From positions 124,001 through 188,000 of the forward strand of contig NZ_LR732331.1 in NCBI RefSeq assembly GCF_902506325.1: a stretch of DNA of 64,000 bases, written 5' to 3'. Origin of the DNA: Limnobacter sp. 130. GTDB taxonomy: Bacteria > Pseudomonadota > Gammaproteobacteria > Burkholderiales > Burkholderiaceae_B. The stretch's first letter is position 1. The number at the start of each line of letters is the position of its first letter. Positions 1 to 64,000 of the stretch are shown here, in pieces. The notes below the pieces were generated by a model. The model had not been told where the DNA came from, ran no database searches, and saw only the letters and a program-made list of their open reading frames with translations. Both the position numbers and the translations under genes were made by a program.

Positions 1-18
1 TTAACACTCGTTAATACA

Positions 19-37
19 AATGATAATAATTATCATT
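19..37. promoter_or_regulatory. Fur box, perfect 9-1-9 palindrome
   Basis: The site reads aatgataat-a-attatcatt, a perfect inverted repeat matching the classical 19-bp Fur operator. It ends 36 bases before the receptor start at 74, so it should repress that gene when iron is plentiful. An ATG inside the box (20) opens the frame further, but it would encode a run of isoleucines from the operator itself and is not a credible start. Confidence 0.9.
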
Positions 38-73
38 ATAATTGTTCGATTATTCATTGTCCTCAATCTTCTC

Positions 74-2221
74 ATGAACGCCCAGAATCCGAAATTAAAC
101 GTCTTGGCCTTGGCCGTGTTTACTGCCTTGTCCTCTCCAGTATTTGCTCAAACCACCGAGTTGCCCGCCGTGCAGGTTAACGCCAGTGCCGATGCTTCCG
201 CCGAGGGCTTGGCACCTGAATACGCAGGTGGCCAGGTCGCTTCAGGCGGGCGCGTGGGTTTGTTGGGTACCCAATCGAACATGGACACCCCCTTTAATTT
301 GACCAGCTACACGTCCAAGCTGATTCAAGACCAGCAAGCGGCCAGTGTGGGCGAAGTGCTGCTGAATGACCCAGCCGTTCGCGTGGCACGGGGTTTCGGC
401 AATTTCCAGCAAGTGTATTTGGTCCGTGGTTTGCCAATTTTTTCAGATGACATGTCCTACAACGGTTTGTACGGTTTGTTGCCGCGCCAATACCTGGCAT
501 CTGAGTTGGTTGAACGTGTGGAGGTGTTGCGCGGTGCCAATGCGTTTTTGAATGGTGCCGCACCCGGTGGAAGCGGTTTGGGTGGTGCCATTAACGTGGT
601 GCCCAAACGTGCACCCAACTACGACATCAACCAGGCCACCGTGGGCATTCAGGATGGCGGAGAGGCTTACCTGGCGGGTGACTTTGCACGCCGTTTTAAC
701 GACGGTTCTACGGGTGTGCGCGCAACCATTGCCAAGCGCGATGGCGACACGAATGTTGAAGGGGAATCGCGTGAATTAACCCTGTTTGCGGTGGGCGCAG
801 ATTTCCGCAGTGACAAACTGCGAATTTCCGCAGATGTGGGCTACCAGGAGCACAAGTTACAAGCTTCGCAACCCAATATAACAATTGGTGCTGGGCTGGC
901 TATTCCAGCAACACCGCGCGCGGACCGCAGCATTGCACAGCCCTGGACATTCTCGAACGCAGAAGACACCTTTGGTACCGTGCGTGCAGAATATGATTTC
1001 AATGACACAGTAACGGGCTGGATTGCTGGGGGTATTCGGGAAGGTGTTGAGGCTGGCAATTTCGCCAACCCTACCGTGGATGATTCCAACGGAGACTATG
1101 ACGCGAACAGATTTTCGAATGTGCGAGAAGACTCCGTTCAAACCGCTGAAGCCGGTTTGCGTTTCAAGTTCAACACAGGTGGCGTGAAGCACACCGTGAG
1201 CACCTCGGCTGCGATGTATGAGTTGGAGTCAAAAAATGCCTTCAATTTCTACAATAGTTTTTCAGGGAATATTTACAATCCTCAACCGGTGGCTGAGCCC
1301 ACGGTAGTGATTTTTCCGGGTGGTAGCTTTAACAATCCCTTGGTCACCGAGAAAACAGACACTTCGAGTCTTGCAATTGCAGACTCAATGGCCTTCCTGA
1401 ATGATCAGTTGTTGCTGACTGTGGGCGTTCGTCGTCAGGAAATTGAAGCCAAGAGCTTTGATTTCACCACAGGCGCTCAAACAGCCTCTTATTCAGAAAG
1501 CGCCACCACGCCGGTGGCAGGGGTTGTATTCAAACTGAACCCACAGTATTCGGTGTATGCCAATTACATTGAGGGTTTGGTGAAAGGTGAAACGGCACCG
1601 CAGACTGCAAATAATCAGGCTGTGACCAACGCAGGCTCCGTGTTCAAACCTTTCAAAACCGAGCAAGTTGAGTTGGGTGTGAAATACGACGGTGGCAACA
1701 TCGGCGGTTCGGTGTCGGTGTTTCAAAGCGAGAAGCCCAGTTACGGCATTGACAGCACCAACACCTTTTCTCAAATTGGTGATCAAACCAATGAGGGTCT
1801 GGAAATCATGGCGTTTGGCAAAGCCAGTAAAACAGTCAAGGTGCTGGGCGGCTTGAGCGTTCTGAACACCGATGTCGATGGCCGTGATGCAATTGGCGCA
1901 CCTTCCGCGCAGGCCAATGTGGGCCTTGAATGGAGCCCGGAACAGGTGCAGGGTTTGGCGTTCGAGACCCGCGCAATATACACCAGCAGCCAGTACGCCG
2001 ACGCAGCCAATACGCAGGAAGTGCCTTCATGGACTCGCCTGGATTTGGGTGTGCGTTATGTGATGGCAGTGGGCAATGATCAGGCACTTACACTTCGTGC
2101 CCGATTGGACAATGTAACTGATCGCGATTATTGGGCGTCAGCGGGCGGTTTCCCTGGCTCGGGCTACCTGACCATTGGCAACCCGCGCACCCTGACAGTG
2201 TCGGCCTCGCTCGATTTCTAA
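74..2221 (+). CDS. TonB-dependent ferric-siderophore receptor
   Basis: Outer-membrane gated channel importing a ferric siderophore with energy from TonB/ExbB/ExbD. From the ATG at 74 the product is 715 residues: a signal peptide ending near Ala-Gln (SSPVFAQ), a plug domain with the motifs VYLVRGLP and VERVEVLRGANA, then a long beta-barrel ending in the terminal Phe typical of outer-membrane proteins. The N-terminus lacks the long signalling extension of FpvA-type receptors. The start at 74 is chosen because the frame upstream runs through the Fur box and a signal peptide begins at 74; no strong ribosome-binding site is visible. Similarity in style is to hydroxamate-class receptors, but the ligand cannot be read from the sequence. 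The next gene follows on the same strand and may share the transcript. Confidence 0.92.
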   Translation: MNAQNPKLNVLALAVFTALSSPVFAQTTELPAVQVNASADASAEGLAPEYAGGQVASGGRVGLLGTQSNMDTPFNLTSYTSKLIQDQQAASVGEVLLNDPAVRVARGFGNFQQVYLVRGLPIFSDDMSYNGLYGLLPRQYLASELVERVEVLRGANAFLNGAAPGGSGLGGAINVVPKRAPNYDINQATVGIQDGGEAYLAGDFARRFNDGSTGVRATIAKRDGDTNVEGESRELTLFAVGADFRSDKLRISADVGYQEHKLQASQPNITIGAGLAIPATPRADRSIAQPWTFSNAEDTFGTVRAEYDFNDTVTGWIAGGIREGVEAGNFANPTVDDSNGDYDANRFSNVREDSVQTAEAGLRFKFNTGGVKHTVSTSAAMYELESKNAFNFYNSFSGNIYNPQPVAEPTVVIFPGGSFNNPLVTEKTDTSSLAIADSMAFLNDQLLLTVGVRRQEIEAKSFDFTTGAQTASYSESATTPVAGVVFKLNPQYSVYANYIEGLVKGETAPQTANNQAVTNAGSVFKPFKTEQVELGVKYDGGNIGGSVSVFQSEKPSYGIDSTNTFSQIGDQTNEGLEIMAFGKASKTVKVLGGLSVLNTDVDGRDAIGAPSAQANVGLEWSPEQVQGLAFETRAIYTSSQYADAANTQEVPSWTRLDLGVRYVMAVGNDQALTLRARLDNVTDRDYWASAGGFPGSGYLTIGNPRTLTVSASLDF

Positions 2222-2231
2222 ACTGAATGCT

Positions 2232-2257
2232 GCGGCGCATGGTTGACCCTGCGCCGC
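2232..2257 (+). other. Stem-loop between receptor and downstream gene
   Basis: A perfect 8-bp stem (gcggcgca / tgcgccgc) with a 10-base loop lies 10 bases after the receptor stop. Flanking gaat/attc can extend it. No T-tract follows, so it is not a standard intrinsic terminator. It may protect or attenuate the transcript; this is inference. Confidence 0.4.
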
Positions 2258-2343
2258 GATTCAATCAACATGTAACTGCTCAGTTACATCTGTGTTGCAG
2301 TACCCCATTGCGCCCGCTTTGTACGCCTTACTGGAACAACACA

Positions 2344-3453
2344 ATGCTCACCCGTTTTCTGCCCGTTTTGCTGGTTTTGGCCAGTATGTGCGCTGCTACC
2401 CAAGCCTATGCTCAAGTCAAAGGCCCGGAGATTCCTCCGAATTTGATTGGCAATGTGTCGCGCCAACTTATGAAAGAGATGAAGCCGCTGGAAAAACCCT
2501 TGCACATCAAGATTTGCATTTTTGATATTTTGGGAAAGGCGGGCCCAGTGTTCAGCATTGCGCAAGACATTGCACTGGAAGCGCGCAAGTGGAATGTGTT
2601 TGCCGAGCTGATTCCGCACACCAATGAAACTGTTGCCACCGAATCTTTTCGCACGGGGCAGTGTGAAGCGGTGGGTATTACCACGTTGCGTGCCCGTTTG
2701 TTCAATCAGTTCATGGGCAGCTTTGATGCCGTGGGTGCCTTACCAACTTATGACCATGTCAAAACTGCATTGCAGGTGTTGATGGGCAGCGACACCTTGT
2801 ACGACTTGTCGATTCAAGGCAAGTACCAGGTGGTGGGCATGGCCCCCTTGGGCGCCGCGTATGTGATGGTGAATGACCGCGCCATTGATTCCATCGAGAA
2901 GGCCGCTGGCAAGAAAGTCGCGGTGATGGACTGGGACAAAAGCCAGTCAAAAATGATTCAGCAATTGGGTGCGCAGGCGGTGCCCAGCGACATTACCAAC
3001 TTCGCGCAAAAATTCAACAACGGTGTGGTTGATATTGTGGCTGCACCGGCTGTGGCCTTTGCGCCGTTGGAGCTGTATCGCGGCCTGGGTACCAAGGGCG
3101 GGGTTTACAAAATGCCGCTGCTGAATGTGACCGGTTCAGCGATTATCAACCGTACCCGGCTGGAAAAAGAAGTGCCTGACCTGGACGATCGTTTGAAGAA
3201 AATGCGCAAGTTTGGTTTGGGCTTTATTGACCAAGCGCTTGACGCAGTCAAAACAATTGAAAAGCAGGTGCCCGCCAAATTCTGGATGGATGTGACACCC
3301 GCCGATCAGGAAAAATACAATGTCATGATGCAGCAGGCGCGCGTGCAGTTAACGCAAGAAGGTGTGTACGACAAACGCATGATGAGCCTGCTGAAAAAGG
3401 TACGTTGCCACCACACACCCAGTGCTGCGGAATGCAGCACGAATGTGGAGTGA
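2344..3453 (+). CDS. Periplasmic solute-binding-like protein (DUF6091 type)
   Basis: Predicted 369-residue exported protein. The ATG at 2344 begins a good signal peptide (MLTRFLPVLLVLASMCAATQ, cleavage near AYAQ); the frame is open further upstream but without secretion features. The body resembles the putative solute-binding proteins annotated as DUF6091, which are loosely related to TRAP-type DctP binding proteins. Two lobes are suggested by the GKKVAVMDW stretch in the middle and the helical C-terminal part. No transporter membrane genes are adjacent, so the ligand and partner are unknown. It follows the Fur-controlled receptor on the same strand, which makes a role in iron acquisition possible but unproven. 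Confidence 0.65.
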   Translation: MLTRFLPVLLVLASMCAATQAYAQVKGPEIPPNLIGNVSRQLMKEMKPLEKPLHIKICIFDILGKAGPVFSIAQDIALEARKWNVFAELIPHTNETVATESFRTGQCEAVGITTLRARLFNQFMGSFDAVGALPTYDHVKTALQVLMGSDTLYDLSIQGKYQVVGMAPLGAAYVMVNDRAIDSIEKAAGKKVAVMDWDKSQSKMIQQLGAQAVPSDITNFAQKFNNGVVDIVAAPAVAFAPLELYRGLGTKGGVYKMPLLNVTGSAIINRTRLEKEVPDLDDRLKKMRKFGLGFIDQALDAVKTIEKQVPAKFWMDVTPADQEKYNVMMQQARVQLTQEGVYDKRMMSLLKKVRCHHTPSAAECSTNVE

Positions 3454-3474
3454 ATCGATGCACTGTGCGCCTTT

Positions 3475-4737
3475 TTACTGCCTGAGGTAACTGCCCGCCT
3501 GGCGTTGGGCCAGGCGAATCAAGTCACCTTGCGCAATCGATACATCAATCAGGTGAAAGCCCCAGTTCATGCCGCCGATGAATTCACCGGGGTAGTCGTC
3601 TGCGCGTGGGTCGTTGGGGTCGGCCACAATGCTGGCCTCCAGATAACTGACACCATTGGGCCCTACCTTGCACTCACCTTTGATTTGCCCGGGCATGGAA
3701 TAATAGGGCGTTGGAATGGTCAGATTGTTGACCGGATTGGCATAGGGTCCACCTGGCCCACGTGGAATCAACAACACGCGAAAAACAGGTGGTTGCTGGC
3801 GCGGAATGATCGGAAACAAATCAGACTGCCCACCCGCCAGTGCGGCCGGGTTGGTGCACAGGGCTTGTGTGCCTTCAACTGAACTCAAGCCAAAACGCGG
3901 GTCTTCCAGTTCGGGGTCGCCAGCGCGGTAGGTCACGTAAGCCACCACACAGCCAAGCTGGTTGGCACTGCGGCATGCAGCTACTTTTTGAAAAGAAGCA
4001 CCCACATCGCGACCAGTTGGAACCAGCACATTGGTGCCAGGAATGTGTGCGGAAATAAAGCGGCTGAGCAACTCGGGTCGGGTTTCAATTTCCTCGGCAA
4101 TCAGCCTGCGCAAAATGCCTGAGCCTTGTGAATGACCCACCAAAATAAAACCGCGCCCTTCACTTTGGTTGGCAATGTATTCCTTGAAAGCGTCCAGCAC
4201 ATCGGCATAGGCCACTTCGCCAGCATTGGGTGCAACGTCAATGCCACCCAGTGCGCCGGTGAGTGTGTTCAAACCCAGCGCGGTCAGTGTGCGTTGCCGG
4301 TACACCGGTGCAAACTGGCGGCATACTTCGCCATATCGACCAAACTGAAGGGCGGTGGTTTGTTGCTCTTGCAGGTCGTCGTTCAAATCGGAATTACCCG
4401 CCAGGTCAATGCTGGTAGTTGGGTACACATAAAAGCAATCCACTTGCGGTGCAGTGGCTGGTGTGTAGCTTAGGGTGGTTGCTGTTGCGTCGGCGGCCAC
4501 CGCAGTGCTGTCAAAGTTACCGTTGCACACATTGTTGGTGCCCATTAAGTCGGGGTGGCAAAGCCAGTTGCTGGTGCCGGTGTAAAGCGTACTTTGATAG
4601 TCTGGAAACGGGTTGGTGGTATTGGCTGCACTGGCGCCTACGCGTGTGCCAGCACTGTTTGTGCTGCTTGAGTCGCCACCGCAGGCAGTCAGCAACAGCG
4701 AGGCAGTTGCAATGCCAAATAAAAACTTGTGAATCAC
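3475..4737 (-). CDS. DUF3089 alpha/beta-hydrolase lipoprotein
   Basis: Predicted lipoprotein of 420 residues with lipobox LLTAC (lipidated Cys19) and a DUF3089 hydrolase domain containing the nucleophile elbow GHSQGS (Ser203). The family is an esterase/lipase-like group of unknown substrate. The start is taken as GTG 4737: it has a GGGAGA ribosome-binding site eight bases upstream and overlaps the stop of the upstream ceramidase gene in a GTGA junction, which indicates translational coupling. An ATG seven codons earlier (4758) would lie over that ribosome-binding site. The coupling suggests this enzyme works with the ceramidase, perhaps on the released acyl product; that is inference. Confidence 0.8.
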   Translation of the reverse strand: MIHKFLFGIATASLLLTACGGDSSSTNSAGTRVGASAANTTNPFPDYQSTLYTGTSNWLCHPDLMGTNNVCNGNFDSTAVAADATATTLSYTPATAPQVDCFYVYPTTSIDLAGNSDLNDDLQEQQTTALQFGRYGEVCRQFAPVYRQRTLTALGLNTLTGALGGIDVAPNAGEVAYADVLDAFKEYIANQSEGRGFILVGHSQGSGILRRLIAEEIETRPELLSRFISAHIPGTNVLVPTGRDVGASFQKVAACRSANQLGCVVAYVTYRAGDPELEDPRFGLSSVEGTQALCTNPAALAGGQSDLFPIIPRQQPPVFRVLLIPRGPGGPYANPVNNLTIPTPYYSMPGQIKGECKVGPNGVSYLEASIVADPNDPRADDYPGEFIGGMNWGFHLIDVSIAQGDLIRLAQRQAGSYLRQ

Positions 4738-7184
4738 AATGTTCTCCCGTCGCTGCACGTGGCCCCAGTGGCCGTTACATCGAATGCTTCGCTGATACCT
4801 TCAAACTCTTCGGGTGATCCTGCTGGCACTGCCACACCTCGATGTTTGATTCGGTACTTTCCCACGGGCGTGTTGGCCGGAATTTTCCATTCCGCCAGTG
4901 CGGTGGACACAAAACCAGCGAGCGGAACAGGGCTGAGGTAAGGTGTGGGCTCGAAAGGTTGCCAGCGGAAAAGAAGCTCGGGCGCGCGGTCGTGGGTGAA
5001 GCTTTCCCACTCACCTTGAGCGTTCATTCGTTCTACTTCAACAATGGCCAATCCCCGGGTTTTCATATTGCGTGGATGAGCGCTTTGAAATTGTGCGGTC
5101 ACCGTGTTGCCAGCCGCCACCGAGGGTGCGGGCTGCGCCAATACATCGCCAAATGCAGCACCGGGTGCCTGATCAAATGGTACATACGGCGGGCGTGGAA
5201 TCGGATTGCTGGTCACTGTGCGTGGTGGCCCTTCGGGTGGCTGAGCTTGCAGCGCCAATGACATGGCCAACCTGCGGCTTTCCTGTTGCACGGCGGCCAG
5301 GGTCCAGGGGCCAAATTGGGTAGATGCGCCTTCGTATTGCTGAATGGAATATTCTTCGCGTGTGGTGAGGTAATTCACAAAGTCGTTGCTCAAACCACTG
5401 ATGATGACCTGGTCGATGCCTTGTGGTTCCAACACTTCCAATACGGTTTGGCGAATGCGCCGCCCCGCCATGGTGGTAATTTCCCATGGCAAGCCCAACA
5501 CGGCCACATTGCCGATGGTGAACAACTGGAATGGGAGCACATTGTTGCTGAAGTTCAGGGGTGGGCCGAGCACAAACAGCACCGGTTTTTCAGCTTGGCA
5601 ACTTAAGCTGGTGCCCACCGGTACGGCGTCGAAAGGCAGGTCATTGAGGTTGCACAACACGGCGGTCGCCAATACTTCCGGTGGCAGTTTGCCCGCAGCC
5701 AGTGCCGCCAGGTCGCGGGTGAGGCGGGCAGGGTCGGTGCGCGCTGTGCAGCTCGCGCCTTCCACAGTTGGACCTGGCCCGTCTTCAGCACCGGCGCCAA
5801 ATGAAACGCCCATGGCGGCCGTGCAGGTTTTCTTCACGGCACTGTTCAGTGATTCCGGGTGGCGCAGTGAATTCAACACCGCAGGGTCGGTAATTTCAAC
5901 CTCGTCCATTTTTACGTGGAATTGCGCAAAGTTCACACCACCGCGCACCATCTGGTTGGCATCTCGGTACAGCGTCAAAGCTTTCGCAAGCTGTTTGCTG
6001 CCGTTGATTTCAACCGCTTTCAATTCGTCTGTAGAACCACCACGTTCCTCAAACGGTTTGTTTTTGAAGAAAATATTGGGGCTGCTGTCGCCTTCGTCCG
6101 TTTGCGCAAATGCGGCGACGAAGGTGTCTTTCCCGGCGGGTGCCTCGTATTGCGTGCCCATCAATTTTTCAAAGGCCAGGGCAGCCCAACCTTTGTTGTC
6201 GGAAGAAATCAAAGGGTTGGTGTTCCCTGTGGTGGTGGGGTGCACACCAAACCAGTTGATTTGTCCAATCGGTGTGCCATCGGCACGGCGCAATTTCAGC
6301 AGTGCCATTTCCTTGTTCACATTTTGGCTTTCACCGCGCTGGTTCAAATACTGGTTGCGTTCTTCTTGCGGGTTTTGATCGTAGGCAATGGCTGAGCGGT
6401 TCACATTGGTATTGAGCAGCTCACCGTTATTGACCAATAAGCGACCCGGTTCCGGGTTGGCTTGCAGGTTGGTGTGTGCGCGGCGAATGGCCTCCACAAT
6501 GCCATCGACAATGAAGTTGTAAACCTCTTCGTCGTGCCCCAAACGGAAGGCATTGAATGCGGTGAAGTGCGCATAGCCACCGGGCCCGGCGTGGGTGTGG
6601 GTGGCGTTCAGCATGATGTTTTGTTCATTGTAAAAGCCAGCCAATTCTGTGTCGGCGGCCACCTTGTTCAGCACCCCTTGGCGCACTGCGTGGAAAATCA
6701 TTCCAAGGTCGTTGACCACATACACGACGCGTTTGCCGTTGCAGGGTGAGCCGATCACATAGGCGCGGGAAAACTGGCGGGTGTGCAAACCAAGGCTGGC
6801 GTGGGTGGGGCTTTCATAACCCATCATCACGGAACCCGCTGCAGGGCCGGTAATGTCGACAATGCCAGTGCCCATGGTAAACGCAGTGTTGTTTTTGCAA
6901 GCGCCACTGTTCAAACCTGTGTTGGGTTGAACGTTGCTGTTGGGCGTACTGGCCGGTGAAATGGAAGGGCTGTCTTGCCCCTCACCAATCAATAAATTTG
7001 GATCGGTCAGCGCGCACTGCAAACCAGCGGTGTCGACAAATTCATTGTTGCCAGAATTTTCATTCGGATTGGTGCGGCCATCGCTTACGGGCAAGTCGTT
7101 GCTTTCGCCCAGGCAACCAGCCAGTGCTGTGGCCGCAGTCAAGGCCAACAGGCTGCGGACGGCACGTTGTTTCGTGTTCTTCAT
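4734..7184 (-). CDS. Neutral/alkaline ceramidase, lipoprotein
   Basis: Hydrolyses the amide bond of ceramide to sphingosine and fatty acid, or related N-acyl lipids. The 816-residue product carries a lipobox (LAGC, Cys24), a low-complexity linker to about residue 100, and then the ceramidase fold. It has the family motifs NATHTHAGPGGY (His196/His198, zinc site), GVHPTT (about 313) and GDSSPN (365-370, nucleophile Ser368). A C-terminal immunoglobulin-like ceramidase domain ends the protein. Pseudomonas ceramidase has GDVSPN at the same place and is secreted rather than lipidated. Anchoring to the outer membrane and coupling to a DUF3089 hydrolase are the unusual points. Ceramide is not made by most bacteria of this group, so the natural substrate may be eukaryotic lipid. 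Confidence 0.88.
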   Translation of the reverse strand: MKNTKQRAVRSLLALTAATALAGCLGESNDLPVSDGRTNPNENSGNNEFVDTAGLQCALTDPNLLIGEGQDSPSISPASTPNSNVQPNTGLNSGACKNNTAFTMGTGIVDITGPAAGSVMMGYESPTHASLGLHTRQFSRAYVIGSPCNGKRVVYVVNDLGMIFHAVRQGVLNKVAADTELAGFYNEQNIMLNATHTHAGPGGYAHFTAFNAFRLGHDEEVYNFIVDGIVEAIRRAHTNLQANPEPGRLLVNNGELLNTNVNRSAIAYDQNPQEERNQYLNQRGESQNVNKEMALLKLRRADGTPIGQINWFGVHPTTTGNTNPLISSDNKGWAALAFEKLMGTQYEAPAGKDTFVAAFAQTDEGDSSPNIFFKNKPFEERGGSTDELKAVEINGSKQLAKALTLYRDANQMVRGGVNFAQFHVKMDEVEITDPAVLNSLRHPESLNSAVKKTCTAAMGVSFGAGAEDGPGPTVEGASCTARTDPARLTRDLAALAAGKLPPEVLATAVLCNLNDLPFDAVPVGTSLSCQAEKPVLFVLGPPLNFSNNVLPFQLFTIGNVAVLGLPWEITTMAGRRIRQTVLEVLEPQGIDQVIISGLSNDFVNYLTTREEYSIQQYEGASTQFGPWTLAAVQQESRRLAMSLALQAQPPEGPPRTVTSNPIPRPPYVPFDQAPGAAFGDVLAQPAPSVAAGNTVTAQFQSAHPRNMKTRGLAIVEVERMNAQGEWESFTHDRAPELLFRWQPFEPTPYLSPVPLAGFVSTALAEWKIPANTPVGKYRIKHRGVAVPAGSPEEFEGISEAFDVTATGATCSDGRTL

Positions 7185-7365
7185 ATTTGTTGATTCTTGT
7201 AGATGTCTCCTTGAGTTCTTACTGCGCAGCTTGGTGCACAGATTCAGCAGGGGTTGGCAAGCGTTGAACTATGTCGTGTAACCGACACTAGTCACTTTTG
7301 AATCCGATTTTTGCCGGAGACAGTAAGAAGTTAAAAACCATAACCACTATTACAATTTTTGAGAC

Positions 7366-8676
7366 ATGATCAAAACACCTCGCCATGTGGTGACTCTTGC
7401 AGCTTTGGGATTGCTGCTGGGCGCCTGCACTTCAGACGACAATTCACAGAACTCCGCCAATACCAACACCTCAGTTCAGGCCGCACAGAATTCGCAGGAT
7501 TCTCCGGCATTGAAATTAAAGACCCATGATTGGTCCGCGCCCATCGACGGACTAACGCCCGTTCAACTGGCGCGTTTTGAGCAGGGCAAAGCAATCTTCG
7601 AGAAGGTATTTACGCCCAGTAACGGTCTGGGCGCTGTGTTTAACGCACAAAGCTGTGTGGAATGCCATGGGCAACCGGCGGTGGGCGGTACCGACCCCAC
7701 GAAAACCATTCAGCGTTTTACCACCGTGTTGGCACCCCATTTTTCGGTCGGTTTGGTCACACAGGCCGATGGTGCACCCCATGTGCATGCACGCTCCGTG
7801 GCCACTGAATTTCCAGATGAAGTACCCGGCTGCGTGTTGGGTGGCGAGCGCGTTCCTCCACATGCCATCGCCAGCACCACGCGGGTAACGCCCCACCTGT
7901 TTGGTATTGGTTTGCTGGAAAATATTCCTGACACCACCTTGATTCAGAACGGCTTGAGCAGCGCACAAGCCAACCCGGAAGTCAGTGGTCGCCCTGGCTT
8001 GATGTTTCCCGGTGGCGTGAATGATCCAAACGCCGCTGACCAGTTGGTGGGCCGTTTGGGTGCCCGCGGATTTGTGGCCGATGTGCAATCGTTCACCCAA
8101 GGTGCATTTTCAACCGAATTGGGCATTGCGACGTTCCACCCTCTGTTTGCCGCGCCGGTGCGCCCCAAAGGCAATTTGGCCACGGCCGATTGCACACCCT
8201 TTGTGGGCGAAGCGGTTAGCCTTTCGCAAACACAGGCCACGGCTGATTTCCAGCGCTGGTTGGCACCACCCCCAAGGCCAGAGCTCAAAGGCATTGCTTT
8301 GCGAGGCCAGCGGGTGTTTAACGACATTCAGTGCAGCAGTTGCCACACACCCATGATGAAAACATCGGCCATGGCTCCCGCGCCGCTGAGCGACCGCGAG
8401 GTGTGGTTGTACTCCGATTTGTTGTTGCACGACATGGGAGAGGCACTGGCCGACAATGCGCCGGAAGGCTTGGGCTTGCCCACCGAATGGAAAACAGCGC
8501 CGTTGTGGGGTGTTGGTCAAACCGACAAACCCTTGTTGCACGATGGTCGCGCAGGCAGGGATTTTACACAGGCAATTGAGTTTCACGGCGGAGAGGCCGA
8601 AGGTGCAAAACGCCGCTTCCAAGGCTTAAGCCCTGCAGATCAAGCGGCGTTGATTGCGTTTCTCGAAAAGCTATGA
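7366..8676 (+). CDS. Di-heme c-type lipoprotein, DUF1111 family
   Basis: A 436-residue lipoprotein (lipobox LLGAC, Cys21) with two CxxCH haem-binding motifs, CVECH (98-102) and CSSCH (323-327). It matches the DUF1111 di-haem oxidoreductase-like family, which is distantly related to bacterial di-haem peroxidases. The C-terminal half carries the family hallmarks SDLLLHDMGEALADN and LLHDGRA, both also present in the paralogue at 56648-58066. It stands alone between divergent and convergent neighbours, whereas the paralogue sits in an imelysin operon. Redox partner and substrate are unknown. Confidence 0.82.
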   Translation: MIKTPRHVVTLAALGLLLGACTSDDNSQNSANTNTSVQAAQNSQDSPALKLKTHDWSAPIDGLTPVQLARFEQGKAIFEKVFTPSNGLGAVFNAQSCVECHGQPAVGGTDPTKTIQRFTTVLAPHFSVGLVTQADGAPHVHARSVATEFPDEVPGCVLGGERVPPHAIASTTRVTPHLFGIGLLENIPDTTLIQNGLSSAQANPEVSGRPGLMFPGGVNDPNAADQLVGRLGARGFVADVQSFTQGAFSTELGIATFHPLFAAPVRPKGNLATADCTPFVGEAVSLSQTQATADFQRWLAPPPRPELKGIALRGQRVFNDIQCSSCHTPMMKTSAMAPAPLSDREVWLYSDLLLHDMGEALADNAPEGLGLPTEWKTAPLWGVGQTDKPLLHDGRAGRDFTQAIEFHGGEAEGAKRRFQGLSPADQAALIAFLEKL

Positions 8677-8682
8677 CGTACT

Positions 8683-9285
8683 TTAGAACGTGTTGTTGAC
8701 CAGCACTTCGTCAAGATTGAGCTGACCAGGTTTTGGCCAAGGCGCTTTGGTGCCTTTGCCAATGGCCACCATAGGACCCATTACATGGTCGGCAGGCAAG
8801 TTGATCACTTTGGCCACGGCTTCAATGTCAAAGCCGATCATGGGGCAGGAATCCAGGCCAATGCCTTTGGCTGACAGCATCAGGGTTTGCATGGCCATGC
8901 CGATCGACCGCTGTGCTTCGTCACGCTGCAACCATTCGCGGCCATCATGAAACGGTCCCATCCAGCCCACCAGCAAATCCGCCACTTCTTTGGGGGCTTC
9001 AGTCCAGTATCGTGACGGGTTTTTCTCCCAGGCCTTCATGTCGGCGGTCATGATAACCAGTAGCGAGGCATCGGTGATCTGAGCTTGGTCATTGCCCAGC
9101 TTGCGCATTTCAGCGCGCAAGGTTTTGTCGCGTACCACCACAAAACGCCAGTGCTGAATGTTGAAGCTGGTGGGTGCCTGAATGGCCGCTTCAAACAGTT
9201 TTTTCTCGTCATCTGCCGGAATGGTGTAATCGGGGTCGAACGCCTTGATGGCCCGGCGTTGGTAAATTGCATCGAATAATTCCAT
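8683..9285 (-). CDS. Nitroreductase family protein
   Basis: FMN-dependent NAD(P)H nitroreductase-like enzyme of 200 residues. The start ELFDAIYQRRAIKAFD and the RxxxKxF pattern are typical of the family; the motif APTSFNIQHWRFVVV supports FMN binding, and IGLDSCPMIGFD is the usual C-terminal motif. The ATG at 9285 is chosen because a GGAG ribosome-binding site precedes it and a transcription terminator for the upstream gene lies just before it; a longer frame would run through that terminator. Substrate cannot be predicted: the family reduces quinones, nitroaromatics and flavins. Confidence 0.85.
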   Translation of the reverse strand: MELFDAIYQRRAIKAFDPDYTIPADDEKKLFEAAIQAPTSFNIQHWRFVVVRDKTLRAEMRKLGNDQAQITDASLLVIMTADMKAWEKNPSRYWTEAPKEVADLLVGWMGPFHDGREWLQRDEAQRSIGMAMQTLMLSAKGIGLDSCPMIGFDIEAVAKVINLPADHVMGPMVAIGKGTKAPWPKPGQLNLDEVLVNNTF

Positions 9286-9308
9286 GTACTGCTCCGTGTT
9301 TGCTGCAT

Positions 9309-9341
9309 AAAAAAAGCCGGAACCCTGGAGGGGATTCCGGC
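9309..9341 (-). terminator. Intrinsic terminator of the catalase-like gene
   Basis: Read on the minus strand, a 7-bp GC-rich stem (gccggaa/ttccggc) with a 12-base loop is followed by a run of T. It lies 33 bases past the stop of the gene at 9374-10381. Confidence 0.85.
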
Positions 9342-9373
9342 CAATAGTGTACAGGCTAAAAGGGGAACATCGT

Positions 9374-10381
9374 TTATTTGGCCAAACGACGCGCCTGTGA
9401 CACTGCGTAGCTGCCTGCCCGTGCTGCCAGCAAAGGATCATCCGATCCTTCGATACCGGTGGGCAATACCAGTGGGTTGAAATTGATGCCATCGCAAGCG
9501 GCTTTGTCAGTCACTGCGCTGACTTTCAAGCGACCAGCCACCACCTTTTTGCGATCGTCGGGCCAGGCCACAGTCGCATTGTCGGTGGGGTCGCCCGCCT
9601 GGGCCAATTGCAGAACCATGTCGAATTCAACCGGAATCTGTGAAACGCGACCTTTCAGCTCGTCTTCAAGAAATACCTTGGCGTGTGTGGCCAGTTTGTC
9701 GTCTGCAATAAATTCCTGACCTGTCACAGGCACAAACATCCACTTGGCAAACTGGGTTTTGCCCGCAGCATTGGTGAACTTGAATGCATGTGTGCTCCAG
9801 TAATTCACTGCCGCGTAACTGGCAGGCACGCCAGTTTTTGCAACCCATTCCATTTGGGGTTTGAAGTCGGGGTATTTGGCCGCAGCCGCTGCAATTTTTG
9901 CAGGATCAGGTTTTTTGGTCGCTGGGTCTGGTTTGCGGGCCTCAAGGAATGCCAGGAAACCATCGGGTGTTGCAGCAGTGAAGAAAGGCGCTGAGATATT
10001 GGCCATCAGCCATTGTTCACCGTTGGGTAAATCGAATTGTGCCGCCAATCCACGCACGCCTTTGCCACTTTCGGGTGCGTTGGGGTTACCGCCACCCACC
10101 GAAAAGCGCAGGATGACCGGTACGGGTTTGCCAGAAAATACGGAGGCCTTTGAAACAGCGGCGCCTGCCTTGTTGCCAACAAATTCGCCTGCTGCGCAAA
10201 CACCGCGCGCACCGGAACGTCGTGCAGCGTGGGTGCCGAATACGCCTTCAAGGCCATCTACCAAATTCACAGCATTGGCAGGTTCGCTGGGAATTGCAGT
10301 CTGGGCGACTGCTGTTTGTGTACCAAGTGCGGCCAAAGCGGCCATTGTGGCCACTGCGGCCAAACCATGCGCTGTTCTCAT
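9374..10381 (-). CDS. Catalase-family peroxidase, secreted
   Basis: Haem peroxidase of the small catalase-related (SrpA-like) family, 335 residues with a signal peptide ending AVAQ. The family motifs visible are the distal-His region GTHAARRSGARGVCAAG and the stretch ILRFSVGGGNP; it is shorter than true catalase and lacks the full C-terminal domains. The start ATG 10381 is preferred because AAGG sits nine bases upstream; two other ATGs at 10390 and 10408 are in frame. Likely role is periplasmic peroxide removal or an organic-peroxide reaction. It is transcribed alone, with a terminator after it. Confidence 0.82.
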   Translation of the reverse strand: MRTAHGLAAVATMAALAALGTQTAVAQTAIPSEPANAVNLVDGLEGVFGTHAARRSGARGVCAAGEFVGNKAGAAVSKASVFSGKPVPVILRFSVGGGNPNAPESGKGVRGLAAQFDLPNGEQWLMANISAPFFTAATPDGFLAFLEARKPDPATKKPDPAKIAAAAAKYPDFKPQMEWVAKTGVPASYAAVNYWSTHAFKFTNAAGKTQFAKWMFVPVTGQEFIADDKLATHAKVFLEDELKGRVSQIPVEFDMVLQLAQAGDPTDNATVAWPDDRKKVVAGRLKVSAVTDKAACDGINFNPLVLPTGIEGSDDPLLAARAGSYAVSQARRLAK

Positions 10382-10513
10382 TTCCTGCATCCTTCTTTTG
10401 ATGGTCATCAACCTCGCAACCCACCCGATGGTTCGGGTGGAGGTACGCAATAGATCGTTGGCGCGAGAAGGAAGTTACAGTGTCTTAAAAATATAATTTT
10501 CAGACGATTGTAT

Positions 10514-11728
10514 TCAGGCTGTGGGCAACATGTTCTTGATGACCGATTCCGCCACGGGTTGGCTCATGTAGCGCGGTACGGCGTAGGTGAAGCGGGCTTC
10601 GGCGATGGCAGACCTGGCCACGGCCGGAATGTCTGCCGGTTTCAATGCGGCCAGTTGTGTTGGAATACTGAACTTTTCATTCATGGCACGAATTCGGGCC
10701 ACGAAGGCACGAGCCAAATGAACATCGTCGGCACCCTTGTCACCAATGCCACAGGCGCGCGCCAAAATCGCCAAGCGATCGGCGCAATTGGGTAAGGAGT
10801 AGTCCAGTACATGGGGCATTACGATGGCGTTGGCCAGCCCATGGGGCGTGTGGTACAGCGCACCAAATTTGTGGGCAATGCCATGCACGTAACCCACGCC
10901 AGCCTGGGTAAAGGCGATGCCAGCCAAATGGGATGCACGTGCCATTTTCTGGCGGGCTTCCAGGTTGTTGCCATCGGCCACTGCAGTTTCAAGGTATTTC
11001 ATGATCAGCTGCGTGGCTTCCAGCGCCTTTTGGTTGGTTTTCCGTGTGGCATTGCGCGATACGAAAGCTTCCACAGCATGGGTAAGTGCGTCCATGCCTG
11101 TGGACGAGGTGATGTGTGCAGGCAGTCCAGTCATCAGCGAACCATCCAGGGCTGCTGCGGTGGGTAGCAGGCGCAGGTCCATGGCGGCCACTTTGCGTTT
11201 GTTTGCTGTGTCGCTGACCACGGCTGCAATGGTCACTTCGGCGCCCGTGCCGGCCGTGGTGGGCACTGCAAACAAGGGGATCATGCCTTTGTGCACTCGC
11301 AGCAAACCAGTTAATTTCAATACAGGTTTGTTGTTTTTTGCGCGTGCACCGATCATTTTTGCAGCATCTATGGGGCTGCCGCCGCCCACTGCCAAGATGG
11401 CCTGGCAACCATTCTCCATCAACATCCGGTAACCGGCTTCAATTTGTTCCACCGTGGGGTTGGGCTCCACGCCGTCGTACACCACGTATTTCACGCCCTG
11501 GGTTTCAAGCTCGGTTTTCATTTTGTCGAGTACACCAAGTTTCACCAGCACGGCGTCGGTCACAACAAGCACATTGCGGTGACCCGCATCGGCCATGTGC
11601 CGGACCAGTTCCAGCGACGATCCTGCGCCTTCGAACATGCGGGGCCACTTGAATGGCATCAAGGCGGTGACCACTTTAAAAATGGCCATATAGATGCGTA
11701 GAGCGAGCACTTCGAGTGCATGCAACAT
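10514..11728 (-). CDS. Iron-containing alcohol dehydrogenase
   Basis: NAD(P)-dependent, iron-activated (group III) alcohol dehydrogenase of 404 residues. The nucleotide-binding motif GGGSPIDAAK and the metal-ligand segments LDGSLMTGLP, MDALTHAVEAF and HGIAHKFGALYHTPHG are all present, so the enzyme looks active. The N-terminal 25 residues are hydrophobic and unusual, possibly a membrane-association helix. Its neighbours give no pathway; oxidation of a medium-chain alcohol or reduction of an aldehyde is the family expectation. It is transcribed toward the catalase-like gene, 132 bases away. Confidence 0.87.
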   Translation of the reverse strand: MLHALEVLALRIYMAIFKVVTALMPFKWPRMFEGAGSSLELVRHMADAGHRNVLVVTDAVLVKLGVLDKMKTELETQGVKYVVYDGVEPNPTVEQIEAGYRMLMENGCQAILAVGGGSPIDAAKMIGARAKNNKPVLKLTGLLRVHKGMIPLFAVPTTAGTGAEVTIAAVVSDTANKRKVAAMDLRLLPTAAALDGSLMTGLPAHITSSTGMDALTHAVEAFVSRNATRKTNQKALEATQLIMKYLETAVADGNNLEARQKMARASHLAGIAFTQAGVGYVHGIAHKFGALYHTPHGLANAIVMPHVLDYSLPNCADRLAILARACGIGDKGADDVHLARAFVARIRAMNEKFSIPTQLAALKPADIPAVARSAIAEARFTYAVPRYMSQPVAESVIKNMLPTA

Positions 11729-11902
11729 GCGGGTGTCTCCTGATTTTTATTGGGGTTAACAGTTGTTACGATGATTGTACAAAGAGTAGGCAGTTTTGAA
11801 GCAGAGGAAATATTCCACTTTTCATGACGATCGGGAAAATTTCACGGACTGTTTCCTTCATGCTTGCGCAACGCCAATTACAACAATGTTGAGACATTTT
11901 TC

Positions 11903-13936
11903 ATGAAGCACCGCAGTACGCCCTTGATCGCCGCCCTTGCCGCCTTGGGGCTGGCCACCCCAACCTTTGCGCAAACTGAAAGCCTGGACACCTTTGTGGT
12001 GTCTGCCACTCGGGAAGCCCGCGACCCGTTTGAAGTACCTGCCTCGGTCGACAAAATCAACCAGAACACGCTGGAGAAAGCGGCCAGCTTTCAGGTGAAT
12101 TTGTCAGAAACATTAACCCGCGTGCCGGGCCTTGTGATCAACAACCGCAACAACTTTGCGCAAGACCTGCAAATTTCCATTCGTGGTTTTGGTGCGCGCG
12201 CTACTTCAGGTGTGCGCGGCGTGCGTTTGTTCTCGGATGGCATTCCCGCCACCATGCCCGATGGCTCAGGTCAAATTTCGCATTTCAGTTTGTCGTCAAC
12301 CGAGTCGATCGAGGTGTTGCGCGGACCTTTTTCCTCGCTGTACGGGAATTCATCGGGCGGCGTAATTTTGCTGACCACCGAGAACCCGCGCCCCGGTACC
12401 GAACTGGAAGTGAACCAGATTTTCGGCACCGACAACACACGCCGAAGCGGCATCAAATTGAACAAAGGCAATGAGGAAGTGGGCATTGTGATTGACGCGT
12501 CCACTTTCCGAACCGATGGATACCGCGACCACAGCAAAGCACGGCGAGACAATTTCAACAGCAAATTGGTTTGGAATTTAAGCAGCGACACACGGCTGAG
12601 CTGGGTACTGAACTACGTGGACATTCCGCTGGCGCAAGACCCGGCTGGGCTGACTGCGGCGCAATTGGCCACCAACCGCAGGCAGGCGGGCAACAACACC
12701 GTGGCCAACAACACCAACAAAACCGTTGAGCAAAGCCAAACAGGGTTTGTGCTGGAACACAAATTCAGCCCCAGTACCAATGTCACCTTCAGCCCCTACT
12801 ATGGCGACCGAAAAATTCGCCAGGTGTTGGCCAGCACAGCCGTGATTGATTTGAAAAACGAATACAGCGGTGCCGACCTGCGCTTTGGCCACCAAACCAG
12901 CTTGTTGGAAAAGCCCCTGTTTTTGAATGCCGGCCTGACCGTGGGTGAACTGGAACAGGCGCGCCTCGGATTTTTCGGGGGCAGCACCACACCCAACCGC
13001 GACGAGGCCAACACCGCCAGCCAGTTCGACCAGTACCTGCAGGCGGAATACTTTTTCACCGACAAATTCAGTGTGTTGGGTGGCGTGCGAAATTCATCCA
13101 TCGAGATTGAATCGAACGACCAGTTCTTGAGCAATGGCAACGGCAGTGGCAGCAAAAAGTACGACGAAGTGACCAGCAATATTGGTTTCACCTATCGGTT
13201 GCAGCCCAACATCAACACCTATATTTCTTATGGCGAGGGTTTCGAGACGCCGACCTTGCTGGAAACCGCTTATTTGTCTGTTGCGCCACCCAGCCCCAAC
13301 TTCAATTCGCAATTGGAAGCTGCAAAAAGCGAGCAGCTTGAATTGGGTGTGAAAGCCAAGTTTGGCGCCACCCGTGTCAATGCCGCGCTGTACACGGTCG
13401 ATACTGAAAATGAAATCGTGGTGCTGTCTGCAAACGGCGGTGCCACCTCATTCCAGAATGCAGGCTCAACCAGCCGGGAAGGCGCGGAACTGGGTTTGCA
13501 ACACGCGTTCAATACGCAGTGGCAGGCCAATGTGGCGGTGAACTATATCCGCGCCACTTACGACACCTCGGTCAACAGCATTCAGGCGGGCAACAGCCTG
13601 CCCAGCATTCCGAAGAAAACCTTCTTCGGTGAAGTGGTGTACAAACCGTCTAGCTTGTACGAGGCGGCAACTGAATTGCGCTACGTTGACAAACTGTTTG
13701 CCAATGATGCAAACGATGCTTTTGCACCCTCCTATTCAGTGGTGAACCTGCGCGCCAGCAAAGACTGGCCGCTGGATGGTGGCTGGAATGTGCGCACCTA
13801 CGCGCGCGTGGACAATGTGTTCGACAAGCAATACGTGGGCTCGGTGATTGTGAACCAGGGGGCAGGGCAGTTCTTTGAGCCTGCCAGCGAGCGACAGTTT
13901 TTAGCAGGTGTAACGGTGGGGCTGAAGTGGAAGTAA
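11903..13936 (+). CDS. TonB-dependent receptor
   Basis: Outer-membrane receptor of 677 residues: signal peptide ending PTFAQ, plug domain (RVPGLVINN, ISIRGFGARA, IEVLRGPFSSLYGNSSGG) and a barrel. The start is the ATG at 11903, which begins the signal peptide; the frame is open 13 codons upstream. The final residues are WK rather than the usual aromatic terminal residue. Sequence style is closest to the FecA/PupA-like family, but the ligand is unknown. Unlike the other receptors in the window, no Fur-box-like palindrome is visible in the 170 bases upstream, so it may answer to another signal or carry a non-iron ligand. Confidence 0.88.
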   Translation: MKHRSTPLIAALAALGLATPTFAQTESLDTFVVSATREARDPFEVPASVDKINQNTLEKAASFQVNLSETLTRVPGLVINNRNNFAQDLQISIRGFGARATSGVRGVRLFSDGIPATMPDGSGQISHFSLSSTESIEVLRGPFSSLYGNSSGGVILLTTENPRPGTELEVNQIFGTDNTRRSGIKLNKGNEEVGIVIDASTFRTDGYRDHSKARRDNFNSKLVWNLSSDTRLSWVLNYVDIPLAQDPAGLTAAQLATNRRQAGNNTVANNTNKTVEQSQTGFVLEHKFSPSTNVTFSPYYGDRKIRQVLASTAVIDLKNEYSGADLRFGHQTSLLEKPLFLNAGLTVGELEQARLGFFGGSTTPNRDEANTASQFDQYLQAEYFFTDKFSVLGGVRNSSIEIESNDQFLSNGNGSGSKKYDEVTSNIGFTYRLQPNINTYISYGEGFETPTLLETAYLSVAPPSPNFNSQLEAAKSEQLELGVKAKFGATRVNAALYTVDTENEIVVLSANGGATSFQNAGSTSREGAELGLQHAFNTQWQANVAVNYIRATYDTSVNSIQAGNSLPSIPKKTFFGEVVYKPSSLYEAATELRYVDKLFANDANDAFAPSYSVVNLRASKDWPLDGGWNVRTYARVDNVFDKQYVGSVIVNQGAGQFFEPASERQFLAGVTVGLKWK

Positions 13937-13946
13937 CAGCAGTAGA

Positions 13947-14246
13947 TTAATTGCGCGCAACTTGAGCATGCAGTTTTAAACCTAGTGCAGTCATCACTTT
14001 CAGAATTGTCTGAAAGTCGGGGCTGCGTTGGCCTGAAAGTGCCTTATAAAGGCTTTCCCGGGATAATCCTGCATCGTGCGCAACTTTGGTCATGCCTTTG
14101 GCGCGCGCGATATCCCCGAGTGCTTTGGCGATGAACGCTGCATCGTCACCTGCTTCCTCGAAGCAAGCTTCAAGATAAGCAGCCATCTCTTCGGGGGTAC
14201 GAAGATGTTCAGCGACGTCATACCGAGTAGTCAAAATTTTCGTCAT
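13947..14246 (-). CDS. HigA/XRE-type antitoxin
   Basis: A 99-residue helix-turn-helix protein of the addiction-module antidote family (TIGR02684-like). The helix-turn-helix is around residues 48-75 (TKVAHDAGLSRESLYKALSG). It is the second gene of a toxin-first pair and overlaps the toxin stop by four bases. It should neutralise the toxin and repress the pair through the small inverted repeat at 14555-14570. Confidence 0.85.
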   Translation of the reverse strand: MTKILTTRYDVAEHLRTPEEMAAYLEACFEEAGDDAAFIAKALGDIARAKGMTKVAHDAGLSRESLYKALSGQRSPDFQTILKVMTALGLKLHAQVARN

Positions 14247-14545
14247 TGGTTTTCCTGAATATTTTGTGCGAGGTACAAGGCCTCTTTAATGTCTTGTTGT
14301 TGAGTGCTCTTGTCTCCTCCTGCCAATAAGATGATTAATTTTTGCCCACGTTTTGTGAAATAGACTCGATAGCCTGGACCAAAATTGATGCGCAATTCAG
14401 ATACGCCTCCACCTACCGGCTTAACATCCCCAGCATTGCCCGCCGCCAATCGTTCTATTCGAACCTGAATTCGAGCTCGTGCGCTGATGTCGCGCAAGCT
14501 GTCAAGCCAATTGGCATAGGTTGCGGTTTTACGTATTTCGATCAT
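14243..14545 (-). CDS. RelE/ParE-superfamily toxin
   Basis: A 100-residue toxin of the addiction-module killer family (TIGR02683-like, HigB/RelE fold). Visible family features are the starting IEIRKTATYANWL, the basic central stretch ARARIQVRIERL, and the GPGYRVYF and LLAGGDKSTQQQDI segments. Proteins of this fold usually cleave mRNA on the ribosome. Toxin-first order is typical of this family. The pair is flanked by chromosomal metabolic genes with no mobile-element trace. Confidence 0.85.
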   Translation of the reverse strand: MIEIRKTATYANWLDSLRDISARARIQVRIERLAAGNAGDVKPVGGGVSELRINFGPGYRVYFTKRGQKLIILLAGGDKSTQQQDIKEALYLAQNIQENQ

Positions 14546-14554
14546 ATCTCAGGC

Positions 14555-14570
14555 GTAGCCTTTTGGCTAC
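14555..14570. promoter_or_regulatory. Inverted repeat upstream of the toxin gene, probable autoregulatory operator
   Basis: gtagcc-tttt-ggctac is a perfect 6-4-6 inverted repeat ending 10 bases before the toxin start. Position and symmetry fit an operator for the XRE-type antitoxin. There is no T-tract after it on the minus strand. Confidence 0.5.
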
Positions 14571-14630
14571 ATTTTGTTTGGCTTTGCTGAATGGGTCCGC
14601 AAATTATCATTCGTCCCGATTGCCCACAAA

Positions 14631-14677
14631 CACCTCACTCAATTTGAGTAACCCCAATGAGGTGACTTTTGAGTAAC
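14631..14677. promoter_or_regulatory. Repeat cluster upstream of the PhaC-like gene
   Basis: Two direct copies of tttgagtaac (14643-14652 and 14668-14677) are 25 bases apart. The first lies in a perfect palindrome (actcaa-t-ttgagt, 14637-14649), and a cacctca/tgaggtg inverted repeat (14631-14637 with 14658-14664) surrounds it. The cluster is about 85-130 bases before the start at 14761 and may bind a regulator; none is identified. Confidence 0.4.
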
Positions 14678-14760
14678 ATTTAGAACGTCCATACCACTCC
14701 CCTTGGCGTGAGCGCTGTTAGAATCTGACACACATTATTTTCACAATCAGGTTTGTCGCC

Positions 14761-15864
14761 ATGTCCACCGCACTCAGTATTCGCCGCATTAGCCACATGT
14801 CCAGCAATGGCTGGAATCGTCTGTTCAAGTCGGAATCCATGGTGCGTGCCGGTTTGCAGCCGTTCGAGATCATTCACCAAAGCGGTATTCACAGTGTTCG
14901 CCATTACCTGCCGTTGACCGAAGAAAGCATCACCGTGGGCGACGAAACCCTGCCCGTGACCAAGAAGCGCAATAAAATTCCGCTGGTACTGATTGCCCCG
15001 TTGGCCGTGAACATGTTCGTGTATGACCTGCTGCCCGAACGCAGTTTCGTGCGCTACCTGATGGCGCAGGGTTTTGACGTGTACTTGATCGACTGGGGCA
15101 AACCAACACGCAAACAGGCAGGGCTTACGCTTGAAAATTACATCAAGGAGTTTTTGCCCGCGTGCCTGAACGCGGTGCGTGAACACAGCGGTTCGAAAAA
15201 ACTGAATTTGCAAGGCTGGAGCATGGGTGGTGGCATGGCCTTGGCCTACACCGCCTTGTTCAAAGATGAAAACATCAACAAAATTGTGACCTACGGCACG
15301 CCGATCGACGGCCATGCCAATGGCGCAATTGGTCAACAGTACAAACGCCTTGCGCACTTGTTGAAATCGGCCCGTATCAATTTTCGCAAAGTGCCCGCCA
15401 AGTTGTTGTACACACCGGGTTGGGCCAACGTGATTGGTTTTAAATTGCTCGACCCTGTGGGCAGTTTGAAAGGTTACTGGAACTTGATTTCGCAATTGCA
15501 CGACCGCGAGTTTGTGGCCCAGCACGCCAACCAGGCTGCATTTATCGACAGCCTGGAAGCTTATCCCGGCGGTGCCCTGCGCGACTGGTTTGCAAGTATT
15601 TGGCTGGAAAATGAAACGGCGAATGGCCACTTTAAAGTGGGCAAGGCTGTAGCGAATTTCAAAGAAATCGCCTGCCCGGTGTTGGGCATTGCGGGCAAAA
15701 CAGACAACCTGGCCAATGTGGCGTGTTGCAAGCCAATTACCAAAGTGGTGGGCTCTGAAAAATCAGAATTCTTCATCGGCCCAGGTGGTCACATTGGCAT
15801 TATGAGCGGCAAGGAATCGCCCAATACCATTTGGGCGAAAACCGTGAGCTGGTTGAACGGCTAA
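14761..15864 (+). CDS. PhaC-like alpha/beta hydrolase with Ser nucleophile
   Basis: A 367-residue protein of the class III polyhydroxyalkanoate-synthase type (PhaC subunit), judged from length, the stretch VYLIDWGKPTRKQAG, the Asp motif AGKTDNLAN (Asp315) and the C-terminal GPGGHIGIMSG (His344). The lipase box, however, reads GWSMGG (Ser154), where polymerising PHA synthases have Cys in GxCxGG. No phaE, phaR, phaA/B or phasin gene is next to it. It may be a hydrolase, depolymerase or atypical acyltransferase rather than a synthase. A weak ribosome-binding site (cagg) lies about 10 bases before the ATG. Confidence 0.75.
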   Translation: MSTALSIRRISHMSSNGWNRLFKSESMVRAGLQPFEIIHQSGIHSVRHYLPLTEESITVGDETLPVTKKRNKIPLVLIAPLAVNMFVYDLLPERSFVRYLMAQGFDVYLIDWGKPTRKQAGLTLENYIKEFLPACLNAVREHSGSKKLNLQGWSMGGGMALAYTALFKDENINKIVTYGTPIDGHANGAIGQQYKRLAHLLKSARINFRKVPAKLLYTPGWANVIGFKLLDPVGSLKGYWNLISQLHDREFVAQHANQAAFIDSLEAYPGGALRDWFASIWLENETANGHFKVGKAVANFKEIACPVLGIAGKTDNLANVACCKPITKVVGSEKSEFFIGPGGHIGIMSGKESPNTIWAKTVSWLNG

Positions 15865-15868
15865 CTTG

Positions 15869-17293
15869 TTATTTCAAGGGATACGCGTTGTTCGTGAATT
15901 TCAACACCATGAATCCGTTGTCCTGGCAAGTGACCCAAATTTGATCGCTGCCCACAAAGCGGGGCGGCGAGCTGCACCAGTCAGTGCTTAGATCACCTCC
16001 AATCGCGCTGGTTGCGTGTTCAGAGCCTGCCAACTGTGCTTTTTTCTCCGACTGCGCAGGCGGGTTGTAATAGGCAATTTCTTTGGCTGCCAGCGGGTTG
16101 CGAATATCGAACACCCGCACACCGGATTGAAAATAGCCACATGCAATGGCGGTGGGGTTCACTTTTTTATCCACACCACAATAATGTCCTTCGTAGCCAA
16201 AACTTCCATTGTTTGCAGTGTCAGCTTCGCGAATGGCGGCGTTTTCTTCTGCATGAATGGCCAGTTTCAGTTTGGAAACTACAACGGGTGCAGTCTCATC
16301 CGAAATATCAATAATTCGTGCTGCGCCAGCACCGCCCTCGTCCACAGCGATCACAAACGGTTTGCCATTGTACGAAACAGGAATGGTGTGTTGGCTCAAG
16401 TCTCCATCCTCCCAATACACGCTGCCAACCTCGGTCAACATGGGCACTGGGTCGCGGTTTTGAATGCTGCTCGTGTCCAGAATAATCACACCGGGCGGGG
16501 TCAGTGAAGTCAAATACATGCGGTTGCCGTCTTCACTCAATTCAAAGCCGTGGTTGCTGGGCGAGGCAATGGTGGTGTACAGAATTCGCGGCAGGCTGGG
16601 GTTGCTGGTGTCAATGGCAGTAATACTGCCCGGGTTCAACCCAGTGGCCCAGTAAGTATTTCCATCGGGTGACCACGCGCCCTCATGGCCTATCAAGTTG
16701 GCGGGCAGGGTCAGGTTGGCCGCAAAAGAATTCAGCAAGATCGGGTTCGCACAATCAGTGCCAATGTCGTAAATATCGAAAAAACCGGCACTAAGCACCG
16801 GCCCCACCGCAACGCCTCCGAGCAAGCCGCGTGCTTCATTCACTTTCAGGGATTCCCAAGGGCTTTGAAAAAATGCCGGGCTGGTGAGGTTGGTCGACAG
16901 CACCGGATTGGCCGGATCGCGCGCGTCGATTACCTGAACCCCTTGTGACACTTTGGTCGGAATGCCCGAGAATGTGGTGCCCATGTACGAACAGGTTTTG
17001 TAGGAAGGGTTGACCCATGTGCTGCCTTCGCCCTGGTATTGCCCCACCAGTTCCATATTGCACCGGTAGCCTTGTTTGCTGCGCCCGCTCTCGCGGTCGG
17101 CCAGCGGAACTTGACCTTGAATGCCGGTTTCCGGCACAGAGCCTGCGCCACATTGGACGGGCTCAACGAAACTGGCACCCATCACTTCGCTGGGTGTCGT
17201 TCTGCTTGAGCTTGTTGGCCCGACGCCTTCTGAACCGCATGCTGCCAACACAGCTGTGCTGGCCAATAAAGTTGCGAGTTTTGTAGATTGCAT
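15869..17293 (-). CDS. LVIVD-repeat beta-propeller lipoprotein
   Basis: A 474-residue lipoprotein (lipobox LAAC, Cys19) built from LVIVD-type repeats such as GVQVIDARDPANP, FFDIYDIG, ITAIDTSNPSLP, ARIIDISDETAP and VRVFDIRNPLAAK, which fold as a beta-propeller. Such proteins are found on cell surfaces; their function is generally unknown. Several cysteines (GYRCNMEL, TCSYMG, YCGVD, ACGYF) may form disulfides. It is convergent with the PhaC-like gene. Confidence 0.75.
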   Translation of the reverse strand: MQSTKLATLLASTAVLAACGSEGVGPTSSSRTTPSEVMGASFVEPVQCGAGSVPETGIQGQVPLADRESGRSKQGYRCNMELVGQYQGEGSTWVNPSYKTCSYMGTTFSGIPTKVSQGVQVIDARDPANPVLSTNLTSPAFFQSPWESLKVNEARGLLGGVAVGPVLSAGFFDIYDIGTDCANPILLNSFAANLTLPANLIGHEGAWSPDGNTYWATGLNPGSITAIDTSNPSLPRILYTTIASPSNHGFELSEDGNRMYLTSLTPPGVIILDTSSIQNRDPVPMLTEVGSVYWEDGDLSQHTIPVSYNGKPFVIAVDEGGAGAARIIDISDETAPVVVSKLKLAIHAEENAAIREADTANNGSFGYEGHYCGVDKKVNPTAIACGYFQSGVRVFDIRNPLAAKEIAYYNPPAQSEKKAQLAGSEHATSAIGGDLSTDWCSSPPRFVGSDQIWVTCQDNGFMVLKFTNNAYPLK

Positions 17294-17431
17294 TCCCCTG
17301 TCTCCCTGTTTGTTTTTTTAATCATCGTGGGTTTGCGCACTTACTGGTTTCTGACAGTTCACCATCTCCCTACAAATCTTCAGCGTTTGCCGCTGTGAAA
17401 ACTGGGGTCGAAACTGCAACAGCCCAATTCA

Positions 17432-18100
17432 TTATTTCGAGTTAACTTGTGCGAGCAATTTATTCATCAGGGAAATTTCTGCCGCCTGTTCCCGAATGAT
17501 GGATTTTGCCAAACCCTTTACCAGCAACGATTCCCCGTTGTTCACCGCAAAACGCGCCATGGGAATGGCGGCCTGGTGGTGGTCGATCATTGCCTCGAGG
17601 AATCTTCGTTCAAGATCTGGGCCTGTCAGCGCTCTCATTTCGTTGAATTGATCCACATTTAACATTCCAGGCATAACGCCCTTGGCTGACTTGCATTGCG
17701 CAACGTACAGCAGGTCTTGCACATTGGTCACATTCTTTGCGTCTTCGACCCAAGCCATTGCGCCTTTCTGCGGTGGGGTTACTCGCTGATTCCATGCGGT
17801 TAGCCAGCCTTTCATTTGTCCCATTTCCAGCAGTTGGGCGGTTAATATTCCATTGGCCAGTAAATCCAGATTGGGCGACACCTTGCCCTTCACCAGCATG
17901 GCCATGGAAATGGCTTGGTCATGGTGAATGATCATGCTTTGCGCAAAGCCAATGTCGATCGAATTGGGCTGCGTACCTGCCGTGTTTGCAGATTCGGTCG
18001 CTGTGTTTTCAAGCGCGGGCATGGCGCTGCTGAGCAGCATGCCAACTGCCAGGCCAAGCGAGAAAAGACAGGCAGCGTAAAAACCTTTTTGTTTCAACAT
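17432..18100 (-). CDS. DUF305 protein, membrane-anchored or secreted
   Basis: A 222-residue DUF305 protein (ferritin-like four-helix fold) with an N-terminal signal or anchor helix (residues 8-26). Both DUF305 motifs are present: MIIHHDQAISMA (57-68) and MIDHHQAAIPMA (171-182), whose His pairs suggest metal binding. DUF305 proteins are often found near copper-handling or redox genes; here the neighbours are an LVIVD lipoprotein and, divergently, an intradiol dioxygenase. No biochemical role can be assigned. Confidence 0.82.
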   Translation of the reverse strand: MLKQKGFYAACLFSLGLAVGMLLSSAMPALENTATESANTAGTQPNSIDIGFAQSMIIHHDQAISMAMLVKGKVSPNLDLLANGILTAQLLEMGQMKGWLTAWNQRVTPPQKGAMAWVEDAKNVTNVQDLLYVAQCKSAKGVMPGMLNVDQFNEMRALTGPDLERRFLEAMIDHHQAAIPMARFAVNNGESLLVKGLAKSIIREQAAEISLMNKLLAQVNSK

Positions 18101-18212
18101 AGGGTGACAAGTGGAAGTGGTGATTGTTATTGCGTACCCAATCTCTTACTGAAGGGAACGTTTATTTGGATGTTGTATCCAAGAACAGAGAAGTATTGGC
18201 GTGGGAGATGGC

Positions 18213-18797
18213 ATGCTGAAATACAGACGAACAATTCTTCAGGCTGGTGCCGGGCTTTTGGTCGCTGCTCCCTGGCTTACCTGGCGACAGGCTTTGGCGT
18301 TAACGCCAGCCTGCAGCGGCGAGCCCACTGCCCGGCAAATTGAAGGCCCGTATTACACCCCGCAAACTCCCCGACGCAGCACGCTGATTGATGGTTTGCC
18401 CGGTGATGTTTTGGTGTTGCAAGGGCGGGTGTTGAATACCGCCTGCCAACCTGTTCCCAATGCAATTGTGGATGTGTGGGGCTGCGATTCGGAAGGTGAA
18501 TACGACAACACCGGTTTCAAATTGCGAGGGCATCAACTGACGGATGCCCAAGGGCGATTTCGTTTTGAAACCTTAATGCCCGGTTCTTACGGCAATTCGA
18601 CTTTTCGGCGCACGCCGCATTTGCACGTGAAGGTACAGGGCCCTGGTACACCATTGCTGACCACACAACTTTATTTTCCGGACCAAGTGCTGAATCTGCG
18701 CGACAGCTTTTTCAACCCCGACTTGTTGGTGAAGTGGGCCCACGATAAATCACAGGCTTTGTTCGACTTTGTATTGCCGGTGCAGGCAAAGGGATAG
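18213..18797 (+). CDS. Exported intradiol ring-cleavage dioxygenase
   Basis: A 194-residue protein of the protocatechuate 3,4-dioxygenase/catechol 1,2-dioxygenase fold. All four non-haem Fe(III) ligands are visible: Tyr97 (GEYDN), Tyr126 (PGSY), His136 and His138 (PHLHVKV). It begins with a Tat-like signal (YRRTILQAGAGLLVAA), so it acts outside the cytoplasm, unlike catabolic dioxygenases. The ATG at 18213 is chosen for its GGGAGA ribosome-binding site; a GTG at 18201 is upstream in frame. Secreted members of this family are poorly understood; a role on catechol-type compounds is possible. The next gene starts five bases later. Confidence 0.83.
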   Translation: MLKYRRTILQAGAGLLVAAPWLTWRQALALTPACSGEPTARQIEGPYYTPQTPRRSTLIDGLPGDVLVLQGRVLNTACQPVPNAIVDVWGCDSEGEYDNTGFKLRGHQLTDAQGRFRFETLMPGSYGNSTFRRTPHLHVKVQGPGTPLLTTQLYFPDQVLNLRDSFFNPDLLVKWAHDKSQALFDFVLPVQAKG

Positions 18798-18802
18798 TTT
18801 CA

Positions 18803-19627
18803 ATGGCAGTACCTTCAAAAATTGTATATGCCCTGTGTGTTGTCTTTCTGGCAGCGGCCTGTGCAACACAAACCACACAGCAAACAGTGCCCACTGTGTG
18901 GTTAATGGGCGAGGTTCACGACAACCCTCAGGCCCATGAAGCCCGTTATGAAATGATCGCAGCAAAAGTGAAAACAGGCTGGCGACCCGCCATTGCAATG
19001 GAGCAGTTTGATCGGGAACACCAGGGCTTGTTGCGCACTGCGCAAGATCAATGCAAGCAGGCAAGCTGTATTACATCGCAGCCATGGGTAGAAAATTGGC
19101 AGTGGGAACTGTATGAACCCCTGATTCAACTTGCAATTGATTATCAACTGCCCTTGTTGGCGGCCAATGTGTCGCGAGAAGAAGCAAACCGTATCGTGAA
19201 GGGCGGGTACGGCGCGGCCCTGGACCCTGACACCATTGCCCAATATGAACTGGACAAACCATTGCCGAAGCCGCTGGGCGAACAGCATCGTCGAAACATT
19301 GTTGAAGGGCACTGCAATATGCTGCCCCAGCACGTTGCAGAAAAAATGATTCCGGCACAAGTGGCTCGCGATGTGTGGATGGCCAAGGTCATTGAACAGC
19401 AGGCCACGCAACGCGATGTGATTTTGATTGCAGGCAATGGCCATGTCCAAAAAGATGTCGGCGTTGTTCACTGGTTGCCCGTTAAACTACAACAAACAAC
19501 AACCGTGTATGGCTTTATCGAAGATTCACAGGCCAATGGCGCTGAGCAATTTGATGTGCTTCGCACAGTGCCTGCCCATTCCCGTGAAGATCCTTGCGAA
19601 GCTTTCAAGGCCATGATGAAAAAATAA
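18803..19627 (+). CDS. ChaN-like haem-binding lipoprotein (DUF399)
   Basis: A 274-residue lipoprotein (lipobox LAAAC, Cys20) of the ChaN/DUF399 family, with family stretches WLMGEVHDNPQAH, AIAMEQFDRE and VILIAGNGHVQKDVGV. ChaN of Campylobacter is an iron-regulated surface lipoprotein that binds haem between two monomers. The gene follows the dioxygenase by five bases and is very likely co-transcribed with it and with the HExxH gene behind it. Confidence 0.82.
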   Translation: MAVPSKIVYALCVVFLAAACATQTTQQTVPTVWLMGEVHDNPQAHEARYEMIAAKVKTGWRPAIAMEQFDREHQGLLRTAQDQCKQASCITSQPWVENWQWELYEPLIQLAIDYQLPLLAANVSREEANRIVKGGYGAALDPDTIAQYELDKPLPKPLGEQHRRNIVEGHCNMLPQHVAEKMIPAQVARDVWMAKVIEQQATQRDVILIAGNGHVQKDVGVVHWLPVKLQQTTTVYGFIEDSQANGAEQFDVLRTVPAHSREDPCEAFKAMMKK

Positions 19628-19653
19628 GCCACACACAGGCGGGAGACTACAGG

Positions 19654-20322
19654 GTGGAAAAATCTGGGTGTTTTAACTGGGCTGGCCTTGCCTTGGCCTG
19701 CGCAATGGTGCTGTGCTCAACACCACTGAAAGCCAATGGCTTTGAAGACTTCGATGATGCAGAGTTGATCGATCACATTGCTGGCAGCGTGGCCCGTGGT
19801 TATGGCCGCATGCATGGCTATTCAGTCGATTTTAAATTGATCGGAAAAGAAACGCCGCACCAGTCACCCTTGCTGGTTCAGTACAACGCCCCATTGAAGC
19901 GCTGCACATTTCTTATCAGCACTCGCGACAAAACCTGGCACAGCTTTGAGCAGTACCTGGAGTTTTTTGATGGCTTGCCGAAGCAGGTGGTGTACGAAGC
20001 CTTTTTTGCGCACGAGTCAGGCCATTGCGTGCAAATGAAAGAGAAAATTGATTTTGGACCTGTGCGCAGGCGCCACCGCGAAGAACTGTATGCCGATGTG
20101 TTCGCACTTTCTCATGTTGAGCGTTATTTCCCCAAGCATCGTAAAGCCTTTCAGGAAGCCCAGTTGAAAATGCGTCGTGCTGCATTGGGAATTCAAAACG
20201 AATACGACTTTTACAAAGAATTGTTGAGGTTGCATTACAGCCCCAACCTTCAATCTGCGCTCAAGATAAAAAATCCGCAGGATCGGGCTTATTCCATCGC
20301 CAAGGTAGTCGATTTGTTGTGA
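19654..20322 (+). CDS. Exported HExxH protein, putative metallopeptidase
   Basis: No family recognised. The 222-residue product has a signal-like hydrophobic N-terminus (WAGLALACAMVLCST) and an HExxH zinc-binding motif, HESGH (His120, Glu121, His124). The later EELYAD segment (143-148) could supply a third ligand, as in gluzincin-like enzymes. The start is GTG 19654, eight bases after GGGAG. A frame that continues upstream into the ChaN-like gene lacks both a signal peptide and a ribosome-binding site. It is the third gene of a dioxygenase-ChaN-HExxH cluster. Peptidase activity is inferred only from the motif. Confidence 0.6.
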   Translation: MEKSGCFNWAGLALACAMVLCSTPLKANGFEDFDDAELIDHIAGSVARGYGRMHGYSVDFKLIGKETPHQSPLLVQYNAPLKRCTFLISTRDKTWHSFEQYLEFFDGLPKQVVYEAFFAHESGHCVQMKEKIDFGPVRRRHREELYADVFALSHVERYFPKHRKAFQEAQLKMRRAALGIQNEYDFYKELLRLHYSPNLQSALKIKNPQDRAYSIAKVVDLL

Positions 20323-20328
20323 TATTTT

Positions 20329-20342
20329 GTTATCGTGATAAC
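20329..20342. promoter_or_regulatory. OhrR-type operator upstream of the dienelactone-hydrolase gene
   Basis: gttatc-gt-gataac is an inverted repeat differing by one base from the core of the palindrome in front of ohr (gttatc-gc-gataac). It ends 36 bases before the start at 20379, almost the same spacing as at ohr, suggesting control by the same regulator. Confidence 0.65.
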
Positions 20343-20378
20343 TGATAATTTCAATTTTAACACCCAGGAGCAGTAACC

Positions 20379-21245
20379 ATGGATCAACTGAAATTTGGCT
20401 TGGCAAAGAAAATCAATGAAACCACCGTGAGTCGCCGAGGCTTCTTGCTCACCTCGCTTGCGGGTGGTTTTGCAGTGGCTTCAGAGCCCCTGTTTGCACA
20501 GGCCATAAAAACAGACACCCAGGGAATTACTGCGGGTGAAGTGAAAGTTCCCGTGAAAGACGGGCAAATTCCAGCCTACCGCGCAATGCCTGCCAAAGGC
20601 GGAAACTTTCCGGTCATTCTTGTGATTCAGGAAATTTTTGGCGTACATGAGTACATTCAGGACATTTGCCGTCGCTTGGCCAAGCAAGGGTATTACGCCA
20701 TTGCACCGGCCTTGTTCAGCCGCGAAGCGGATGTGTCCAACATGACCCTTGAAGCAATTTTGAAAGAAGTGGTGCCAGTGGTGCCGGATGCCCAGGTGAT
20801 GAGCGACATTGATTCCACCGTGGCATTTGCAAAAGCCAGCGGCAAAGCCAATACAAAGCGCTTGGGTATCGTGGGCTATTGTTGGGGTGGTCGCACGGTT
20901 TGGTTGTACGCCAACCACAATTCAAATGTAAAGGCTGGCGTTGCCTATTACGGCTTGCTGGCCGGGTTGAAAGGACCAAACAAGCCAGCAGACCCGGTTG
21001 ATGTGGCTGCAAATCTGAAGGTCCCCGTGCTGGGCCTGTACGCTGGCGAGGACAGTTTTGTGCCCGATGACGTTGTGGACAAAATGCGTAACGAACTGGG
21101 CAAGGGCAGCAGCGCCTCTGAAATTGTGGTCTTCCCCGCTGTCAATCACGGTTTTCATGCCGACTACCGCCCCACCTATGACAGGCGGGCTGCCACATAT
21201 GCCTGGAAACTGACTTTGGACTGGTTTAAAGAGCGGGGCGTGTAA
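20379..21245 (+). CDS. Exported dienelactone hydrolase family protein
   Basis: Alpha/beta hydrolase of the carboxymethylenebutenolidase family, 288 residues. A twin-arginine signal (SRRGFLLTS, 18-26) directs it to the periplasm. The Cys-Asp-His triad is visible as GYCWGG (Cys168), AGEDSFVPD (Asp225) and NHGFHAD (His257). The family hydrolyses dienelactones and other esters. Here the gene sits directly upstream of ohrR-ohr and carries an ohr-like operator, so it may detoxify oxidised esters or peroxide products; that link is inferred from the shared site. Confidence 0.85.
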   Translation: MDQLKFGLAKKINETTVSRRGFLLTSLAGGFAVASEPLFAQAIKTDTQGITAGEVKVPVKDGQIPAYRAMPAKGGNFPVILVIQEIFGVHEYIQDICRRLAKQGYYAIAPALFSREADVSNMTLEAILKEVVPVVPDAQVMSDIDSTVAFAKASGKANTKRLGIVGYCWGGRTVWLYANHNSNVKAGVAYYGLLAGLKGPNKPADPVDVAANLKVPVLGLYAGEDSFVPDDVVDKMRNELGKGSSASEIVVFPAVNHGFHADYRPTYDRRAATYAWKLTLDWFKERGV

Positions 21246-21265
21246 AAACACGGGCCAGACGAGGA

Positions 21266-21363
21266 CAATTTGAGTCAAATTGAATGCATTTATTCACGAT
21301 TGTCTTGGATTGACTTAGACAAGGATGACTCAAACCGTTCAAGCGATTACACTTGAGTCATCC
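21266..21363. promoter_or_regulatory. Cluster of inverted repeats upstream of ohrR
   Basis: Three symmetrical elements lie in this stretch. They are a perfect 8-1-8 palindrome caatttga-g-tcaaattg (21266-21282), a ttgtct/agacaa pair (21300-21322), and a perfect 11-bp inverted repeat ggatgactcaa / ttgagtcatcc (21323-21333 with 21353-21363). The ttgagtca core recurs in two of them. The sequence differs from the ohr operator, so either OhrR autoregulates through another motif or a second regulator acts here. Confidence 0.5.
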
Positions 21364-21390
21364 CAATCGTCTGGTTAAAACTCCAAGAAC

Positions 21391-21828
21391 ATGAAAATCG
21401 AGAATCCACTAGCGTTAGACAATCAGCTTTGTTTCTCTTTGTATGCAACCTCTCTTGCAATTACGCAGGTTTACAAGCCGCTGCTGCAACCCTTGGGTTT
21501 AACCTTTCCGCAATACTTGGTCATGATGATTTTGTGGAAAGAAGACGGAGTCAGTTTGATCAATGTGGCCCGTCAACTGGGCCAACAGCCTGGCGCATTG
21601 ACCCCCGTCATCAAACGAATGGCCGAGCAAGGCCTGCTAACACGCAACCGAAGTGCAGATGATGAAAGGCAACTGCAGATCTACCTGACCGAGGAGGGCA
21701 AGCAGATTCGGGAAAAGGCCCTCAATGTATACGCCTGCGTGGTTGACCAGTGCGGCATGACACCCACGGAAATTCATCGCCTGAAATGTGAACTGGACGC
21801 CTTGCGGGAAAGGTTGTTGAAAGCCTGA
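21391..21828 (+). CDS. ohrR: OhrR, MarR-family organic-hydroperoxide sensor
   Basis: A 145-residue winged-helix repressor. The N-terminal motif LDNQLCFSLYATSLA with Cys14 is the conserved peroxidatic cysteine of OhrR, and further cysteines (116, 121, 133) could form the resolving disulfide, so it looks like the two-Cys type. When organic peroxide oxidises Cys14 the repressor leaves DNA. The adjacent ohr gene has a strong palindrome in its promoter. The gene's own promoter region has different repeats. Confidence 0.93.
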   Translation: MKIENPLALDNQLCFSLYATSLAITQVYKPLLQPLGLTFPQYLVMMILWKEDGVSLINVARQLGQQPGALTPVIKRMAEQGLLTRNRSADDERQLQIYLTEEGKQIREKALNVYACVVDQCGMTPTEIHRLKCELDALRERLLKA

Positions 21829-21845
21829 TTGCTTGCCCTTCATTA

Positions 21846-21859
21846 ATTATTGCGATAAC
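21846..21859. promoter_or_regulatory. Degenerate second OhrR-type site before ohr
   Basis: attattgcgataac matches 12 of 14 bases of the ohr core operator and is centred 57 bases upstream of the perfect palindrome. It may be an auxiliary operator. Confidence 0.4.
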
Positions 21860-21897
21860 CTTCTAAAGAGACCAAGATTTTATCAAATCAATTCTTT

Positions 21898-21921
21898 AGA
21901 TAGTTATCGCGATAACTATCT
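21898..21921. promoter_or_regulatory. 24-bp perfect palindrome, ohr operator
   Basis: Each half is agatagttatcg; the full 24-bp palindrome is perfect and ends 33 bases before the ohr start. Position in front of ohr and directly after ohrR makes it the probable OhrR binding site. The inner 14 bases recur at 20329-20342 with one change. Confidence 0.85.
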
Positions 21922-21954
21922 GATTGTTCATCCACCAAACTACAGGAGAAATTC

Positions 21955-22377
21955 ATGGAAGTTGTTTACACGGCTAAGGCCACATCCACTGGCGGTCGCG
22001 AGGGTGGTTCAGCCACAGACGATGGACGGTTGAAAGTGCAATTGAGCACGCCCAAAGAACTGGGTGGCGCGGGCGGCCCGGGTACCAACCCTGAGCAATT
22101 GTTTGCTGCAGGTTATTCCGCCTGTTTTATCGGCGCGATCAAGTTCGTGGCCGGTCAGGACAAAATCCAGCTGCCTTCCGAGCCCGAAATTACTGCCACT
22201 GTGGGCATTGGCGGCAACCCGAAGGGTGTTGGTTTTGCCATTGCGGTGGACATGAGCATCAAGCTGGAAGGCATGGACAAAGCAGCCGCCAACGCATTGG
22301 TTGAGAAAGCACACCAGGTGTGCCCATACTCAAACGCAACCCGTAACAATGTGGATGTAAAGTTGACTGTGGTGTAA
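21955..22377 (+). CDS. ohr: Organic hydroperoxide resistance protein Ohr
   Basis: Thiol peroxidase of 140 residues that reduces organic and fatty-acid hydroperoxides using lipoyl groups. The catalytic pair is Cys57 (GYSACF) and Cys123 (QVCPYSNATR), with the conserved Arg15 in the GGREG turn. The gene has a ggag ribosome-binding site and is followed by a strong terminator, so it is a single-gene unit regulated by OhrR. Confidence 0.95.
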   Translation: MEVVYTAKATSTGGREGGSATDDGRLKVQLSTPKELGGAGGPGTNPEQLFAAGYSACFIGAIKFVAGQDKIQLPSEPEITATVGIGGNPKGVGFAIAVDMSIKLEGMDKAAANALVEKAHQVCPYSNATRNNVDVKLTVV

Positions 22378-22405
22378 GCAAGCGCAGCCACTTAACCGTT
22401 GACTG

Positions 22406-22445
22406 GCGGTGGGCTTTTGTTAAAGCCCGCCGCTTTTGTTTTTTT
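22406..22445 (+). terminator. Intrinsic terminator of ohr
   Basis: gcggtgggctt pairs with aagcccgccgc (one G-T pair) and is followed by a T-rich tract. It ends 14 bases before the next gene. Confidence 0.88.
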
Positions 22446-22459
22446 GCAGGGAATGATTA

Positions 22460-23449
22460 ATGCAGCACAACTATGCCAAACCCGCCTGGATGAAGAACGT
22501 CAAGCGCGAAGTTCGGTGTGCGGGGTTCGAACTGGAGTTTGCCGGCTTGGACTTGCAGTCTGCGGCAGCCGCAGTGGCCAAGGCCTTGCAGGGTGAAGTG
22601 ATTCGTGACACGCAGGCCGAGTGCAAGGTAAAACATCCCGAGTTCGGTCATTTTAAAATTGAACTGGACTGGAGTTTCGCCAAGAACATGGCCCGCAAGC
22701 GCCTTGAAGAGCAGGGCGCAAATGAAGATGCTGTGCTGGCTTTGATGACAGATTTGGCCCGGCAGATAGTGCCCTTGGAAGTGGTGTGCCCACCCATCCC
22801 CGTGAACAGGCTTTCCGTACTCAACGACATGGTGACCAAGCTGCGAGAGGCAGGGGCCCTGGGTACTTCCGATTCGCTTATTTATGCTTTTGGGGTACAC
22901 ATCAACGCCGAGTTGCCTGATCTGAATTCACAAACCATCGTGCCCTATCTGCAAGCCTATTGTGTGTCACAGCACTGGTTGATGAAGGCGCACAGAATTG
23001 ATACCTTGCGCCGTTTGACGCCCTACATTGACATGTATCCGAAGCGGTATGTGGAATTGGTCATGGCTTACACAGCCGATACTCCGTTGTCGCAGATCAT
23101 CGACGATTATCTGGAGTTCAACCCCACCCGAAATCGGGGCATGGACCTGTTGCCTTTGTTCAAGCAAATTGATGAGGCTCGTGTACTGGCAGTGGTCAGC
23201 GATGAGCGTGTGAATGCACGCCCAACCTTTCACTATCGCTTGCCGAATTGCGAAATCGAAAAACCGGGCTGGACTTTAACGGACAGCTGGAATATTTGGT
23301 GTGTGGTGGAACACCTGGCCGCTGACCCGGTCACATTGAGGTCCATGTGCGAGCAGTGGATTGAGTACAACCAGAATTTAATCAACCTGAAGGAAGAGCC
23401 TTGGCACCAGGAACTGGCGCACATTCACGAAAACCTGTTGTCGGTGTAA
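22460..23449 (+). CDS. Amidoligase family protein
   Basis: A 329-residue ATP-dependent ligase of the Amidoligase_2 family (glutamine-synthetase-like fold). The N-terminal FELEFAGL carries the ExE-type metal-binding pattern of the family; IPLEVVCPPIP-like text (residues 108-117) and GVHINAELPD (about 144-153) are further family marks. Such enzymes form amide or isopeptide bonds and were described by Iyer and co-workers in clusters with glutamine-amidotransferase-like peptidases. That partner is present here, overlapping by 49 bases. The substrate (peptide, polyamine or glutamyl compound) is unknown. Confidence 0.82.
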   Translation: MQHNYAKPAWMKNVKREVRCAGFELEFAGLDLQSAAAAVAKALQGEVIRDTQAECKVKHPEFGHFKIELDWSFAKNMARKRLEEQGANEDAVLALMTDLARQIVPLEVVCPPIPVNRLSVLNDMVTKLREAGALGTSDSLIYAFGVHINAELPDLNSQTIVPYLQAYCVSQHWLMKAHRIDTLRRLTPYIDMYPKRYVELVMAYTADTPLSQIIDDYLEFNPTRNRGMDLLPLFKQIDEARVLAVVSDERVNARPTFHYRLPNCEIEKPGWTLTDSWNIWCVVEHLAADPVTLRSMCEQWIEYNQNLINLKEEPWHQELAHIHENLLSV

Positions 23450-24105
23450 CTGGCAATGCCAAGTGGTGGTCGCCGTCGTGGTTCAGCATTCGCATGGCCG
23501 TGTGGCTGGCTGGTGGGCAGGCCCGACGCATCAGCGTGAGGCACCACTGGCCAATTGATCAAATTGATGCCTTGATCGTAAGTGGTGGGGACGATATCCA
23601 CCCTTCGCTCTATGGCGAAGAAGAAGCACCCAAAGCACACTACGACCCCGATCGCGATGCGCTGGAACAGGCGCACATTGCCTGGGCATTGAAGCATGGC
23701 TTGCCCATGTTGGGCATTTGCCGTGGTACCCAGTTAATCAATGTCAGCCTGGGCGGCAGTTTGCACATCGACATTCGCGCAAGGCGCAAATTAACTTCAA
23801 ACCGGGGCACCGTGTTGCCGCGAAAAACAGCGGCATTGCGTGCCAGCAGTTGCCTGGCAGCGGTAACCTGCGCCAGCCGGTTGCGCATCAACAGCCTGCA
23901 CCATCAGGCCATAGACGAGTTGGGCCAAGGGGTACGAATTGTGGCCCGCGACCTGGACGGTTTTGTGCAGGGCATTGAGCCCGACGGCGCATGCCAATGG
24001 CTGGGGGTGCAATGGCACCCGGAATATTTGTTGTACCGCCCCAAACACAGGCGCTTGTTCAAATGGCTTGTGCAACAATGCAGGCAAGCTCCCCAGAGTC
24101 AATAA
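23401..24105 (+). CDS. Gamma-glutamyl hydrolase-like class I GATase (peptidase C26)
   Basis: A 234-residue enzyme similar to gamma-glutamyl-GABA hydrolase PuuD. The catalytic residues are visible: Cys107 in GICRGTQ and His206/Glu208 in GVQWHPE, plus the family SLHHQ motif (165-169). It should cleave a gamma-glutamyl amide bond, the reverse of what the upstream amidoligase may make. The start is TTG 23401, with aaggaag close upstream; it lies inside the amidoligase gene, so the two are translationally linked. Confidence 0.83.
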   Translation: MAPGTGAHSRKPVVGVTGNAKWWSPSWFSIRMAVWLAGGQARRISVRHHWPIDQIDALIVSGGDDIHPSLYGEEEAPKAHYDPDRDALEQAHIAWALKHGLPMLGICRGTQLINVSLGGSLHIDIRARRKLTSNRGTVLPRKTAALRASSCLAAVTCASRLRINSLHHQAIDELGQGVRIVARDLDGFVQGIEPDGACQWLGVQWHPEYLLYRPKHRRLFKWLVQQCRQAPQSQ

Positions 24106-24108
24106 TCC

Positions 24109-24540
24109 ATGTCGTATTCCTTGCTGTTTGCTTCCGCCTTTTTGGCAGCCACCATTTTGCCTTTCTATTCCGAGGTGGTGCTGTTCGCCATGATCCGTGC
24201 AGGCGAACCCGCCGGCCTGTTGCTTGCAGTTGCGACAATGGGCAATACCCTGGGGGCTGTGGTGAATTGGGTGCTGGGGCGTTACCTGCTGCACTTTCAG
24301 CACAAAAAATGGTTTTATTTCAAACCCAGGCAAATCGAGAAAATGCAGGCTTGGTTTCAACGCTATGGTGTCTGGAGCCTGTTGTTTGCATGGATGCCCG
24401 TTGGTGGTGACCCGTTGACGCTGGTCGCCGGTATTATGCGAGTAAACCTGTGGCTGTTTATCCTGCTTGTGGGCGTTGGTAAATCGCTGCGTTATGTGGC
24501 TGTGATTTACTTTTCTGAAATGTCGGTGGCCTGGTTCTAA
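24109..24540 (+). CDS. YqaA/DedA-like membrane protein
   Basis: A 143-residue integral membrane protein with about four hydrophobic segments, of the YqaA (COG1238, VTT/DedA superfamily) type. Typical marks are SEVVLFAMIRAG, GNTLGAVVNWVLGRY and the C-terminal PVGGDPLTLVAGIMR. DedA-superfamily proteins are implicated in lipid or small-molecule translocation. It starts three bases after the GATase stop, so ligase, hydrolase and membrane protein form one operon. Confidence 0.85.
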   Translation: MSYSLLFASAFLAATILPFYSEVVLFAMIRAGEPAGLLLAVATMGNTLGAVVNWVLGRYLLHFQHKKWFYFKPRQIEKMQAWFQRYGVWSLLFAWMPVGGDPLTLVAGIMRVNLWLFILLVGVGKSLRYVAVIYFSEMSVAWF

Positions 24541-24570
24541 TTCATTGAATGGGAAGGAAATGGTGTTGTT

Positions 24571-25281
24571 ATGAATCCAAGTGATTTGCCCAATCTGGAC
24601 GCAAACTGTTTTAAGCAACCCGATCGGGAATTGTTGGGTGACAGCCTGTTGCACCCACCCCGAATCCTGATTTTGTATGGTTCTTTGCGCGCTCGCTCTT
24701 TTAGTCGACTTGCCGCAGAAGAGGCTGGGCGCTTGCTCACGCTGATGGGGGCAGAAGTCCGGTTTTTCAATCCCGATGGTTTGCCTTTGGTGGATGACGC
24801 CAATGAGCAGCACCCCAAGGTGCAAGAACTGCGTGAACTGGCCGATTGGTCGGAAGGGCAGGTGTGGAGCTCGCCCGAGCGCCACGGCGCCATGACCGGC
24901 GTGATGAAAACACAAATTGACTGGTTGCCGTTAACCGGTGGCGCCAAGCGGCCCACGCAGGGCAAAACACTGGCGGTGATGCAAGTGTGTGGTGGCTCGC
25001 AGTCGTTCAATGCAGTGAACCAGTTGCGGGTACTTGGGCGCTGGATGCGCATGATCACCATTCCCAATCAATCGTCAATTGCCAAAGCGTTTATGGAGTT
25101 TGACGAAAGTGGCCGAATGAAGCCTTCCCCGTACTACATCCGTTTGGTGGATGTGATGGAGGAGCTGATGAAGTTCACCTTGCTGACCCGTGGTCACGCA
25201 CAGTATTTGGTAGATCGCTATTCTGAGCGGGTAGAGTCTGCAGAGGAATTGTCCAAACGAGTCAACCAGCGCAGCATTTAA
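24571..25281 (+). CDS. arsH: ArsH NADPH-dependent FMN oxidoreductase
   Basis: A 236-residue flavodoxin-fold protein with strong ArsH signatures: [16 protein letters not shown] (FMN phosphate loop), [20 protein letters not shown] and [22 protein letters not shown]. ArsH oxidises trivalent methylarsenicals and protects against them. No arsR, arsB, arsC or acr3 is adjacent; instead the modABC operon begins one base after its stop. It is therefore an orphan arsH sharing a transcript with molybdate uptake. Confidence 0.92.
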
Positions 25282-25282
25282 T

Positions 25283-26044
25283 TTGAAAACATTTGTCTGT
25301 TTAATTGCGTTGATCTGTGCAGGCCTTGCCCACGCTGGCAACGTCACAGTGGCTGCTGCTGCCACCTTGCGTCACGCACTCGATGAAATATCGCCCCGGT
25401 TTACCCAAGCGACTGGGCATACACTGAAGGTGGCGTATGGCTCCTCGGGCAACTTCTACAGTCAAATCAAACAGGGTGCCCCTTTCGATGTATTTTTGTC
25501 AGCCGACATGGTGTTTCCCCAAAAGCTGGTGGACGAAAAGTTGGCCGCTGCACCCGTTGTGCCGTATTCGGAAGGACGACTGGTTTTGCTTGTGCCGCAC
25601 CAAAGTGCATTAAAACCCGATGGCAGTTTGAAAGACCTGGCCGCCGCGCTGAAAGACGGTCGCCTGAACAAACTGGCCATTGCCAACCCCGCGGTGGCAC
25701 CGTACGGCATGCGGGCACGAGAGGTTCTGATCCAGATCAAGTTGTGGGATGCATTGCAAGGAAAACTCGTGATGGGCGAAAACATTGGGCAGGCCACGCA
25801 ATTTGCGACCTCTGGTGCGGCTCAGGGCGGTTTGGTGGCCTTGTCTTTGGCAATTGCACCCGAGGTGGCCGCACGCGCAAGCCACAGTTTGATTCCCAAA
25901 GAGTGGCATCAGCCACTGATTCAGGGCATGGTCTTGTGTCAAGCAGGTAACCCGGCTGCCAAGGCGTTTGTGCAGTACATGCAAACGGAAGCAGCCCGCG
26001 CGGTTCTGAAAAAATATGGCTACGATCCGGTGTTAAAACCATGA
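25283..26044 (+). CDS. modA: Molybdate-binding periplasmic protein ModA
   Basis: A 253-residue ABC substrate-binding protein. The signal peptide (ends AHAG) is followed by the ModA pattern VTVAAAATLRHALDEI, SSGNFYSQIKQGAPFDVFLSA and the C-terminal FVQYMQTEAARAVLKKYGYD. The start is TTG 25283, one base after the arsH stop. It captures molybdate for ModBC. The stop overlaps modB by four bases (ATGA). Confidence 0.93.
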   Translation: MKTFVCLIALICAGLAHAGNVTVAAAATLRHALDEISPRFTQATGHTLKVAYGSSGNFYSQIKQGAPFDVFLSADMVFPQKLVDEKLAAAPVVPYSEGRLVLLVPHQSALKPDGSLKDLAAALKDGRLNKLAIANPAVAPYGMRAREVLIQIKLWDALQGKLVMGENIGQATQFATSGAAQGGLVALSLAIAPEVAARASHSLIPKEWHQPLIQGMVLCQAGNPAAKAFVQYMQTEAARAVLKKYGYDPVLKP

Positions 26045-26709
26045 TGGACTGGTCTGCTTTCTCGCTTTCCATTCAACTTGCTTTAAGCACATTGCTGGTA
26101 TTGTTGCCCATTGGCCTGGTCTCGGGGCGCTGGCTTGCCCGCACCCAGTTCAAGGGCCGAACCTGGATTGAAGCTGCAATTTTACTGCCGCTTGTTTTGC
26201 CTCCCACTGTGATGGGGTATTACCTGTTGGTGGCGGTGGGGGGTGGTTCGCAAGTGGGGCAGTGGTTGCAAAGTACGTTTGGCATCACGCTGACTTTTAA
26301 TTTTGCCGGGCTGCTGCTGGCCTCGGTGCTGTTCAACATTCCTTTCATGTTGCAACCCATTCAACGTGCTTTTGAGTCGATTCCCCACAATTTAAATGAG
26401 GCTGCACAAGTCAGCGGTTTGGGTAGCTGGGCGATTTTTACCAAAGTGGAATTGCCATTGGCCTGGCCTGGCATTTTGTCGGCCATGGTACTGACATTTG
26501 TGCACACGCTGGGCGAGTTTGGCGTTGTGCTCATGATCGGTGGCAATATTCCTGGCGAAACCCGAACTTTGGCGATCTCCATTTACGACAGTGTGCAAAG
26601 TTTCGATTTGAAAGCAGCCAACACCATGTCGCTGGCCTTGTTGATGTTCTCATTGGTGGCGGTGGCCGCATCCCTGTTGTTGTCAAACCGAAGAAGGCGC
26701 AACAAATGA
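26041..26709 (+). CDS. modB: Molybdate ABC permease ModB
   Basis: A 222-residue inner-membrane permease with five or so hydrophobic helices and the ABC coupling segment EAAQVSGLGSWAIFTKVELPLAWPGI. The motif PLVLPPTVMGYYLL is characteristic of ModB. It overlaps both neighbours by ATGA junctions, so modA, modB and modC are translated together. Confidence 0.94.
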   Translation: MMDWSAFSLSIQLALSTLLVLLPIGLVSGRWLARTQFKGRTWIEAAILLPLVLPPTVMGYYLLVAVGGGSQVGQWLQSTFGITLTFNFAGLLLASVLFNIPFMLQPIQRAFESIPHNLNEAAQVSGLGSWAIFTKVELPLAWPGILSAMVLTFVHTLGEFGVVLMIGGNIPGETRTLAISIYDSVQSFDLKAANTMSLALLMFSLVAVAASLLLSNRRRRNK

Positions 26710-27857
26710 GCCTGCCCACAAGTCTTCACATTGAGTTTGAGCAACTCAAACCCATGCCACTGCGTGGAAGTTTTCATTGTGAGGCGGGTCAACTGCTCGC
26801 CCTGGTGGGGCCTTCGGGGGCAGGTAAGTCTTCCATTTTGCGTGTATTGGCAGGTTTGATGAAACCCGCGAAGGGGCGCATCGAAGTGGGTGGCCAAGTG
26901 TGGTTAGACACTACAAAAGGCGTGTTTCAAACACCCCAGCAACGCCGGGTTGGCTTGGTGTTTCAAAACTACGCCTTGATGCCCCACTTAAGCGCAGCTG
27001 CCAATGTGGCTTTGGCTTTGCAGCACTTGCCCAAAGGCGATCAAATTATCGAAGCAGTGCAGTGGCTTAAACGTGTGCGCCTGAGCAATGACGAAGCCAT
27101 GCGCAAGCCCGCCGAATTGTCGGGAGGGCAGCAGCAGCGAGTGGCTTTGGCCCGTGCCTTGGCCCGCGAACCGAAGTTGTTGTTGCTGGACGAGCCGTTC
27201 TCCGCAGTCGATCAAATGAACCGCGAAGGCCTTTACCGATTGCTGGCAGAACTGCGCAGCGACCTGAATATTCCGATTGTGTTGGTGACCCACGATCTGA
27301 ATGAAGCCCGCATGTTGTGCGACAAACTGGTGGTGCTTGACCATGGGCAGGTGTTGCAAGAAGGCGAGGCCTTCGATGTACACCGCAGACCTCGCAATTC
27401 TCGTGTGGCCGATTTGGTGGGTATTCAAAACCGGTTCCATGGTGCATGGCTGGGCCCTTCGGATCATCCGGGATTTGGCATGCTGCAGTGGACCAGCGCG
27501 CTGGATACGCAACAGGCCTTGCCGTCGAACAGCTTTCAGCTTCAGGTCAAAGACAAAGGAAAAATTCCGCCAGGTTTCCCCGTGAATTGGGTGGTGCATG
27601 CCGATGGCCTGGCCTTGAAACCCGCAGCTTATAATTTGCAACGCGATGGATTTGTGGTGTTGCCCGCGCATGTCGATGCCCACCGCGACTTGGGTGAACT
27701 CAGCCTGATCGATCTGACCATGGAAGTGGCGCCTTTTGAAACACTGAAAATGGCGGTGTCGGGGGCCCAGCGTTTGGGCCTGAAAAAAGGTGCACCCTGT
27801 GTGGTGGAAATGGAGTTGGGGCTAATCCATATCATGCCCAAAAAACACCGGCAGTAA
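26706..27857 (+). CDS. modC: Molybdate ABC transporter ATPase ModC
   Basis: A 383-residue ATPase. Walker A GPSGAGKSS (37-45), the signature LSGGQQQR and Walker B LLLLDEP are intact, with the switch His in VTHD. The C-terminal region after about residue 230 is a MOP-like molybdate-binding domain (LSLIDLTMEV, GAPCVVEMEL). No modE gene or clear ModE site was seen nearby. Confidence 0.93.
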   Translation: MSLPTSLHIEFEQLKPMPLRGSFHCEAGQLLALVGPSGAGKSSILRVLAGLMKPAKGRIEVGGQVWLDTTKGVFQTPQQRRVGLVFQNYALMPHLSAAANVALALQHLPKGDQIIEAVQWLKRVRLSNDEAMRKPAELSGGQQQRVALARALAREPKLLLLDEPFSAVDQMNREGLYRLLAELRSDLNIPIVLVTHDLNEARMLCDKLVVLDHGQVLQEGEAFDVHRRPRNSRVADLVGIQNRFHGAWLGPSDHPGFGMLQWTSALDTQQALPSNSFQLQVKDKGKIPPGFPVNWVVHADGLALKPAAYNLQRDGFVVLPAHVDAHRDLGELSLIDLTMEVAPFETLKMAVSGAQRLGLKKGAPCVVEMELGLIHIMPKKHRQ

Positions 27858-27977
27858 AAAGCGCAAAAGTTGTTAAGTAAAGTATCTTGATAAGTAAGTA
27901 ACTGATTTACAAAATGAATCTGAAAGTGTTGGCTTGAAGTATGAAGGTTTGGAGACAATTCAAACTTACAAGAAAAC

Positions 27978-30563
27978 ATGAGCAAAACACTTCACACTGC
28001 GCTGGCGTTCAGCACGCTTGCGCTTTTGGCTGGTTGCCTGGGCGGCAATGATTCCAGCACTGTGGCCGGGGGCGACAGCCCCACCGTGACCAATCCCAAC
28101 GAAGAAACACCCGTGGACCTGAAGCCCGGTGATGGCATTCGGGTTTTATCCAACCGCGCTGATTTGATCAGCGACGGCAATGCCCTGGTTGAAATTACTG
28201 CAGAAGACCCCGCCAACCTGCAAGTGGTGCGCGTAATGTTGGGCACGGTTGATGTGAGCGATCAGTTTGCCTTGCGTGAAAATGGCCGTTACATGGGCCG
28301 CATTCAAGGCTTGACCTTGGGTGAAAACCGCATCATGGCGGTGTTGAAAAACACAGGCCGCATTGTTGCCACCATCATCAATCACCCCAACGGTGGCCCT
28401 GTGTTTTCCGGGCCGCAAGTGCAGCCCTGGACCTGTACCAACGAAGGCGCAGTGGATGCCCAATGCAACCAGCCTGCCGTGTTCAGTTTTTCTTATTTGC
28501 CTGCCAACAAGTTGCAGCATTTTCTGAGCAATTCCAATTTTCAGGAACAGGAATTTGCCCCCACTTTCCTGCCTTACGACCCGGCGAACCCACCACCCGC
28601 CAGCGAAATTGCAATGACCACGACCGACAACGGCGTGACCGTGCCTTTCATCATTCGCACCGAGCGTGGTGTGCAAAATCGCGATCGGTATCAAATTCGC
28701 ACGCTGTTTAATCCGGCAGAAGATTGGCAACCCTGGAAGCCGCAGCCCCAATGGAACGGCAAGGTGTTGGTTCATCACGGTGGCAATGTGGGCGTGAGCT
28801 ATGCGCCCGGCAATCCTCCCAATGGCGACATTTCCGGCACAGCCCCGGACGGCGCTGAATTCTTGCTGGGTGACAGCATCACCGTGGCCTTGGGCCGGGG
28901 TTTTATTGCCACCTCCACAGCCATGGCCAATTTGGGTCACAACGTGAATTTGGTGACTGCTGCAGAATCACTGATGATGGTGAAAGAACGCATTGTTGAG
29001 CAGTACGGCGAAATCCGCTACACCATGGGCACAGGTTGTTCGGGTGGGGCCATTGCGCAGCAGCACATTGCCAATGCCTACCCCGGAATTTATCAGGGCA
29101 TTATCGTGCAATGTTCGTATCCCGATGTATGGACTACCGCAAGCCAGTTTGCAGATTACAACCTGTTGAATTCCTATTTTGGCAACCGTTACCAAGGCGT
29201 GAACGAGGCGGAAAACGCCAATCAGTTCCCGAATTTCAACCAAAACTTTTTGCCCTATGTGCAGTGGAGCGCTGTCTACGGGCACTTGCCGGTCAACCCT
29301 GTGTTGTCTGACAACGCCTTTTTCCCCAAGGCCTATCCTTATGCCCAGAATTGCCGCGGCTTGAATGGCGCAGCCACGCCTTATGACCCCGTGAACAACC
29401 CGGGTGGTTTGCGTTGCGGCTTGATCGATTACATGAGCACCCAGTTCGGCTTTAGAACGCCCGATGTGTGGAGCGCCAACGAGAAAAAAATTGGTCGTGG
29501 GTTCGGCGGCATACCGCTGGACAATGTGGGCGTGCAGTATGGCCTGGGCGCCTTGAAGCAGGGCACCATCACGGCCAATCAATTTCTGGATTTGAACCGC
29601 AACATCGGTGGTTTCGATGTGGACATTCAACGTGTGGCCAAGCGCACCGTGGCCGACCCACTGGCTTTGACCAATTCGTACAAAACCGGTGCAGTGAATA
29701 CGGCTGAACATTTGAGCAATATTCCGATTATCGACTTGCGCGGCCCCGACCCCGGCATTGCCCACGATGCATTTCACAGCTGGCAAATGCGTGCACGCTT
29801 GAACGCCACCCAAGGGCATTTTGACAACCATGTGATCTGGTTCGGTCAATTGGTATTGGCGGGCGATTCCACTTACAGCACAGAAGCCTTGCTGGTGATG
29901 GACCGCTGGCTAAGCCAGATTGAAGCCGATGGCAGCACCAAACCCTTGCCGGAAAAAGTGGTGGCCAACAAGCCCCGTGCTGCGCGAGACAAATGTTTAT
30001 CGGCCCAAAGCATTTATGCCGAAGACGGGCCGTTTGTGCCAATGAGTGGCAACCTGTTCTTCCCCGATCCGATTTTGCCCATGGCCAATTCCAGCAGCAT
30101 TCCAAAGCCACCACCCGAGGCGGGTCAAATTTTTGACCAGCTGAGCAATCAGGTGTGCGGTCTGGATTTCTCGGCGGTGGATTCCACTGGCATGTCGGCT
30201 CAACTGACCGGCCCGATTGCCGAGCTGCAACACGTGCTGGTGCAAACGCGTTTCGGTACACCTCGCACCGTGGCTGGCGACGACATTCGCACCCTGGCCA
30301 ACAAATGCGTGTTGAAACCAGTTGATGCAGCAGACTACGCAGGTGTGGTGCCGATGGCCGATACAGCTGCTTTTGTGGCGCAGGTGAAAGAAATTTTCCC
30401 GCAAGGTGTGTGCGATTACACCTTGCCGGGTGTGGGTACACAGCCCACACAGACCTGGCTGCGTTACGGCACTGCCACTGAGAAGATCATTGGTGGCGTA
30501 CCTTTGCCCGCCAAACCTGCCAACTCAAGGCAGGGTTGGGCGTCTGCTGCGTTTCGAAATTAA
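27978..30563 (+). CDS. DUF6351 lipoprotein, hydrolase-like
   Basis: An 861-residue lipoprotein (lipobox LAGC, Cys20) matching the DUF6351 description: an N-terminal immunoglobulin-like part (about 50-150) and a large alpha/beta-hydrolase-like domain with the elbow GTGCSGGA near residue 355 in a conserved region YTMGTGCSGGAIAQQ. Long cell-surface proteins of this type occur in betaproteobacteria and actinobacteria and are of unknown substrate; esterase or depolymerase activity is plausible. It stands alone, with 120 bases of promoter region before it. Confidence 0.7.
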   Translation: MSKTLHTALAFSTLALLAGCLGGNDSSTVAGGDSPTVTNPNEETPVDLKPGDGIRVLSNRADLISDGNALVEITAEDPANLQVVRVMLGTVDVSDQFALRENGRYMGRIQGLTLGENRIMAVLKNTGRIVATIINHPNGGPVFSGPQVQPWTCTNEGAVDAQCNQPAVFSFSYLPANKLQHFLSNSNFQEQEFAPTFLPYDPANPPPASEIAMTTTDNGVTVPFIIRTERGVQNRDRYQIRTLFNPAEDWQPWKPQPQWNGKVLVHHGGNVGVSYAPGNPPNGDISGTAPDGAEFLLGDSITVALGRGFIATSTAMANLGHNVNLVTAAESLMMVKERIVEQYGEIRYTMGTGCSGGAIAQQHIANAYPGIYQGIIVQCSYPDVWTTASQFADYNLLNSYFGNRYQGVNEAENANQFPNFNQNFLPYVQWSAVYGHLPVNPVLSDNAFFPKAYPYAQNCRGLNGAATPYDPVNNPGGLRCGLIDYMSTQFGFRTPDVWSANEKKIGRGFGGIPLDNVGVQYGLGALKQGTITANQFLDLNRNIGGFDVDIQRVAKRTVADPLALTNSYKTGAVNTAEHLSNIPIIDLRGPDPGIAHDAFHSWQMRARLNATQGHFDNHVIWFGQLVLAGDSTYSTEALLVMDRWLSQIEADGSTKPLPEKVVANKPRAARDKCLSAQSIYAEDGPFVPMSGNLFFPDPILPMANSSSIPKPPPEAGQIFDQLSNQVCGLDFSAVDSTGMSAQLTGPIAELQHVLVQTRFGTPRTVAGDDIRTLANKCVLKPVDAADYAGVVPMADTAAFVAQVKEIFPQGVCDYTLPGVGTQPTQTWLRYGTATEKIIGGVPLPAKPANSRQGWASAAFRN

Positions 30564-30618
30564 CAGTCTTTAATTGTTAATTAATTTAAAAACATTAATT
30601 TATCAATTCAGAGAGAAG

Positions 30619-30649
30619 AGGGGACTTTACCGCTGTAATGTCCCCTTGT
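30619..30649 (+). terminator. Possible terminator-like hairpin after the DUF6351 gene
   Basis: aggggac pairs with gtcccct, with an extended tta/taa inner stem. The following bases are only partly T-rich (ttgttcc), so efficiency is uncertain. Confidence 0.4.
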
Positions 30650-30705
30650 TCCCGCCGGGATGTTGGCACACTGGGCAGTAATCAATACATTGAAACTGCT
30701 CCATC

Positions 30706-32274
30706 TTGAACTTCGAACAGATCACCCCTGACTTACTGGAGCACAGCCCTGTTGGTTTGATGCAGATCGATCACCACGGGAAGATCCTTTCTCTGAATGC
30801 TTTCTGTGCAGACCTGTTTGGCTACACCGTACGCGAACTGCACAACAAAAATTTCGAGTTGCTGCTGCCTGCCCATTTGCGTGCCGGCCATGCTGTCCTG
30901 TTTAAAGGTTTTCTGCAGTCTTCCCAGGGCCGAATGATGGGCCAGGGTACCGGGCAAAAATACTTCCCGGCCTGTCGCAAATCAGGTGAAGAAATCATGG
31001 TTCAGATCGGCTTGAATGTGAACCGCGAGGGTGCCTGGCCCTTGGTTACTTTGGCCATTGCCGATGTCACTGAAAAAGCCAGGCTTCTTGCCGAATTGAA
31101 GCACGGCAACGAGCGTTTAAGGCACAAAACAAAAGAGTTGATGCAGGTGATTCGGCAGCAAAATCACTTTTTGAACGTGGTCAGCCATGAACTGCGTACC
31201 CCACTGAACAATTCTCTCGAAATGCTGAACCAGCTTTCCGCAACGCAACTGGATGAAGACCAGGCTGAGCTTTTTCAAGACCTCGACAAAGCCAATATTG
31301 ACGTAACCCGCAGCGTGCGAATGTTGATGGATTATGCCGACAGCATGTTGGGCGATCTTCAACTGGACGAAGAAGAATTCGATTTAAGAGCCTTGTGGAT
31401 TGATCGTTTGCGTTTGGTGCAGCGCGCTCACCCGGGTCAAATTCATCTGCTGCAAAGTGCAGAACAATTTGAATTTGATCCCATTGTGTTGGGCGACAAG
31501 GTCAGGATCGGGCGGATGATGCATGGCCTGATCGACAATGCCATGAAGTTTTCAGATGCCAACCAGATTCGGGTCGAAATTTCGTTTCATGCCCAGCCTG
31601 AGCCAGAATTCCATTTTCAGGTCAGCGACAACGGCATTGGCATGGCTGCCGGGCTGATTGATTCGTTAGGAACTCCGTTTGCAAACCAATCGGAACGTCG
31701 CATGCGCGGTGGTGGTGGCATGGGGGTCGGTTTTTACCTCACGCACAAGTATCTCGAGATGATGAACGGTCAGTTCCAGATACAAAGTGAACTGGGCAAA
31801 GGCACGTGTGCCGGTTTTCAGATTCCGGTCAAGCTGGTGGGGCGGGCCACTGCCCAGTCTATTTCCACGCAGAATCCTGAAAGCGAATTGCCTTTGAACA
31901 ATTTGACGTTGCTCTTGGTTGAAGACGATCCCGTCGTTGCCAAAATCAATGCAATTCGTTTGCGCAAACTGGGTGCCCAAGTGGTAGTGGCGGGCAATGG
32001 CCAAGTGGCTGTGGACATGCTTCAGGACAAAAGTGTCAATGTGGCGGCCATTTTAATGGACCTGCACATGCCTGTGATGGACGGTTTCAGTGCCACACGC
32101 CACATTCGTGACATGGTTGAATATGTGAAAACCCCAATAGTTGCTGTCACCGCAGGCTCGCGTTTGGCTGAATATGCCCGTGCCATGGCGGCAGGAATCG
32201 ACGCCTTTTATTCCAAGCCTTTTGAGCCCAATGTGCTGGTGCAGTACTTTAAGGCGCGTGGTGTCATTCGCTAG
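30706..32274 (+). CDS. PAS-containing hybrid histidine kinase
   Basis: A 522-residue cytoplasmic sensor without transmembrane segments. Order: PAS domain (about 10-125), HisKA with phospho-His161 in VVSHELRTPLNN, HATPase (N box LIDNAMKFS, G boxes DNGIGMA and GGGMGVGFYL), and a C-terminal receiver (about 400-520) with phospho-Asp452 in MDLHMPVMDG. The start is TTG 30706; no better ATG precedes it. No response regulator gene is adjacent, so the output partner is elsewhere. It lies 43 bases upstream of hexR but that gene has its own operator. Confidence 0.9.
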   Translation: MNFEQITPDLLEHSPVGLMQIDHHGKILSLNAFCADLFGYTVRELHNKNFELLLPAHLRAGHAVLFKGFLQSSQGRMMGQGTGQKYFPACRKSGEEIMVQIGLNVNREGAWPLVTLAIADVTEKARLLAELKHGNERLRHKTKELMQVIRQQNHFLNVVSHELRTPLNNSLEMLNQLSATQLDEDQAELFQDLDKANIDVTRSVRMLMDYADSMLGDLQLDEEEFDLRALWIDRLRLVQRAHPGQIHLLQSAEQFEFDPIVLGDKVRIGRMMHGLIDNAMKFSDANQIRVEISFHAQPEPEFHFQVSDNGIGMAAGLIDSLGTPFANQSERRMRGGGGMGVGFYLTHKYLEMMNGQFQIQSELGKGTCAGFQIPVKLVGRATAQSISTQNPESELPLNNLTLLLVEDDPVVAKINAIRLRKLGAQVVVAGNGQVAVDMLQDKSVNVAAILMDLHMPVMDGFSATRHIRDMVEYVKTPIVAVTAGSRLAEYARAMAAGIDAFYSKPFEPNVLVQYFKARGVIR

Positions 32275-32279
32275 TACAA

Positions 32280-32294
32280 TGTAATTTTATTACC
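32280..32294. promoter_or_regulatory. HexR operator
   Basis: tgtaattttattacc matches the HexR consensus TGTAATnnnATTACA at all but the last base. It lies 24 bases before the hexR start, which fits autoregulation. A cgggt-tttt-acccg hairpin follows at once. Confidence 0.75.
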
Positions 32295-32317
32295 TCGGGT
32301 TTTTACCCGCTGAGTGA

Positions 32318-33172
32318 ATGAATTTACTCGATCGAATCCGCATGGCGCTGGATCAGTTTTCCGGCGCCGAGCAAGCTGTGGCTACGCTGGTTTTGAAAGA
32401 CCCCAGTGGTTTTCAGAAAATGCCGGTTACCGAGTTGGCCAAACGTGCAGGGGTGAGCAGCCCCTCCGTGGTGCGGTTTTGTAGAACGCTTGGTTATGAG
32501 GGTTTGAGCGACTTCAAACTGAAACTTGCTGCCAGCATGACCGAGGGCGTGCCCTTTGTTCATCAATCGGTGCAGGTCAGTGACACCCCTGAAATTCTGA
32601 TTCAGAAAGTACTCGACAACGCAATTCACACACTGCGTACGTTTCGCAATACCGTACCCACAGCGCCCATTGCCAAAGCCACTCAGCTGCTTGCAAAAAC
32701 CATCGCCAAAAAGGGTCGGCTGATTTTCTACGGCGTGGGCAATTCAGGGTTTGTGGCATTGGATGCCGAGCACAAGTTTTTTCGAATGGGCTGCACCGCG
32801 CATGCCTACTCCGATGGGCATTTGCAGATCATGGCAGCATCCATGTTGAACAAGGGCGATTGCCTCATCATCATTTCAAATTCGGGTCGCAGTCAGGACT
32901 TGCTGGACGCCACCCAAATTGCACGCGCAGCCGGTGCAAATACCATTGCGATTACAGCCTCGGGTTCACCCCTGGCCGATGCGGTGCAGGTTCATATACC
33001 CGCAGATCACGGTGAGTACTACGAACAGTACAGCCCCATGGTGTCGCGCCTGCTGCATTTGTGTATTGTGGATATTCTGGCCACGCAGGTGGCTATTCAA
33101 TTGGGCGATTCAGTTCAGAAAAACATGGCGCGATTGAAAAAAAACCTGATCGAAAGTCGTTATGCCAAGTGA
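32318..33172 (+). CDS. hexR: HexR, RpiR-family regulator of sugar catabolism
   Basis: A 284-residue protein: N-terminal RpiR helix-turn-helix (MPVTELAKRAGVSSPSVVRF, about 35-54) and C-terminal SIS domain (GVGNSGFVALD, IIISNSGRSQDLLD). The opening NLLDRIRMALDQFSGAEQ is typical of HexR, which senses keto-deoxy-phosphogluconate and controls Entner-Doudoroff genes. A matching operator precedes it. The opposite strand carries pgi and an SMP-30 lactonase-like gene, in keeping with sugar-acid metabolism; their 3' ends overlap by 13 bases. Confidence 0.9.
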   Translation: MNLLDRIRMALDQFSGAEQAVATLVLKDPSGFQKMPVTELAKRAGVSSPSVVRFCRTLGYEGLSDFKLKLAASMTEGVPFVHQSVQVSDTPEILIQKVLDNAIHTLRTFRNTVPTAPIAKATQLLAKTIAKKGRLIFYGVGNSGFVALDAEHKFFRMGCTAHAYSDGHLQIMAASMLNKGDCLIIISNSGRSQDLLDATQIARAAGANTIAITASGSPLADAVQVHIPADHGEYYEQYSPMVSRLLHLCIVDILATQVAIQLGDSVQKNMARLKKNLIESRYAK

Positions 33173-34047
33173 GTGGCGTCGGCAAAATTTTCGTGTAAAG
33201 CTTTAAAGCCGGTTTCGCAGGCAACAAGGCTGATGTTTTCGAAACCTGGCGCGTTGGGGAATTTCTCGTCGGCCTGTGCCGAGCACACCAACAGCACATT
33301 GCCCTGTTCGCCGCCAAAACACGGCATGGTGGGTTTGGCCAGTGGCAATTCAACGCTTTCAATAAATTCACCGCGCTCACTGAATCGGTCTAGTCGGTAG
33401 CCTTCCAGAATTGCAACCCAATAGCTGCCATCGGCAGAAAAGCAGGCACCATCTGGCCGTGCTGTGCCCTCAGAATATTGTTTGATCAATTGTTGATTGC
33501 TTAACTCACCTGTCTCGACCGTGTAGTCAAATCGCCAAATGCATTTGTGCCGGGTGTCGCTTAGAAAAACCGAGTCCCCCTTGGGTGAAAATGCAAGGCC
33601 ATTGCCCACAATCAAATCAGCAATTTTCAGTTCTGCCTTTCCTGACTCAATGCAATACAGGGCAGCGGTCGCAGGGCTGCGTGCATCGACAAGGGTGGAA
33701 ATCCAGATCCTGCCAACTGTGTCAGCCCGGCCATCGTTGAAGCGGTGTTTGCCCGAATCAAATGGTGCGTTCAGCTGATGTGTGCAGGTATCGCCTTCGA
33801 TCAACCAGCCACCCTGCCTGCCCAGTGCCACCCAGGTGTCTGCTTTTGCAGTGGGCAGCACACAGCCCATTTCATCGGGAAGTTGCAAGGTGTGCAAGTT
33901 CTGTGGCTTGGGCTTGAAAATATCGTGTTGGTTTAATCGGTACAGCACGCGTTGATTGATGTCCACCCAAGCCCAGCCGCCATGCGCGTAGCGGGGGCTC
34001 TCAGCCAGGCTGCACGCAGGCAATGGCAGGGCTTGCCAAGGCATCAT
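33160..34047 (-). CDS. SMP-30/gluconolactonase-like protein
   Basis: A 295-residue six-bladed propeller of the SMP-30/regucalcin family. Metal-site motifs visible are the initial Glu in LAESPRY, the NDGRAD stretch (about 103-108), GNGLAFSP and the Asp in ARPDGACFS. Family members hydrolyse sugar lactones such as gluconolactone. The start overlaps the pgi stop in an ATGA junction, so the two are co-translated; together they fit glucose-6-phosphate and gluconate metabolism. Confidence 0.87.
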   Translation of the reverse strand: MMPWQALPLPACSLAESPRYAHGGWAWVDINQRVLYRLNQHDIFKPKPQNLHTLQLPDEMGCVLPTAKADTWVALGRQGGWLIEGDTCTHQLNAPFDSGKHRFNDGRADTVGRIWISTLVDARSPATAALYCIESGKAELKIADLIVGNGLAFSPKGDSVFLSDTRHKCIWRFDYTVETGELSNQQLIKQYSEGTARPDGACFSADGSYWVAILEGYRLDRFSERGEFIESVELPLAKPTMPCFGGEQGNVLLVCSAQADEKFPNAPGFENISLVACETGFKALHENFADATHLA

Positions 34048-35591
34048 TGCGCAGCGTTTTTCAGAAAGTGGTTAATCAAGTGCGCTGTCACCGGGTTTTC
34101 TGCAGGGGCATGGCCAGGCGGCACACTGTGCTCCAGTTGCTCGGCAATGCCTTTGCCCAGCTCAACACCCCATTGATCGAAGGGGTTGATGTTTTGCATG
34201 GCGGCCAAGGCAGCGGTGCGGTGTTCCCACAGGCACAACAGTGCGCCGAGTGAGTAGGGTGTGAGTGAGTCGAGAAACATCATTTGAACCGGTCGGTGCC
34301 CGGGGCAAGATTTGTAATTGCTGGCCGGGTTGCCTAGTTCAGCGGGTGAGTTCAAGCGACCCACTGAGAAGGCTTCCGACTGTGCCAAAGCGTGAGAAAG
34401 CAAGACCTGGTGCGATCGCACTTCATCGTGGTCGGGTTGAACCACGGCAATCAATTCAACCGAACTCGCAATGCGGCTTTGATGAAGCATTTGAAAAAAT
34501 GCATGCTGACCGTTGGTGCCCACATCGCCCCACAAAATGGGGCAGGAGGGCCTGTCAAGTAACTCGCCTTTGTTGTTCACGCCTTTGCCCAGCGATTCCA
34601 TCCACAGTTGTTGTAGGTAGGGTACCAGCTGGCCCAAGCGAGAATCATAGGGGCTCAACATCAGCGAGGCCACGCCTTGCTCCAGGTTGTACAGGTCGCT
34701 CAGGGCCAGCAGGGTTGGAATACACTGGCTTGCTTTGCTTTCCAGTACATGCCCATCCATCAGGGCAGCGCCTTCCAGCAGTTCATTGAATACCAGGTTG
34801 CCATGCACCATGCGCACACCAATCGACACAGGGCCCCACAGTGAATAGCGCCCACCCACTGTTTCACTGAATTCAAATACGCGATCGGCGGCCACCCCCA
34901 CTTCAATGGCCTTGTTCGGTTTGCAGGTGGCAGCGACCAATGCCTTGGCGCGGTAAGCAGGGCCAGCCGCATCCAGCCATTTGAAAATGTGCTGGGCATT
35001 GTGCAGGGTTTCGCGGGTTGAAAAGGATTTGCTGGCGATGATCACCAGCGTGGTTTTCGGATTGAGTGCTGCCAGTGCAGCTTTCATTTCATGAAAATCC
35101 ACGTTCGCTGCAAAGCGGATTTTCAATGCAGGCGGCTCGCCCAAATCCAGTTTGCTGAACACGTCGTTGAGCAAGCGAGGACCCAGGTCGGAGCCACCAA
35201 TGCCCAAATGCAACACGCTGTCATAAGGTACACCGTCCGGTGTGGTGTAGCGCCCGGATCGAACCTGATCAACGAAGGCTTCCATGTGCTGCTGCACCTG
35301 TTTGGTCAAGGCCAATTCATCGCGCCCATTGACCACCAAAGACACCGGAGAATGGTAGGCCTGTGCATTGCATGCTGCGCGCAGGGCCCAATGACCCGCT
35401 GGCCGGTTTTCCGTGCAATTGACCACTTCACCGCTGAACATGTGGTGAATGAATGTAGACAATTGTTGGTGAGCCTTTGTTTTTTCAAAGTTCAATACTT
35501 CGCTGGCGCTGTAAAGCTGCCTGTCAAGATTGATATGAATGGGACCAACACTTCGGGATAGGAAACCGGGATTCAAGGCTGATGTGTTCAT
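34044..35591 (-). CDS. pgi: Glucose-6-phosphate isomerase
   Basis: Interconverts glucose-6-phosphate and fructose-6-phosphate. The 515-residue enzyme has the PGI signatures HLGIGGSDLGPRLL, SKSFSTRETL, ETVGGRYSLWGPVSIG and GTNGQHAFFQMLHQ, plus the catalytic-Lys segment near the C-terminus. The start ATG 35591 is used because a terminator stem at 35606-35638 separates it from the exb genes; a TTG at 35657 would run through that stem. No clear promoter or ribosome-binding site is visible in the short gap, so read-through may supply some expression. Confidence 0.93.
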   Translation of the reverse strand: MNTSALNPGFLSRSVGPIHINLDRQLYSASEVLNFEKTKAHQQLSTFIHHMFSGEVVNCTENRPAGHWALRAACNAQAYHSPVSLVVNGRDELALTKQVQQHMEAFVDQVRSGRYTTPDGVPYDSVLHLGIGGSDLGPRLLNDVFSKLDLGEPPALKIRFAANVDFHEMKAALAALNPKTTLVIIASKSFSTRETLHNAQHIFKWLDAAGPAYRAKALVAATCKPNKAIEVGVAADRVFEFSETVGGRYSLWGPVSIGVRMVHGNLVFNELLEGAALMDGHVLESKASQCIPTLLALSDLYNLEQGVASLMLSPYDSRLGQLVPYLQQLWMESLGKGVNNKGELLDRPSCPILWGDVGTNGQHAFFQMLHQSRIASSVELIAVVQPDHDEVRSHQVLLSHALAQSEAFSVGRLNSPAELGNPASNYKSCPGHRPVQMMFLDSLTPYSLGALLCLWEHRTAALAAMQNINPFDQWGVELGKGIAEQLEHSVPPGHAPAENPVTAHLINHFLKNAAQ

Positions 35592-35605
35592 GAATAAGGC
35601 ATCAA

Positions 35606-35638
35606 TAAAAAAAGGCGCTAAAGACAAGCTTTGGCGCC
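35606..35638 (-). terminator. Intrinsic terminator of tonB-exbB-exbD
   Basis: On the minus strand ggcgccaaag pairs with ctttagcgcc (one G-T pair) and is followed by TTTTTTT. It lies 50 bases after the exbD stop and 15 bases before pgi. Confidence 0.87.
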
Positions 35639-35689
35639 CAGTTTCGCACGACTTCAAGACAGAGTGTTTAATCTATCTGAAAATTTAGA

Positions 35690-36103
35690 TCATGGTGTGC
35701 TTTGCGGCTCGGTCATGAAGCCGAGTTTTTCAATGCCGGCACGTTGTGCAGCAGCCATCACTTGCACCACTTTTTCGTACTCCACAGCCTTGTCGCCTTG
35801 AATGCGCAATTCAGGTTGTTTTTCCTGTTGCGCCACGGCCTGTAAACGAAGCTCCAGGTTTTCGAAGGTGAGTTCTTCATCGTTCCAGTTCAAGGTGCCG
35901 TCACGCATAACGCTGAGCGTGACGACATCAGGTTTTACTTCGGTGGGTTGCTGGCTGGCCTGTGGCAAATCTACTTTCACCGAGTGCGTAATCACGGGCA
36001 CGGTGATGATGAAAATAATCAGCAGCACCAACATCACGTCCACCAGGGGCGTCATGTTGATTTCACTCATTTCCTGCTGATCGTCGTAAGAATTGAACGA
36101 CAT
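35690..36103 (-). CDS. exbD: ExbD biopolymer transport protein
   Basis: A 137-residue ExbD/TolR protein: one N-terminal transmembrane helix with the proton-path Asp (NMTPLVDVMLVLLIIF) and a periplasmic domain (ELRIQGDKAVEYEKVVQVM). It forms the motor with ExbB that energises TonB. It is the last gene of tonB-exbB-exbD, three bases after exbB. Confidence 0.95.
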   Translation of the reverse strand: MSFNSYDDQQEMSEINMTPLVDVMLVLLIIFIITVPVITHSVKVDLPQASQQPTEVKPDVVTLSVMRDGTLNWNDEELTFENLELRLQAVAQQEKQPELRIQGDKAVEYEKVVQVMAAAQRAGIEKLGFMTEPQSTP

Positions 36104-36106
36104 GGC

Positions 36107-36826
36107 TTACGCCTCCTTTTTCAAGGACATCGTGCGCACTGCGGAATCTTTTTGCATGGGTGAGCCGGTCAGGAAGTAGGCGTGCAGCTGGCGTGCAAAA
36201 CGGTTCAACTTGCCCAGCAAGCCCTTGTTGGCTCGGGTTAGTGCGTTGTACCCCAGAACCGCCGGAATGGCCACAGCCAAACCGAAGGCTGTCATGATGA
36301 GTGCCTCGCCCACGGGGCCAGCCACCTTGTCAATGCTCGCCTGGCCGGAAACACCAATGCCAACCAAGGCATGGTAAATACCCCACACGGTACCGAACAG
36401 GCCAACAAACGGCGCGGTTGAACCCACGGAGGCCAGAATGGACAAGCCAGATTGCAGTTTTTCTGCGGCCTCGTCCATGGCGCCACGCAAGGCCTCGCTC
36501 AGCCAGTCGGCCAGGCTGATTTGTCCGTGCAAGTCGTCTTTGTTGGTGCTGTGGTGGTTGACCGCTGCCTGGCCTTCAATGGCCATGTGGTGAAACGGAT
36601 TGCCGGTGTCTTTGCCCAGCACTTGAAGGCCTTCAGCAAAACTGTGTGTGTGCCAGAACTGATCGACTGCGCCCACATTTTTGCGCAAGCGGTACAGGCG
36701 AATGCTGCGGGTGATGATGACGTACCACGACGCGATCGACATGATCAGCAACAACAACGCAACGCTTTTGATGACCCAGTCGCCCTGGGCCCACATTGCG
36801 GCCATACCGTAGGGGTTGTTTTCCAT
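36107..36826 (-). CDS. exbB: ExbB biopolymer transport protein
   Basis: A 239-residue inner-membrane protein with three hydrophobic segments, around residues 20-40, 125-150 and 170-190. The family motif SVGSTAPFVGLFGTVWGIYHAL and the later GPVGEALIMTAFGLAVAIPAVLGYN are diagnostic. It builds the pentameric proton channel of the TonB motor. Confidence 0.95.
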   Translation of the reverse strand: MENNPYGMAAMWAQGDWVIKSVALLLLIMSIASWYVIITRSIRLYRLRKNVGAVDQFWHTHSFAEGLQVLGKDTGNPFHHMAIEGQAAVNHHSTNKDDLHGQISLADWLSEALRGAMDEAAEKLQSGLSILASVGSTAPFVGLFGTVWGIYHALVGIGVSGQASIDKVAGPVGEALIMTAFGLAVAIPAVLGYNALTRANKGLLGKLNRFARQLHAYFLTGSPMQKDSAVRTMSLKKEA

Positions 36827-36856
36827 TTCAATAAACCTCGCTTAAATTCAATGTTC

Positions 36857-37579
36857 TCAGTTATTCAATACAAAAGAAACCGGCTGTACGTACCAAAACG
36901 GTATTGGTTTGTCGCCTCGCTTGGCGGGCACATACTTCCAGGTTTTCACAGCCTGAAGGGCTGCGTTGTCCAGTCGCGCAAAGCCGCTTGACCGGTTCAG
37001 TTTGATCTCGCCCACGCTGCCGTCGGGCAGAATGTAAACGTCCAGCAAAACACGGCCTTGCTCACCCAATCTGCGCGACAGCGCGGGGTATTGCGGGGCA
37101 GGGTTATTCAGGTGCGCTGCATCGGTGCGGGGTGGTGTGACCGGTGCGGGTGCCACGGGTGCCGGGGCTGCCTTTTGCACAGGCGCTGGCGGCGCAGGTG
37201 GTGCAACCGGTGCAGTCTGTTCAACGGGTTCCGGTGCCACTTCACGAACAGGCTCGGGCCTTGGTGTGGGCTTTGGTGTGGGTTTGGGCACCGGTTTGGG
37301 TTCGGGTTTCGCAACCGGTTTTGGCTCGGGCTTCGGTGGTGGCGGAACCGGCTTTGGCGGTGGTGGTGCAGGCTCAGGAGCCACCAGCACACCGATCACG
37401 CTTGGCGGTGTAATCACCGGATCGCTAATGCTCATTTGCTGTGCCGCCCAAACCAAACCCAGCACGTGCAACAGCACCACGCCGACCAAAGTCGTGGCGT
37501 TGCCAAGGGATTGTGCGTTGTTGCTCAGCGGAGCACTCATTGGAATGGATAGGGTGTTCATCGAATCGTTTGTTGCCAT
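36857..37579 (-). CDS. tonB: TonB energy-transducing protein
   Basis: Spans the periplasm and transmits energy to the outer-membrane receptors, four of which lie in this window. The 240-residue product has one N-terminal anchor helix (LVGVVLLHVLGLVWAA), a long Pro-Lys/Pro-Glu linker (PKPxPKP repeats, about 65-115) and the C-terminal TonB domain (QYPALSRRLGEQGRVLLDVY). In-frame ATGs exist at 37621, 37579 and 37561. The first lies 10 bases from the Fur box and would leave no leader, so 37579 is used, with moderate certainty. Confidence 0.92.
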   Translation of the reverse strand: MATNDSMNTLSIPMSAPLSNNAQSLGNATTLVGVVLLHVLGLVWAAQQMSISDPVITPPSVIGVLVAPEPAPPPPKPVPPPPKPEPKPVAKPEPKPVPKPTPKPTPRPEPVREVAPEPVEQTAPVAPPAPPAPVQKAAPAPVAPAPVTPPRTDAAHLNNPAPQYPALSRRLGEQGRVLLDVYILPDGSVGEIKLNRSSGFARLDNAALQAVKTWKYVPAKRGDKPIPFWYVQPVSFVLNN

Positions 37580-37630
37580 TTTGCTTGCTGCCCATGGGGT
37601 GAGCAAGCCGGTGTCATGCATTCCAGTTTA

Positions 37631-37649
37631 GTGAATGAGAATTAATATC
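37631..37649. promoter_or_regulatory. Fur-like box for tonB-exbBD
   Basis: Matches 13 of 19 bases of the Fur consensus on the minus strand (gatattaattctcattcac). It lies 51 bases before the tonB ATG used here, in promoter position. Confidence 0.7.
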
Positions 37650-37724
37650 AAAGAGAGTGTAGCAGATCTTCACCTTTAAAACTCGACCGTCAGGTTCGGG
37701 TCATTACTCATGCAGCGCTGCCAC

Positions 37725-37839
37725 CGAGAAGGGTCTTTCCGAGCGAGGAGGGCCTACCGGTGAGGATGCCAACTGTTGCGAAGAAGGAGATTTGCGGTAG
37801 ACCCACGGCAATCTCACTCGGAAAGATTAAAACGAGAAG
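37725..37839. repeat. Nested inverted-repeat element, candidate structured RNA or small MITE
   Basis: A perfect 10-bp outer stem (tctttccgag 37734-37743 with ctcggaaaga 37817-37826) continues, after one mismatch, with gagg/tctc. An inner 10-bp stem with one mismatch (gggcctaccg 37750-37759 with cggtagaccc 37795-37804) encloses a 35-base apical loop. A competing pairing gagatt/aatctc (37787-37792 with 37810-37815) would exclude the lower stem. The element is flanked by a 7-bp direct repeat cgagaag (37725-37731, 37833-37839), which could be a target-site duplication. It resembles no riboswitch class I can name. Confidence 0.5.
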
Positions 37840-37852
37840 TGTTCTCATTATC
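37834..37852. promoter_or_regulatory. Fur-like box upstream of bfr
   Basis: gagaagtgttctcattatc matches 13 of 19 Fur-consensus bases; its left part is the symmetrical gagaa-gtg-ttctc. It is 124 bases before the bfr start. Because bfr is often induced by iron, Fur might act here positively or on a small RNA; direction is not shown by sequence. Confidence 0.55.
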
Positions 37853-37976
37853 ATTTAGCTTTTTGATTTTATCAAGTGTTTTTTTAAGAAGCGCACCAGA
37901 AAAGGGTTTCAGGCGACTTGGCGCACGTTGTACACTATGGTCTTGAGTCGATTTATGAATGCAAGGGAGAAGAACA

Positions 37977-38453
37977 ATGAAAGGTTCGAACAAGGTTATT
38001 GCGGCGCTGAATGCGCAGTTGAAGAACGAGCTAACAGCGATTAACCAGTATTTCCTGCATTCGCGCATTTTCGGGAATTGGGGTTTGGACGTGCTCAAGA
38101 AAAAAGAGTACGAAGAATCAATTGGCGAAATGAAGCACGCTGATTTGCTGATTGAACGTGTGTTGATGCTGGACGGGCTGCCGAATCTGCAAGACCTCGG
38201 CAAATTGATGATTGGCGAGAACACCCATGAAATTCTGCAAAGCGACCTGAAAATGGAAAGCGCAGCCCAGGTCACCATCAAAGACGGCATCAAGGTTTCC
38301 GAAGAAGAGCGGGATTATGTTTCTCGCGACATTTTGAAAGTGATTCTGGAAGACACCGAAGAGCACATCGATTGGCTGGAAACCCAGCTGAGCCTGATTG
38401 ACAGGGTAGGTCTGCAGAATTATGAGCAGTCCATGATGGGTGTTTCAGAGTAA
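37977..38453 (+). CDS. bfr: Bacterioferritin
   Basis: Iron-storage haemoprotein subunit of 158 residues, forming 24-mer shells. From ATG 37977 (ribosome-binding site GGGAG seven bases upstream), the ferroxidase ligands Glu18, Tyr25, Glu51, His54, Glu94 and His130 and the haem-ligand Met52 fall on the Escherichia coli numbering. Position 127, normally Glu, is Thr (EDTEEH), with Glu at 128 and 129. Whether this is common in the lineage cannot be checked here. bfd follows 100 bases later, so storage and release are linked. Confidence 0.94.
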   Translation: MKGSNKVIAALNAQLKNELTAINQYFLHSRIFGNWGLDVLKKKEYEESIGEMKHADLLIERVLMLDGLPNLQDLGKLMIGENTHEILQSDLKMESAAQVTIKDGIKVSEEERDYVSRDILKVILEDTEEHIDWLETQLSLIDRVGLQNYEQSMMGVSE

Positions 38454-38498
38454 ATTCTCTAAAGATTTTCACGATGCGTTGAAAAAACACTTGATTAT

Positions 38499-38517
38499 AG
38501 TAATGCGAATCATTATT
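38499..38517. promoter_or_regulatory. Fur box for bfd
   Basis: agtaatgcgaatcattatt matches 14 of 19 Fur-consensus bases and ends 36 bases before the bfd GTG start. Derepression of bfd under iron starvation would release stored iron. Confidence 0.75.
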
Positions 38518-38553
38518 ATTAATTTCAAGTTCAACGCATTTTGAGGTCCGCCC

Positions 38554-38754
38554 GTGATCGTATGCATTTGTGCCAATGTTAGCGACCGTACCATTTCCGA
38601 AGCTGTTCGCAGCGGTTGCGGTTCTGTAGACGACATCACCATGAAAACAGGTGCATGTTCAGGCTGTGGCCAGTGCCGCATGCACTGCCAAAGCGAAATT
38701 GATGCTCACAATACGCTGGTTCAGGTCAGCGAAATGAGCCAGCAAACAGCCTGA
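38554..38754 (+). CDS. bfd: Bacterioferritin-associated ferredoxin
   Basis: A 66-residue [2Fe-2S] protein (BFD-like domain). Cysteines at CIC (4, 6) and in GACSGCGQC (around 34-41) supply the cluster ligands. It delivers electrons to the bacterioferritin haem to mobilise iron. The start is GTG 38554. Its stop is two bases from the convergent end of the siderophore operon. Confidence 0.93.
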   Translation: MIVCICANVSDRTISEAVRSGCGSVDDITMKTGACSGCGQCRMHCQSEIDAHNTLVQVSEMSQQTA

Positions 38755-38755
38755 T

Positions 38756-39931
38756 TTATTCCAGGTAAACAACCTGGGGCGGCGCGTGCATCAAGAAATT
38801 CTGGTGCGAAATATTCCACGCATAAGCCCCTGCCAGCGTAAACACCAGGTAATCACCAAGAGCCAATTCTTGAACCGGGAGTTGGTGGTGCAAACGATCT
38901 TTTGGTGTGCACAGCTGCCCCACAATATTCGCCGTTGAATTGTGTACAACCGCAGCCTGTCCGTTGCGGTGCACCCACACTGGGTGGTTGTGGCTTTGTG
39001 CCGCAGGCGTTCGGAAGTGATGGGTACCGCCTTTGCCAATCGCAAACCACTGTCCATGGCTTTGTTTCAGATCAATCACTTCCATCACGTAGTGCCCACA
39101 AAACGCGCTTACAAAGCGGCCGCATTCAAACCTGATTTGCCGTGTTTGCAGGTCGTGTTGCTTGATCAACTCATCAAGCTGACTACAAAATTGTTCCCAG
39201 TTGAACTGTTCGTCAACGCACTGGTAGTTCACGCCAATCCCGCCGCCCACATTCAACACTTTGCTGCGAATGTGCCATTGCGATTCCCATTCACGATTGA
39301 TCTGAAAGTATCGTTCCATCAATTTCAAATGGTTCTCGACAGACATTTGATGCGACATGGAATGAAAATGAAATCCATCAAACTCAAGGTGTTGTGATTC
39401 TTGAATCAGCGCCAGCGCGGTGCCAAGGTCGCTGGGGTCGAGCCCAAAGGGGGTGGCTTGACCGCCCATTTGCAGTTTGCTGCCCGCGATACCGTCGAGC
39501 GCAATATTCATGCGCAGCATGATGGTTTGGGTTTGAGAGCCGTTGGCGCAAAGCGTGGCGAGGCGTTTCAGTTCAGTGAGACTTTCCACATGAATACAGG
39601 CCACATGTTGGTTCAGTGCCTGTTGCAGGTCTTCAGTGGTTTTGCCGGGGCCACCAAAAATCAGGGGTTTGCCAAATTGCTGCTCATTCAAGTGGGCCAG
39701 CTCGCCCGCCGATGCGGCTTCGAACCCGTCAACGTGTGGGGCCAGCGTGTTTAGCAGCCGCACATCGGGGTTGGCTTTGGCCGCGTAATACAGTTGGCAG
39801 TTTTGCGGAAGGTGCTGTTTCATGTGTTGTGCATGCGTGGCCAATGCAGGCAGGTCGTACACGTAGGCACACCAGGGTGATGTGCCTGAGCTGGCTTTTT
39901 CAACAAGCAGTTTCTTCAGTTTGTTTGTCAT
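38756..39931 (-). CDS. PLP-dependent decarboxylase, PvsE/SbnH-like
   Basis: A 391-residue fold-type III PLP enzyme related to diaminopimelate/ornithine decarboxylases. PLP Lys52 (YYAAKANPD), GGGIGVNY and the C-terminal Cys region (GQLCTPKDRL) are present. In vibrioferrin synthesis PvsE decarboxylates a citryl-serine intermediate; SbnH acts on a citryl-diaminopropionate intermediate in staphyloferrin B. Position last after two NIS synthetases, MFS and ATP-grasp matches pvsE. The ATG at 39931 overlaps the upstream gene by 32 bases; a start three codons earlier is also possible. Confidence 0.85.
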   Translation of the reverse strand: MTNKLKKLLVEKASSGTSPWCAYVYDLPALATHAQHMKQHLPQNCQLYYAAKANPDVRLLNTLAPHVDGFEAASAGELAHLNEQQFGKPLIFGGPGKTTEDLQQALNQHVACIHVESLTELKRLATLCANGSQTQTIMLRMNIALDGIAGSKLQMGGQATPFGLDPSDLGTALALIQESQHLEFDGFHFHSMSHQMSVENHLKLMERYFQINREWESQWHIRSKVLNVGGGIGVNYQCVDEQFNWEQFCSQLDELIKQHDLQTRQIRFECGRFVSAFCGHYVMEVIDLKQSHGQWFAIGKGGTHHFRTPAAQSHNHPVWVHRNGQAAVVHNSTANIVGQLCTPKDRLHHQLPVQELALGDYLVFTLAGAYAWNISHQNFLMHAPPQVVYLE

Positions 39932-41648
39932 GGTGTGCAATCAAAGGATGTGAAAGAAATGTGTAGTCTGAAAGGCGGTCTGCCTTTCTGAATAAACGTG
40001 TTTTAAGATTGTTTTTCGATGCCAGTGCATGCCCTTGCAGCAAATCGGAAAGGGCCTGTGGTTCACCCAACTCATGGAGAATGTTTTGCAACAATGTTGC
40101 AAGGTGTTGCCAGGCGCGTTGTTCCAGGCCCGGGGTATGCTGGCAGGCGTGGAAAATCATCTCGGCAATGTTGTTCACGAGCAGGCAATAACTGACTCTT
40201 TTCCAGCCCTGGTCTGCGGAATAATGCACCGAAGCAATCGCACGTTCCGAAAGGTTTTTCAGGCGTTCATGGGGCCAATGTTGCGGAATCAGCTTGGTGC
40301 CTTCCAGGTCGCGGATCCATACCTGCACGGGCAATCCGTTTGAAGTGGCCAACACCGTATTTTGCAAATGCGGTTCAAGTACTACGCCATGTTTAAACAG
40401 CAAGGTTAGCGTGCCGGGTACCAGCAGTTTGAAGTAACACTGTAACCAGTTCAGGATGAATTCAGCCTTGCCTGCACCCTGCTGTGCGGCCTGTTCGGCC
40501 TGTTCGCCAAGTCGCAGTGCCAGTTGACTTTCACCCGAGTTGTTCCAGGCGGCAAGGGATCCAGCCATGTGAATATCGCTGTGCTGGGTGCGAAGTTGTT
40601 CCCTGAAAATAATTCCGAAGCTTTCCTGCAGGTTGACGGTTTCTTCGATGCTGGCGGCTGTGTAGGTTTGGTTCAGGTTCAGTGTGCAGGCCGACGGTTC
40701 CCGCAACATGCGAAAGCCAGGGTGCCTGTATTCAACCTGTTCAAAGGTGGGTGCAAGTAATTCAGTCATTCCCACTGCACTTTCAAGTTCGTACCATGCA
40801 TTTTTGCGAATGCAGTTGGTCAGGCGAACATGAATGGAGCATTTCAAAAACACATCGAGTTCAGGGTGATACAGCGTGCGCACCGACGACGTGGGCCACA
40901 CCACTTTGCCCAAAGGGCCAAGGTGGCGAATCAGTTTTTTCTGGTTTGCCTGTTGATAAATTCTTGAGCCCAGAACAAGGTTCACTTCCCATGGGTGGCA
41001 AGGGTACAAACCGCCACGCCCGGTTAGCACTTCAGACACTTTGTTGATCACTGGCTTCCCCAGTTCTTGCAGCAGGGCAGGATCAATGTCAAACCAATGC
41101 AACTGGAAAGCGGCGCCCACTTCTGGTGAGCAGTTCATAAGTTCGTCGGGCTGGACACCCGAGCGGCTTTTCGGACTCGGGTGAAACGGGTGCCCCCACA
41201 GCAAGGACTGTTCGGTGTGTTGCAAGGCGTTCAGGTAAGGCACTTTGGTGCTGTTCAAAAACCTTTGCATGTTCTGCAGGCTATTGTTGATCTGCGCCTG
41301 CAATTCGACGTTTGGTTCGGTTTGGGTCAGCATGGCCATGTGTTCGAGCAGGGCTTGAATGGCCGCTTGCGTACTCAGTACTTGCCATGGTTTTCCCATG
41401 GGTTTGGCAAACAGTTTTGAGCCCAGTTTGATCTGGTTCAATGCGCCCCGTGCCTGTACCTTGAAAGCGATTTTCAGCACGGGGTAGGCTGTGCGAATTC
41501 TTACGGTTTCGCCTTCCAGCAGGTCGCTTTGCAAGGCCTTGGGCAAGTCGCCCTGAGCATGCCAGTCGACCAGTTGATGCGGCACTGCAAATTCGCGCAG
41601 GTAGCAGTTCAGCAGGTGGTTGAGACTGTGGAGTTCAGCTTGAGACAT
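39900..41648 (-). CDS. IucA/IucC-family NIS siderophore synthetase, PvsD-like
   Basis: A 582-residue NRPS-independent siderophore synthetase that adenylates a carboxylate, usually citrate, and joins it to an amine or alcohol. Motifs: GHPFHPSPKSRSG (152-164), LKCSIHVRLTNCIRK, the HMAGSLAAW region, EPHLQNTV and the C-terminal KNNLKTR from the FhuF-like part. By order it corresponds to PvsD, which starts vibrioferrin by coupling citrate to serine. It overlaps the MFS gene by 40 bases. Confidence 0.88.
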   Translation of the reverse strand: MSQAELHSLNHLLNCYLREFAVPHQLVDWHAQGDLPKALQSDLLEGETVRIRTAYPVLKIAFKVQARGALNQIKLGSKLFAKPMGKPWQVLSTQAAIQALLEHMAMLTQTEPNVELQAQINNSLQNMQRFLNSTKVPYLNALQHTEQSLLWGHPFHPSPKSRSGVQPDELMNCSPEVGAAFQLHWFDIDPALLQELGKPVINKVSEVLTGRGGLYPCHPWEVNLVLGSRIYQQANQKKLIRHLGPLGKVVWPTSSVRTLYHPELDVFLKCSIHVRLTNCIRKNAWYELESAVGMTELLAPTFEQVEYRHPGFRMLREPSACTLNLNQTYTAASIEETVNLQESFGIIFREQLRTQHSDIHMAGSLAAWNNSGESQLALRLGEQAEQAAQQGAGKAEFILNWLQCYFKLLVPGTLTLLFKHGVVLEPHLQNTVLATSNGLPVQVWIRDLEGTKLIPQHWPHERLKNLSERAIASVHYSADQGWKRVSYCLLVNNIAEMIFHACQHTPGLEQRAWQHLATLLQNILHELGEPQALSDLLQGHALASKNNLKTRLFRKADRLSDYTFLSHPLIAHHDKQTEETAC

Positions 41649-42814
41649 TGGCGTGATCCTGTTTTTTGAATGTGATAAACAAGTGGCATGGCAGCAAGGC
41701 TTGCCACGGCGGAAAGCAGAAAAGGCGAAGCAAGGGTCATGTGGCTGACTGCAAAACCGGCACCAATGCCTGCGGCCACACCGGCCAGTTTTCCGACGCT
41801 ATCGAGTGAACCAAACCAGGCGCCGGCGTGCGCAGCCTGAAATGATTTTGCAACCAGTTGGTGAATGCCGTGGTAACCCATCCAGATGCCAACGCCAAAC
41901 AAAATGCGTGCTCCCGCCAACGCCAACTCGTTGCTGAATTGCCACTGAATGCATGCGGCAGTCGCAAGCGTCAACATGCTGAGTTGGCAATTGAAAGCCC
42001 AGTTTGGAAAACGCTTTTTCAGCAGCGGTTGAAGCAGTAAATAAACAAGGTGGGGCAGTACGTACAGCAGGGCAATGGCTGTTGTGCTGGCAATGCCGGG
42101 GGCAGCATAGGGAAGAAAATACGGGAATGTGACCACCATTGCGAAGCAGAACAGGGCTTGCAGACTGCACACGGCCAGCGTCGATGCATATTGATCTGGC
42201 GGGTTTATTTCATTGGCAATGGCATCTTTTTTTACCGCCGGGTTTAAGTGTGCCGAGTTCGGTTGGCTCGAGTCTTTGGGCAATGTGAAGGCATACAGTG
42301 CACCCAGCATGGGGAGAGCGGCCAACACAATGTACAGTTGTTGCAACTTGAGATACTCAATGCCAACAGCCAGCACCAATGGCGCAGTGAGCAGCGCCAT
42401 GCGCGCGCTGAACTGTGTCCAGTTCAATGTGGCTGCCAGGGTTTCACGCGGCATGGTGGTGGCCAGATAGGAATTGGCCGCAGCCAGCGTGCCGCCCATG
42501 AGGCCTTGCAGGGTTAATGCCATGACCAGTTCGGGCACTGAACTGGCAACACCGACCCACACGAACGCGATGGACAAACCGGCCAGTGCACGAATCAACG
42601 AGAAACGCCGGCCAAACCGGTCAGCCACTTTGCCCCACAGCGGGCCGCTGAGTGCGGTCAGCAGTGTGGGCCATGCAAATACAAATCCGATCCATGGGCT
42701 GTTCGATGGCAGCCCCAGATCGGTGAACAGCAAGGGCAGGTAAAGGGGCATACCCAACACTGTGAATGCGGCCAGAAAATGGCAGGACAGCACTGCGAGC
42801 AAGACACGATTCAT
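41609..42814 (-). CDS. MFS exporter in siderophore operon, PvsC-like
   Basis: A 401-residue major facilitator protein with about 12 hydrophobic helices. The loop motif GKVADRFGRRFSLIRAL between helices 2 and 3 is the MFS signature. Its place between the two NIS synthetase genes fits the exporter PvsC of vibrioferrin or SbnD of staphyloferrin B. The ATG 42814 overlaps the preceding stop in an ATGA junction; a longer frame upstream lies inside the previous gene. Confidence 0.87.
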   Translation of the reverse strand: MNRVLLAVLSCHFLAAFTVLGMPLYLPLLFTDLGLPSNSPWIGFVFAWPTLLTALSGPLWGKVADRFGRRFSLIRALAGLSIAFVWVGVASSVPELVMALTLQGLMGGTLAAANSYLATTMPRETLAATLNWTQFSARMALLTAPLVLAVGIEYLKLQQLYIVLAALPMLGALYAFTLPKDSSQPNSAHLNPAVKKDAIANEINPPDQYASTLAVCSLQALFCFAMVVTFPYFLPYAAPGIASTTAIALLYVLPHLVYLLLQPLLKKRFPNWAFNCQLSMLTLATAACIQWQFSNELALAGARILFGVGIWMGYHGIHQLVAKSFQAAHAGAWFGSLDSVGKLAGVAAGIGAGFAVSHMTLASPFLLSAVASLAAMPLVYHIQKTGSRQCLKLNSTVSTTC

Positions 42815-44517
42815 GGCAGGTCTCGCAAGGGGTTGGGGCCAGTCATGCCGTAAAACTTGTTCACGTCGCGTGCGCCGCACTCTTGTTTGCTCAACAGGCT
42901 CGCGCTTTGCAACAGGTACTTAACAGGATGCATGCGTGAATACAACAACAGCTCGCTGGCCAGGTCGGTGTCGAATCCCTCCTTGCGCAGGTTGCTCAGG
43001 GTGTGTTCAATGGCCTTGCGCAATGTAAGCAAAGCTTGTTGGCGATTCAGGGCACCACTTTGGGCGAGCCCGTCGAGCACAGCAAGCAAGTTCAGCTGCA
43101 GGGTGATGGTGATAAACATGTGGGCAAGCGGTGCCTCGTCGTTCACCAGAATGCGGGCGTCTTGCAGGTCGTGCACATTGTGTCCGTGGCTTGCAGCGGC
43201 TGTTTCAAAGCGACTTGGCCACAAACGTGCCGCGTCGTTGTCTTTCATCACAAGCGTGGGTGGTCGCCCTGGGCGCAACGACAGCACCGAATTTTGTTGA
43301 TTCGATTCCAGCGCAATGCCATGTTGAATCCACAAGCGAAGGTGCACGCCAATCATCAGTGTGCAATAGCTTGCCCACCAGCTTTGCAAGTCTTGCCCTT
43401 GTTGTTCCAGGTACTCAAGCAGATAAGATTTTCCGCTGGGCATGGGGCTGCACAACGTGGCCACGGTAGCCAGTGTTTCATCGGGCAATTCTGCCGGGTA
43501 CAGACGGTGTAAAAAACCTGCGGTGTTCAGTTGTTTGTAGCAGCCGGTGAACGATTCATCCACGTGTCGGTACAAGCCTTTGATTCCTTCATTGGTTTGT
43601 TCGATCGACGCAAGCGCCCGGGCAAACCAGTCGCCATCCCTCAGGGTAGATGGCTTGATGTAGCGAATATTTTTCTGGCCCAGTGTGGCAATGGGCATGG
43701 GTAGTTTGAGGTGTGAGGCGGGGTGGTTCAGCACGGCCACAGTGCGCACCGACAGCGTGGGTTTGACGGACAAATACGTGTGTGGTGCTTCAATGCTTTC
43801 CGGGATGCCCTGTGCTATTGCAGCGCGCATCATGGGGTGAACCGGCAGCAATGTGTGTGTGGTGCAAAGTGACTGTGGCAGACCCACCTGTGCCAGTGTG
43901 GGCCACCACACGGGTTCAGTGCCTGTACTTTCAAATTCGCTTGCAGGCACGGCAAACCAGGCCAGCTCAAACGTGGGGTTGAACTCGGGTGAATAGGCCT
44001 TCAGTTCGCTGGTGTCCATACCGAATTTTGCACGGGCGGTGGGGTAATACGGATGATCCAGAAAACTGGCCATTTGATCGGCGTGCAGCATGCGCTCGGC
44101 CCAGTTGCGCGGGCTGTCATTAAAATTCAGTTGGTGCTGCTGTTCTGTGTAGGTTTGATCACACAGCACGGTTTGATCAATGGCCGCTTGCACTTCAAGT
44201 TCATAATTTCGGTACAGGGCGGCTGAATCTTCGGGCAAGCCTTGCGCCAGAAAACGGATCCATTGCCTTGCGCCGTGTTGCTCAACCCACTGACCGTGTT
44301 GACGTATTTCCCAGTGGGGGTTGGTGGCCCGGTGGGTTTGCATGCTGGGGCTTTCTTTCACTTCAATTCTGCAGGCGGTGGGCAGGTGGTCGAACACCAG
44401 AAATGTGCGGCCTTCGTTGGCTTCAATACGTCCCAAACTGAGTAGGTTACGAACGTCTTCCCGCAGGCAGGTATTGATCAGTCGTAGCGCAATTCGCTGG
44501 TTGTGCAGTGTGTTCAT
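42811..44517 (-). CDS. IucA/IucC-family NIS siderophore synthetase, PvsB-like
   Basis: A 568-residue NIS synthetase, paralogous to the gene two places downstream. Motifs: SFLDHPYYPTARAKFGM (ATP-binding region, 151-167), YLSVKPTLSVRTVAVLN, GIALESNQQNSVL and VMKDNDAARLW. By order it corresponds to PvsB, which joins the two halves of vibrioferrin. The start ATG 44517 forms an ATGA overlap with the ATP-grasp gene. Confidence 0.87.
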   Translation of the reverse strand: MNTLHNQRIALRLINTCLREDVRNLLSLGRIEANEGRTFLVFDHLPTACRIEVKESPSMQTHRATNPHWEIRQHGQWVEQHGARQWIRFLAQGLPEDSAALYRNYELEVQAAIDQTVLCDQTYTEQQHQLNFNDSPRNWAERMLHADQMASFLDHPYYPTARAKFGMDTSELKAYSPEFNPTFELAWFAVPASEFESTGTEPVWWPTLAQVGLPQSLCTTHTLLPVHPMMRAAIAQGIPESIEAPHTYLSVKPTLSVRTVAVLNHPASHLKLPMPIATLGQKNIRYIKPSTLRDGDWFARALASIEQTNEGIKGLYRHVDESFTGCYKQLNTAGFLHRLYPAELPDETLATVATLCSPMPSGKSYLLEYLEQQGQDLQSWWASYCTLMIGVHLRLWIQHGIALESNQQNSVLSLRPGRPPTLVMKDNDAARLWPSRFETAAASHGHNVHDLQDARILVNDEAPLAHMFITITLQLNLLAVLDGLAQSGALNRQQALLTLRKAIEHTLSNLRKEGFDTDLASELLLYSRMHPVKYLLQSASLLSKQECGARDVNKFYGMTGPNPLRDLP

Positions 44518-45671
44518 TGAACGCTCCAGGGATTGCACTTGTAGGTTTCACTTTGTAGTTGTTGCAGTTCGATTTCGGAATCGGCCTGGAAGGTGAACAC
44601 GCCAATGTAGTCTTTGTTGGAGTGGCTGATTTGTAATGTTTCCCCTTCCTGTTTGATTGCCCGGTATTGAACCTTTCCATTGTTTTCAATGCGCGGTGCC
44701 AGGCGCACGGTGCCTGGCTTGGACGCAACCAGGTAATTGATTTGTGCGTAGGTCGGTTTTACATGTGGCACGTCAATTTCATGACCAAGGTGAATTTGTA
44801 AAATGGATTTGAACCAGCCTTGTTCCACAAGTTGATCAAGCAAAAATTCGCGGTTGTCGCCAATGCTGCGGTAATTGATTTCCACCAAAACCGGGCCACG
44901 CGGAGTCACGATGAATTCACTGTGGCAAGCGCCCAGCGCCACGCCAAATTGCGCAAGAATGTGTGCCATGTGCGTGCGCCATTGCCGCGTGTGCGGGCCA
45001 TTCCATTGCGCCGCAGTTTCAACAAAATAGGGTGGGTTGGACAGGCTGACGTCGAACCCGCCGATGGTGTGCAGGTGTTTGCCATCGCCCAGCGTTTCAA
45101 GCGTGATGAGCGGGCCGTCCATGAATTCCTCCAGCAACACGCTTTGCGATTCATCAATTTGTGCAAGATATTGATTGAGCTGTGCGGGCGTGTCGACGCG
45201 AACCACATCCATGGATGCCACACCTTGTGTGGGCTTGACCACCAAAGGGAAAGGCCATTCCATGTTTACCGGATCGCCGCGGCGAATTGTTTGACTCCAG
45301 ATGGTGGGCAGGTGAAGCGATTCAAGCCTTTTTCGCATCCAGTGTTTGTTTTTCGCGTGGTAACAAACCTGCCAGGGTTTTGCAGGAACACCCAACAGCG
45401 AGGCCACCAGCGCGGTGCAGGTTTGAAGGTGATCGCTATTGGAGAATACGGCCCGGGGTTGAATTTTCAGTGCGGCGATCAGGTCAATTACTGCGATTGG
45501 GTTGAACACATCGCATTCATGAATGTGTACATTGGCCAGCGCTTGCTGATGTGCATGGCCGTGGTCGGTCAACACAATGACGTCGTGCCCCAGCGATTGG
45601 GCTGCTGGAATGAATCCATCGACAATCGCATTGTTCAAAACATGGGTCAGGAAAACAATGGTGGGTTTCAA
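44514..45671 (-). CDS. ATP-grasp ligase, PvsA-like
   Basis: A 385-residue carboxylate-amine ligase. ATP-grasp marks: FPLVVKPTQGVASMDV, VLLEEFMDGP and the metal-binding VEINYRSIGDN. The frame runs far upstream into the aldolase gene, but TTG 45671 has AAGGAG eight bases before it and directly adjoins the aldolase stop. An ATP-grasp protein at the head of a pvs-type operon is expected to make the amide part of vibrioferrin (alanine with 2-oxoglutarate). Staphyloferrin B clusters do not contain one. Confidence 0.82.
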   Translation of the reverse strand: MKPTIVFLTHVLNNAIVDGFIPAAQSLGHDVIVLTDHGHAHQQALANVHIHECDVFNPIAVIDLIAALKIQPRAVFSNSDHLQTCTALVASLLGVPAKPWQVCYHAKNKHWMRKRLESLHLPTIWSQTIRRGDPVNMEWPFPLVVKPTQGVASMDVVRVDTPAQLNQYLAQIDESQSVLLEEFMDGPLITLETLGDGKHLHTIGGFDVSLSNPPYFVETAAQWNGPHTRQWRTHMAHILAQFGVALGACHSEFIVTPRGPVLVEINYRSIGDNREFLLDQLVEQGWFKSILQIHLGHEIDVPHVKPTYAQINYLVASKPGTVRLAPRIENNGKVQYRAIKQEGETLQISHSNKDYIGVFTFQADSEIELQQLQSETYKCNPWSVQ

Positions 45672-45672
45672 T

Positions 45673-46461
45673 TCAGGCTCCTTGAGGGGCGGGCTGGAGT
45701 GTGTGGAATGGTTGAAGGTTGTTGCGCAGTGTTTTGCTGAAGTGGCTGCGGTCTTCACCACACAGAAAAAGAGTGCAGCCCAGTTCTTGCCAGTGTCTCT
45801 GTTGACTCGGTGTTCGTGGATTCGGGCAAAAAGGGACATTGGCTTGAACGCAAATTTCATGCATGTTGTTCAATGCTTCGAACGTGGCCGGGTGCAAGGG
45901 GCTGGGTCCAAGGCCCAGGTTCAAGGCAAGGTCTAGCGCACCCTCCATGACAAAGCTGACCTGCCCGGTGGCCAGCATATCGGGCAGGGCAGTCAAGCCA
46001 CTTTGGCTTTCAATCATGGGCACGAGCAAGATTTCCTCGTTGGCCCGCGCAATGTAGTCACTCAGGGCAAGTTGTCCGTAGCCGGTGACCGTGCCACCTG
46101 TAATGCCACGCTTGCCCAGCGGGGGAAACTTCATGGCCTGCGCCAGTGCATGAATTTGATCGGCAGTTTCGGCACGCGACAACACAATACCCATGGCCCC
46201 GGCATCCAGCACCTTCCCGATGAAGTTGGGGCGAACTTCAGCAACACGTACCAATGGCATGCAGCGGTGGTGTCGACAGGTTTGAATGCATTCGCGCAAG
46301 GTATTTTCATCGAGTAGTACGTGTTCGGTGTCGATGATGACGAAGTCGTAATTGCACTGGGCAATCATGTCGACGATCAGCGGAGAGGGCAGGGAATTCA
46401 GCAAGCCCAGCCAAGGTGACTGGTTGGGCTTTGGCTTGGTCAGCGGGGAGGATTGGATCAT
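45673..46461 (-). CDS. HpcH/HpaI-family citrate synthase, SbnG-like
   Basis: A 262-residue TIM-barrel protein of the class II aldolase (HpcH/HpaI) family. Active-site segments are IIDTEHVLLD (His47), PLVRVAEV (Arg72), MIESQSG (Glu151) and EGALDLALN (Asp177). In staphyloferrin B clusters the homologue SbnG makes citrate from oxaloacetate and acetyl-CoA, giving the siderophore pathway its own supply. As the first gene of a citrate-using operon behind a Fur box, that role is the best inference; a plain aldolase cannot be excluded. Confidence 0.78.
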   Translation of the reverse strand: MIQSSPLTKPKPNQSPWLGLLNSLPSPLIVDMIAQCNYDFVIIDTEHVLLDENTLRECIQTCRHHRCMPLVRVAEVRPNFIGKVLDAGAMGIVLSRAETADQIHALAQAMKFPPLGKRGITGGTVTGYGQLALSDYIARANEEILLVPMIESQSGLTALPDMLATGQVSFVMEGALDLALNLGLGPSPLHPATFEALNNMHEICVQANVPFCPNPRTPSQQRHWQELGCTLFLCGEDRSHFSKTLRNNLQPFHTLQPAPQGA

Positions 46462-46472
46462 TCTTTAATTTA

Positions 46473-46491
46473 GTAAATGAGAATGATTTAT
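46473..46491. promoter_or_regulatory. Fur-like box for the siderophore operon
   Basis: gtaaatgagaatgatttat matches 12 of 19 consensus bases and starts 12 bases before the aldolase start on the minus strand. The core aatgagaaygatttayatta (18 of 20 identical) is repeated in the same orientation at 46636-46655. Confidence 0.75.
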
Positions 46492-46632
46492 ATTAGCATT
46501 AAATAAAATAAAGCTTCAAAAGATTTAACAATTCATCGCTCGAAATGGGTACTGGCGCATGAATTCTTTTGCTTATTGAATAAAAAAGTTGGCTTTGGCA
46601 GCGGGGTACAACAAACTAATGGTAAAAATAAA

Positions 46633-46651
46633 GATAATGAGAACGATTTAC
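46633..46651. promoter_or_regulatory. Fur box for the siderophore receptor
   Basis: gataatgagaacgatttac matches 14 of 19 Fur-consensus bases and ends 20 bases before the receptor start. With the box at 46473 it puts both divergent transcripts under iron control. Confidence 0.8.
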
Positions 46652-46671
46652 ATTAACTAAAGGAAATTGCA

Positions 46672-48744
46672 ATGTACTCTTCTGATGGTCGTGCTGACAC
46701 ACGCCAACGTCCCCTTGTTTCCCCGCTTTCCATGGCAGTTGCCATGGTTTGCCTTTCATTGGGTAATGCAGCCTTTGCTGAAACCCTGGCACCGGTTACC
46801 GTGCAATCCGACTGGTTGGGCCCACCCACTGAGGAAAGCGTAAAAACCTACACGGGTGCGCGCACCGTGCTTGAAAAAGAAGACCTTGAAGAGCGTGGTG
46901 CATTGAACCTGGAAGATGCATTGCGTCGTGTGCCGGGTGTTCAAGTGCTCGATGAGACCGGTACCGGGATTTTGCCCAATATTGGCTTGCGCGGCTTGAA
47001 CCCCTTGCGCAGCGAGCGCATTCAAATTTTGGTAGACGGGTACCCGATTGCCATTGGCCCCTACACCAACGTGGGCTTGTCGCTGTTCCCGGTTACCTTG
47101 CCCAGCCTTGAAGCGGTGGACTTGGTGCGTGGCGGTGCGGCTGTTCATTACGGCCCGAACAACGTGGGTGGCGTGCTGAATTTGGTGACCAAAGCCATTC
47201 CAGCAAAAACCAGCCAAACCTTCCGCGAACGCCTGCAAATTTCCGAAGAAACCGGGAATATGTTGACCGACACCTACTACCGCATTGGTGGTTTTGTTCG
47301 TGAAGATCTGGGTTTGCAATTTCAGGCGAACATTGTGGATGGCAAGGGCCAGCGTGATCGTTCCGACACCGAAGTACGTAACTTTATTGTGGATGGCGAG
47401 TACTACCTGAACGCCAACAACGATTTCAAAGCGCAGTTGCAGTACTACGAAGTGAAGGCCGAGTTGCCGGGAGCCTTGAGCCCGACAGCGTACGAGCAGA
47501 ATCCGAACCAGTCGCAAAAGCCCTTTGATGCGTATGACGCCGACATGTGGCGTGGCACGTTCACCTGGAACCATTCGTTTTCAGATGACTTCAAGTTGAC
47601 CTGGCGCAACTTTGCACACCAAGCCAACCGCACTTTCTTCTTTAGTCAGTCGGCCACTTTCTCGGATGACCCGGCACAAACGCCAGCGTTTGTTCTTGAT
47701 TCTCCGCGCGTATTCAGCGTACATGGCACAGAGCCACGTTTCACCAAGCAGATCGGCAACCACACGGTGATTGCAGGTGCACGTTTTGTTGAAGAAGATG
47801 TGCGCTTCGACGTAAGCCGCACCACACTGGCAACTGGATCGGTCAACCCGTTCCGTCGCTGGGACTTTACAACCAAAGCCATGGCTTATTACGTAAGCGA
47901 CACCATCGCCTTGATGGATGATCGTTTGAAAGTAACGCCCGGTATTCGTTATGAAGATGTTGAAACCCGTTACCGCGATTTGAACACAGGTACGGAATTT
48001 CAAAACAACCCGGATGAATGGTTGCCCGGCTTGACCGTGGGCTACCAGGCCACCAAAGATGTGTTTGTGTTTGCCAATGCACAACGTTCACTGGTACCAG
48101 TGCAAACCGCGCAGGTTACACGGGGTGGCGATGTGGGCAATGAAACAGCTGAGAACTACGAAATTGGTTCGCGCTGGCAAATCAATCCCCAAGCCAATAT
48201 TGCAGCGACCCTGTTCCGTGTGGATTACAAAGATCAAATTGTTTTCGATACAGGTGCATTCCGCAACCTTGGCGAAACACGCCAAGAGGGTGTTGAACTG
48301 GAAGGCCGCTGGAACCTGAACAGCCAAACCGAGTTGGGCATGAGCTACACCTACCTGGACACCGAGCAGTTGTCTGGCGCCGACCAAGGCAAAGAGTTGC
48401 GCAATGCGCCCACGCACCACCTGGGCTTTGATGCTGTTTACAAGTTCGACAAGTGGACAGCCAATGCCAATGCTTTGTATGTGTCTGAAAGCTTCAGTGA
48501 TTCAGCCAACACGCAAGCCGAAACTGCCAACGGCAGCGCGGGTGAATTGCCAGCCTATACTTTGGTGAACATGCGCGTGGGTCGCGATTTCCCGATTGGT
48601 CAGGGCAGAAACATGAACCTTGGTTTTGGTATTAACAACCTGTTTGATGAGCAGTATTTCTTCCGTGGTGTGGATGTGAGCACAACTGGCCGCGTGCCAG
48701 CACCAGGACGTATGTTGCTGGTTGAAATGCAGGTTGATTTCTGA
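46672..48744 (+). CDS. TonB-dependent carboxylate-siderophore receptor, PvuA/FecA-like
   Basis: A 690-residue outer-membrane receptor divergent from the siderophore operon and thus its likely cognate importer. Signal peptide to about residue 36 (NAAFAE), plug (DALRRVPGVQVLDE, IGLRGLNPLRSERIQILVDG, VDLVRGGAAVHYGPNNVGG) and barrel ending in Phe. The plug resembles FecA-type ferric-carboxylate receptors. No FecIR-type N-terminal signalling domain is present. Ribosome-binding site AAGGAA lies seven bases upstream. Confidence 0.9.
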   Translation: MYSSDGRADTRQRPLVSPLSMAVAMVCLSLGNAAFAETLAPVTVQSDWLGPPTEESVKTYTGARTVLEKEDLEERGALNLEDALRRVPGVQVLDETGTGILPNIGLRGLNPLRSERIQILVDGYPIAIGPYTNVGLSLFPVTLPSLEAVDLVRGGAAVHYGPNNVGGVLNLVTKAIPAKTSQTFRERLQISEETGNMLTDTYYRIGGFVREDLGLQFQANIVDGKGQRDRSDTEVRNFIVDGEYYLNANNDFKAQLQYYEVKAELPGALSPTAYEQNPNQSQKPFDAYDADMWRGTFTWNHSFSDDFKLTWRNFAHQANRTFFFSQSATFSDDPAQTPAFVLDSPRVFSVHGTEPRFTKQIGNHTVIAGARFVEEDVRFDVSRTTLATGSVNPFRRWDFTTKAMAYYVSDTIALMDDRLKVTPGIRYEDVETRYRDLNTGTEFQNNPDEWLPGLTVGYQATKDVFVFANAQRSLVPVQTAQVTRGGDVGNETAENYEIGSRWQINPQANIAATLFRVDYKDQIVFDTGAFRNLGETRQEGVELEGRWNLNSQTELGMSYTYLDTEQLSGADQGKELRNAPTHHLGFDAVYKFDKWTANANALYVSESFSDSANTQAETANGSAGELPAYTLVNMRVGRDFPIGQGRNMNLGFGINNLFDEQYFFRGVDVSTTGRVPAPGRMLLVEMQVDF

Positions 48745-48761
48745 TCACGACGTACCCAGTG

Positions 48762-48800
48762 AAAAGCCGGTGGTGAAGCAATTCATCACCGGCTTTTTTT
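48762..48800. terminator. Bidirectional intrinsic terminator
   Basis: A stem of about 16 bp (gccggtggtgaa / ttcatcaccggc plus an A/T extension) with a four-base loop is flanked by A- and T-tracts on both sides. It ends the receptor transcript and the convergent cytochrome transcript, whose stop codon lies in its edge. Confidence 0.9.
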
Positions 48801-50712
48801 ATTGCATGCCCCGTTGCTTGTCGATTTCGACCGATGCAACACCACTGGCGCTGTTGCCCCAGCTTCGGCGAATGTAAGTAACAACCGCCGCAATGTCGGT
48901 GTTGCTCAGTTCCACACGGTAGGGTGGCATGCCGTGCGGGTAGGGTGCACCCTGCGTGCTGGGTGAAAAGCCACCGTTGAGCACCAGTCGAATTGCATTG
49001 ACCGGGTTGGGGGCAATTACATTGACATTGCCAGCCAGTGCAGGGAATTGGTTGGCTTTTCCCTCGCCTTGTTTGCCATGACATTCTGCGCAGGTGTTGG
49101 CGTAAATATTCTCCCCGCGCTGCATGAGTGGTTGCAGGGTGCGCTGGCCAAGACCTGTGCTTTCATTTTCGGAAGGTGCTTGCGCAGGCAGGCTTTTCAG
49201 GTAAACCGCCATGGCATTTGTGTCGCTTTCAGTGGCAAATTGCAAGCTGTGCGCGATCACTTCACTCATGGGGCCATAAGTGGCTGCATGGCGATTCACG
49301 CCATTTTGCAAATAGGCGGCAATGTCGCTTTCACTCCATTTGCCCAAGCCATGCACGGGGTGATTGTTTAAAGCGGGTGCAAACCAGTTCAGCACCGGTA
49401 TGGTGGCACCACTTAAATTCAATTTGTCTTTCAAGCCACCCAATGTGTTGCGGGGGGTGTGGCATGCCGCGCAATGGCCTGGGCCATTGACCAGGTAGGC
49501 ACCGCGATTCCACTGTGCGCTTTGCTGGGTGTTCGGTTTGTATTCACCTTCAGTGAAATACAGCGCGCGCCACACTGCCAACAGCGGGCGTTGATTGAAA
49601 GGAAACTGCAATTCGGGTTCGGGCGTTTTTTGCACAATTGCGGGCAGGCGTTTCAGGTAGGCGAACAAATCGTCTACCTCGGCCCGACTCATTTTGGTGT
49701 AGTCGGTGTATGGAAACGCCGGGTACAGGTAGTCGCCATTTTTGGAAATGCCGCTGTGCATGGCTTTGTAAAAATCATCGGCGGTCCAGTTGCCCAATCC
49801 GGTTTCAGGGTTGGGGGTTAAGTTGCTGCTGTAAATTGGTCCAAACGGCGTTTCGATTGCACGACCACCGGCAAATGGTTTCTTGGGGTTTGCAGTGTGA
49901 CAACCGGCGCAATTGCCGATGCGCGCCAAATAGGCGCCCCGCGTTTCTTGTGCCGACAGCACGTTCAGCGCGATGGGTTCGGGCGACACAGTGCCAAGGT
50001 TTGGCGCGGCCGTGGTGGTGTGCGTACCGCACTTCAGCGGAAACTGAATGCTGTTGGCTGGTGCTGCTTTTGAGTTGGGCGGCACAGCTTGGGCTGCCAA
50101 ATAGGAAGTGGCTGTGTTCAGTTCCGCTGGGCTTAATGCTTTGACCAAGGCATGCATACAATCGGGGTCGGCGGCCTTGCGCTGCCCATTGCGCCATTTG
50201 CCCAATTGGGCATTCAGGTAATCGCGCGGCAAGCCGATCAAACCGGGTGTGTAGGGTTCAACACCAGTAAGCGCCTGCCCATGACAGGCTGCGCATGCGG
50301 GTATTTTCCTGGACACAACACCGTCGAATACCAGGCGTTTGCCTTGTTCCAGTTCGCTGGGGCTTGCCGTTGTTTTGGCCGGTGCAGGGTAGGGCGGGTT
50401 TTGTGCAGCAAAGTACTTGGCCATTTGCAGCAGGTAGTCATTCGACAAATGTTGAACGATTCCATTCATCGCCGCATGCTGGCGGCTTCCGTCGCGAAAT
50501 GCGATCAACTGGTTGTACAGGTAGCCTTCTGGTTTGCCCGCAATGCGCGGGTAGTAGCCTTCCGCGCTGGCGCGACCTTCCGCACCGTGACAGGCCACAC
50601 AGGCTTGAACGCGACTGGCCATGTCCGTTGCAAGAGCGGACCCATTGGTTTGGGCGTTGGTGGACAGGCTGGCTAGCAGTAAAAGGGCGGCGGTAGCAAA
50701 ACGGGTGATCAT
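48799..50712 (-). CDS. Five-haem periplasmic cytochrome c fusion
   Basis: A 637-residue exported protein with five CxxCH sites: CVACH (38-42), CAACH (140-144), CAGCH (268-272), CAACH (414-418) and CAECH (541-545). The first two haems form a cytochrome c4/c553-like di-haem module (about 25-210). The last three resemble the tri-haem subunit of membrane alcohol or gluconate dehydrogenases (about 255-620). No dehydrogenase large subunit is adjacent. It follows a DUF3325/PepSY/receptor operon on the same strand, 56 bases behind, so it may carry electrons for periplasmic iron or quinol chemistry. Confidence 0.85.
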   Translation of the reverse strand: MITRFATAALLLLASLSTNAQTNGSALATDMASRVQACVACHGAEGRASAEGYYPRIAGKPEGYLYNQLIAFRDGSRQHAAMNGIVQHLSNDYLLQMAKYFAAQNPPYPAPAKTTASPSELEQGKRLVFDGVVSRKIPACAACHGQALTGVEPYTPGLIGLPRDYLNAQLGKWRNGQRKAADPDCMHALVKALSPAELNTATSYLAAQAVPPNSKAAPANSIQFPLKCGTHTTTAAPNLGTVSPEPIALNVLSAQETRGAYLARIGNCAGCHTANPKKPFAGGRAIETPFGPIYSSNLTPNPETGLGNWTADDFYKAMHSGISKNGDYLYPAFPYTDYTKMSRAEVDDLFAYLKRLPAIVQKTPEPELQFPFNQRPLLAVWRALYFTEGEYKPNTQQSAQWNRGAYLVNGPGHCAACHTPRNTLGGLKDKLNLSGATIPVLNWFAPALNNHPVHGLGKWSESDIAAYLQNGVNRHAATYGPMSEVIAHSLQFATESDTNAMAVYLKSLPAQAPSENESTGLGQRTLQPLMQRGENIYANTCAECHGKQGEGKANQFPALAGNVNVIAPNPVNAIRLVLNGGFSPSTQGAPYPHGMPPYRVELSNTDIAAVVTYIRRSWGNSASGVASVEIDKQRGMQ

Positions 50713-50721
50713 GAATACAGC

Positions 50722-50760
50722 TCGTGTTGGATATCAGGCGATTATACGCCGACAACACGA
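50722..50760. promoter_or_regulatory. Nested inverted repeats around a TATAAT box before the cytochrome gene
   Basis: tcgtgttg / caacacga (8 bp) encloses ggcg-attata-cgcc, whose centre reads TATAAT on the minus strand. It lies 10-48 bases before the cytochrome start. It may be an operator over a promoter, though a good -35 element is not visible. Confidence 0.4.
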
Positions 50761-50768
50761 AGTGCCCT

Positions 50769-51059
50769 TTAACTTGACCGGGCAAGTACCCATGTCGATA
50801 GCACAGCCAATGCCGCTGCGGCCATTACCCAAAGCACCAAGCCAAAACCAATGCCCTCAACAAGGACCATCAGGATTGCGCTGACCAGCAAGGCAAGAAC
50901 ACCTGCAATGCGACGCAGCATAATTGTTCGCAGCCCGATTGCGTTGCAGCGCCCAGCCCAACGGCGATGGCGAAAGTGGGCCTGCTGGGACAGTGCAATG
51001 GACAGCAAACCAAAAAACAGAAGCGGCAAGGCCAACGCAAGCTGCAGTGTTAGTTGCAT
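50769..51059 (-). CDS. DUF3325 small membrane protein
   Basis: A 96-residue protein with two or three hydrophobic helices (LALALPLLFFGLLSIAL; IAGVLALLVSAILMVLVEGIG; LVLWVMAAAALAVLSTW), matching DUF3325. This family regularly accompanies DUF3649 and PepSY proteins next to siderophore receptors. The ATG 51059 overlaps the PepSY gene by 10 bases. Function unknown; a helper of the PepSY reductase is plausible. Confidence 0.8.
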   Translation of the reverse strand: MQLTLQLALALPLLFFGLLSIALSQQAHFRHRRWAGRCNAIGLRTIMLRRIAGVLALLVSAILMVLVEGIGFGLVLWVMAAAALAVLSTWVLARSS

Positions 51060-52687
51060 TTCAAGGCCTCGCTGTGTGCAGGCTGCCTGGCTGAAGACTT
51101 GATCACAACTTTGCGAGCCGTGTAAATGCCGCTTGCAACCATGATGAGCAAACCAATATCGATGGCCAATGAATTCATGTCCCCTTGGCGAATTGCTGCG
51201 ACCATGCCACCTGTGTTGATCTGGTTCAGTAACCAGGCCAGACCACACAGCACGGTGAATGCCACCGTGGGTGCAAACCACTGGCTGCTTCGATGGGCTT
51301 GCGCATGGATCTGTAAATGCCGGCCTTTGCGGGCGTTGACAAAAGCCCAGACAATACTGCCAACCCAGACCCCATAAAACACCCAGGTTTCCACTGTGGC
51401 GCGGTTGTTGAGGTGATCTGGAATAAGCTGGTTGGCCACCAGAAAAGCCGCGGTGGCGATCATCATGCCCAGTGTGCCGCCCACAGTCAGCGCTTGAACT
51501 ACGGTAAACCCGGGCAGCTTTTTCTTGTGGTGTTGAACACGGCGTGCTTCAAGCCAAAACAGAAAACCGGTGTGAATCATGACGCAACCGAGCAAGCCGC
51601 CAATCACGTACAGCACGCGCAGCGCTGCGTGGTCGAATTGAATGAAGTGAAGGCCGTTGATCCAGTGCGTAAACCCCTTGATGGGTTTGGGTTCGTGGGC
51701 GTGGAGCAGCGCACCGGTGTGCAGCAGCAGTGTGTCTGCGTGGGTGCTCATCGCAATGCTGCGTGCGGGAAATACCCTGCGAATTTCAAGCGTCGCATTG
51801 CTGTCGGTCAGGTTGCGAATGTTGATGGCGTCGGCACGTGCTGGTTCGCCCAAGGCTTGGCTCCATGCCGCTTCCCGTGCCTGAACAAGCGCAGGCACAC
51901 TTTTTAATGCGGCAAGCTGTTGATCGGTGTTTTCAATAAAGTCACTGGCTGGCAAATTGATAAAACCGCTCATGGCCTTTTGTGCAGCGGCCTTGTCGTT
52001 ATCAAATGCAGCCAGTGTGGCCCACGGAAAATAGATGGAGAAGAAAATCAACAACCCTGTGAAAGTGATGATGAAATGAAACGGCAGTGCCACCACGCTG
52101 CTCAGGTTGTGTAAGTCGAGAAGACTGCGCACCGTGTGCTTTTTGGGGCGAAACACAAAGAATTCAGCCAGCAGTTTCCGATGAAGCACAATGCCGCTGA
52201 TGAGCAGGGCCATCATGGCCAGGCCTGCAATACCCAGCATGAAATAACCCACATCTTTCCACGCAATATTGAACTTGTAGTGGAAGGGGAAAAAGAAGCC
52301 GCTGCCCCCCAAGGTGTGTTCATTGCTGACCACCTTGCCAGTGTCGGGATCCATGAAATAGGCTTTCAAGCTGCGATCGGGTTCGACAATGCGGATCAAT
52401 GTCATGGGCGTGCGCTCGGTGGGCAGGCGCAATCGAATGTTGTCGGATTCGGGCGCCAGTTCACGCGCTTTCATCAACACGGCTTCAAGTTGTTGCGGGC
52501 TCAGTGTGCAGCATTCACCGGCTATGCTGCGGCTCTCGGGGTGCATCCAGCGATCAAATTCCCGGTCAAATACCGTCAGTGTGCCCATCCAGAAAACGGC
52601 GAACAACAAAAAGCCAATGAACAGGCCAAACCAGGTGTGAAACCAGGCCATGTGTTGGCGAACGGATGGGGCTTTGTGCTTGCTCAC
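51050..52687 (-). CDS. PepSY-associated membrane protein, ferrisiderophore reductase-like
   Basis: A 545-residue inner-membrane protein with four main transmembrane regions and periplasmic PepSY-type loops, similar in layout to FoxB and FpvG. Those proteins reduce ferric siderophores in the periplasm or inner membrane to free iron. His residues in the helices (HTWFGLFIGF, LHNLSSVVALPFHFIITFTG, HWINGLHFIQFDHAALRVLYV) could bind haem. It lies downstream of a hydroxamate-type receptor, which makes iron release from that siderophore the likely job. Confidence 0.87.
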   Translation of the reverse strand: MSKHKAPSVRQHMAWFHTWFGLFIGFLLFAVFWMGTLTVFDREFDRWMHPESRSIAGECCTLSPQQLEAVLMKARELAPESDNIRLRLPTERTPMTLIRIVEPDRSLKAYFMDPDTGKVVSNEHTLGGSGFFFPFHYKFNIAWKDVGYFMLGIAGLAMMALLISGIVLHRKLLAEFFVFRPKKHTVRSLLDLHNLSSVVALPFHFIITFTGLLIFFSIYFPWATLAAFDNDKAAAQKAMSGFINLPASDFIENTDQQLAALKSVPALVQAREAAWSQALGEPARADAINIRNLTDSNATLEIRRVFPARSIAMSTHADTLLLHTGALLHAHEPKPIKGFTHWINGLHFIQFDHAALRVLYVIGGLLGCVMIHTGFLFWLEARRVQHHKKKLPGFTVVQALTVGGTLGMMIATAAFLVANQLIPDHLNNRATVETWVFYGVWVGSIVWAFVNARKGRHLQIHAQAHRSSQWFAPTVAFTVLCGLAWLLNQINTGGMVAAIRQGDMNSLAIDIGLLIMVASGIYTARKVVIKSSARQPAHSEALKCN

Positions 52688-52696
52688 TGCAATGGT

Positions 52697-53011
52697 TCAC
52701 CAAGGAAAATAAATCACGATAGCGCACAGCAAGCCAAACAGAAGCCCTTTGGCGCTTAACCAGGCCAGGCTGCTGGTGCAGTAAATCCAAAGCATCCAGC
52801 AGGGCATGGCAAGATAAGCCAGCAACAGGCTCAGTGTCATCGCTTCGCTTTGTTCCATGCCTGCATTGAACAATAAAATAGCCATGGCTGCAGCGAGCAG
52901 GTTGGCCAAGGCCAAACCTGCAGGAAAGGCCAGCAGCAGGCAATAAATTTGCCGACTGCTGATTTTCAGCCATTGAATTTTAGAAACGGTAGTTTGCACT
53001 GAACACCACAT
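52697..53011 (-). CDS. DUF3649 small membrane protein
   Basis: About 100 residues with three hydrophobic helices (LLLAFPAGLALANLLAAAMAILL; LSLLLAYLAMPCWMLWI; GLLFGLLCAIVIYF), matching DUF3649, part of the same iron-uptake module as DUF3325 and PepSY. The start is uncertain: ATG 53011 or GTG 52999, both inside the end of the receptor gene and without a strong ribosome-binding site. The overlap suggests coupling to receptor translation. Confidence 0.72.
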   Translation of the reverse strand: MWCSVQTTVSKIQWLKISSRQIYCLLLAFPAGLALANLLAAAMAILLFNAGMEQSEAMTLSLLLAYLAMPCWMLWIYCTSSLAWLSAKGLLFGLLCAIVIYFPW

Positions 53012-55097
53012 TGCGTTCGACGCCGTAGAAGCAGTCACCCCGAGACAGGCAGGTGGACACGTATTCACGGTTGGCCAGGTTGGTGGCGTTCACTGCGTAG
53101 CGCCAGTCACCAGTTTCATAGGATAACATTGCATCCAGCAAGGTCACGCTGGGTGTGCGTACGTTGTCGACGCCGTCCCAGGATTCATCAATAAACCGCA
53201 GGCCTGCACCCCATTGCCAGCCTGGCAAACCGAACATGGCAAATTTTTGGCGGCCCCACAGGCTCAGTGTTTGTTTGGGCACTGTGGCAAGGCGTTTGCC
53301 TTGGCTGTTGGGGGCGGAATGGCGTGTCACTTTGGCACTGGTGTAGGCGTATGCGGCCAGAACATCCACTGTGGAGCTTAGGCGGTGATTTGCTTCCAGT
53401 TCCACACCTTTGCTTTCAGCCTCGCCAACCTGAATTTGATTGTTTGCTTGAGCCGGATCTGCAACACGGCGGTTGTTTTCCTTGATTTCATACACGGCTG
53501 CGGTGAGCAAGGATTTGCCATCGGGGGTTTCGTATTTCACACCCATTTCCTGCTGTTCGGCTTGTTGTGGTTTGAAAGGATTGCCAAAGAAATCCAGACC
53601 ACCGATCGGCAAGAATGATTCGGAGTAACTGTAGTAAGGCATGGCACCAAAATCGGTGATGTAACCCAGGCTTGCTTTGTAAGTGTTGGTGGACGCATCC
53701 AGGTTTGAGGCTGGCGCATTGTCCGTTTCTGATTTAGCCCAATCACGGCGAATGCCCACAGTCGAAAGCCAGCGTTTGTCGTACTTCACTTGGTGCTGGG
53801 CGTAAATGCCGGTTTGAGTTTGCAGTGTGCCCGCGATATCCCGTAGAACAGGCGCTGTAAAGTTGCCATATTGCGGGTTCAGGTAATCAATGGGTGCTGC
53901 ACTGCCGCCCACACCACGTGCACCGCCCAAGGCGACCCGTTGATAATCCAGCCCAACAATGCTGGTGTTTTCAAAGGCGCCAACATTCCACTTGGCAGTC
54001 AGTTGTGAGTCGCTGGTCAAACTGTCGGCCACGTTGTATTGCGAAATAGCCACACGGTTAATGGTCCGACCATCTGCATTGATGCGCGGCGTGAAGGCCG
54101 AGTAAATTGAGTTGTAGGAGACCGCGCTGTCGCTTTGCTTCACTTTCTGGCTGAAAGAAAACACGTCGTTCAAGCGATGATCAAATTCCAGTCCGTAAGC
54201 CGTTTGTTTGGACAAGTACAAATCAAAGCCGGGTTCGCTGATGAAGGTGTCGGTGGGAATGCGCCCGTTGGGTCCTTCAAAGCGCGTGCCCACAATCGGG
54301 AAAAAGCCGACCGACGATCCGGATCGATCGCGTTGCACATGGGCATAAGCGGTCAGGCTGGTGTCGGCACTTGGCTTCCAGGTGATCGATGGGGCAAACA
54401 GGTCGCGATCATCCGGGACAAAGTTCACTTGAGTGTCACTGTCGCGGGTCAGGGCAATCATGCGATACAGCACGGTTCCTTCTTCGTTCAGTGGGCCTGT
54501 CAAATCAAGGGCGAGTTGCTTGCGACCATACTCGCCCAGTTGCATGCCCACTTCGCCTGCCTGTTTCGCTTGCGGGCGCTTGCTGACCATGTTCACCAGC
54601 CCGCCAAAACCGCCCTGACCGTACAGCACCGAGGAAGGGCCTTTCACCACTTCCACGCGTTCGAGGGTAAATGGATCGGGACGCACGTTGTTGTAGAAGC
54701 CGAACAATTGGCGCAAACCATCTTGATATTGCACAAACGAGGTGCCGCGAATAAAGGCCCAGTCGCCACGGTTGTCGAAACCATAAGAACCAGCGCTGAC
54801 ACCTGCGGTGTAGCCGAGCGTATCTTGTAGTGTCAATGCGCCTTGATCTTCCATGCGCTCGCGTGTAATGACCGAGATGGACTGCTGCGTTTCAACAATC
54901 GGGGTGCCGGTTTTGGTTGCTGAGAAAGTGCTGTTGGCTTTGTAGCCTTCGACGGGCGTGGCAGGGGTTTCTTCAGCTTGAACCTGACCTTCTACTTTGA
55001 CTGAGGGCAAGGTGACAGCGTTTTGTGCATTGGAGAGTTGTGGCCAAAACAGGGCAATTGCGCTGATGGCGCAGGGCAGGATTTTTTTCGAGTTCAT
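52980..55097 (-). CDS. TonB-dependent receptor, FhuA/FoxA-like
   Basis: A 705-residue receptor: signal peptide (ends SNAQ), plug with QQSISVITRERMEDQG, DNRGDWAFIRGTSF, VEVVKGPSSVLYGQGGFGG, and barrel ending YRF. The C-terminal CLSRGDCFYGVERNVV with two Cys is characteristic of hydroxamate receptors such as FhuA and FoxA, so ferrichrome- or ferrioxamine-type ligands are likely. Since no hydroxamate synthesis genes are in the window, it probably imports foreign siderophores. hemP lies upstream and the PepSY module downstream. Confidence 0.9.
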   Translation of the reverse strand: MNSKKILPCAISAIALFWPQLSNAQNAVTLPSVKVEGQVQAEETPATPVEGYKANSTFSATKTGTPIVETQQSISVITRERMEDQGALTLQDTLGYTAGVSAGSYGFDNRGDWAFIRGTSFVQYQDGLRQLFGFYNNVRPDPFTLERVEVVKGPSSVLYGQGGFGGLVNMVSKRPQAKQAGEVGMQLGEYGRKQLALDLTGPLNEEGTVLYRMIALTRDSDTQVNFVPDDRDLFAPSITWKPSADTSLTAYAHVQRDRSGSSVGFFPIVGTRFEGPNGRIPTDTFISEPGFDLYLSKQTAYGLEFDHRLNDVFSFSQKVKQSDSAVSYNSIYSAFTPRINADGRTINRVAISQYNVADSLTSDSQLTAKWNVGAFENTSIVGLDYQRVALGGARGVGGSAAPIDYLNPQYGNFTAPVLRDIAGTLQTQTGIYAQHQVKYDKRWLSTVGIRRDWAKSETDNAPASNLDASTNTYKASLGYITDFGAMPYYSYSESFLPIGGLDFFGNPFKPQQAEQQEMGVKYETPDGKSLLTAAVYEIKENNRRVADPAQANNQIQVGEAESKGVELEANHRLSSTVDVLAAYAYTSAKVTRHSAPNSQGKRLATVPKQTLSLWGRQKFAMFGLPGWQWGAGLRFIDESWDGVDNVRTPSVTLLDAMLSYETGDWRYAVNATNLANREYVSTCLSRGDCFYGVERNVVFSANYRF

Positions 55098-55168
55098 GAT
55101 GCTTGGTTGAAAAAAACGCTGGCTGGCTAACGTGGTTCTGGCTGGCTTGCGATTTGAGGGTGAGAAAT

Positions 55169-55354
55169 TTATTTGGTTAAAATCAACTTGCCTTGGGCCG
55201 TAATTCGCAACCGGTATTCAGTGTTGTCATGAACAATGGTTCTTTCCCGACTGCCTTGAGGAAACAGCGTTGTTGTATTCAACGGCACAGCAGCAGCGGA
55301 TTCGGTGCGGTGTGTCAAGGGCGTTCCTGTTTTAAGAGTCGGTTGCGTGTTCAT
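55169..55354 (-). CDS. hemP: HemP/HmuP family small protein
   Basis: A 61-residue protein ending in the HemP core ERTIVHDNTEYRLRITAQGKLILTK-like segment (positions about 37-61). HmuP proteins of rhizobia and Burkholderia activate iron/haem uptake genes by binding promoter DNA. It is first in the operon, 71 bases before the receptor, behind a Fur box. It may act as a local co-activator. Confidence 0.87.
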   Translation of the reverse strand: MNTQPTLKTGTPLTHRTESAAAVPLNTTTLFPQGSRERTIVHDNTEYRLRITAQGKLILTK

Positions 55355-55421
55355 GGTGGCCCGAAGTCAGTTGATTGCCTGCAATGAATGATGCGCAGTG
55401 TAATGGATGTTCTTATTAATT

Positions 55422-55440
55422 GCAAATCATTCTCATTAAG
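55422..55440. promoter_or_regulatory. Fur box in the hemP-imelysin divergent promoter
   Basis: gcaaatcattctcattaag matches 13 of 19 consensus bases (minus strand). It shares aatgagaatgattt with the box at 46473. It lies 47 bases before the imelysin start and 67 bases from hemP, so it can serve both transcripts. Confidence 0.78.
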
Positions 55441-55487
55441 ATTAACATGTACCCTGTTTTGAATTGACTCAAAGGTTTTAATTCCTC

Positions 55488-56633
55488 ATGAAAAAGTGGA
55501 TGGTTGCCGGTTTTGCCCTGGCATTGTGCAACGTGGCTTTGGCTGCACCTTCAGCCGACGAGGTTGTAAGGGGTTATGGACAATTGGTGTATGCAAACTA
55601 CACCGACTCTGTGAATGCTGCGAAAAAAATGCAAGCTGCCATTGATGCGTTTTTAAAAGCACCTTCGCAAGCTGAAATGAACACTGCAAAAAAAGCATGG
55701 CTTGATGCGCGTGAGTTCTACGGACAAACCGAGGCTTTCCGCTTTTATGGTGGCCCGATCGACGATGAGAATGGGCCGGAAGGCCAGATTAATGCGTGGC
55801 CCATGGACGAGTCGTATGTGGACTATGTGAAGGGCGATTCAAACAGCGGCTTCATTAACAACGGCAAATTCAACATCACCCGCGAAGCGCTGGTGGCGCA
55901 AAATGAACGTGGTGGAGAAGAAAACATTGCCACTGGCTGGCATGCCATCGAGTTTTTGTTGTGGGGTCAAGACTTGAACGACGACGGTCCCGGTGACCGG
56001 CCCTACACGGATTACGTGAAAGGCAAGGGTCGCAATGCCGAGCGCCGCGCTCACTATTTGCGTGAAGTGACTGCCCTGTTGATTCATGATTTACAAACCG
56101 TGCAGTCTGCCTGGGCTCCCGCCACACCGGATAACTTCCGCGCTGAATTTGAAAAGGGCGGCAAAGAGTCTGTTCGTCAAATTCTGGTTGGGCTGGGGTC
56201 TTTGTCGCGTGGTGAACTTGCAGGCGAACGGCTCGAGGTGGCTTTGTTCAGTCAGGATCAAGAGGATGAACATTCCTGTTTTTCAGACAACACCCATCGT
56301 GATGCGGTCAACAATGCGCAAGGCATATTGAATGTGTGGACCGGCACATACAAGCAAGCCAGCGGTGCTTTGCTGAAAGTGCCTTCGCTGGCTGAAATGG
56401 TCGCCGCCAAAGCGCCCAATGTGGCCAAAGAAACCACGCAACAGATCCAGAAATCGGTGAGTGCAGCCAATCAAATTCAAGCACCGTTTGATCGGGAAAT
56501 TATTGGCGGTACAGACGCACCCGGTCCGCAGCGAATCAAGGCGACAGTGGCCAGTTTGGTCAAACAGAGCACCTTGATCGTGGAATCTGCCAATGCAATT
56601 GGCATTACCCGGCTTACTTTGACCTTGCCTTGA
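55488..56633 (+). CDS. Imelysin-family (IrpA-like) iron-regulated protein
   Basis: A 381-residue exported protein (signal ends ALAA) of the imelysin/peptidase M75 family. The GxHxxE motif is present as GWHAIE (150-155). Imelysin-like proteins (IrpA, IcmP, EfeO relatives) are implicated in iron uptake by genetic context and structure; peptidase activity is doubtful. First of a four-gene operon behind a Fur box. Its last codons overlap the alternative TTG start of the next gene. Confidence 0.9.
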   Translation: MKKWMVAGFALALCNVALAAPSADEVVRGYGQLVYANYTDSVNAAKKMQAAIDAFLKAPSQAEMNTAKKAWLDAREFYGQTEAFRFYGGPIDDENGPEGQINAWPMDESYVDYVKGDSNSGFINNGKFNITREALVAQNERGGEENIATGWHAIEFLLWGQDLNDDGPGDRPYTDYVKGKGRNAERRAHYLREVTALLIHDLQTVQSAWAPATPDNFRAEFEKGGKESVRQILVGLGSLSRGELAGERLEVALFSQDQEDEHSCFSDNTHRDAVNNAQGILNVWTGTYKQASGALLKVPSLAEMVAAKAPNVAKETTQQIQKSVSAANQIQAPFDREIIGGTDAPGPQRIKATVASLVKQSTLIVESANAIGITRLTLTLP

Positions 56634-56647
56634 TTAGATACTTATCC

Positions 56648-58066
56648 GTGAAAAAAAATCGAAAATTAATAGTGTTTGCCTTGACCGCCACCTTGGTGGC
56701 GGGGGCTTCTTGGGCCGCAGGCGAGAGCATGACTGCCCGCAGCGCTGGCGACGCGACAGTGTTTGCAGACGGTCGCAATGCCTTCTCATTTCCAGCCGCC
56801 AATTTGCCGGATGAAGAGCGTACCCGGTTTGCAATCGGCAACTCGTTTTTCAAGCGCAACTGGGTACAGGCGCCAGCGTCGACCACCGCGCGAGACGGTT
56901 TGGGGCCGCACTTTATTGCACGTTCATGTGGTGGTTGCCATGTTCAGGATGGTCGCGGAAAACCACCTGAAATATTGAATCGCTTGAACAGTGAGCAGCC
57001 TGTTGATTTGTTGTTCAGGATTTCAATTCCGGGTGTGGGTGATCACCATGGCGTTGTGGCCGAGCCCACTTACGGTGATCAGTTGAACAATGCCGCTGTC
57101 GACGGTGTAAAGCCGGAAGGCAAGATCAGGATTGAAACCACGGAGGTGCGCGGCCAATACCCCGACGGCACACCGTATGTGCTGCAAAAGCCAAGCTACT
57201 CATTCACTGAATTGGCCTATGGGCCCATGCACCCCAAGGTGATGGTGAGCCCACGCATTGCGCCACAGGTAATCGGTTTGGGTTTGCTGGAAGCGATTGA
57301 GGAAAAAGATGTGCTGGCCAATGCCAGGCAACAGGCTGAGCAAGCGGGGCCGATCAAGGGTGTGCCCAATCGTGTTTGGGATGCCTACGCAAAGAAGGAG
57401 ATGCTGGGCCGTTTTGGCTGGAAGGCCAATGTGGCTTCACTGGCCCACCAAACCGGCGGTGCGTTTCTGGGTGACATCGGGATCACCAGCAGTTTGTTTC
57501 CCGTTGAAAACTGTACACCCTCGCAAAAGGATTGTTTGCAGGCACCCAATGGTTCTGACAATGGCGAGCCAGAACTGAGCGACAAACTGTTCAATGAAAT
57601 TGTGTTTTATCAGGCCGTACTGGCACCGCCTGCCCGTCGCAATGTAAACGACGTACAGGTGTTGAAAGGGCAAAAGTTATTTGAACAGGCGCAATGTGCG
57701 GTGTGTCATCGCCCCGCTTACACCACGGGCAAAGTGCCATTTCCGGCCTTGAGCAGCAAAGCACTTGAAGGGCAGGAAATTTGGCCCTACACCGATTTGC
57801 TGTTGCACGACATGGGCGACGGGCTTGCCGACAATCGCCCTGATTTTCACGCCAATGGCAGGCAATGGAAAACACCGCCTTTGTGGGGCATCGGCTTGAT
57901 TCCCGATGTCAATAACCACATGCGTTTGTTGCACGATGGCCGTGCAAACGGTGTTGAAGAGGCCATTCTTTGGCACGGCGGAGAGGCGGAACTTAGCAAA
58001 AACCGTTTCATGAAATTTTCTGCTGAAGACCGCGCTGCCTTGATCCGTTTTGTGGAGTCGTTGTAA
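56648..58066 (+). CDS. Di-heme c-type protein, DUF1111 family
   Basis: A 472-residue exported di-haem protein with CGGCH (94-98) and CAVCH (350-354) and the DUF1111 marks ELAYGPMHPKVMVSPRIAPQVIGLGLLE and TDLLLHDMGDGLADN. The start GTG 56648 begins a clean signal peptide; TTG 56630, overlapping the imelysin stop, is also possible. It is a paralogue of 7366-8676 but is not a lipoprotein. In the imelysin operon it may move electrons for periplasmic iron oxidation or reduction. Confidence 0.85.
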   Translation: MKKNRKLIVFALTATLVAGASWAAGESMTARSAGDATVFADGRNAFSFPAANLPDEERTRFAIGNSFFKRNWVQAPASTTARDGLGPHFIARSCGGCHVQDGRGKPPEILNRLNSEQPVDLLFRISIPGVGDHHGVVAEPTYGDQLNNAAVDGVKPEGKIRIETTEVRGQYPDGTPYVLQKPSYSFTELAYGPMHPKVMVSPRIAPQVIGLGLLEAIEEKDVLANARQQAEQAGPIKGVPNRVWDAYAKKEMLGRFGWKANVASLAHQTGGAFLGDIGITSSLFPVENCTPSQKDCLQAPNGSDNGEPELSDKLFNEIVFYQAVLAPPARRNVNDVQVLKGQKLFEQAQCAVCHRPAYTTGKVPFPALSSKALEGQEIWPYTDLLLHDMGDGLADNRPDFHANGRQWKTPPLWGIGLIPDVNNHMRLLHDGRANGVEEAILWHGGEAELSKNRFMKFSAEDRAALIRFVESL

Positions 58067-59163
58067 TGCATCCTCAACACCAGCATGAATTGAAACATGG
58101 TTTATTGCGTGGACTCATTTGCATTGTGCTTGCTGGGGTTTTGCTCTTGGTGATTAATTTGGCTGCGGCTGCAAAGCCTGTAGACAGAAGTACTTTGTTG
58201 TTTCCGTATTACGACGCTTCGGAAGTGTTGAACAGCACGGTGACTCACCACTACGCCAAAGACACGGCGGCGTTGTTGGCGCAGCTGGAGCAACTCGGCA
58301 ATTCAACCGCGAAGTATTGTCAGGGTGATTTACCGATTGATGCCTTGAAAACACAGTATTCAAAGACCTATCTGGTGTGGCTTGAATTGTCTGCTGTGGT
58401 GATGGGCCCGATGCTGCAGAACAATACAGTGCGGCAAATTGATTTTCGGCCATTGCGGGTGAACTTGCTTGAACGCGCAATCAAGAAACAGCCCCAGGGC
58501 GCCGAGGCCATGGCTTTGGTAGGAAGCCCGGCAAAGGGATTTCCGGCCATTGAATATTTACTGGGCCAACCAGGTTTCAAGGCCGCGTCGCCCCAGTGCA
58601 ATTACGCGCAAGAGGTGGTGAGAGACATGACTCGCACCGTGGCTGATTTGAACTGGCAACCCGCCAAACCAAACAGCGAAGAAGATGCTGATTCCTTGAA
58701 GGCCGACATGCAGCTGTATTTCAATCAACTGGTGGGTGCCACACACAACCTGGCTTGGGAGCGCATGGAAAAACCGTTGTTGAAAAGCAGGGACGACACC
58801 GCCAAAGGCGGCGCACCCGATTGGCCGTACGCTGAACTCGGGCTGACCGAAAACGCCTGGAAAGCGCAGTGGCAGGGCATTGCAGACTTGCTGGTGGTCA
58901 GCAGCCAGACCGTGCCCAACGCCGATCAACAGGTGGTGCCGCTGGAGGCCTACCTAAGGGGATTGGGCAAAATTGGTTTGGCGGACACATTGCTCGTTCA
59001 CAGCAATGCAGTTACAGCTGCGGTGAAGGCCAACGATGTTTCGAAGCCTGCCAGTGTTGAACAATCGGTGAAGGCGTCAAAAGCCTTGAAAGGTTTTTTG
59101 GAAACTGAAGTGGCCAAAGGATTAAACGTGTCAATCCAGTTTTCATCTTCAGACGGCGATTGA
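58066..59163 (+). CDS. Second imelysin-family protein, motif-degenerate
   Basis: A 365-residue imelysin-domain protein with an N-terminal membrane helix (LICIVLAGVLLLVINLAAA). At the place of the family GxHxxE motif it reads GFPAIE (158-163), so the His is replaced by Pro. It shares one base with the upstream stop (TAATG junction). Pairing of a canonical imelysin with a His-less paralogue around a DUF1111 gene is known from Pseudomonas-type loci; the pair may form a complex. Confidence 0.85.
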   Translation: MHPQHQHELKHGLLRGLICIVLAGVLLLVINLAAAAKPVDRSTLLFPYYDASEVLNSTVTHHYAKDTAALLAQLEQLGNSTAKYCQGDLPIDALKTQYSKTYLVWLELSAVVMGPMLQNNTVRQIDFRPLRVNLLERAIKKQPQGAEAMALVGSPAKGFPAIEYLLGQPGFKAASPQCNYAQEVVRDMTRTVADLNWQPAKPNSEEDADSLKADMQLYFNQLVGATHNLAWERMEKPLLKSRDDTAKGGAPDWPYAELGLTENAWKAQWQGIADLLVVSSQTVPNADQQVVPLEAYLRGLGKIGLADTLLVHSNAVTAAVKANDVSKPASVEQSVKASKALKGFLETEVAKGLNVSIQFSSSDGD

Positions 59164-59167
59164 GCCC

Positions 59168-60232
59168 ATGGTGTTGTCACGCCGACAATTTCTGTTGCAA
59201 GGCGGTGCAGTGGCACTGTCGCTGGCTTTACCCTTGCCCTCAAGGGCCGCTGTGAATGGCAAGCACGCCAGCTTGCTTGCGGCCTGGCAACTGCCAACAG
59301 CGGTTTATCAGGTGGGTGTGCTCAGCTGGAAAAATACCCGCCTGTCGACCCCTTACACCATCGATTCGGCAGTGGATTTACCCACCCGCCCACATGGTTT
59401 GATGCACCTTCAGGGCGATGAGTATTTGGTCATCGCGCGTCGCCCAGGCGACTGGATCATGCGCCTGAACATTCAAACCGGAGACACTGCGCGAACCTGG
59501 CAAGACGAAGACCGGCATTTGAACGGACACAGCGCAGTACACGGTGATTGCTTGTTCACCACAGAAACCGATGTGCTGACCGGGCAAGGTGTGCTGGGTG
59601 TTCGTCACCGGGAAACATTTGAGCTTCTCGATGTGTGGCCAACGCAGGGTCGAGACCCGCATGAAATGTTGGTGTTGCCCGGCGGTGTGTTGGGTATCGA
59701 TGAACCTTTTTTGTTGGTGGCCAATGGCGGCATACAAACCCATGCAGACATGGGGCGCACGCAACTAAACCACTTGCCCATGGATTCTTCCGTGGTGGCC
59801 ATGCACCCCCGAACGGGCAGGGTGTTGAACCAATGGACCCTGCGTGATTCGCGGCTCAGCCTGCGCCACATGGCCGTGCATGCCAGCGGTGTGGTGGGAA
59901 TTGCCATGCAGGCCCATCATGCTGTAGAGGCCGATCAAGAGGCGGCACCAGTGCTTGCCTTGCTCGATGAGCAAGGGTTGCGCCCGGTGGCTGAGTCGAT
60001 TGGTGTGAACGGCTATGCAGGCGATATTGCCACCACGCCCGAAGGCTTTGTGATCAGTTGCACCAAGAATGATTCAGCGGCCCAGTTTGATTTACAAGGC
60101 AAATTGCTGAATACGCAGCAGGCCAAAGCAGCCTGCGCCTTGGCCTCGCGGGGCGGTGAAGTTTGGTTGGGGCACCAGGCCGGTGAAGACAAGAATTCAT
60201 TCGCACTGGACAATCACTGGCTGCTTATTTAG
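59168..60232 (+). CDS. DUF1513 propeller protein, Tat-exported
   Basis: A 354-residue protein with a twin-arginine signal (LSRRQFLLQGG, 3-13) and a beta-propeller-like DUF1513 domain (HGLMHLQGDEYLVIARRPGDW, RDPHEMLVLPGG). It is the last gene of the imelysin operon, four bases after the second imelysin gene. Function unknown; Tat export suggests folding, or cofactor insertion, before transport. Its end overlaps the convergent PQQ gene by eight bases. Confidence 0.85.
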   Translation: MVLSRRQFLLQGGAVALSLALPLPSRAAVNGKHASLLAAWQLPTAVYQVGVLSWKNTRLSTPYTIDSAVDLPTRPHGLMHLQGDEYLVIARRPGDWIMRLNIQTGDTARTWQDEDRHLNGHSAVHGDCLFTTETDVLTGQGVLGVRHRETFELLDVWPTQGRDPHEMLVLPGGVLGIDEPFLLVANGGIQTHADMGRTQLNHLPMDSSVVAMHPRTGRVLNQWTLRDSRLSLRHMAVHASGVVGIAMQAHHAVEADQEAAPVLALLDEQGLRPVAESIGVNGYAGDIATTPEGFVISCTKNDSAAQFDLQGKLLNTQQAKAACALASRGGEVWLGHQAGEDKNSFALDNHWLLI

Positions 60233-61997
60233 CCTTCAATGCCCAAGCCTTGATGGTTTGTCCTTGTTTGAAACCGAACAGCTTGTTGCCGCCAATTGCC
60301 ACTGCCAAATATTGCTTGCCATTCACCTCGTAGCTAACCGGTGGTGCGTTTACACCGGCCGGGTTGGCCTGTTCCCAAACGCGTTTGCCCGTGTTTGAAT
60401 TCAGTGCAAAAAATTCGCCACTGCCTTCACCAGAAAAAACCAGACCTGTCTTGGTGCTTAAAACGCCGCCAATCAGGGGGGCCTTTACCTTGTGTTGCCA
60501 CAGCAGTTTGCCAGTGTCCAGATGAAGGGCTGAAAGCAGGCCGTATTTTTCTCCGTCCTCGATGGGCGACATGGATGAATATTTCAAAGCCGGTTTGTTG
60601 CCCTTGGCTTTCAGTTCATGCAATTGATATTTCACTGGCCAGTGAATGCCTGCGATGAACACCATGCGGCGTTGTTCATCCACTGAAACTGGCGACCAGT
60701 TTGAACCACCAATGACACCGGGATAGATCACATTGCCTTGTTCGCTGGGCAGGGTAAACATATTGTGTTGTGGCACGAAGGCTTCGCTTTTGAACAACAG
60801 TGCGCCGGTGATTCGGTTGTGTACATAAAACCAACCTGTTTTTCCAGCTTGGCCCACAGCCTGCACGGCTTGGCCCTGATGCCGTACCTTGAACAAAACG
60901 GGTGGGCTTGCCACATCGTAGCCCCACATGTCGTGAGGAACTTGTTGGTAGTGCCACTTCAATTCGCCAGTGCGAATATCGAGCGCAACAAGCGATGCGG
61001 TGTACAGGTTATCGCCCGGCCTTGACGAGCCTTCCATTTGGGGAGAAGGGTTGCCCGTACCAAAATAGAGCATGCCGTTTTCTCGATCTATGGCTGGGGT
61101 GCTCCACGCTGAGCCGCCACCAAACTGCCATGCATCCGGGTACTTTGAAACGTCTGCTTTTTCCTGATCAATATCACGAGGCAGCACCACACCATCTCGT
61201 GTTTTCCGGGTGAATGTGCCTTCCCAACCTTTCTCGGGCACGGTGTCGAATTTCCAGGCCTGTGCACCCGTGTTGATGTCGTATGCCGCCATGAAACCGC
61301 GCCGACCGTAATTGCCTGCAATGCCCACGACTGAACCCAGCGGGGCGTCGGGGTCGGGTGAATCCAGGTGCAGGCCATAGCCCACACCTGTAATGCCCAC
61401 AATGACTTTGCCATCAAACACCATGGGCGCCATGTTGATGCCCGCGCCCGAGGTTCCGGACACCTCGAGTTTTCCATCCTGTGTATTCAGTTGTGAACCC
61501 AGAGCGCTGGCATCTTCCCGTACACCTTGATCGCCCTTGGTGACATCAATGTCCCACAACTTGGTGCCATTTTCCGCATCCAGGGCCAGCAAGCGAGAGT
61601 CGACAGTGCCCATGAACACTTTTCCATCGCTGACCGCCACACCCCGGTTGGCAGGGCCGCAGCACATGGGGCGGTCTTTGATGCGGTCGTGGGTGTAGCG
61701 CCACAGCAGCTTGCCGGTGTCGGCTTTCAAGGCCACCACATGGTTAAACGGCAGCGACACATACATCACCCCATTGACCACAATGGGCGTGGCTTGAAAA
61801 CTGGAGGATATCCCGGTGTCAAATTCCCAGGCCGTGTCCAGTTGTGCAACGTTGTCGGGCGCAATTTGAGTTGATGGGCTGTGCCGTTGGTGATTCCAGT
61901 TACCACCAAATACAGGCCATTCTGTGTCTGGGTTGGCCAGTGCAGTTGCACAAACTGACATGGAAATGGCGGTGGCGAATAAGTAAGGCAGCGTCAT
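60225..61997 (-). CDS. PQQ-dependent alcohol/sugar dehydrogenase
   Basis: A 590-residue periplasmic quinoprotein with an eight-bladed propeller. The vicinal Cys112-Cys113 pair (RPMCCGPANRG) that contacts PQQ, repeated tryptophan docking motifs (GKLLWRYTH, GTKLWDID, GAQAWKFD, GELKWHYQ, GKLLWQHK) and the MWGYDVASPP catalytic-Asp region are present. The start ATG 61997 begins the signal peptide. Soluble type without a fused haem domain, so it needs an external cytochrome c; the five-haem protein at 48.8-50.7 kb is one candidate but not adjacent. No pqq biosynthesis genes are in the window. Confidence 0.88.
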   Translation of the reverse strand: MTLPYLFATAISMSVCATALANPDTEWPVFGGNWNHQRHSPSTQIAPDNVAQLDTAWEFDTGISSSFQATPIVVNGVMYVSLPFNHVVALKADTGKLLWRYTHDRIKDRPMCCGPANRGVAVSDGKVFMGTVDSRLLALDAENGTKLWDIDVTKGDQGVREDASALGSQLNTQDGKLEVSGTSGAGINMAPMVFDGKVIVGITGVGYGLHLDSPDPDAPLGSVVGIAGNYGRRGFMAAYDINTGAQAWKFDTVPEKGWEGTFTRKTRDGVVLPRDIDQEKADVSKYPDAWQFGGGSAWSTPAIDRENGMLYFGTGNPSPQMEGSSRPGDNLYTASLVALDIRTGELKWHYQQVPHDMWGYDVASPPVLFKVRHQGQAVQAVGQAGKTGWFYVHNRITGALLFKSEAFVPQHNMFTLPSEQGNVIYPGVIGGSNWSPVSVDEQRRMVFIAGIHWPVKYQLHELKAKGNKPALKYSSMSPIEDGEKYGLLSALHLDTGKLLWQHKVKAPLIGGVLSTKTGLVFSGEGSGEFFALNSNTGKRVWEQANPAGVNAPPVSYEVNGKQYLAVAIGGNKLFGFKQGQTIKAWALKAK

Positions 61998-62149
61998 GAT
62001 TGCAGTATTTGAATTAAGCGTGCTGGAAACACAAGCAAGGATCAATCCATTGTGACTGTTGCAAAGTGAAGCACATGACGCGTCACAAAAGTGTCATCCA
62101 ACGCAGACGCGCTTGCGTGTATATTTCGCGTACCCGAGTTTATTGGTAA

Positions 62150-62314
62150 ATGATCATGAAGCAACAACTTGAGCTGTTGAAAGAAATTGAACACAAGCTT
62201 GAAGAACTCAGCAAAGACAAAGACCTGAAAGAAAAGCGGCCCCTGGAAGTAAAAGAGGTCAAGGGTTTGCGTTTGGTGGTGTCGTCAATTATTCGCCGCA
62301 TGGCGGCGAGCTGA
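62150..62314 (+). CDS. Small charged protein, unknown
   Basis: A 54-residue (52 from the second ATG at 62156) reading frame, rich in Lys, Glu and Leu (QQLELLKEIEHKLEELSKD), with coiled-coil potential in the first half and a basic C-terminus (SIIRRMAAS). It fills the gap between divergent or convergent larger genes and has ordinary codon use. No family recognised. No strong ribosome-binding site is seen. Confidence 0.45.
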   Translation: MIMKQQLELLKEIEHKLEELSKDKDLKEKRPLEVKEVKGLRLVVSSIIRRMAAS

Positions 62315-62333
62315 TCAAAGCAGATTCACAGCC

Positions 62334-63554
62334 TTACTGATACACCCGCAATTTTTTTGCAATCAACAAAGCGGCCAGGTTGAATGTAATCGCAATCACA
62401 CTGCACCACCAAAAATTTTCAATCAAACCCTCGGCATTGCGCGAAATGACAACACCGCCAATCAGCGCAGCCAACCCCATTGCAGCAGACTGCATGGATG
62501 AATTCAGTGTCATGAAGGTGCCACGGTTTTTTGGGTTGCCTGCAGCGCTGACCAAGGCCATGCCGGGAATCATCCTGCCGCTGACAAACACGAAAAAACA
62601 GGTGGTGATCACCAGAATGACCGCCATGCTCATGCCCTCGGTCAGCGTGATCAGCGCCATGGGAACCACCGCAATGCCTGCAATGATTTGCAGCATTTTC
62701 AACTTGCCGATTCGATCACTCAACTTGCCGATGATTTGCGCACTGAACAGCGTGGCTGCACCACCTGCCAGATAAATTAGCGGAATGTCGGACGGCGACA
62801 GACCCGCGTTGATCTGCATGTAAATCGTGATGTACGGAATAATTGAAAAACCGGCAAAGATCATGCAGAACGAAAAGCAAAATGCCCGCAAGTGATTGGT
62901 GTCGCGAAGCACTTGGGCAATGCCCTGCAACGGCCCTGTTTCGCCACGCGAATGCAAATGCCCCTGCAGGGTGGGAATGACATACCAGCCTGCCACCACA
63001 AGCAAGAAACTGATGCCTGCGATACCGAAGAATGGTGTGTGCCAGTCGGAGTTGGCCGCCACATACAAACCAAGCGGCACACCCATGACTGTGGACACCG
63101 AGAAGGAGGTCATGATGACGCCCATGGCTTTGCCCCGTCGGGCAAAGGGCACCACATCGGCCACGATTGTTTGAATCATTGCAGACAAAATACCGCCAAA
63201 CAAGCCGGCTGCAATGCGCGCGCTCATCAGCGTTTCGTAGGTGGGTGCCAAGCCGCACGCCAACGTGGCTGCCGCAAACAGCACATACAGGATCAATAAC
63301 AAGCGGCGCCGTTCGAACCGGTCAATGTACAGCGAGGCCACAAGGCCAGAGGCCCCTGCAGCGAAAGTGTAGGCCGACACCAGCAAACCGAACTTGGCAT
63401 CGGAGATTGAAAACGCTGCGGTGAGCTGTGGGCCCAGCGGCATCATGATCATGAAATCAAGAATGTGAGTGAACTGAATACCCGCAAGGATCAGCAGCAG
63501 CGCCCATTCCCGCTGGGATGTCATTGTCACTTGGCTTGCTGCTTGGGTATTCAT
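62334..63554 (-). CDS. MFS transporter, AraJ/drug-efflux type
   Basis: A 406-residue major facilitator with 12 hydrophobic helices. The first helix region ILAGIQFTHILDFMIMMPLGPQL and the loop YIDRFERRRLLL are typical of the AraJ/PbuE-like drug/metabolite group. The central loop (about 200-215) is short. No substrate can be inferred; it may export a sugar, amino acid or drug. It is transcribed away from the AEC permease fragment on the same strand. Confidence 0.85.
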   Translation of the reverse strand: MNTQAASQVTMTSQREWALLLILAGIQFTHILDFMIMMPLGPQLTAAFSISDAKFGLLVSAYTFAAGASGLVASLYIDRFERRRLLLILYVLFAAATLACGLAPTYETLMSARIAAGLFGGILSAMIQTIVADVVPFARRGKAMGVIMTSFSVSTVMGVPLGLYVAANSDWHTPFFGIAGISFLLVVAGWYVIPTLQGHLHSRGETGPLQGIAQVLRDTNHLRAFCFSFCMIFAGFSIIPYITIYMQINAGLSPSDIPLIYLAGGAATLFSAQIIGKLSDRIGKLKMLQIIAGIAVVPMALITLTEGMSMAVILVITTCFFVFVSGRMIPGMALVSAAGNPKNRGTFMTLNSSMQSAAMGLAALIGGVVISRNAEGLIENFWWCSVIAITFNLAALLIAKKLRVYQ

Positions 63555-63615
63555 GTACTGCTACCTGTGGATTGAATTGTTTTTCTGGAATTCATTCCGA
63601 GTTTAACGTGTGAAT

Positions 63616-64000
63616 TTAGTGCCCTAGCGCGGTGAGCGTGTAAATACCCAAAGTCATGGTTCCGATGGACACCAGGGTGGTCAGGGCGATGATGTTCGCG
63701 GCCAGTTTGCCGTCACCCCCAGCAGCCACGGCCATGGCAAAGCTGGCTGCCGCAGTTGGGCTTGAAAAGAACATCCACAAAATAATGAGATCCCGCCCTT
63801 GAATGCCGATGACCCATGCCGCAGTGCAGGCCAGCACGGGCAAAATTGCAATTTTGATTGCGCTGGATTGCAGGGCTGACATGCCAGAAGCTTTGACCCC
63901 GGCCAGTGAAAGAGTGCCACCCACGCAGATGAGTGCCAGTGGCAAAGTGAGACCGGCAAAGTACTCGCCCGATTTCAATAGCCACTGCGGTATGTACAGT
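63616..64000 (-). CDS. AEC-family permease, C-terminal part (runs off the window)
   Basis: The last 127 or so residues of an auxin-efflux-carrier-family permease (MdcF/YfdV type): the segments YFAGLTLPLALICVGGTLSL, IKIAILPVLACTAAWVIG, LWMFFSSPTAAASFAMA and the final helix IALTTLVSIGTMTLGIYTL are the family C-terminal helices. The gene continues beyond base 64000, so the start is not in this window. Substrates in the family are malonate, oxalate or other small carboxylates. Confidence 0.85.
   Translation of the reverse strand, partial: LYIPQWLLKSGEYFAGLTLPLALICVGGTLSLAGVKASGMSALQSSAIKIAILPVLACTAAWVIGIQGRDLIILWMFFSSPTAAASFAMAVAAGGDGKLAANIIALTTLVSIGTMTLGIYTLTALGH

Follow-up and report, generated by a model that had tools for sequence, protein, structure and literature searches.

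The Limnobacter sp. 130 locus described here reads as a vibrioferrin biosynthesis operon, putatively repressed by Fur, together with its receptor, and we put the probability of this reading at about 0.88. The operon opens with a gene for an SbnG-like protein of the HpcH/HpaI aldolase superfamily, a putative citrate synthase. The find is real and well supported, and its kind is an ordinary one: in the close relatives examined, an SbnG-like gene is usual outside Vibrio.

Gene organization and putative Fur control

All seven open reading frames of the locus are found in the window (the whole 64,000-nucleotide stretch analysed, positions 124,001 to 188,000 of contig NZ_LR732331.1) where the original prediction had placed them, and in the same order. 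The minus strand encodes, in the order of transcription, the SbnG-like putative citrate synthase (45673..46461; PF03328, SbnG clade), a PvsA-like ATP-grasp ligase (44514..45671; PF13535), a PvsB-like NIS synthetase (42811..44538; PF04183/PF06276), a PvsC-like MFS exporter (41609..42880; PF07690, with syntenic relatives in pvs clusters), a PvsD-like NIS synthetase of the AcsD/PvsD type (39900..41648; PF04183/PF06276) and a PvsE-like PLP decarboxylase (38756..39940; PF02784/PF00278). A TonB-dependent receptor gene (46672..48744, plus strand; TIGR01783), whose product likely takes the PvuA role for ferric vibrioferrin, diverges from the aldolase gene. Pfam scores of the operon proteins and the receptor are far over cut-off, except for the ATP-grasp domain, which passes modestly (34.8 versus 27 bits).

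The operon genes abut or overlap. For pvsA, the mechanical ORF start at 45860 was rejected, as it would make the gene overlap that of the aldolase, and a TTG codon at 45671, behind an AAGGAG ribosome-binding site, was taken instead. The most likely starts of pvsB and pvsC, judged from the reading frames, are ATG codons at 44517 and 42814, each of which would form a 4-bp ATGA overlap with the preceding stop codon. The only two IucA/IucC (NIS) genes of the entire genome are those of the operon. Its genes are open and syntenic in other Limnobacter, at protein identities of about 80-96%, and so the operon is not a chance arrangement.

The 210-bp spacer between the aldolase and receptor genes carries, at each end, one array in which Fur-like matches overlap at a 6-bp phase, one before the receptor gene (46627..46657) and one before the aldolase gene (46473..46497). 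Both arrays are built of 12-14/19 matches, the best of them 14/19 to GATAATGATAATCATTATC. Of Markov copies made from the spacer, about 2.4% contain a single match of 14/19 or better, and the real spacer has two. When six Limnobacter spacers are aligned, both arrays prove conserved and the middle of the spacer does not. These predicted, conserved sites suggest that operon and receptor are Fur-repressed, and a linked TonB-dependent receptor with putative Fur-like sites is a feature that the locus has in common with vibrioferrin clusters. The gene order, the divergent receptor and the Fur boxes on both sides that the original prediction had claimed are thus borne out.

Other iron-related features occur elsewhere in the window. 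The bacterioferritin gene is separated from pvsE by a gene for a BFD-like [2Fe-2S] ferredoxin (38554-38754), accompanied by a Fur-like site (14/19) at 38499. Genes for an imelysin, a di-haem oxidoreductase, an imelysin-like protein and a DUF1513 protein follow one another at 55488-60232, with a 13/19 Fur-like site at 55422, and probably form an iron-uptake operon. The highest-scoring Fur-like site in the window (17/19, positions 22-40) sits at the very start of a TonB-dependent receptor ORF (20-2221), which places the true start of that gene further in.

The NIS synthetases and the likely product

ATP-grasp ligase, NIS synthetase, MFS exporter, NIS synthetase and PLP decarboxylase stand here in the order of the vibrioferrin (pvs) operon. 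In a maximum-likelihood tree of 60 NIS synthetases, the first of the window's two enzymes nests among PvsB and the second among PvsD, each within a 17-sequence clade (support 100/99 and 100/100, respectively), and both clades include Azotobacter vinelandii CA, Xanthomonas and Vibrio. Tested for grouping with achromobactin or staphyloferrin enzymes, the two synthetases group with PvsB and PvsD instead, in keeping with the vibrioferrin-type cluster first proposed; AcsA, AcsC and AcsD (achromobactin; Sodalis and Thalassospira) as well as SbnC, SbnE and SbnF (staphyloferrin B; Pseudonocardia) fall outside both clades. We give almost no credence to a cluster of achromobactin or staphyloferrin B type, although AcsD (2w02) is the best solved relative of the window's PvsD and the SbnC and SbnF models match, under cut-off. 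The achromobactin clusters retrieved and the staphyloferrin B cluster lack an ATP-grasp gene and have three NIS genes each, the latter together with SbnA, whereas Limnobacter has an ATP-grasp gene and, in its entire genome, two NIS genes only. With the NIS tree also against them, both memberships were rejected.

The remaining biosynthetic enzymes have their relatives in the same clusters. The ATP-grasp ligase is 49-53% identical to those of the pvs clusters of Azotobacter, Pantoea and Zobellella, and PvsE is 49-57% identical to the products of pvsE-position genes in Azotobacter, Xanthomonas and Vibrio. Vibrioferrin production has been reported for Xanthomonas campestris, in which xssA mutants are without vibrioferrin (PMC5130282), for A. 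vinelandii (PMC10669500) and for Vibrio (PMC5812596). The Xanthomonas xss (xanthoferrin) cluster (L074), whose product was shown to be vibrioferrin (PMC5130282), has the same seven genes as that of Limnobacter, including a linked SbnG-like gene with a Fur box; its receptor gene lies between the aldolase gene and pvsA on the same strand, whereas the Limnobacter operon begins with the aldolase gene and its receptor gene is divergent. The cluster of A. vinelandii CA (L072) has the same genes as Limnobacter, at 40-52% identity, but in the order aldolase, receptor, pvsABCDE. Vibrio (V. fortis, V. splendidus and V. rotiferianus) has the pvsA-E order and divergent receptor of Limnobacter, but unlike it has no SbnG-like gene in either cluster or genome. 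The order of aldolase and pvsABCDE is identical to that of Limnobacter in Zobellella maritima (L059), a Pantoea soli plasmid (L031), Brenneria and Edwardsiella, and these clusters are also its nearest neighbours in the NIS trees.

Taken from sequence comparison, vibrioferrin is the predicted product. Identity between the window's enzymes and those of verified producers is no more than about 40-52%, and Limnobacter sits on a long branch (0.82-0.88) inside its subclade in both NIS trees; this would fit an analogue in which one building block, another amino acid or tricarboxylate, has been exchanged. Such an analogue is unlikely, given that the Limnobacter NIS enzymes are bracketed within the 17-sequence clade by producers of plain vibrioferrin and that no biosynthetic gene is extra or missing relative to the clusters of Zobellella, Brenneria and Pantoea. 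No isolated siderophore product from any Limnobacter strain is reported in the literature searched.

Vibrioferrin itself would be made as follows, the steps of the Pvs and Acs enzymes and the reaction of SbnG being established. Under iron starvation, the SbnG-like enzyme would join oxaloacetate and acetyl-CoA to give citrate, which PvsD would esterify with L-serine; PvsE would decarboxylate the serine to the ethanolamine unit, PvsA and PvsB would add the alanine/2-oxoglutarate arm, and PvsC would export the vibrioferrin. The divergent TonB-dependent receptor would bring ferric vibrioferrin back into the periplasm.

Receptor and iron import

The receptor scores over cut-off for TIGR01783 and under cut-off for the FecA equivalog model, and it is 70% identical to the Z. 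maritima receptor encoded divergently from aldolase-pvsABCDE. In Zobellella a FecCD-type ABC importer adjoins the cluster, whereas no dedicated FecCD-family ABC importer for ferric vibrioferrin was found in the Limnobacter genome, since its only FecCD permease belongs to a btuB-btuF-btuC-btuD-cobA-bluB vitamin B12 operon. Near the receptor gene lie genes for a PepSY_TM protein (51050-52687) and a DUF3325-like ORF (50769-51281). Of the seven Limnobacter genomes that bear the receptor, six, the window's among them, have an orthologue of the PepSY_TM protein (at least 75% identical), and none of the other genomes has one. Hypothetically, iron may be released in the periplasm by a membrane reductase of the PepSY_TM type or by light.

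The SbnG-like aldolase

The best solved relative of the aldolase, a protein of 262 aa, by sequence is Staphylococcus aureus SbnG (4tv5/4tv6; E 1.4e-39). In a search with its predicted fold (model pLDDT 86), SbnG again ranks first of 1900, with HpaI structures close behind in fold score. A tree separates 26 SbnG-like proteins, among them that of the window, from 11 proteins of HpaI, GarL and RhmA type with support of 100/100, which upholds the SbnG-like identity put forward in the original prediction. About 20 positions consistently distinguish the SbnG group from the aldolases, and at these the window protein carries the SbnG-group residue, as at F40 (not W), M149 (not Q), E173 (not I), A175 (not P), C212 (not G), W224 (not Y), R216 and R238; it also retains E151 of SbnG, the residue altered in the 4tv6 variant. 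The diagnostic residues are common to SbnG of staphyloferrin B (S. aureus 4tv5; Pseudonocardia pBCI2-1), which is homologous to the window aldolase but belongs to another subclade. The pvs-linked aldolases, the window's included, form a subclade of their own beside another, to which SbnG, the achromobactin enzymes and Cupriavidus belong; the window aldolase is 33-38% identical to the aligned SbnG, achromobactin, Cupriavidus and Rhodococcus enzymes.

An ordinary catabolic pyruvate aldolase of HpaI type, linked to the operon by chance and making no citrate, would have the same superfamily and fold and would also match the TIGR02311 HpaI and GarL models, as the window protein does under cut-off. 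The tree and the SbnG-group residues nevertheless speak for SbnG, and SbnG-like genes are repeatedly linked to siderophore clusters that use citrate, in different genera and two phyla; a catabolic HpaI-type enzyme, rejected by the tree, is very unlikely. Homology and context suggest that the pvs-linked SbnG subclade would synthesize citrate; we know of no enzyme assay for any of its members. We hold it improbable that this branch is functionally distinct from staphylococcal SbnG, for instance through a citrate analogue or through citrate channelled directly to PvsD, so that the operons would yield a variant of vibrioferrin or draw on a citrate pool of their own, later given up by Vibrio and Marinomonas.

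Distribution of SbnG-like genes in pvs clusters

The original prediction had taken SbnG to be a property of staphyloferrin B clusters, which would make it unusual in a pvs operon. This premise does not hold: of the 80 pvs loci from named genomes that come closest to the window's, 75 were evaluable, and an SbnG-like gene is linked to 70 of these, a fraction that is not a census because the loci were picked by similarity to the window. Three layouts recur, with the SbnG-like gene first in the operon (Limnobacter, Zobellella, Pantoea, Brenneria and Edwardsiella), before the receptor gene (Azotobacter, Xanthomonas and many Pseudomonas) or inverted (Shewanella); it lies at the 3' end in Cupriavidus pHG1, two other genomes of the same GTDB class and Rhodococcus. 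SbnG-like genes are also linked to achromobactin clusters. On a plasmid of Pseudomonas mandelii JR-1 (L032), an SbnG-like gene of the pvs subclade (10001-10759) lies near a Tn3 transposase and has no pvs genes with it; it is perhaps the remnant of a cluster.

The five evaluable loci without an SbnG-like gene belong to three Vibrio and two Marinomonas (L133, L121, L131, L132 and L070). The gene is likewise absent from all 14 pvsD-bearing genomes among the 118 Vibrio sampled, two of which have HpaI-type genes at 25-27% identity. Since the SbnG-like gene is present in Shewanella, beside which Vibrio and Marinomonas nest, the simplest reading is that the gene was probably lost in an ancestor of the latter two. 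Given the differing gene positions, repeated recruitment is possible.

Parts of this picture have precedents. The 2014 paper on the SbnG structure reportedly pointed out that other siderophore clusters, too, have homologues. In Xanthomonas, XCC3049 has an aldolase annotation and a Fur box, and its number adjoins that of XCC3050, which is the receptor in a pvuA-pvsABCDE-like cluster of six genes described in 2007 (PMC1790865). Vibrioferrin-type genes were reported in 2023 from Limnobacter MAG 11 of a Trichodesmium consortium, and the original prediction's remark on the photoreactivity of ferric vibrioferrin had already been made there for vibrioferrin-type clusters, including the Limnobacter one (PMC10734445). 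No paper naming both vibrioferrin and SbnG was found in the literature searched.

Citrate supply

With two canonical genes of the citrate synthase family in the genome, the SbnG-like enzyme comes on top of these and does not replace them. Vibrio make vibrioferrin without SbnG. The accepted explanation for SbnG in staphylococci is that iron shortage turns down the TCA enzyme (PMC12096840). By analogy, it is plausible that in Limnobacter, too, the SbnG-like enzyme keeps up citrate when iron shortage throttles the TCA cycle, and citrate supply may be independent of this cycle, as the original prediction proposed.

Evolution at the Limnobacter site

Limnobacter genomes were compared in the region bounded by the bacterioferritin gene and a cytochrome c gene. 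The full cluster with its receptor is present at this site in the window's genome, G001, G006, G012, G013 and strain P1, and neither pvs genes nor receptor in G003, G007 and G010. Two genomes, G008 (L171) and G005 (L172), have the receptor alone, at about 95% identity when compared with window positions 38454-48798; a search of both for decayed pvs genes found none. The DNA of receptor-only G008 is 98.7% identical to that of G006, with the full cluster, up to the break. Receptor-only Limnobacter are possibly users of vibrioferrin made by others.

PvsD-like genes occur in only 8 of 369 sampled genomes of the same GTDB class, distant types counted. In the NIS trees, Limnobacter groups with Zobellella and Enterobacterales and not with Cupriavidus, an indication that the cluster was transferred from gammaproteobacteria in the NCBI sense. 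Base composition, by which recent acquisition was judged, shows no sign of it, the GC content of the cluster (53.7%) equalling that of the window (53.3%).

Conclusions

Outside Vibrio, vibrioferrin operons regularly include a gene for a dedicated SbnG-like putative citrate synthase, and it is the well-studied Vibrio operon that looks the exception, having probably lost it. Whether vibrioferrin output under iron starvation depends on SbnG or on the citrate synthase of the TCA cycle is now a question that can be put to the test in Azotobacter. In Limnobacter, the occurrence of producer, receptor-only and empty genotypes at one site offers a natural setting in which to study siderophore sharing.
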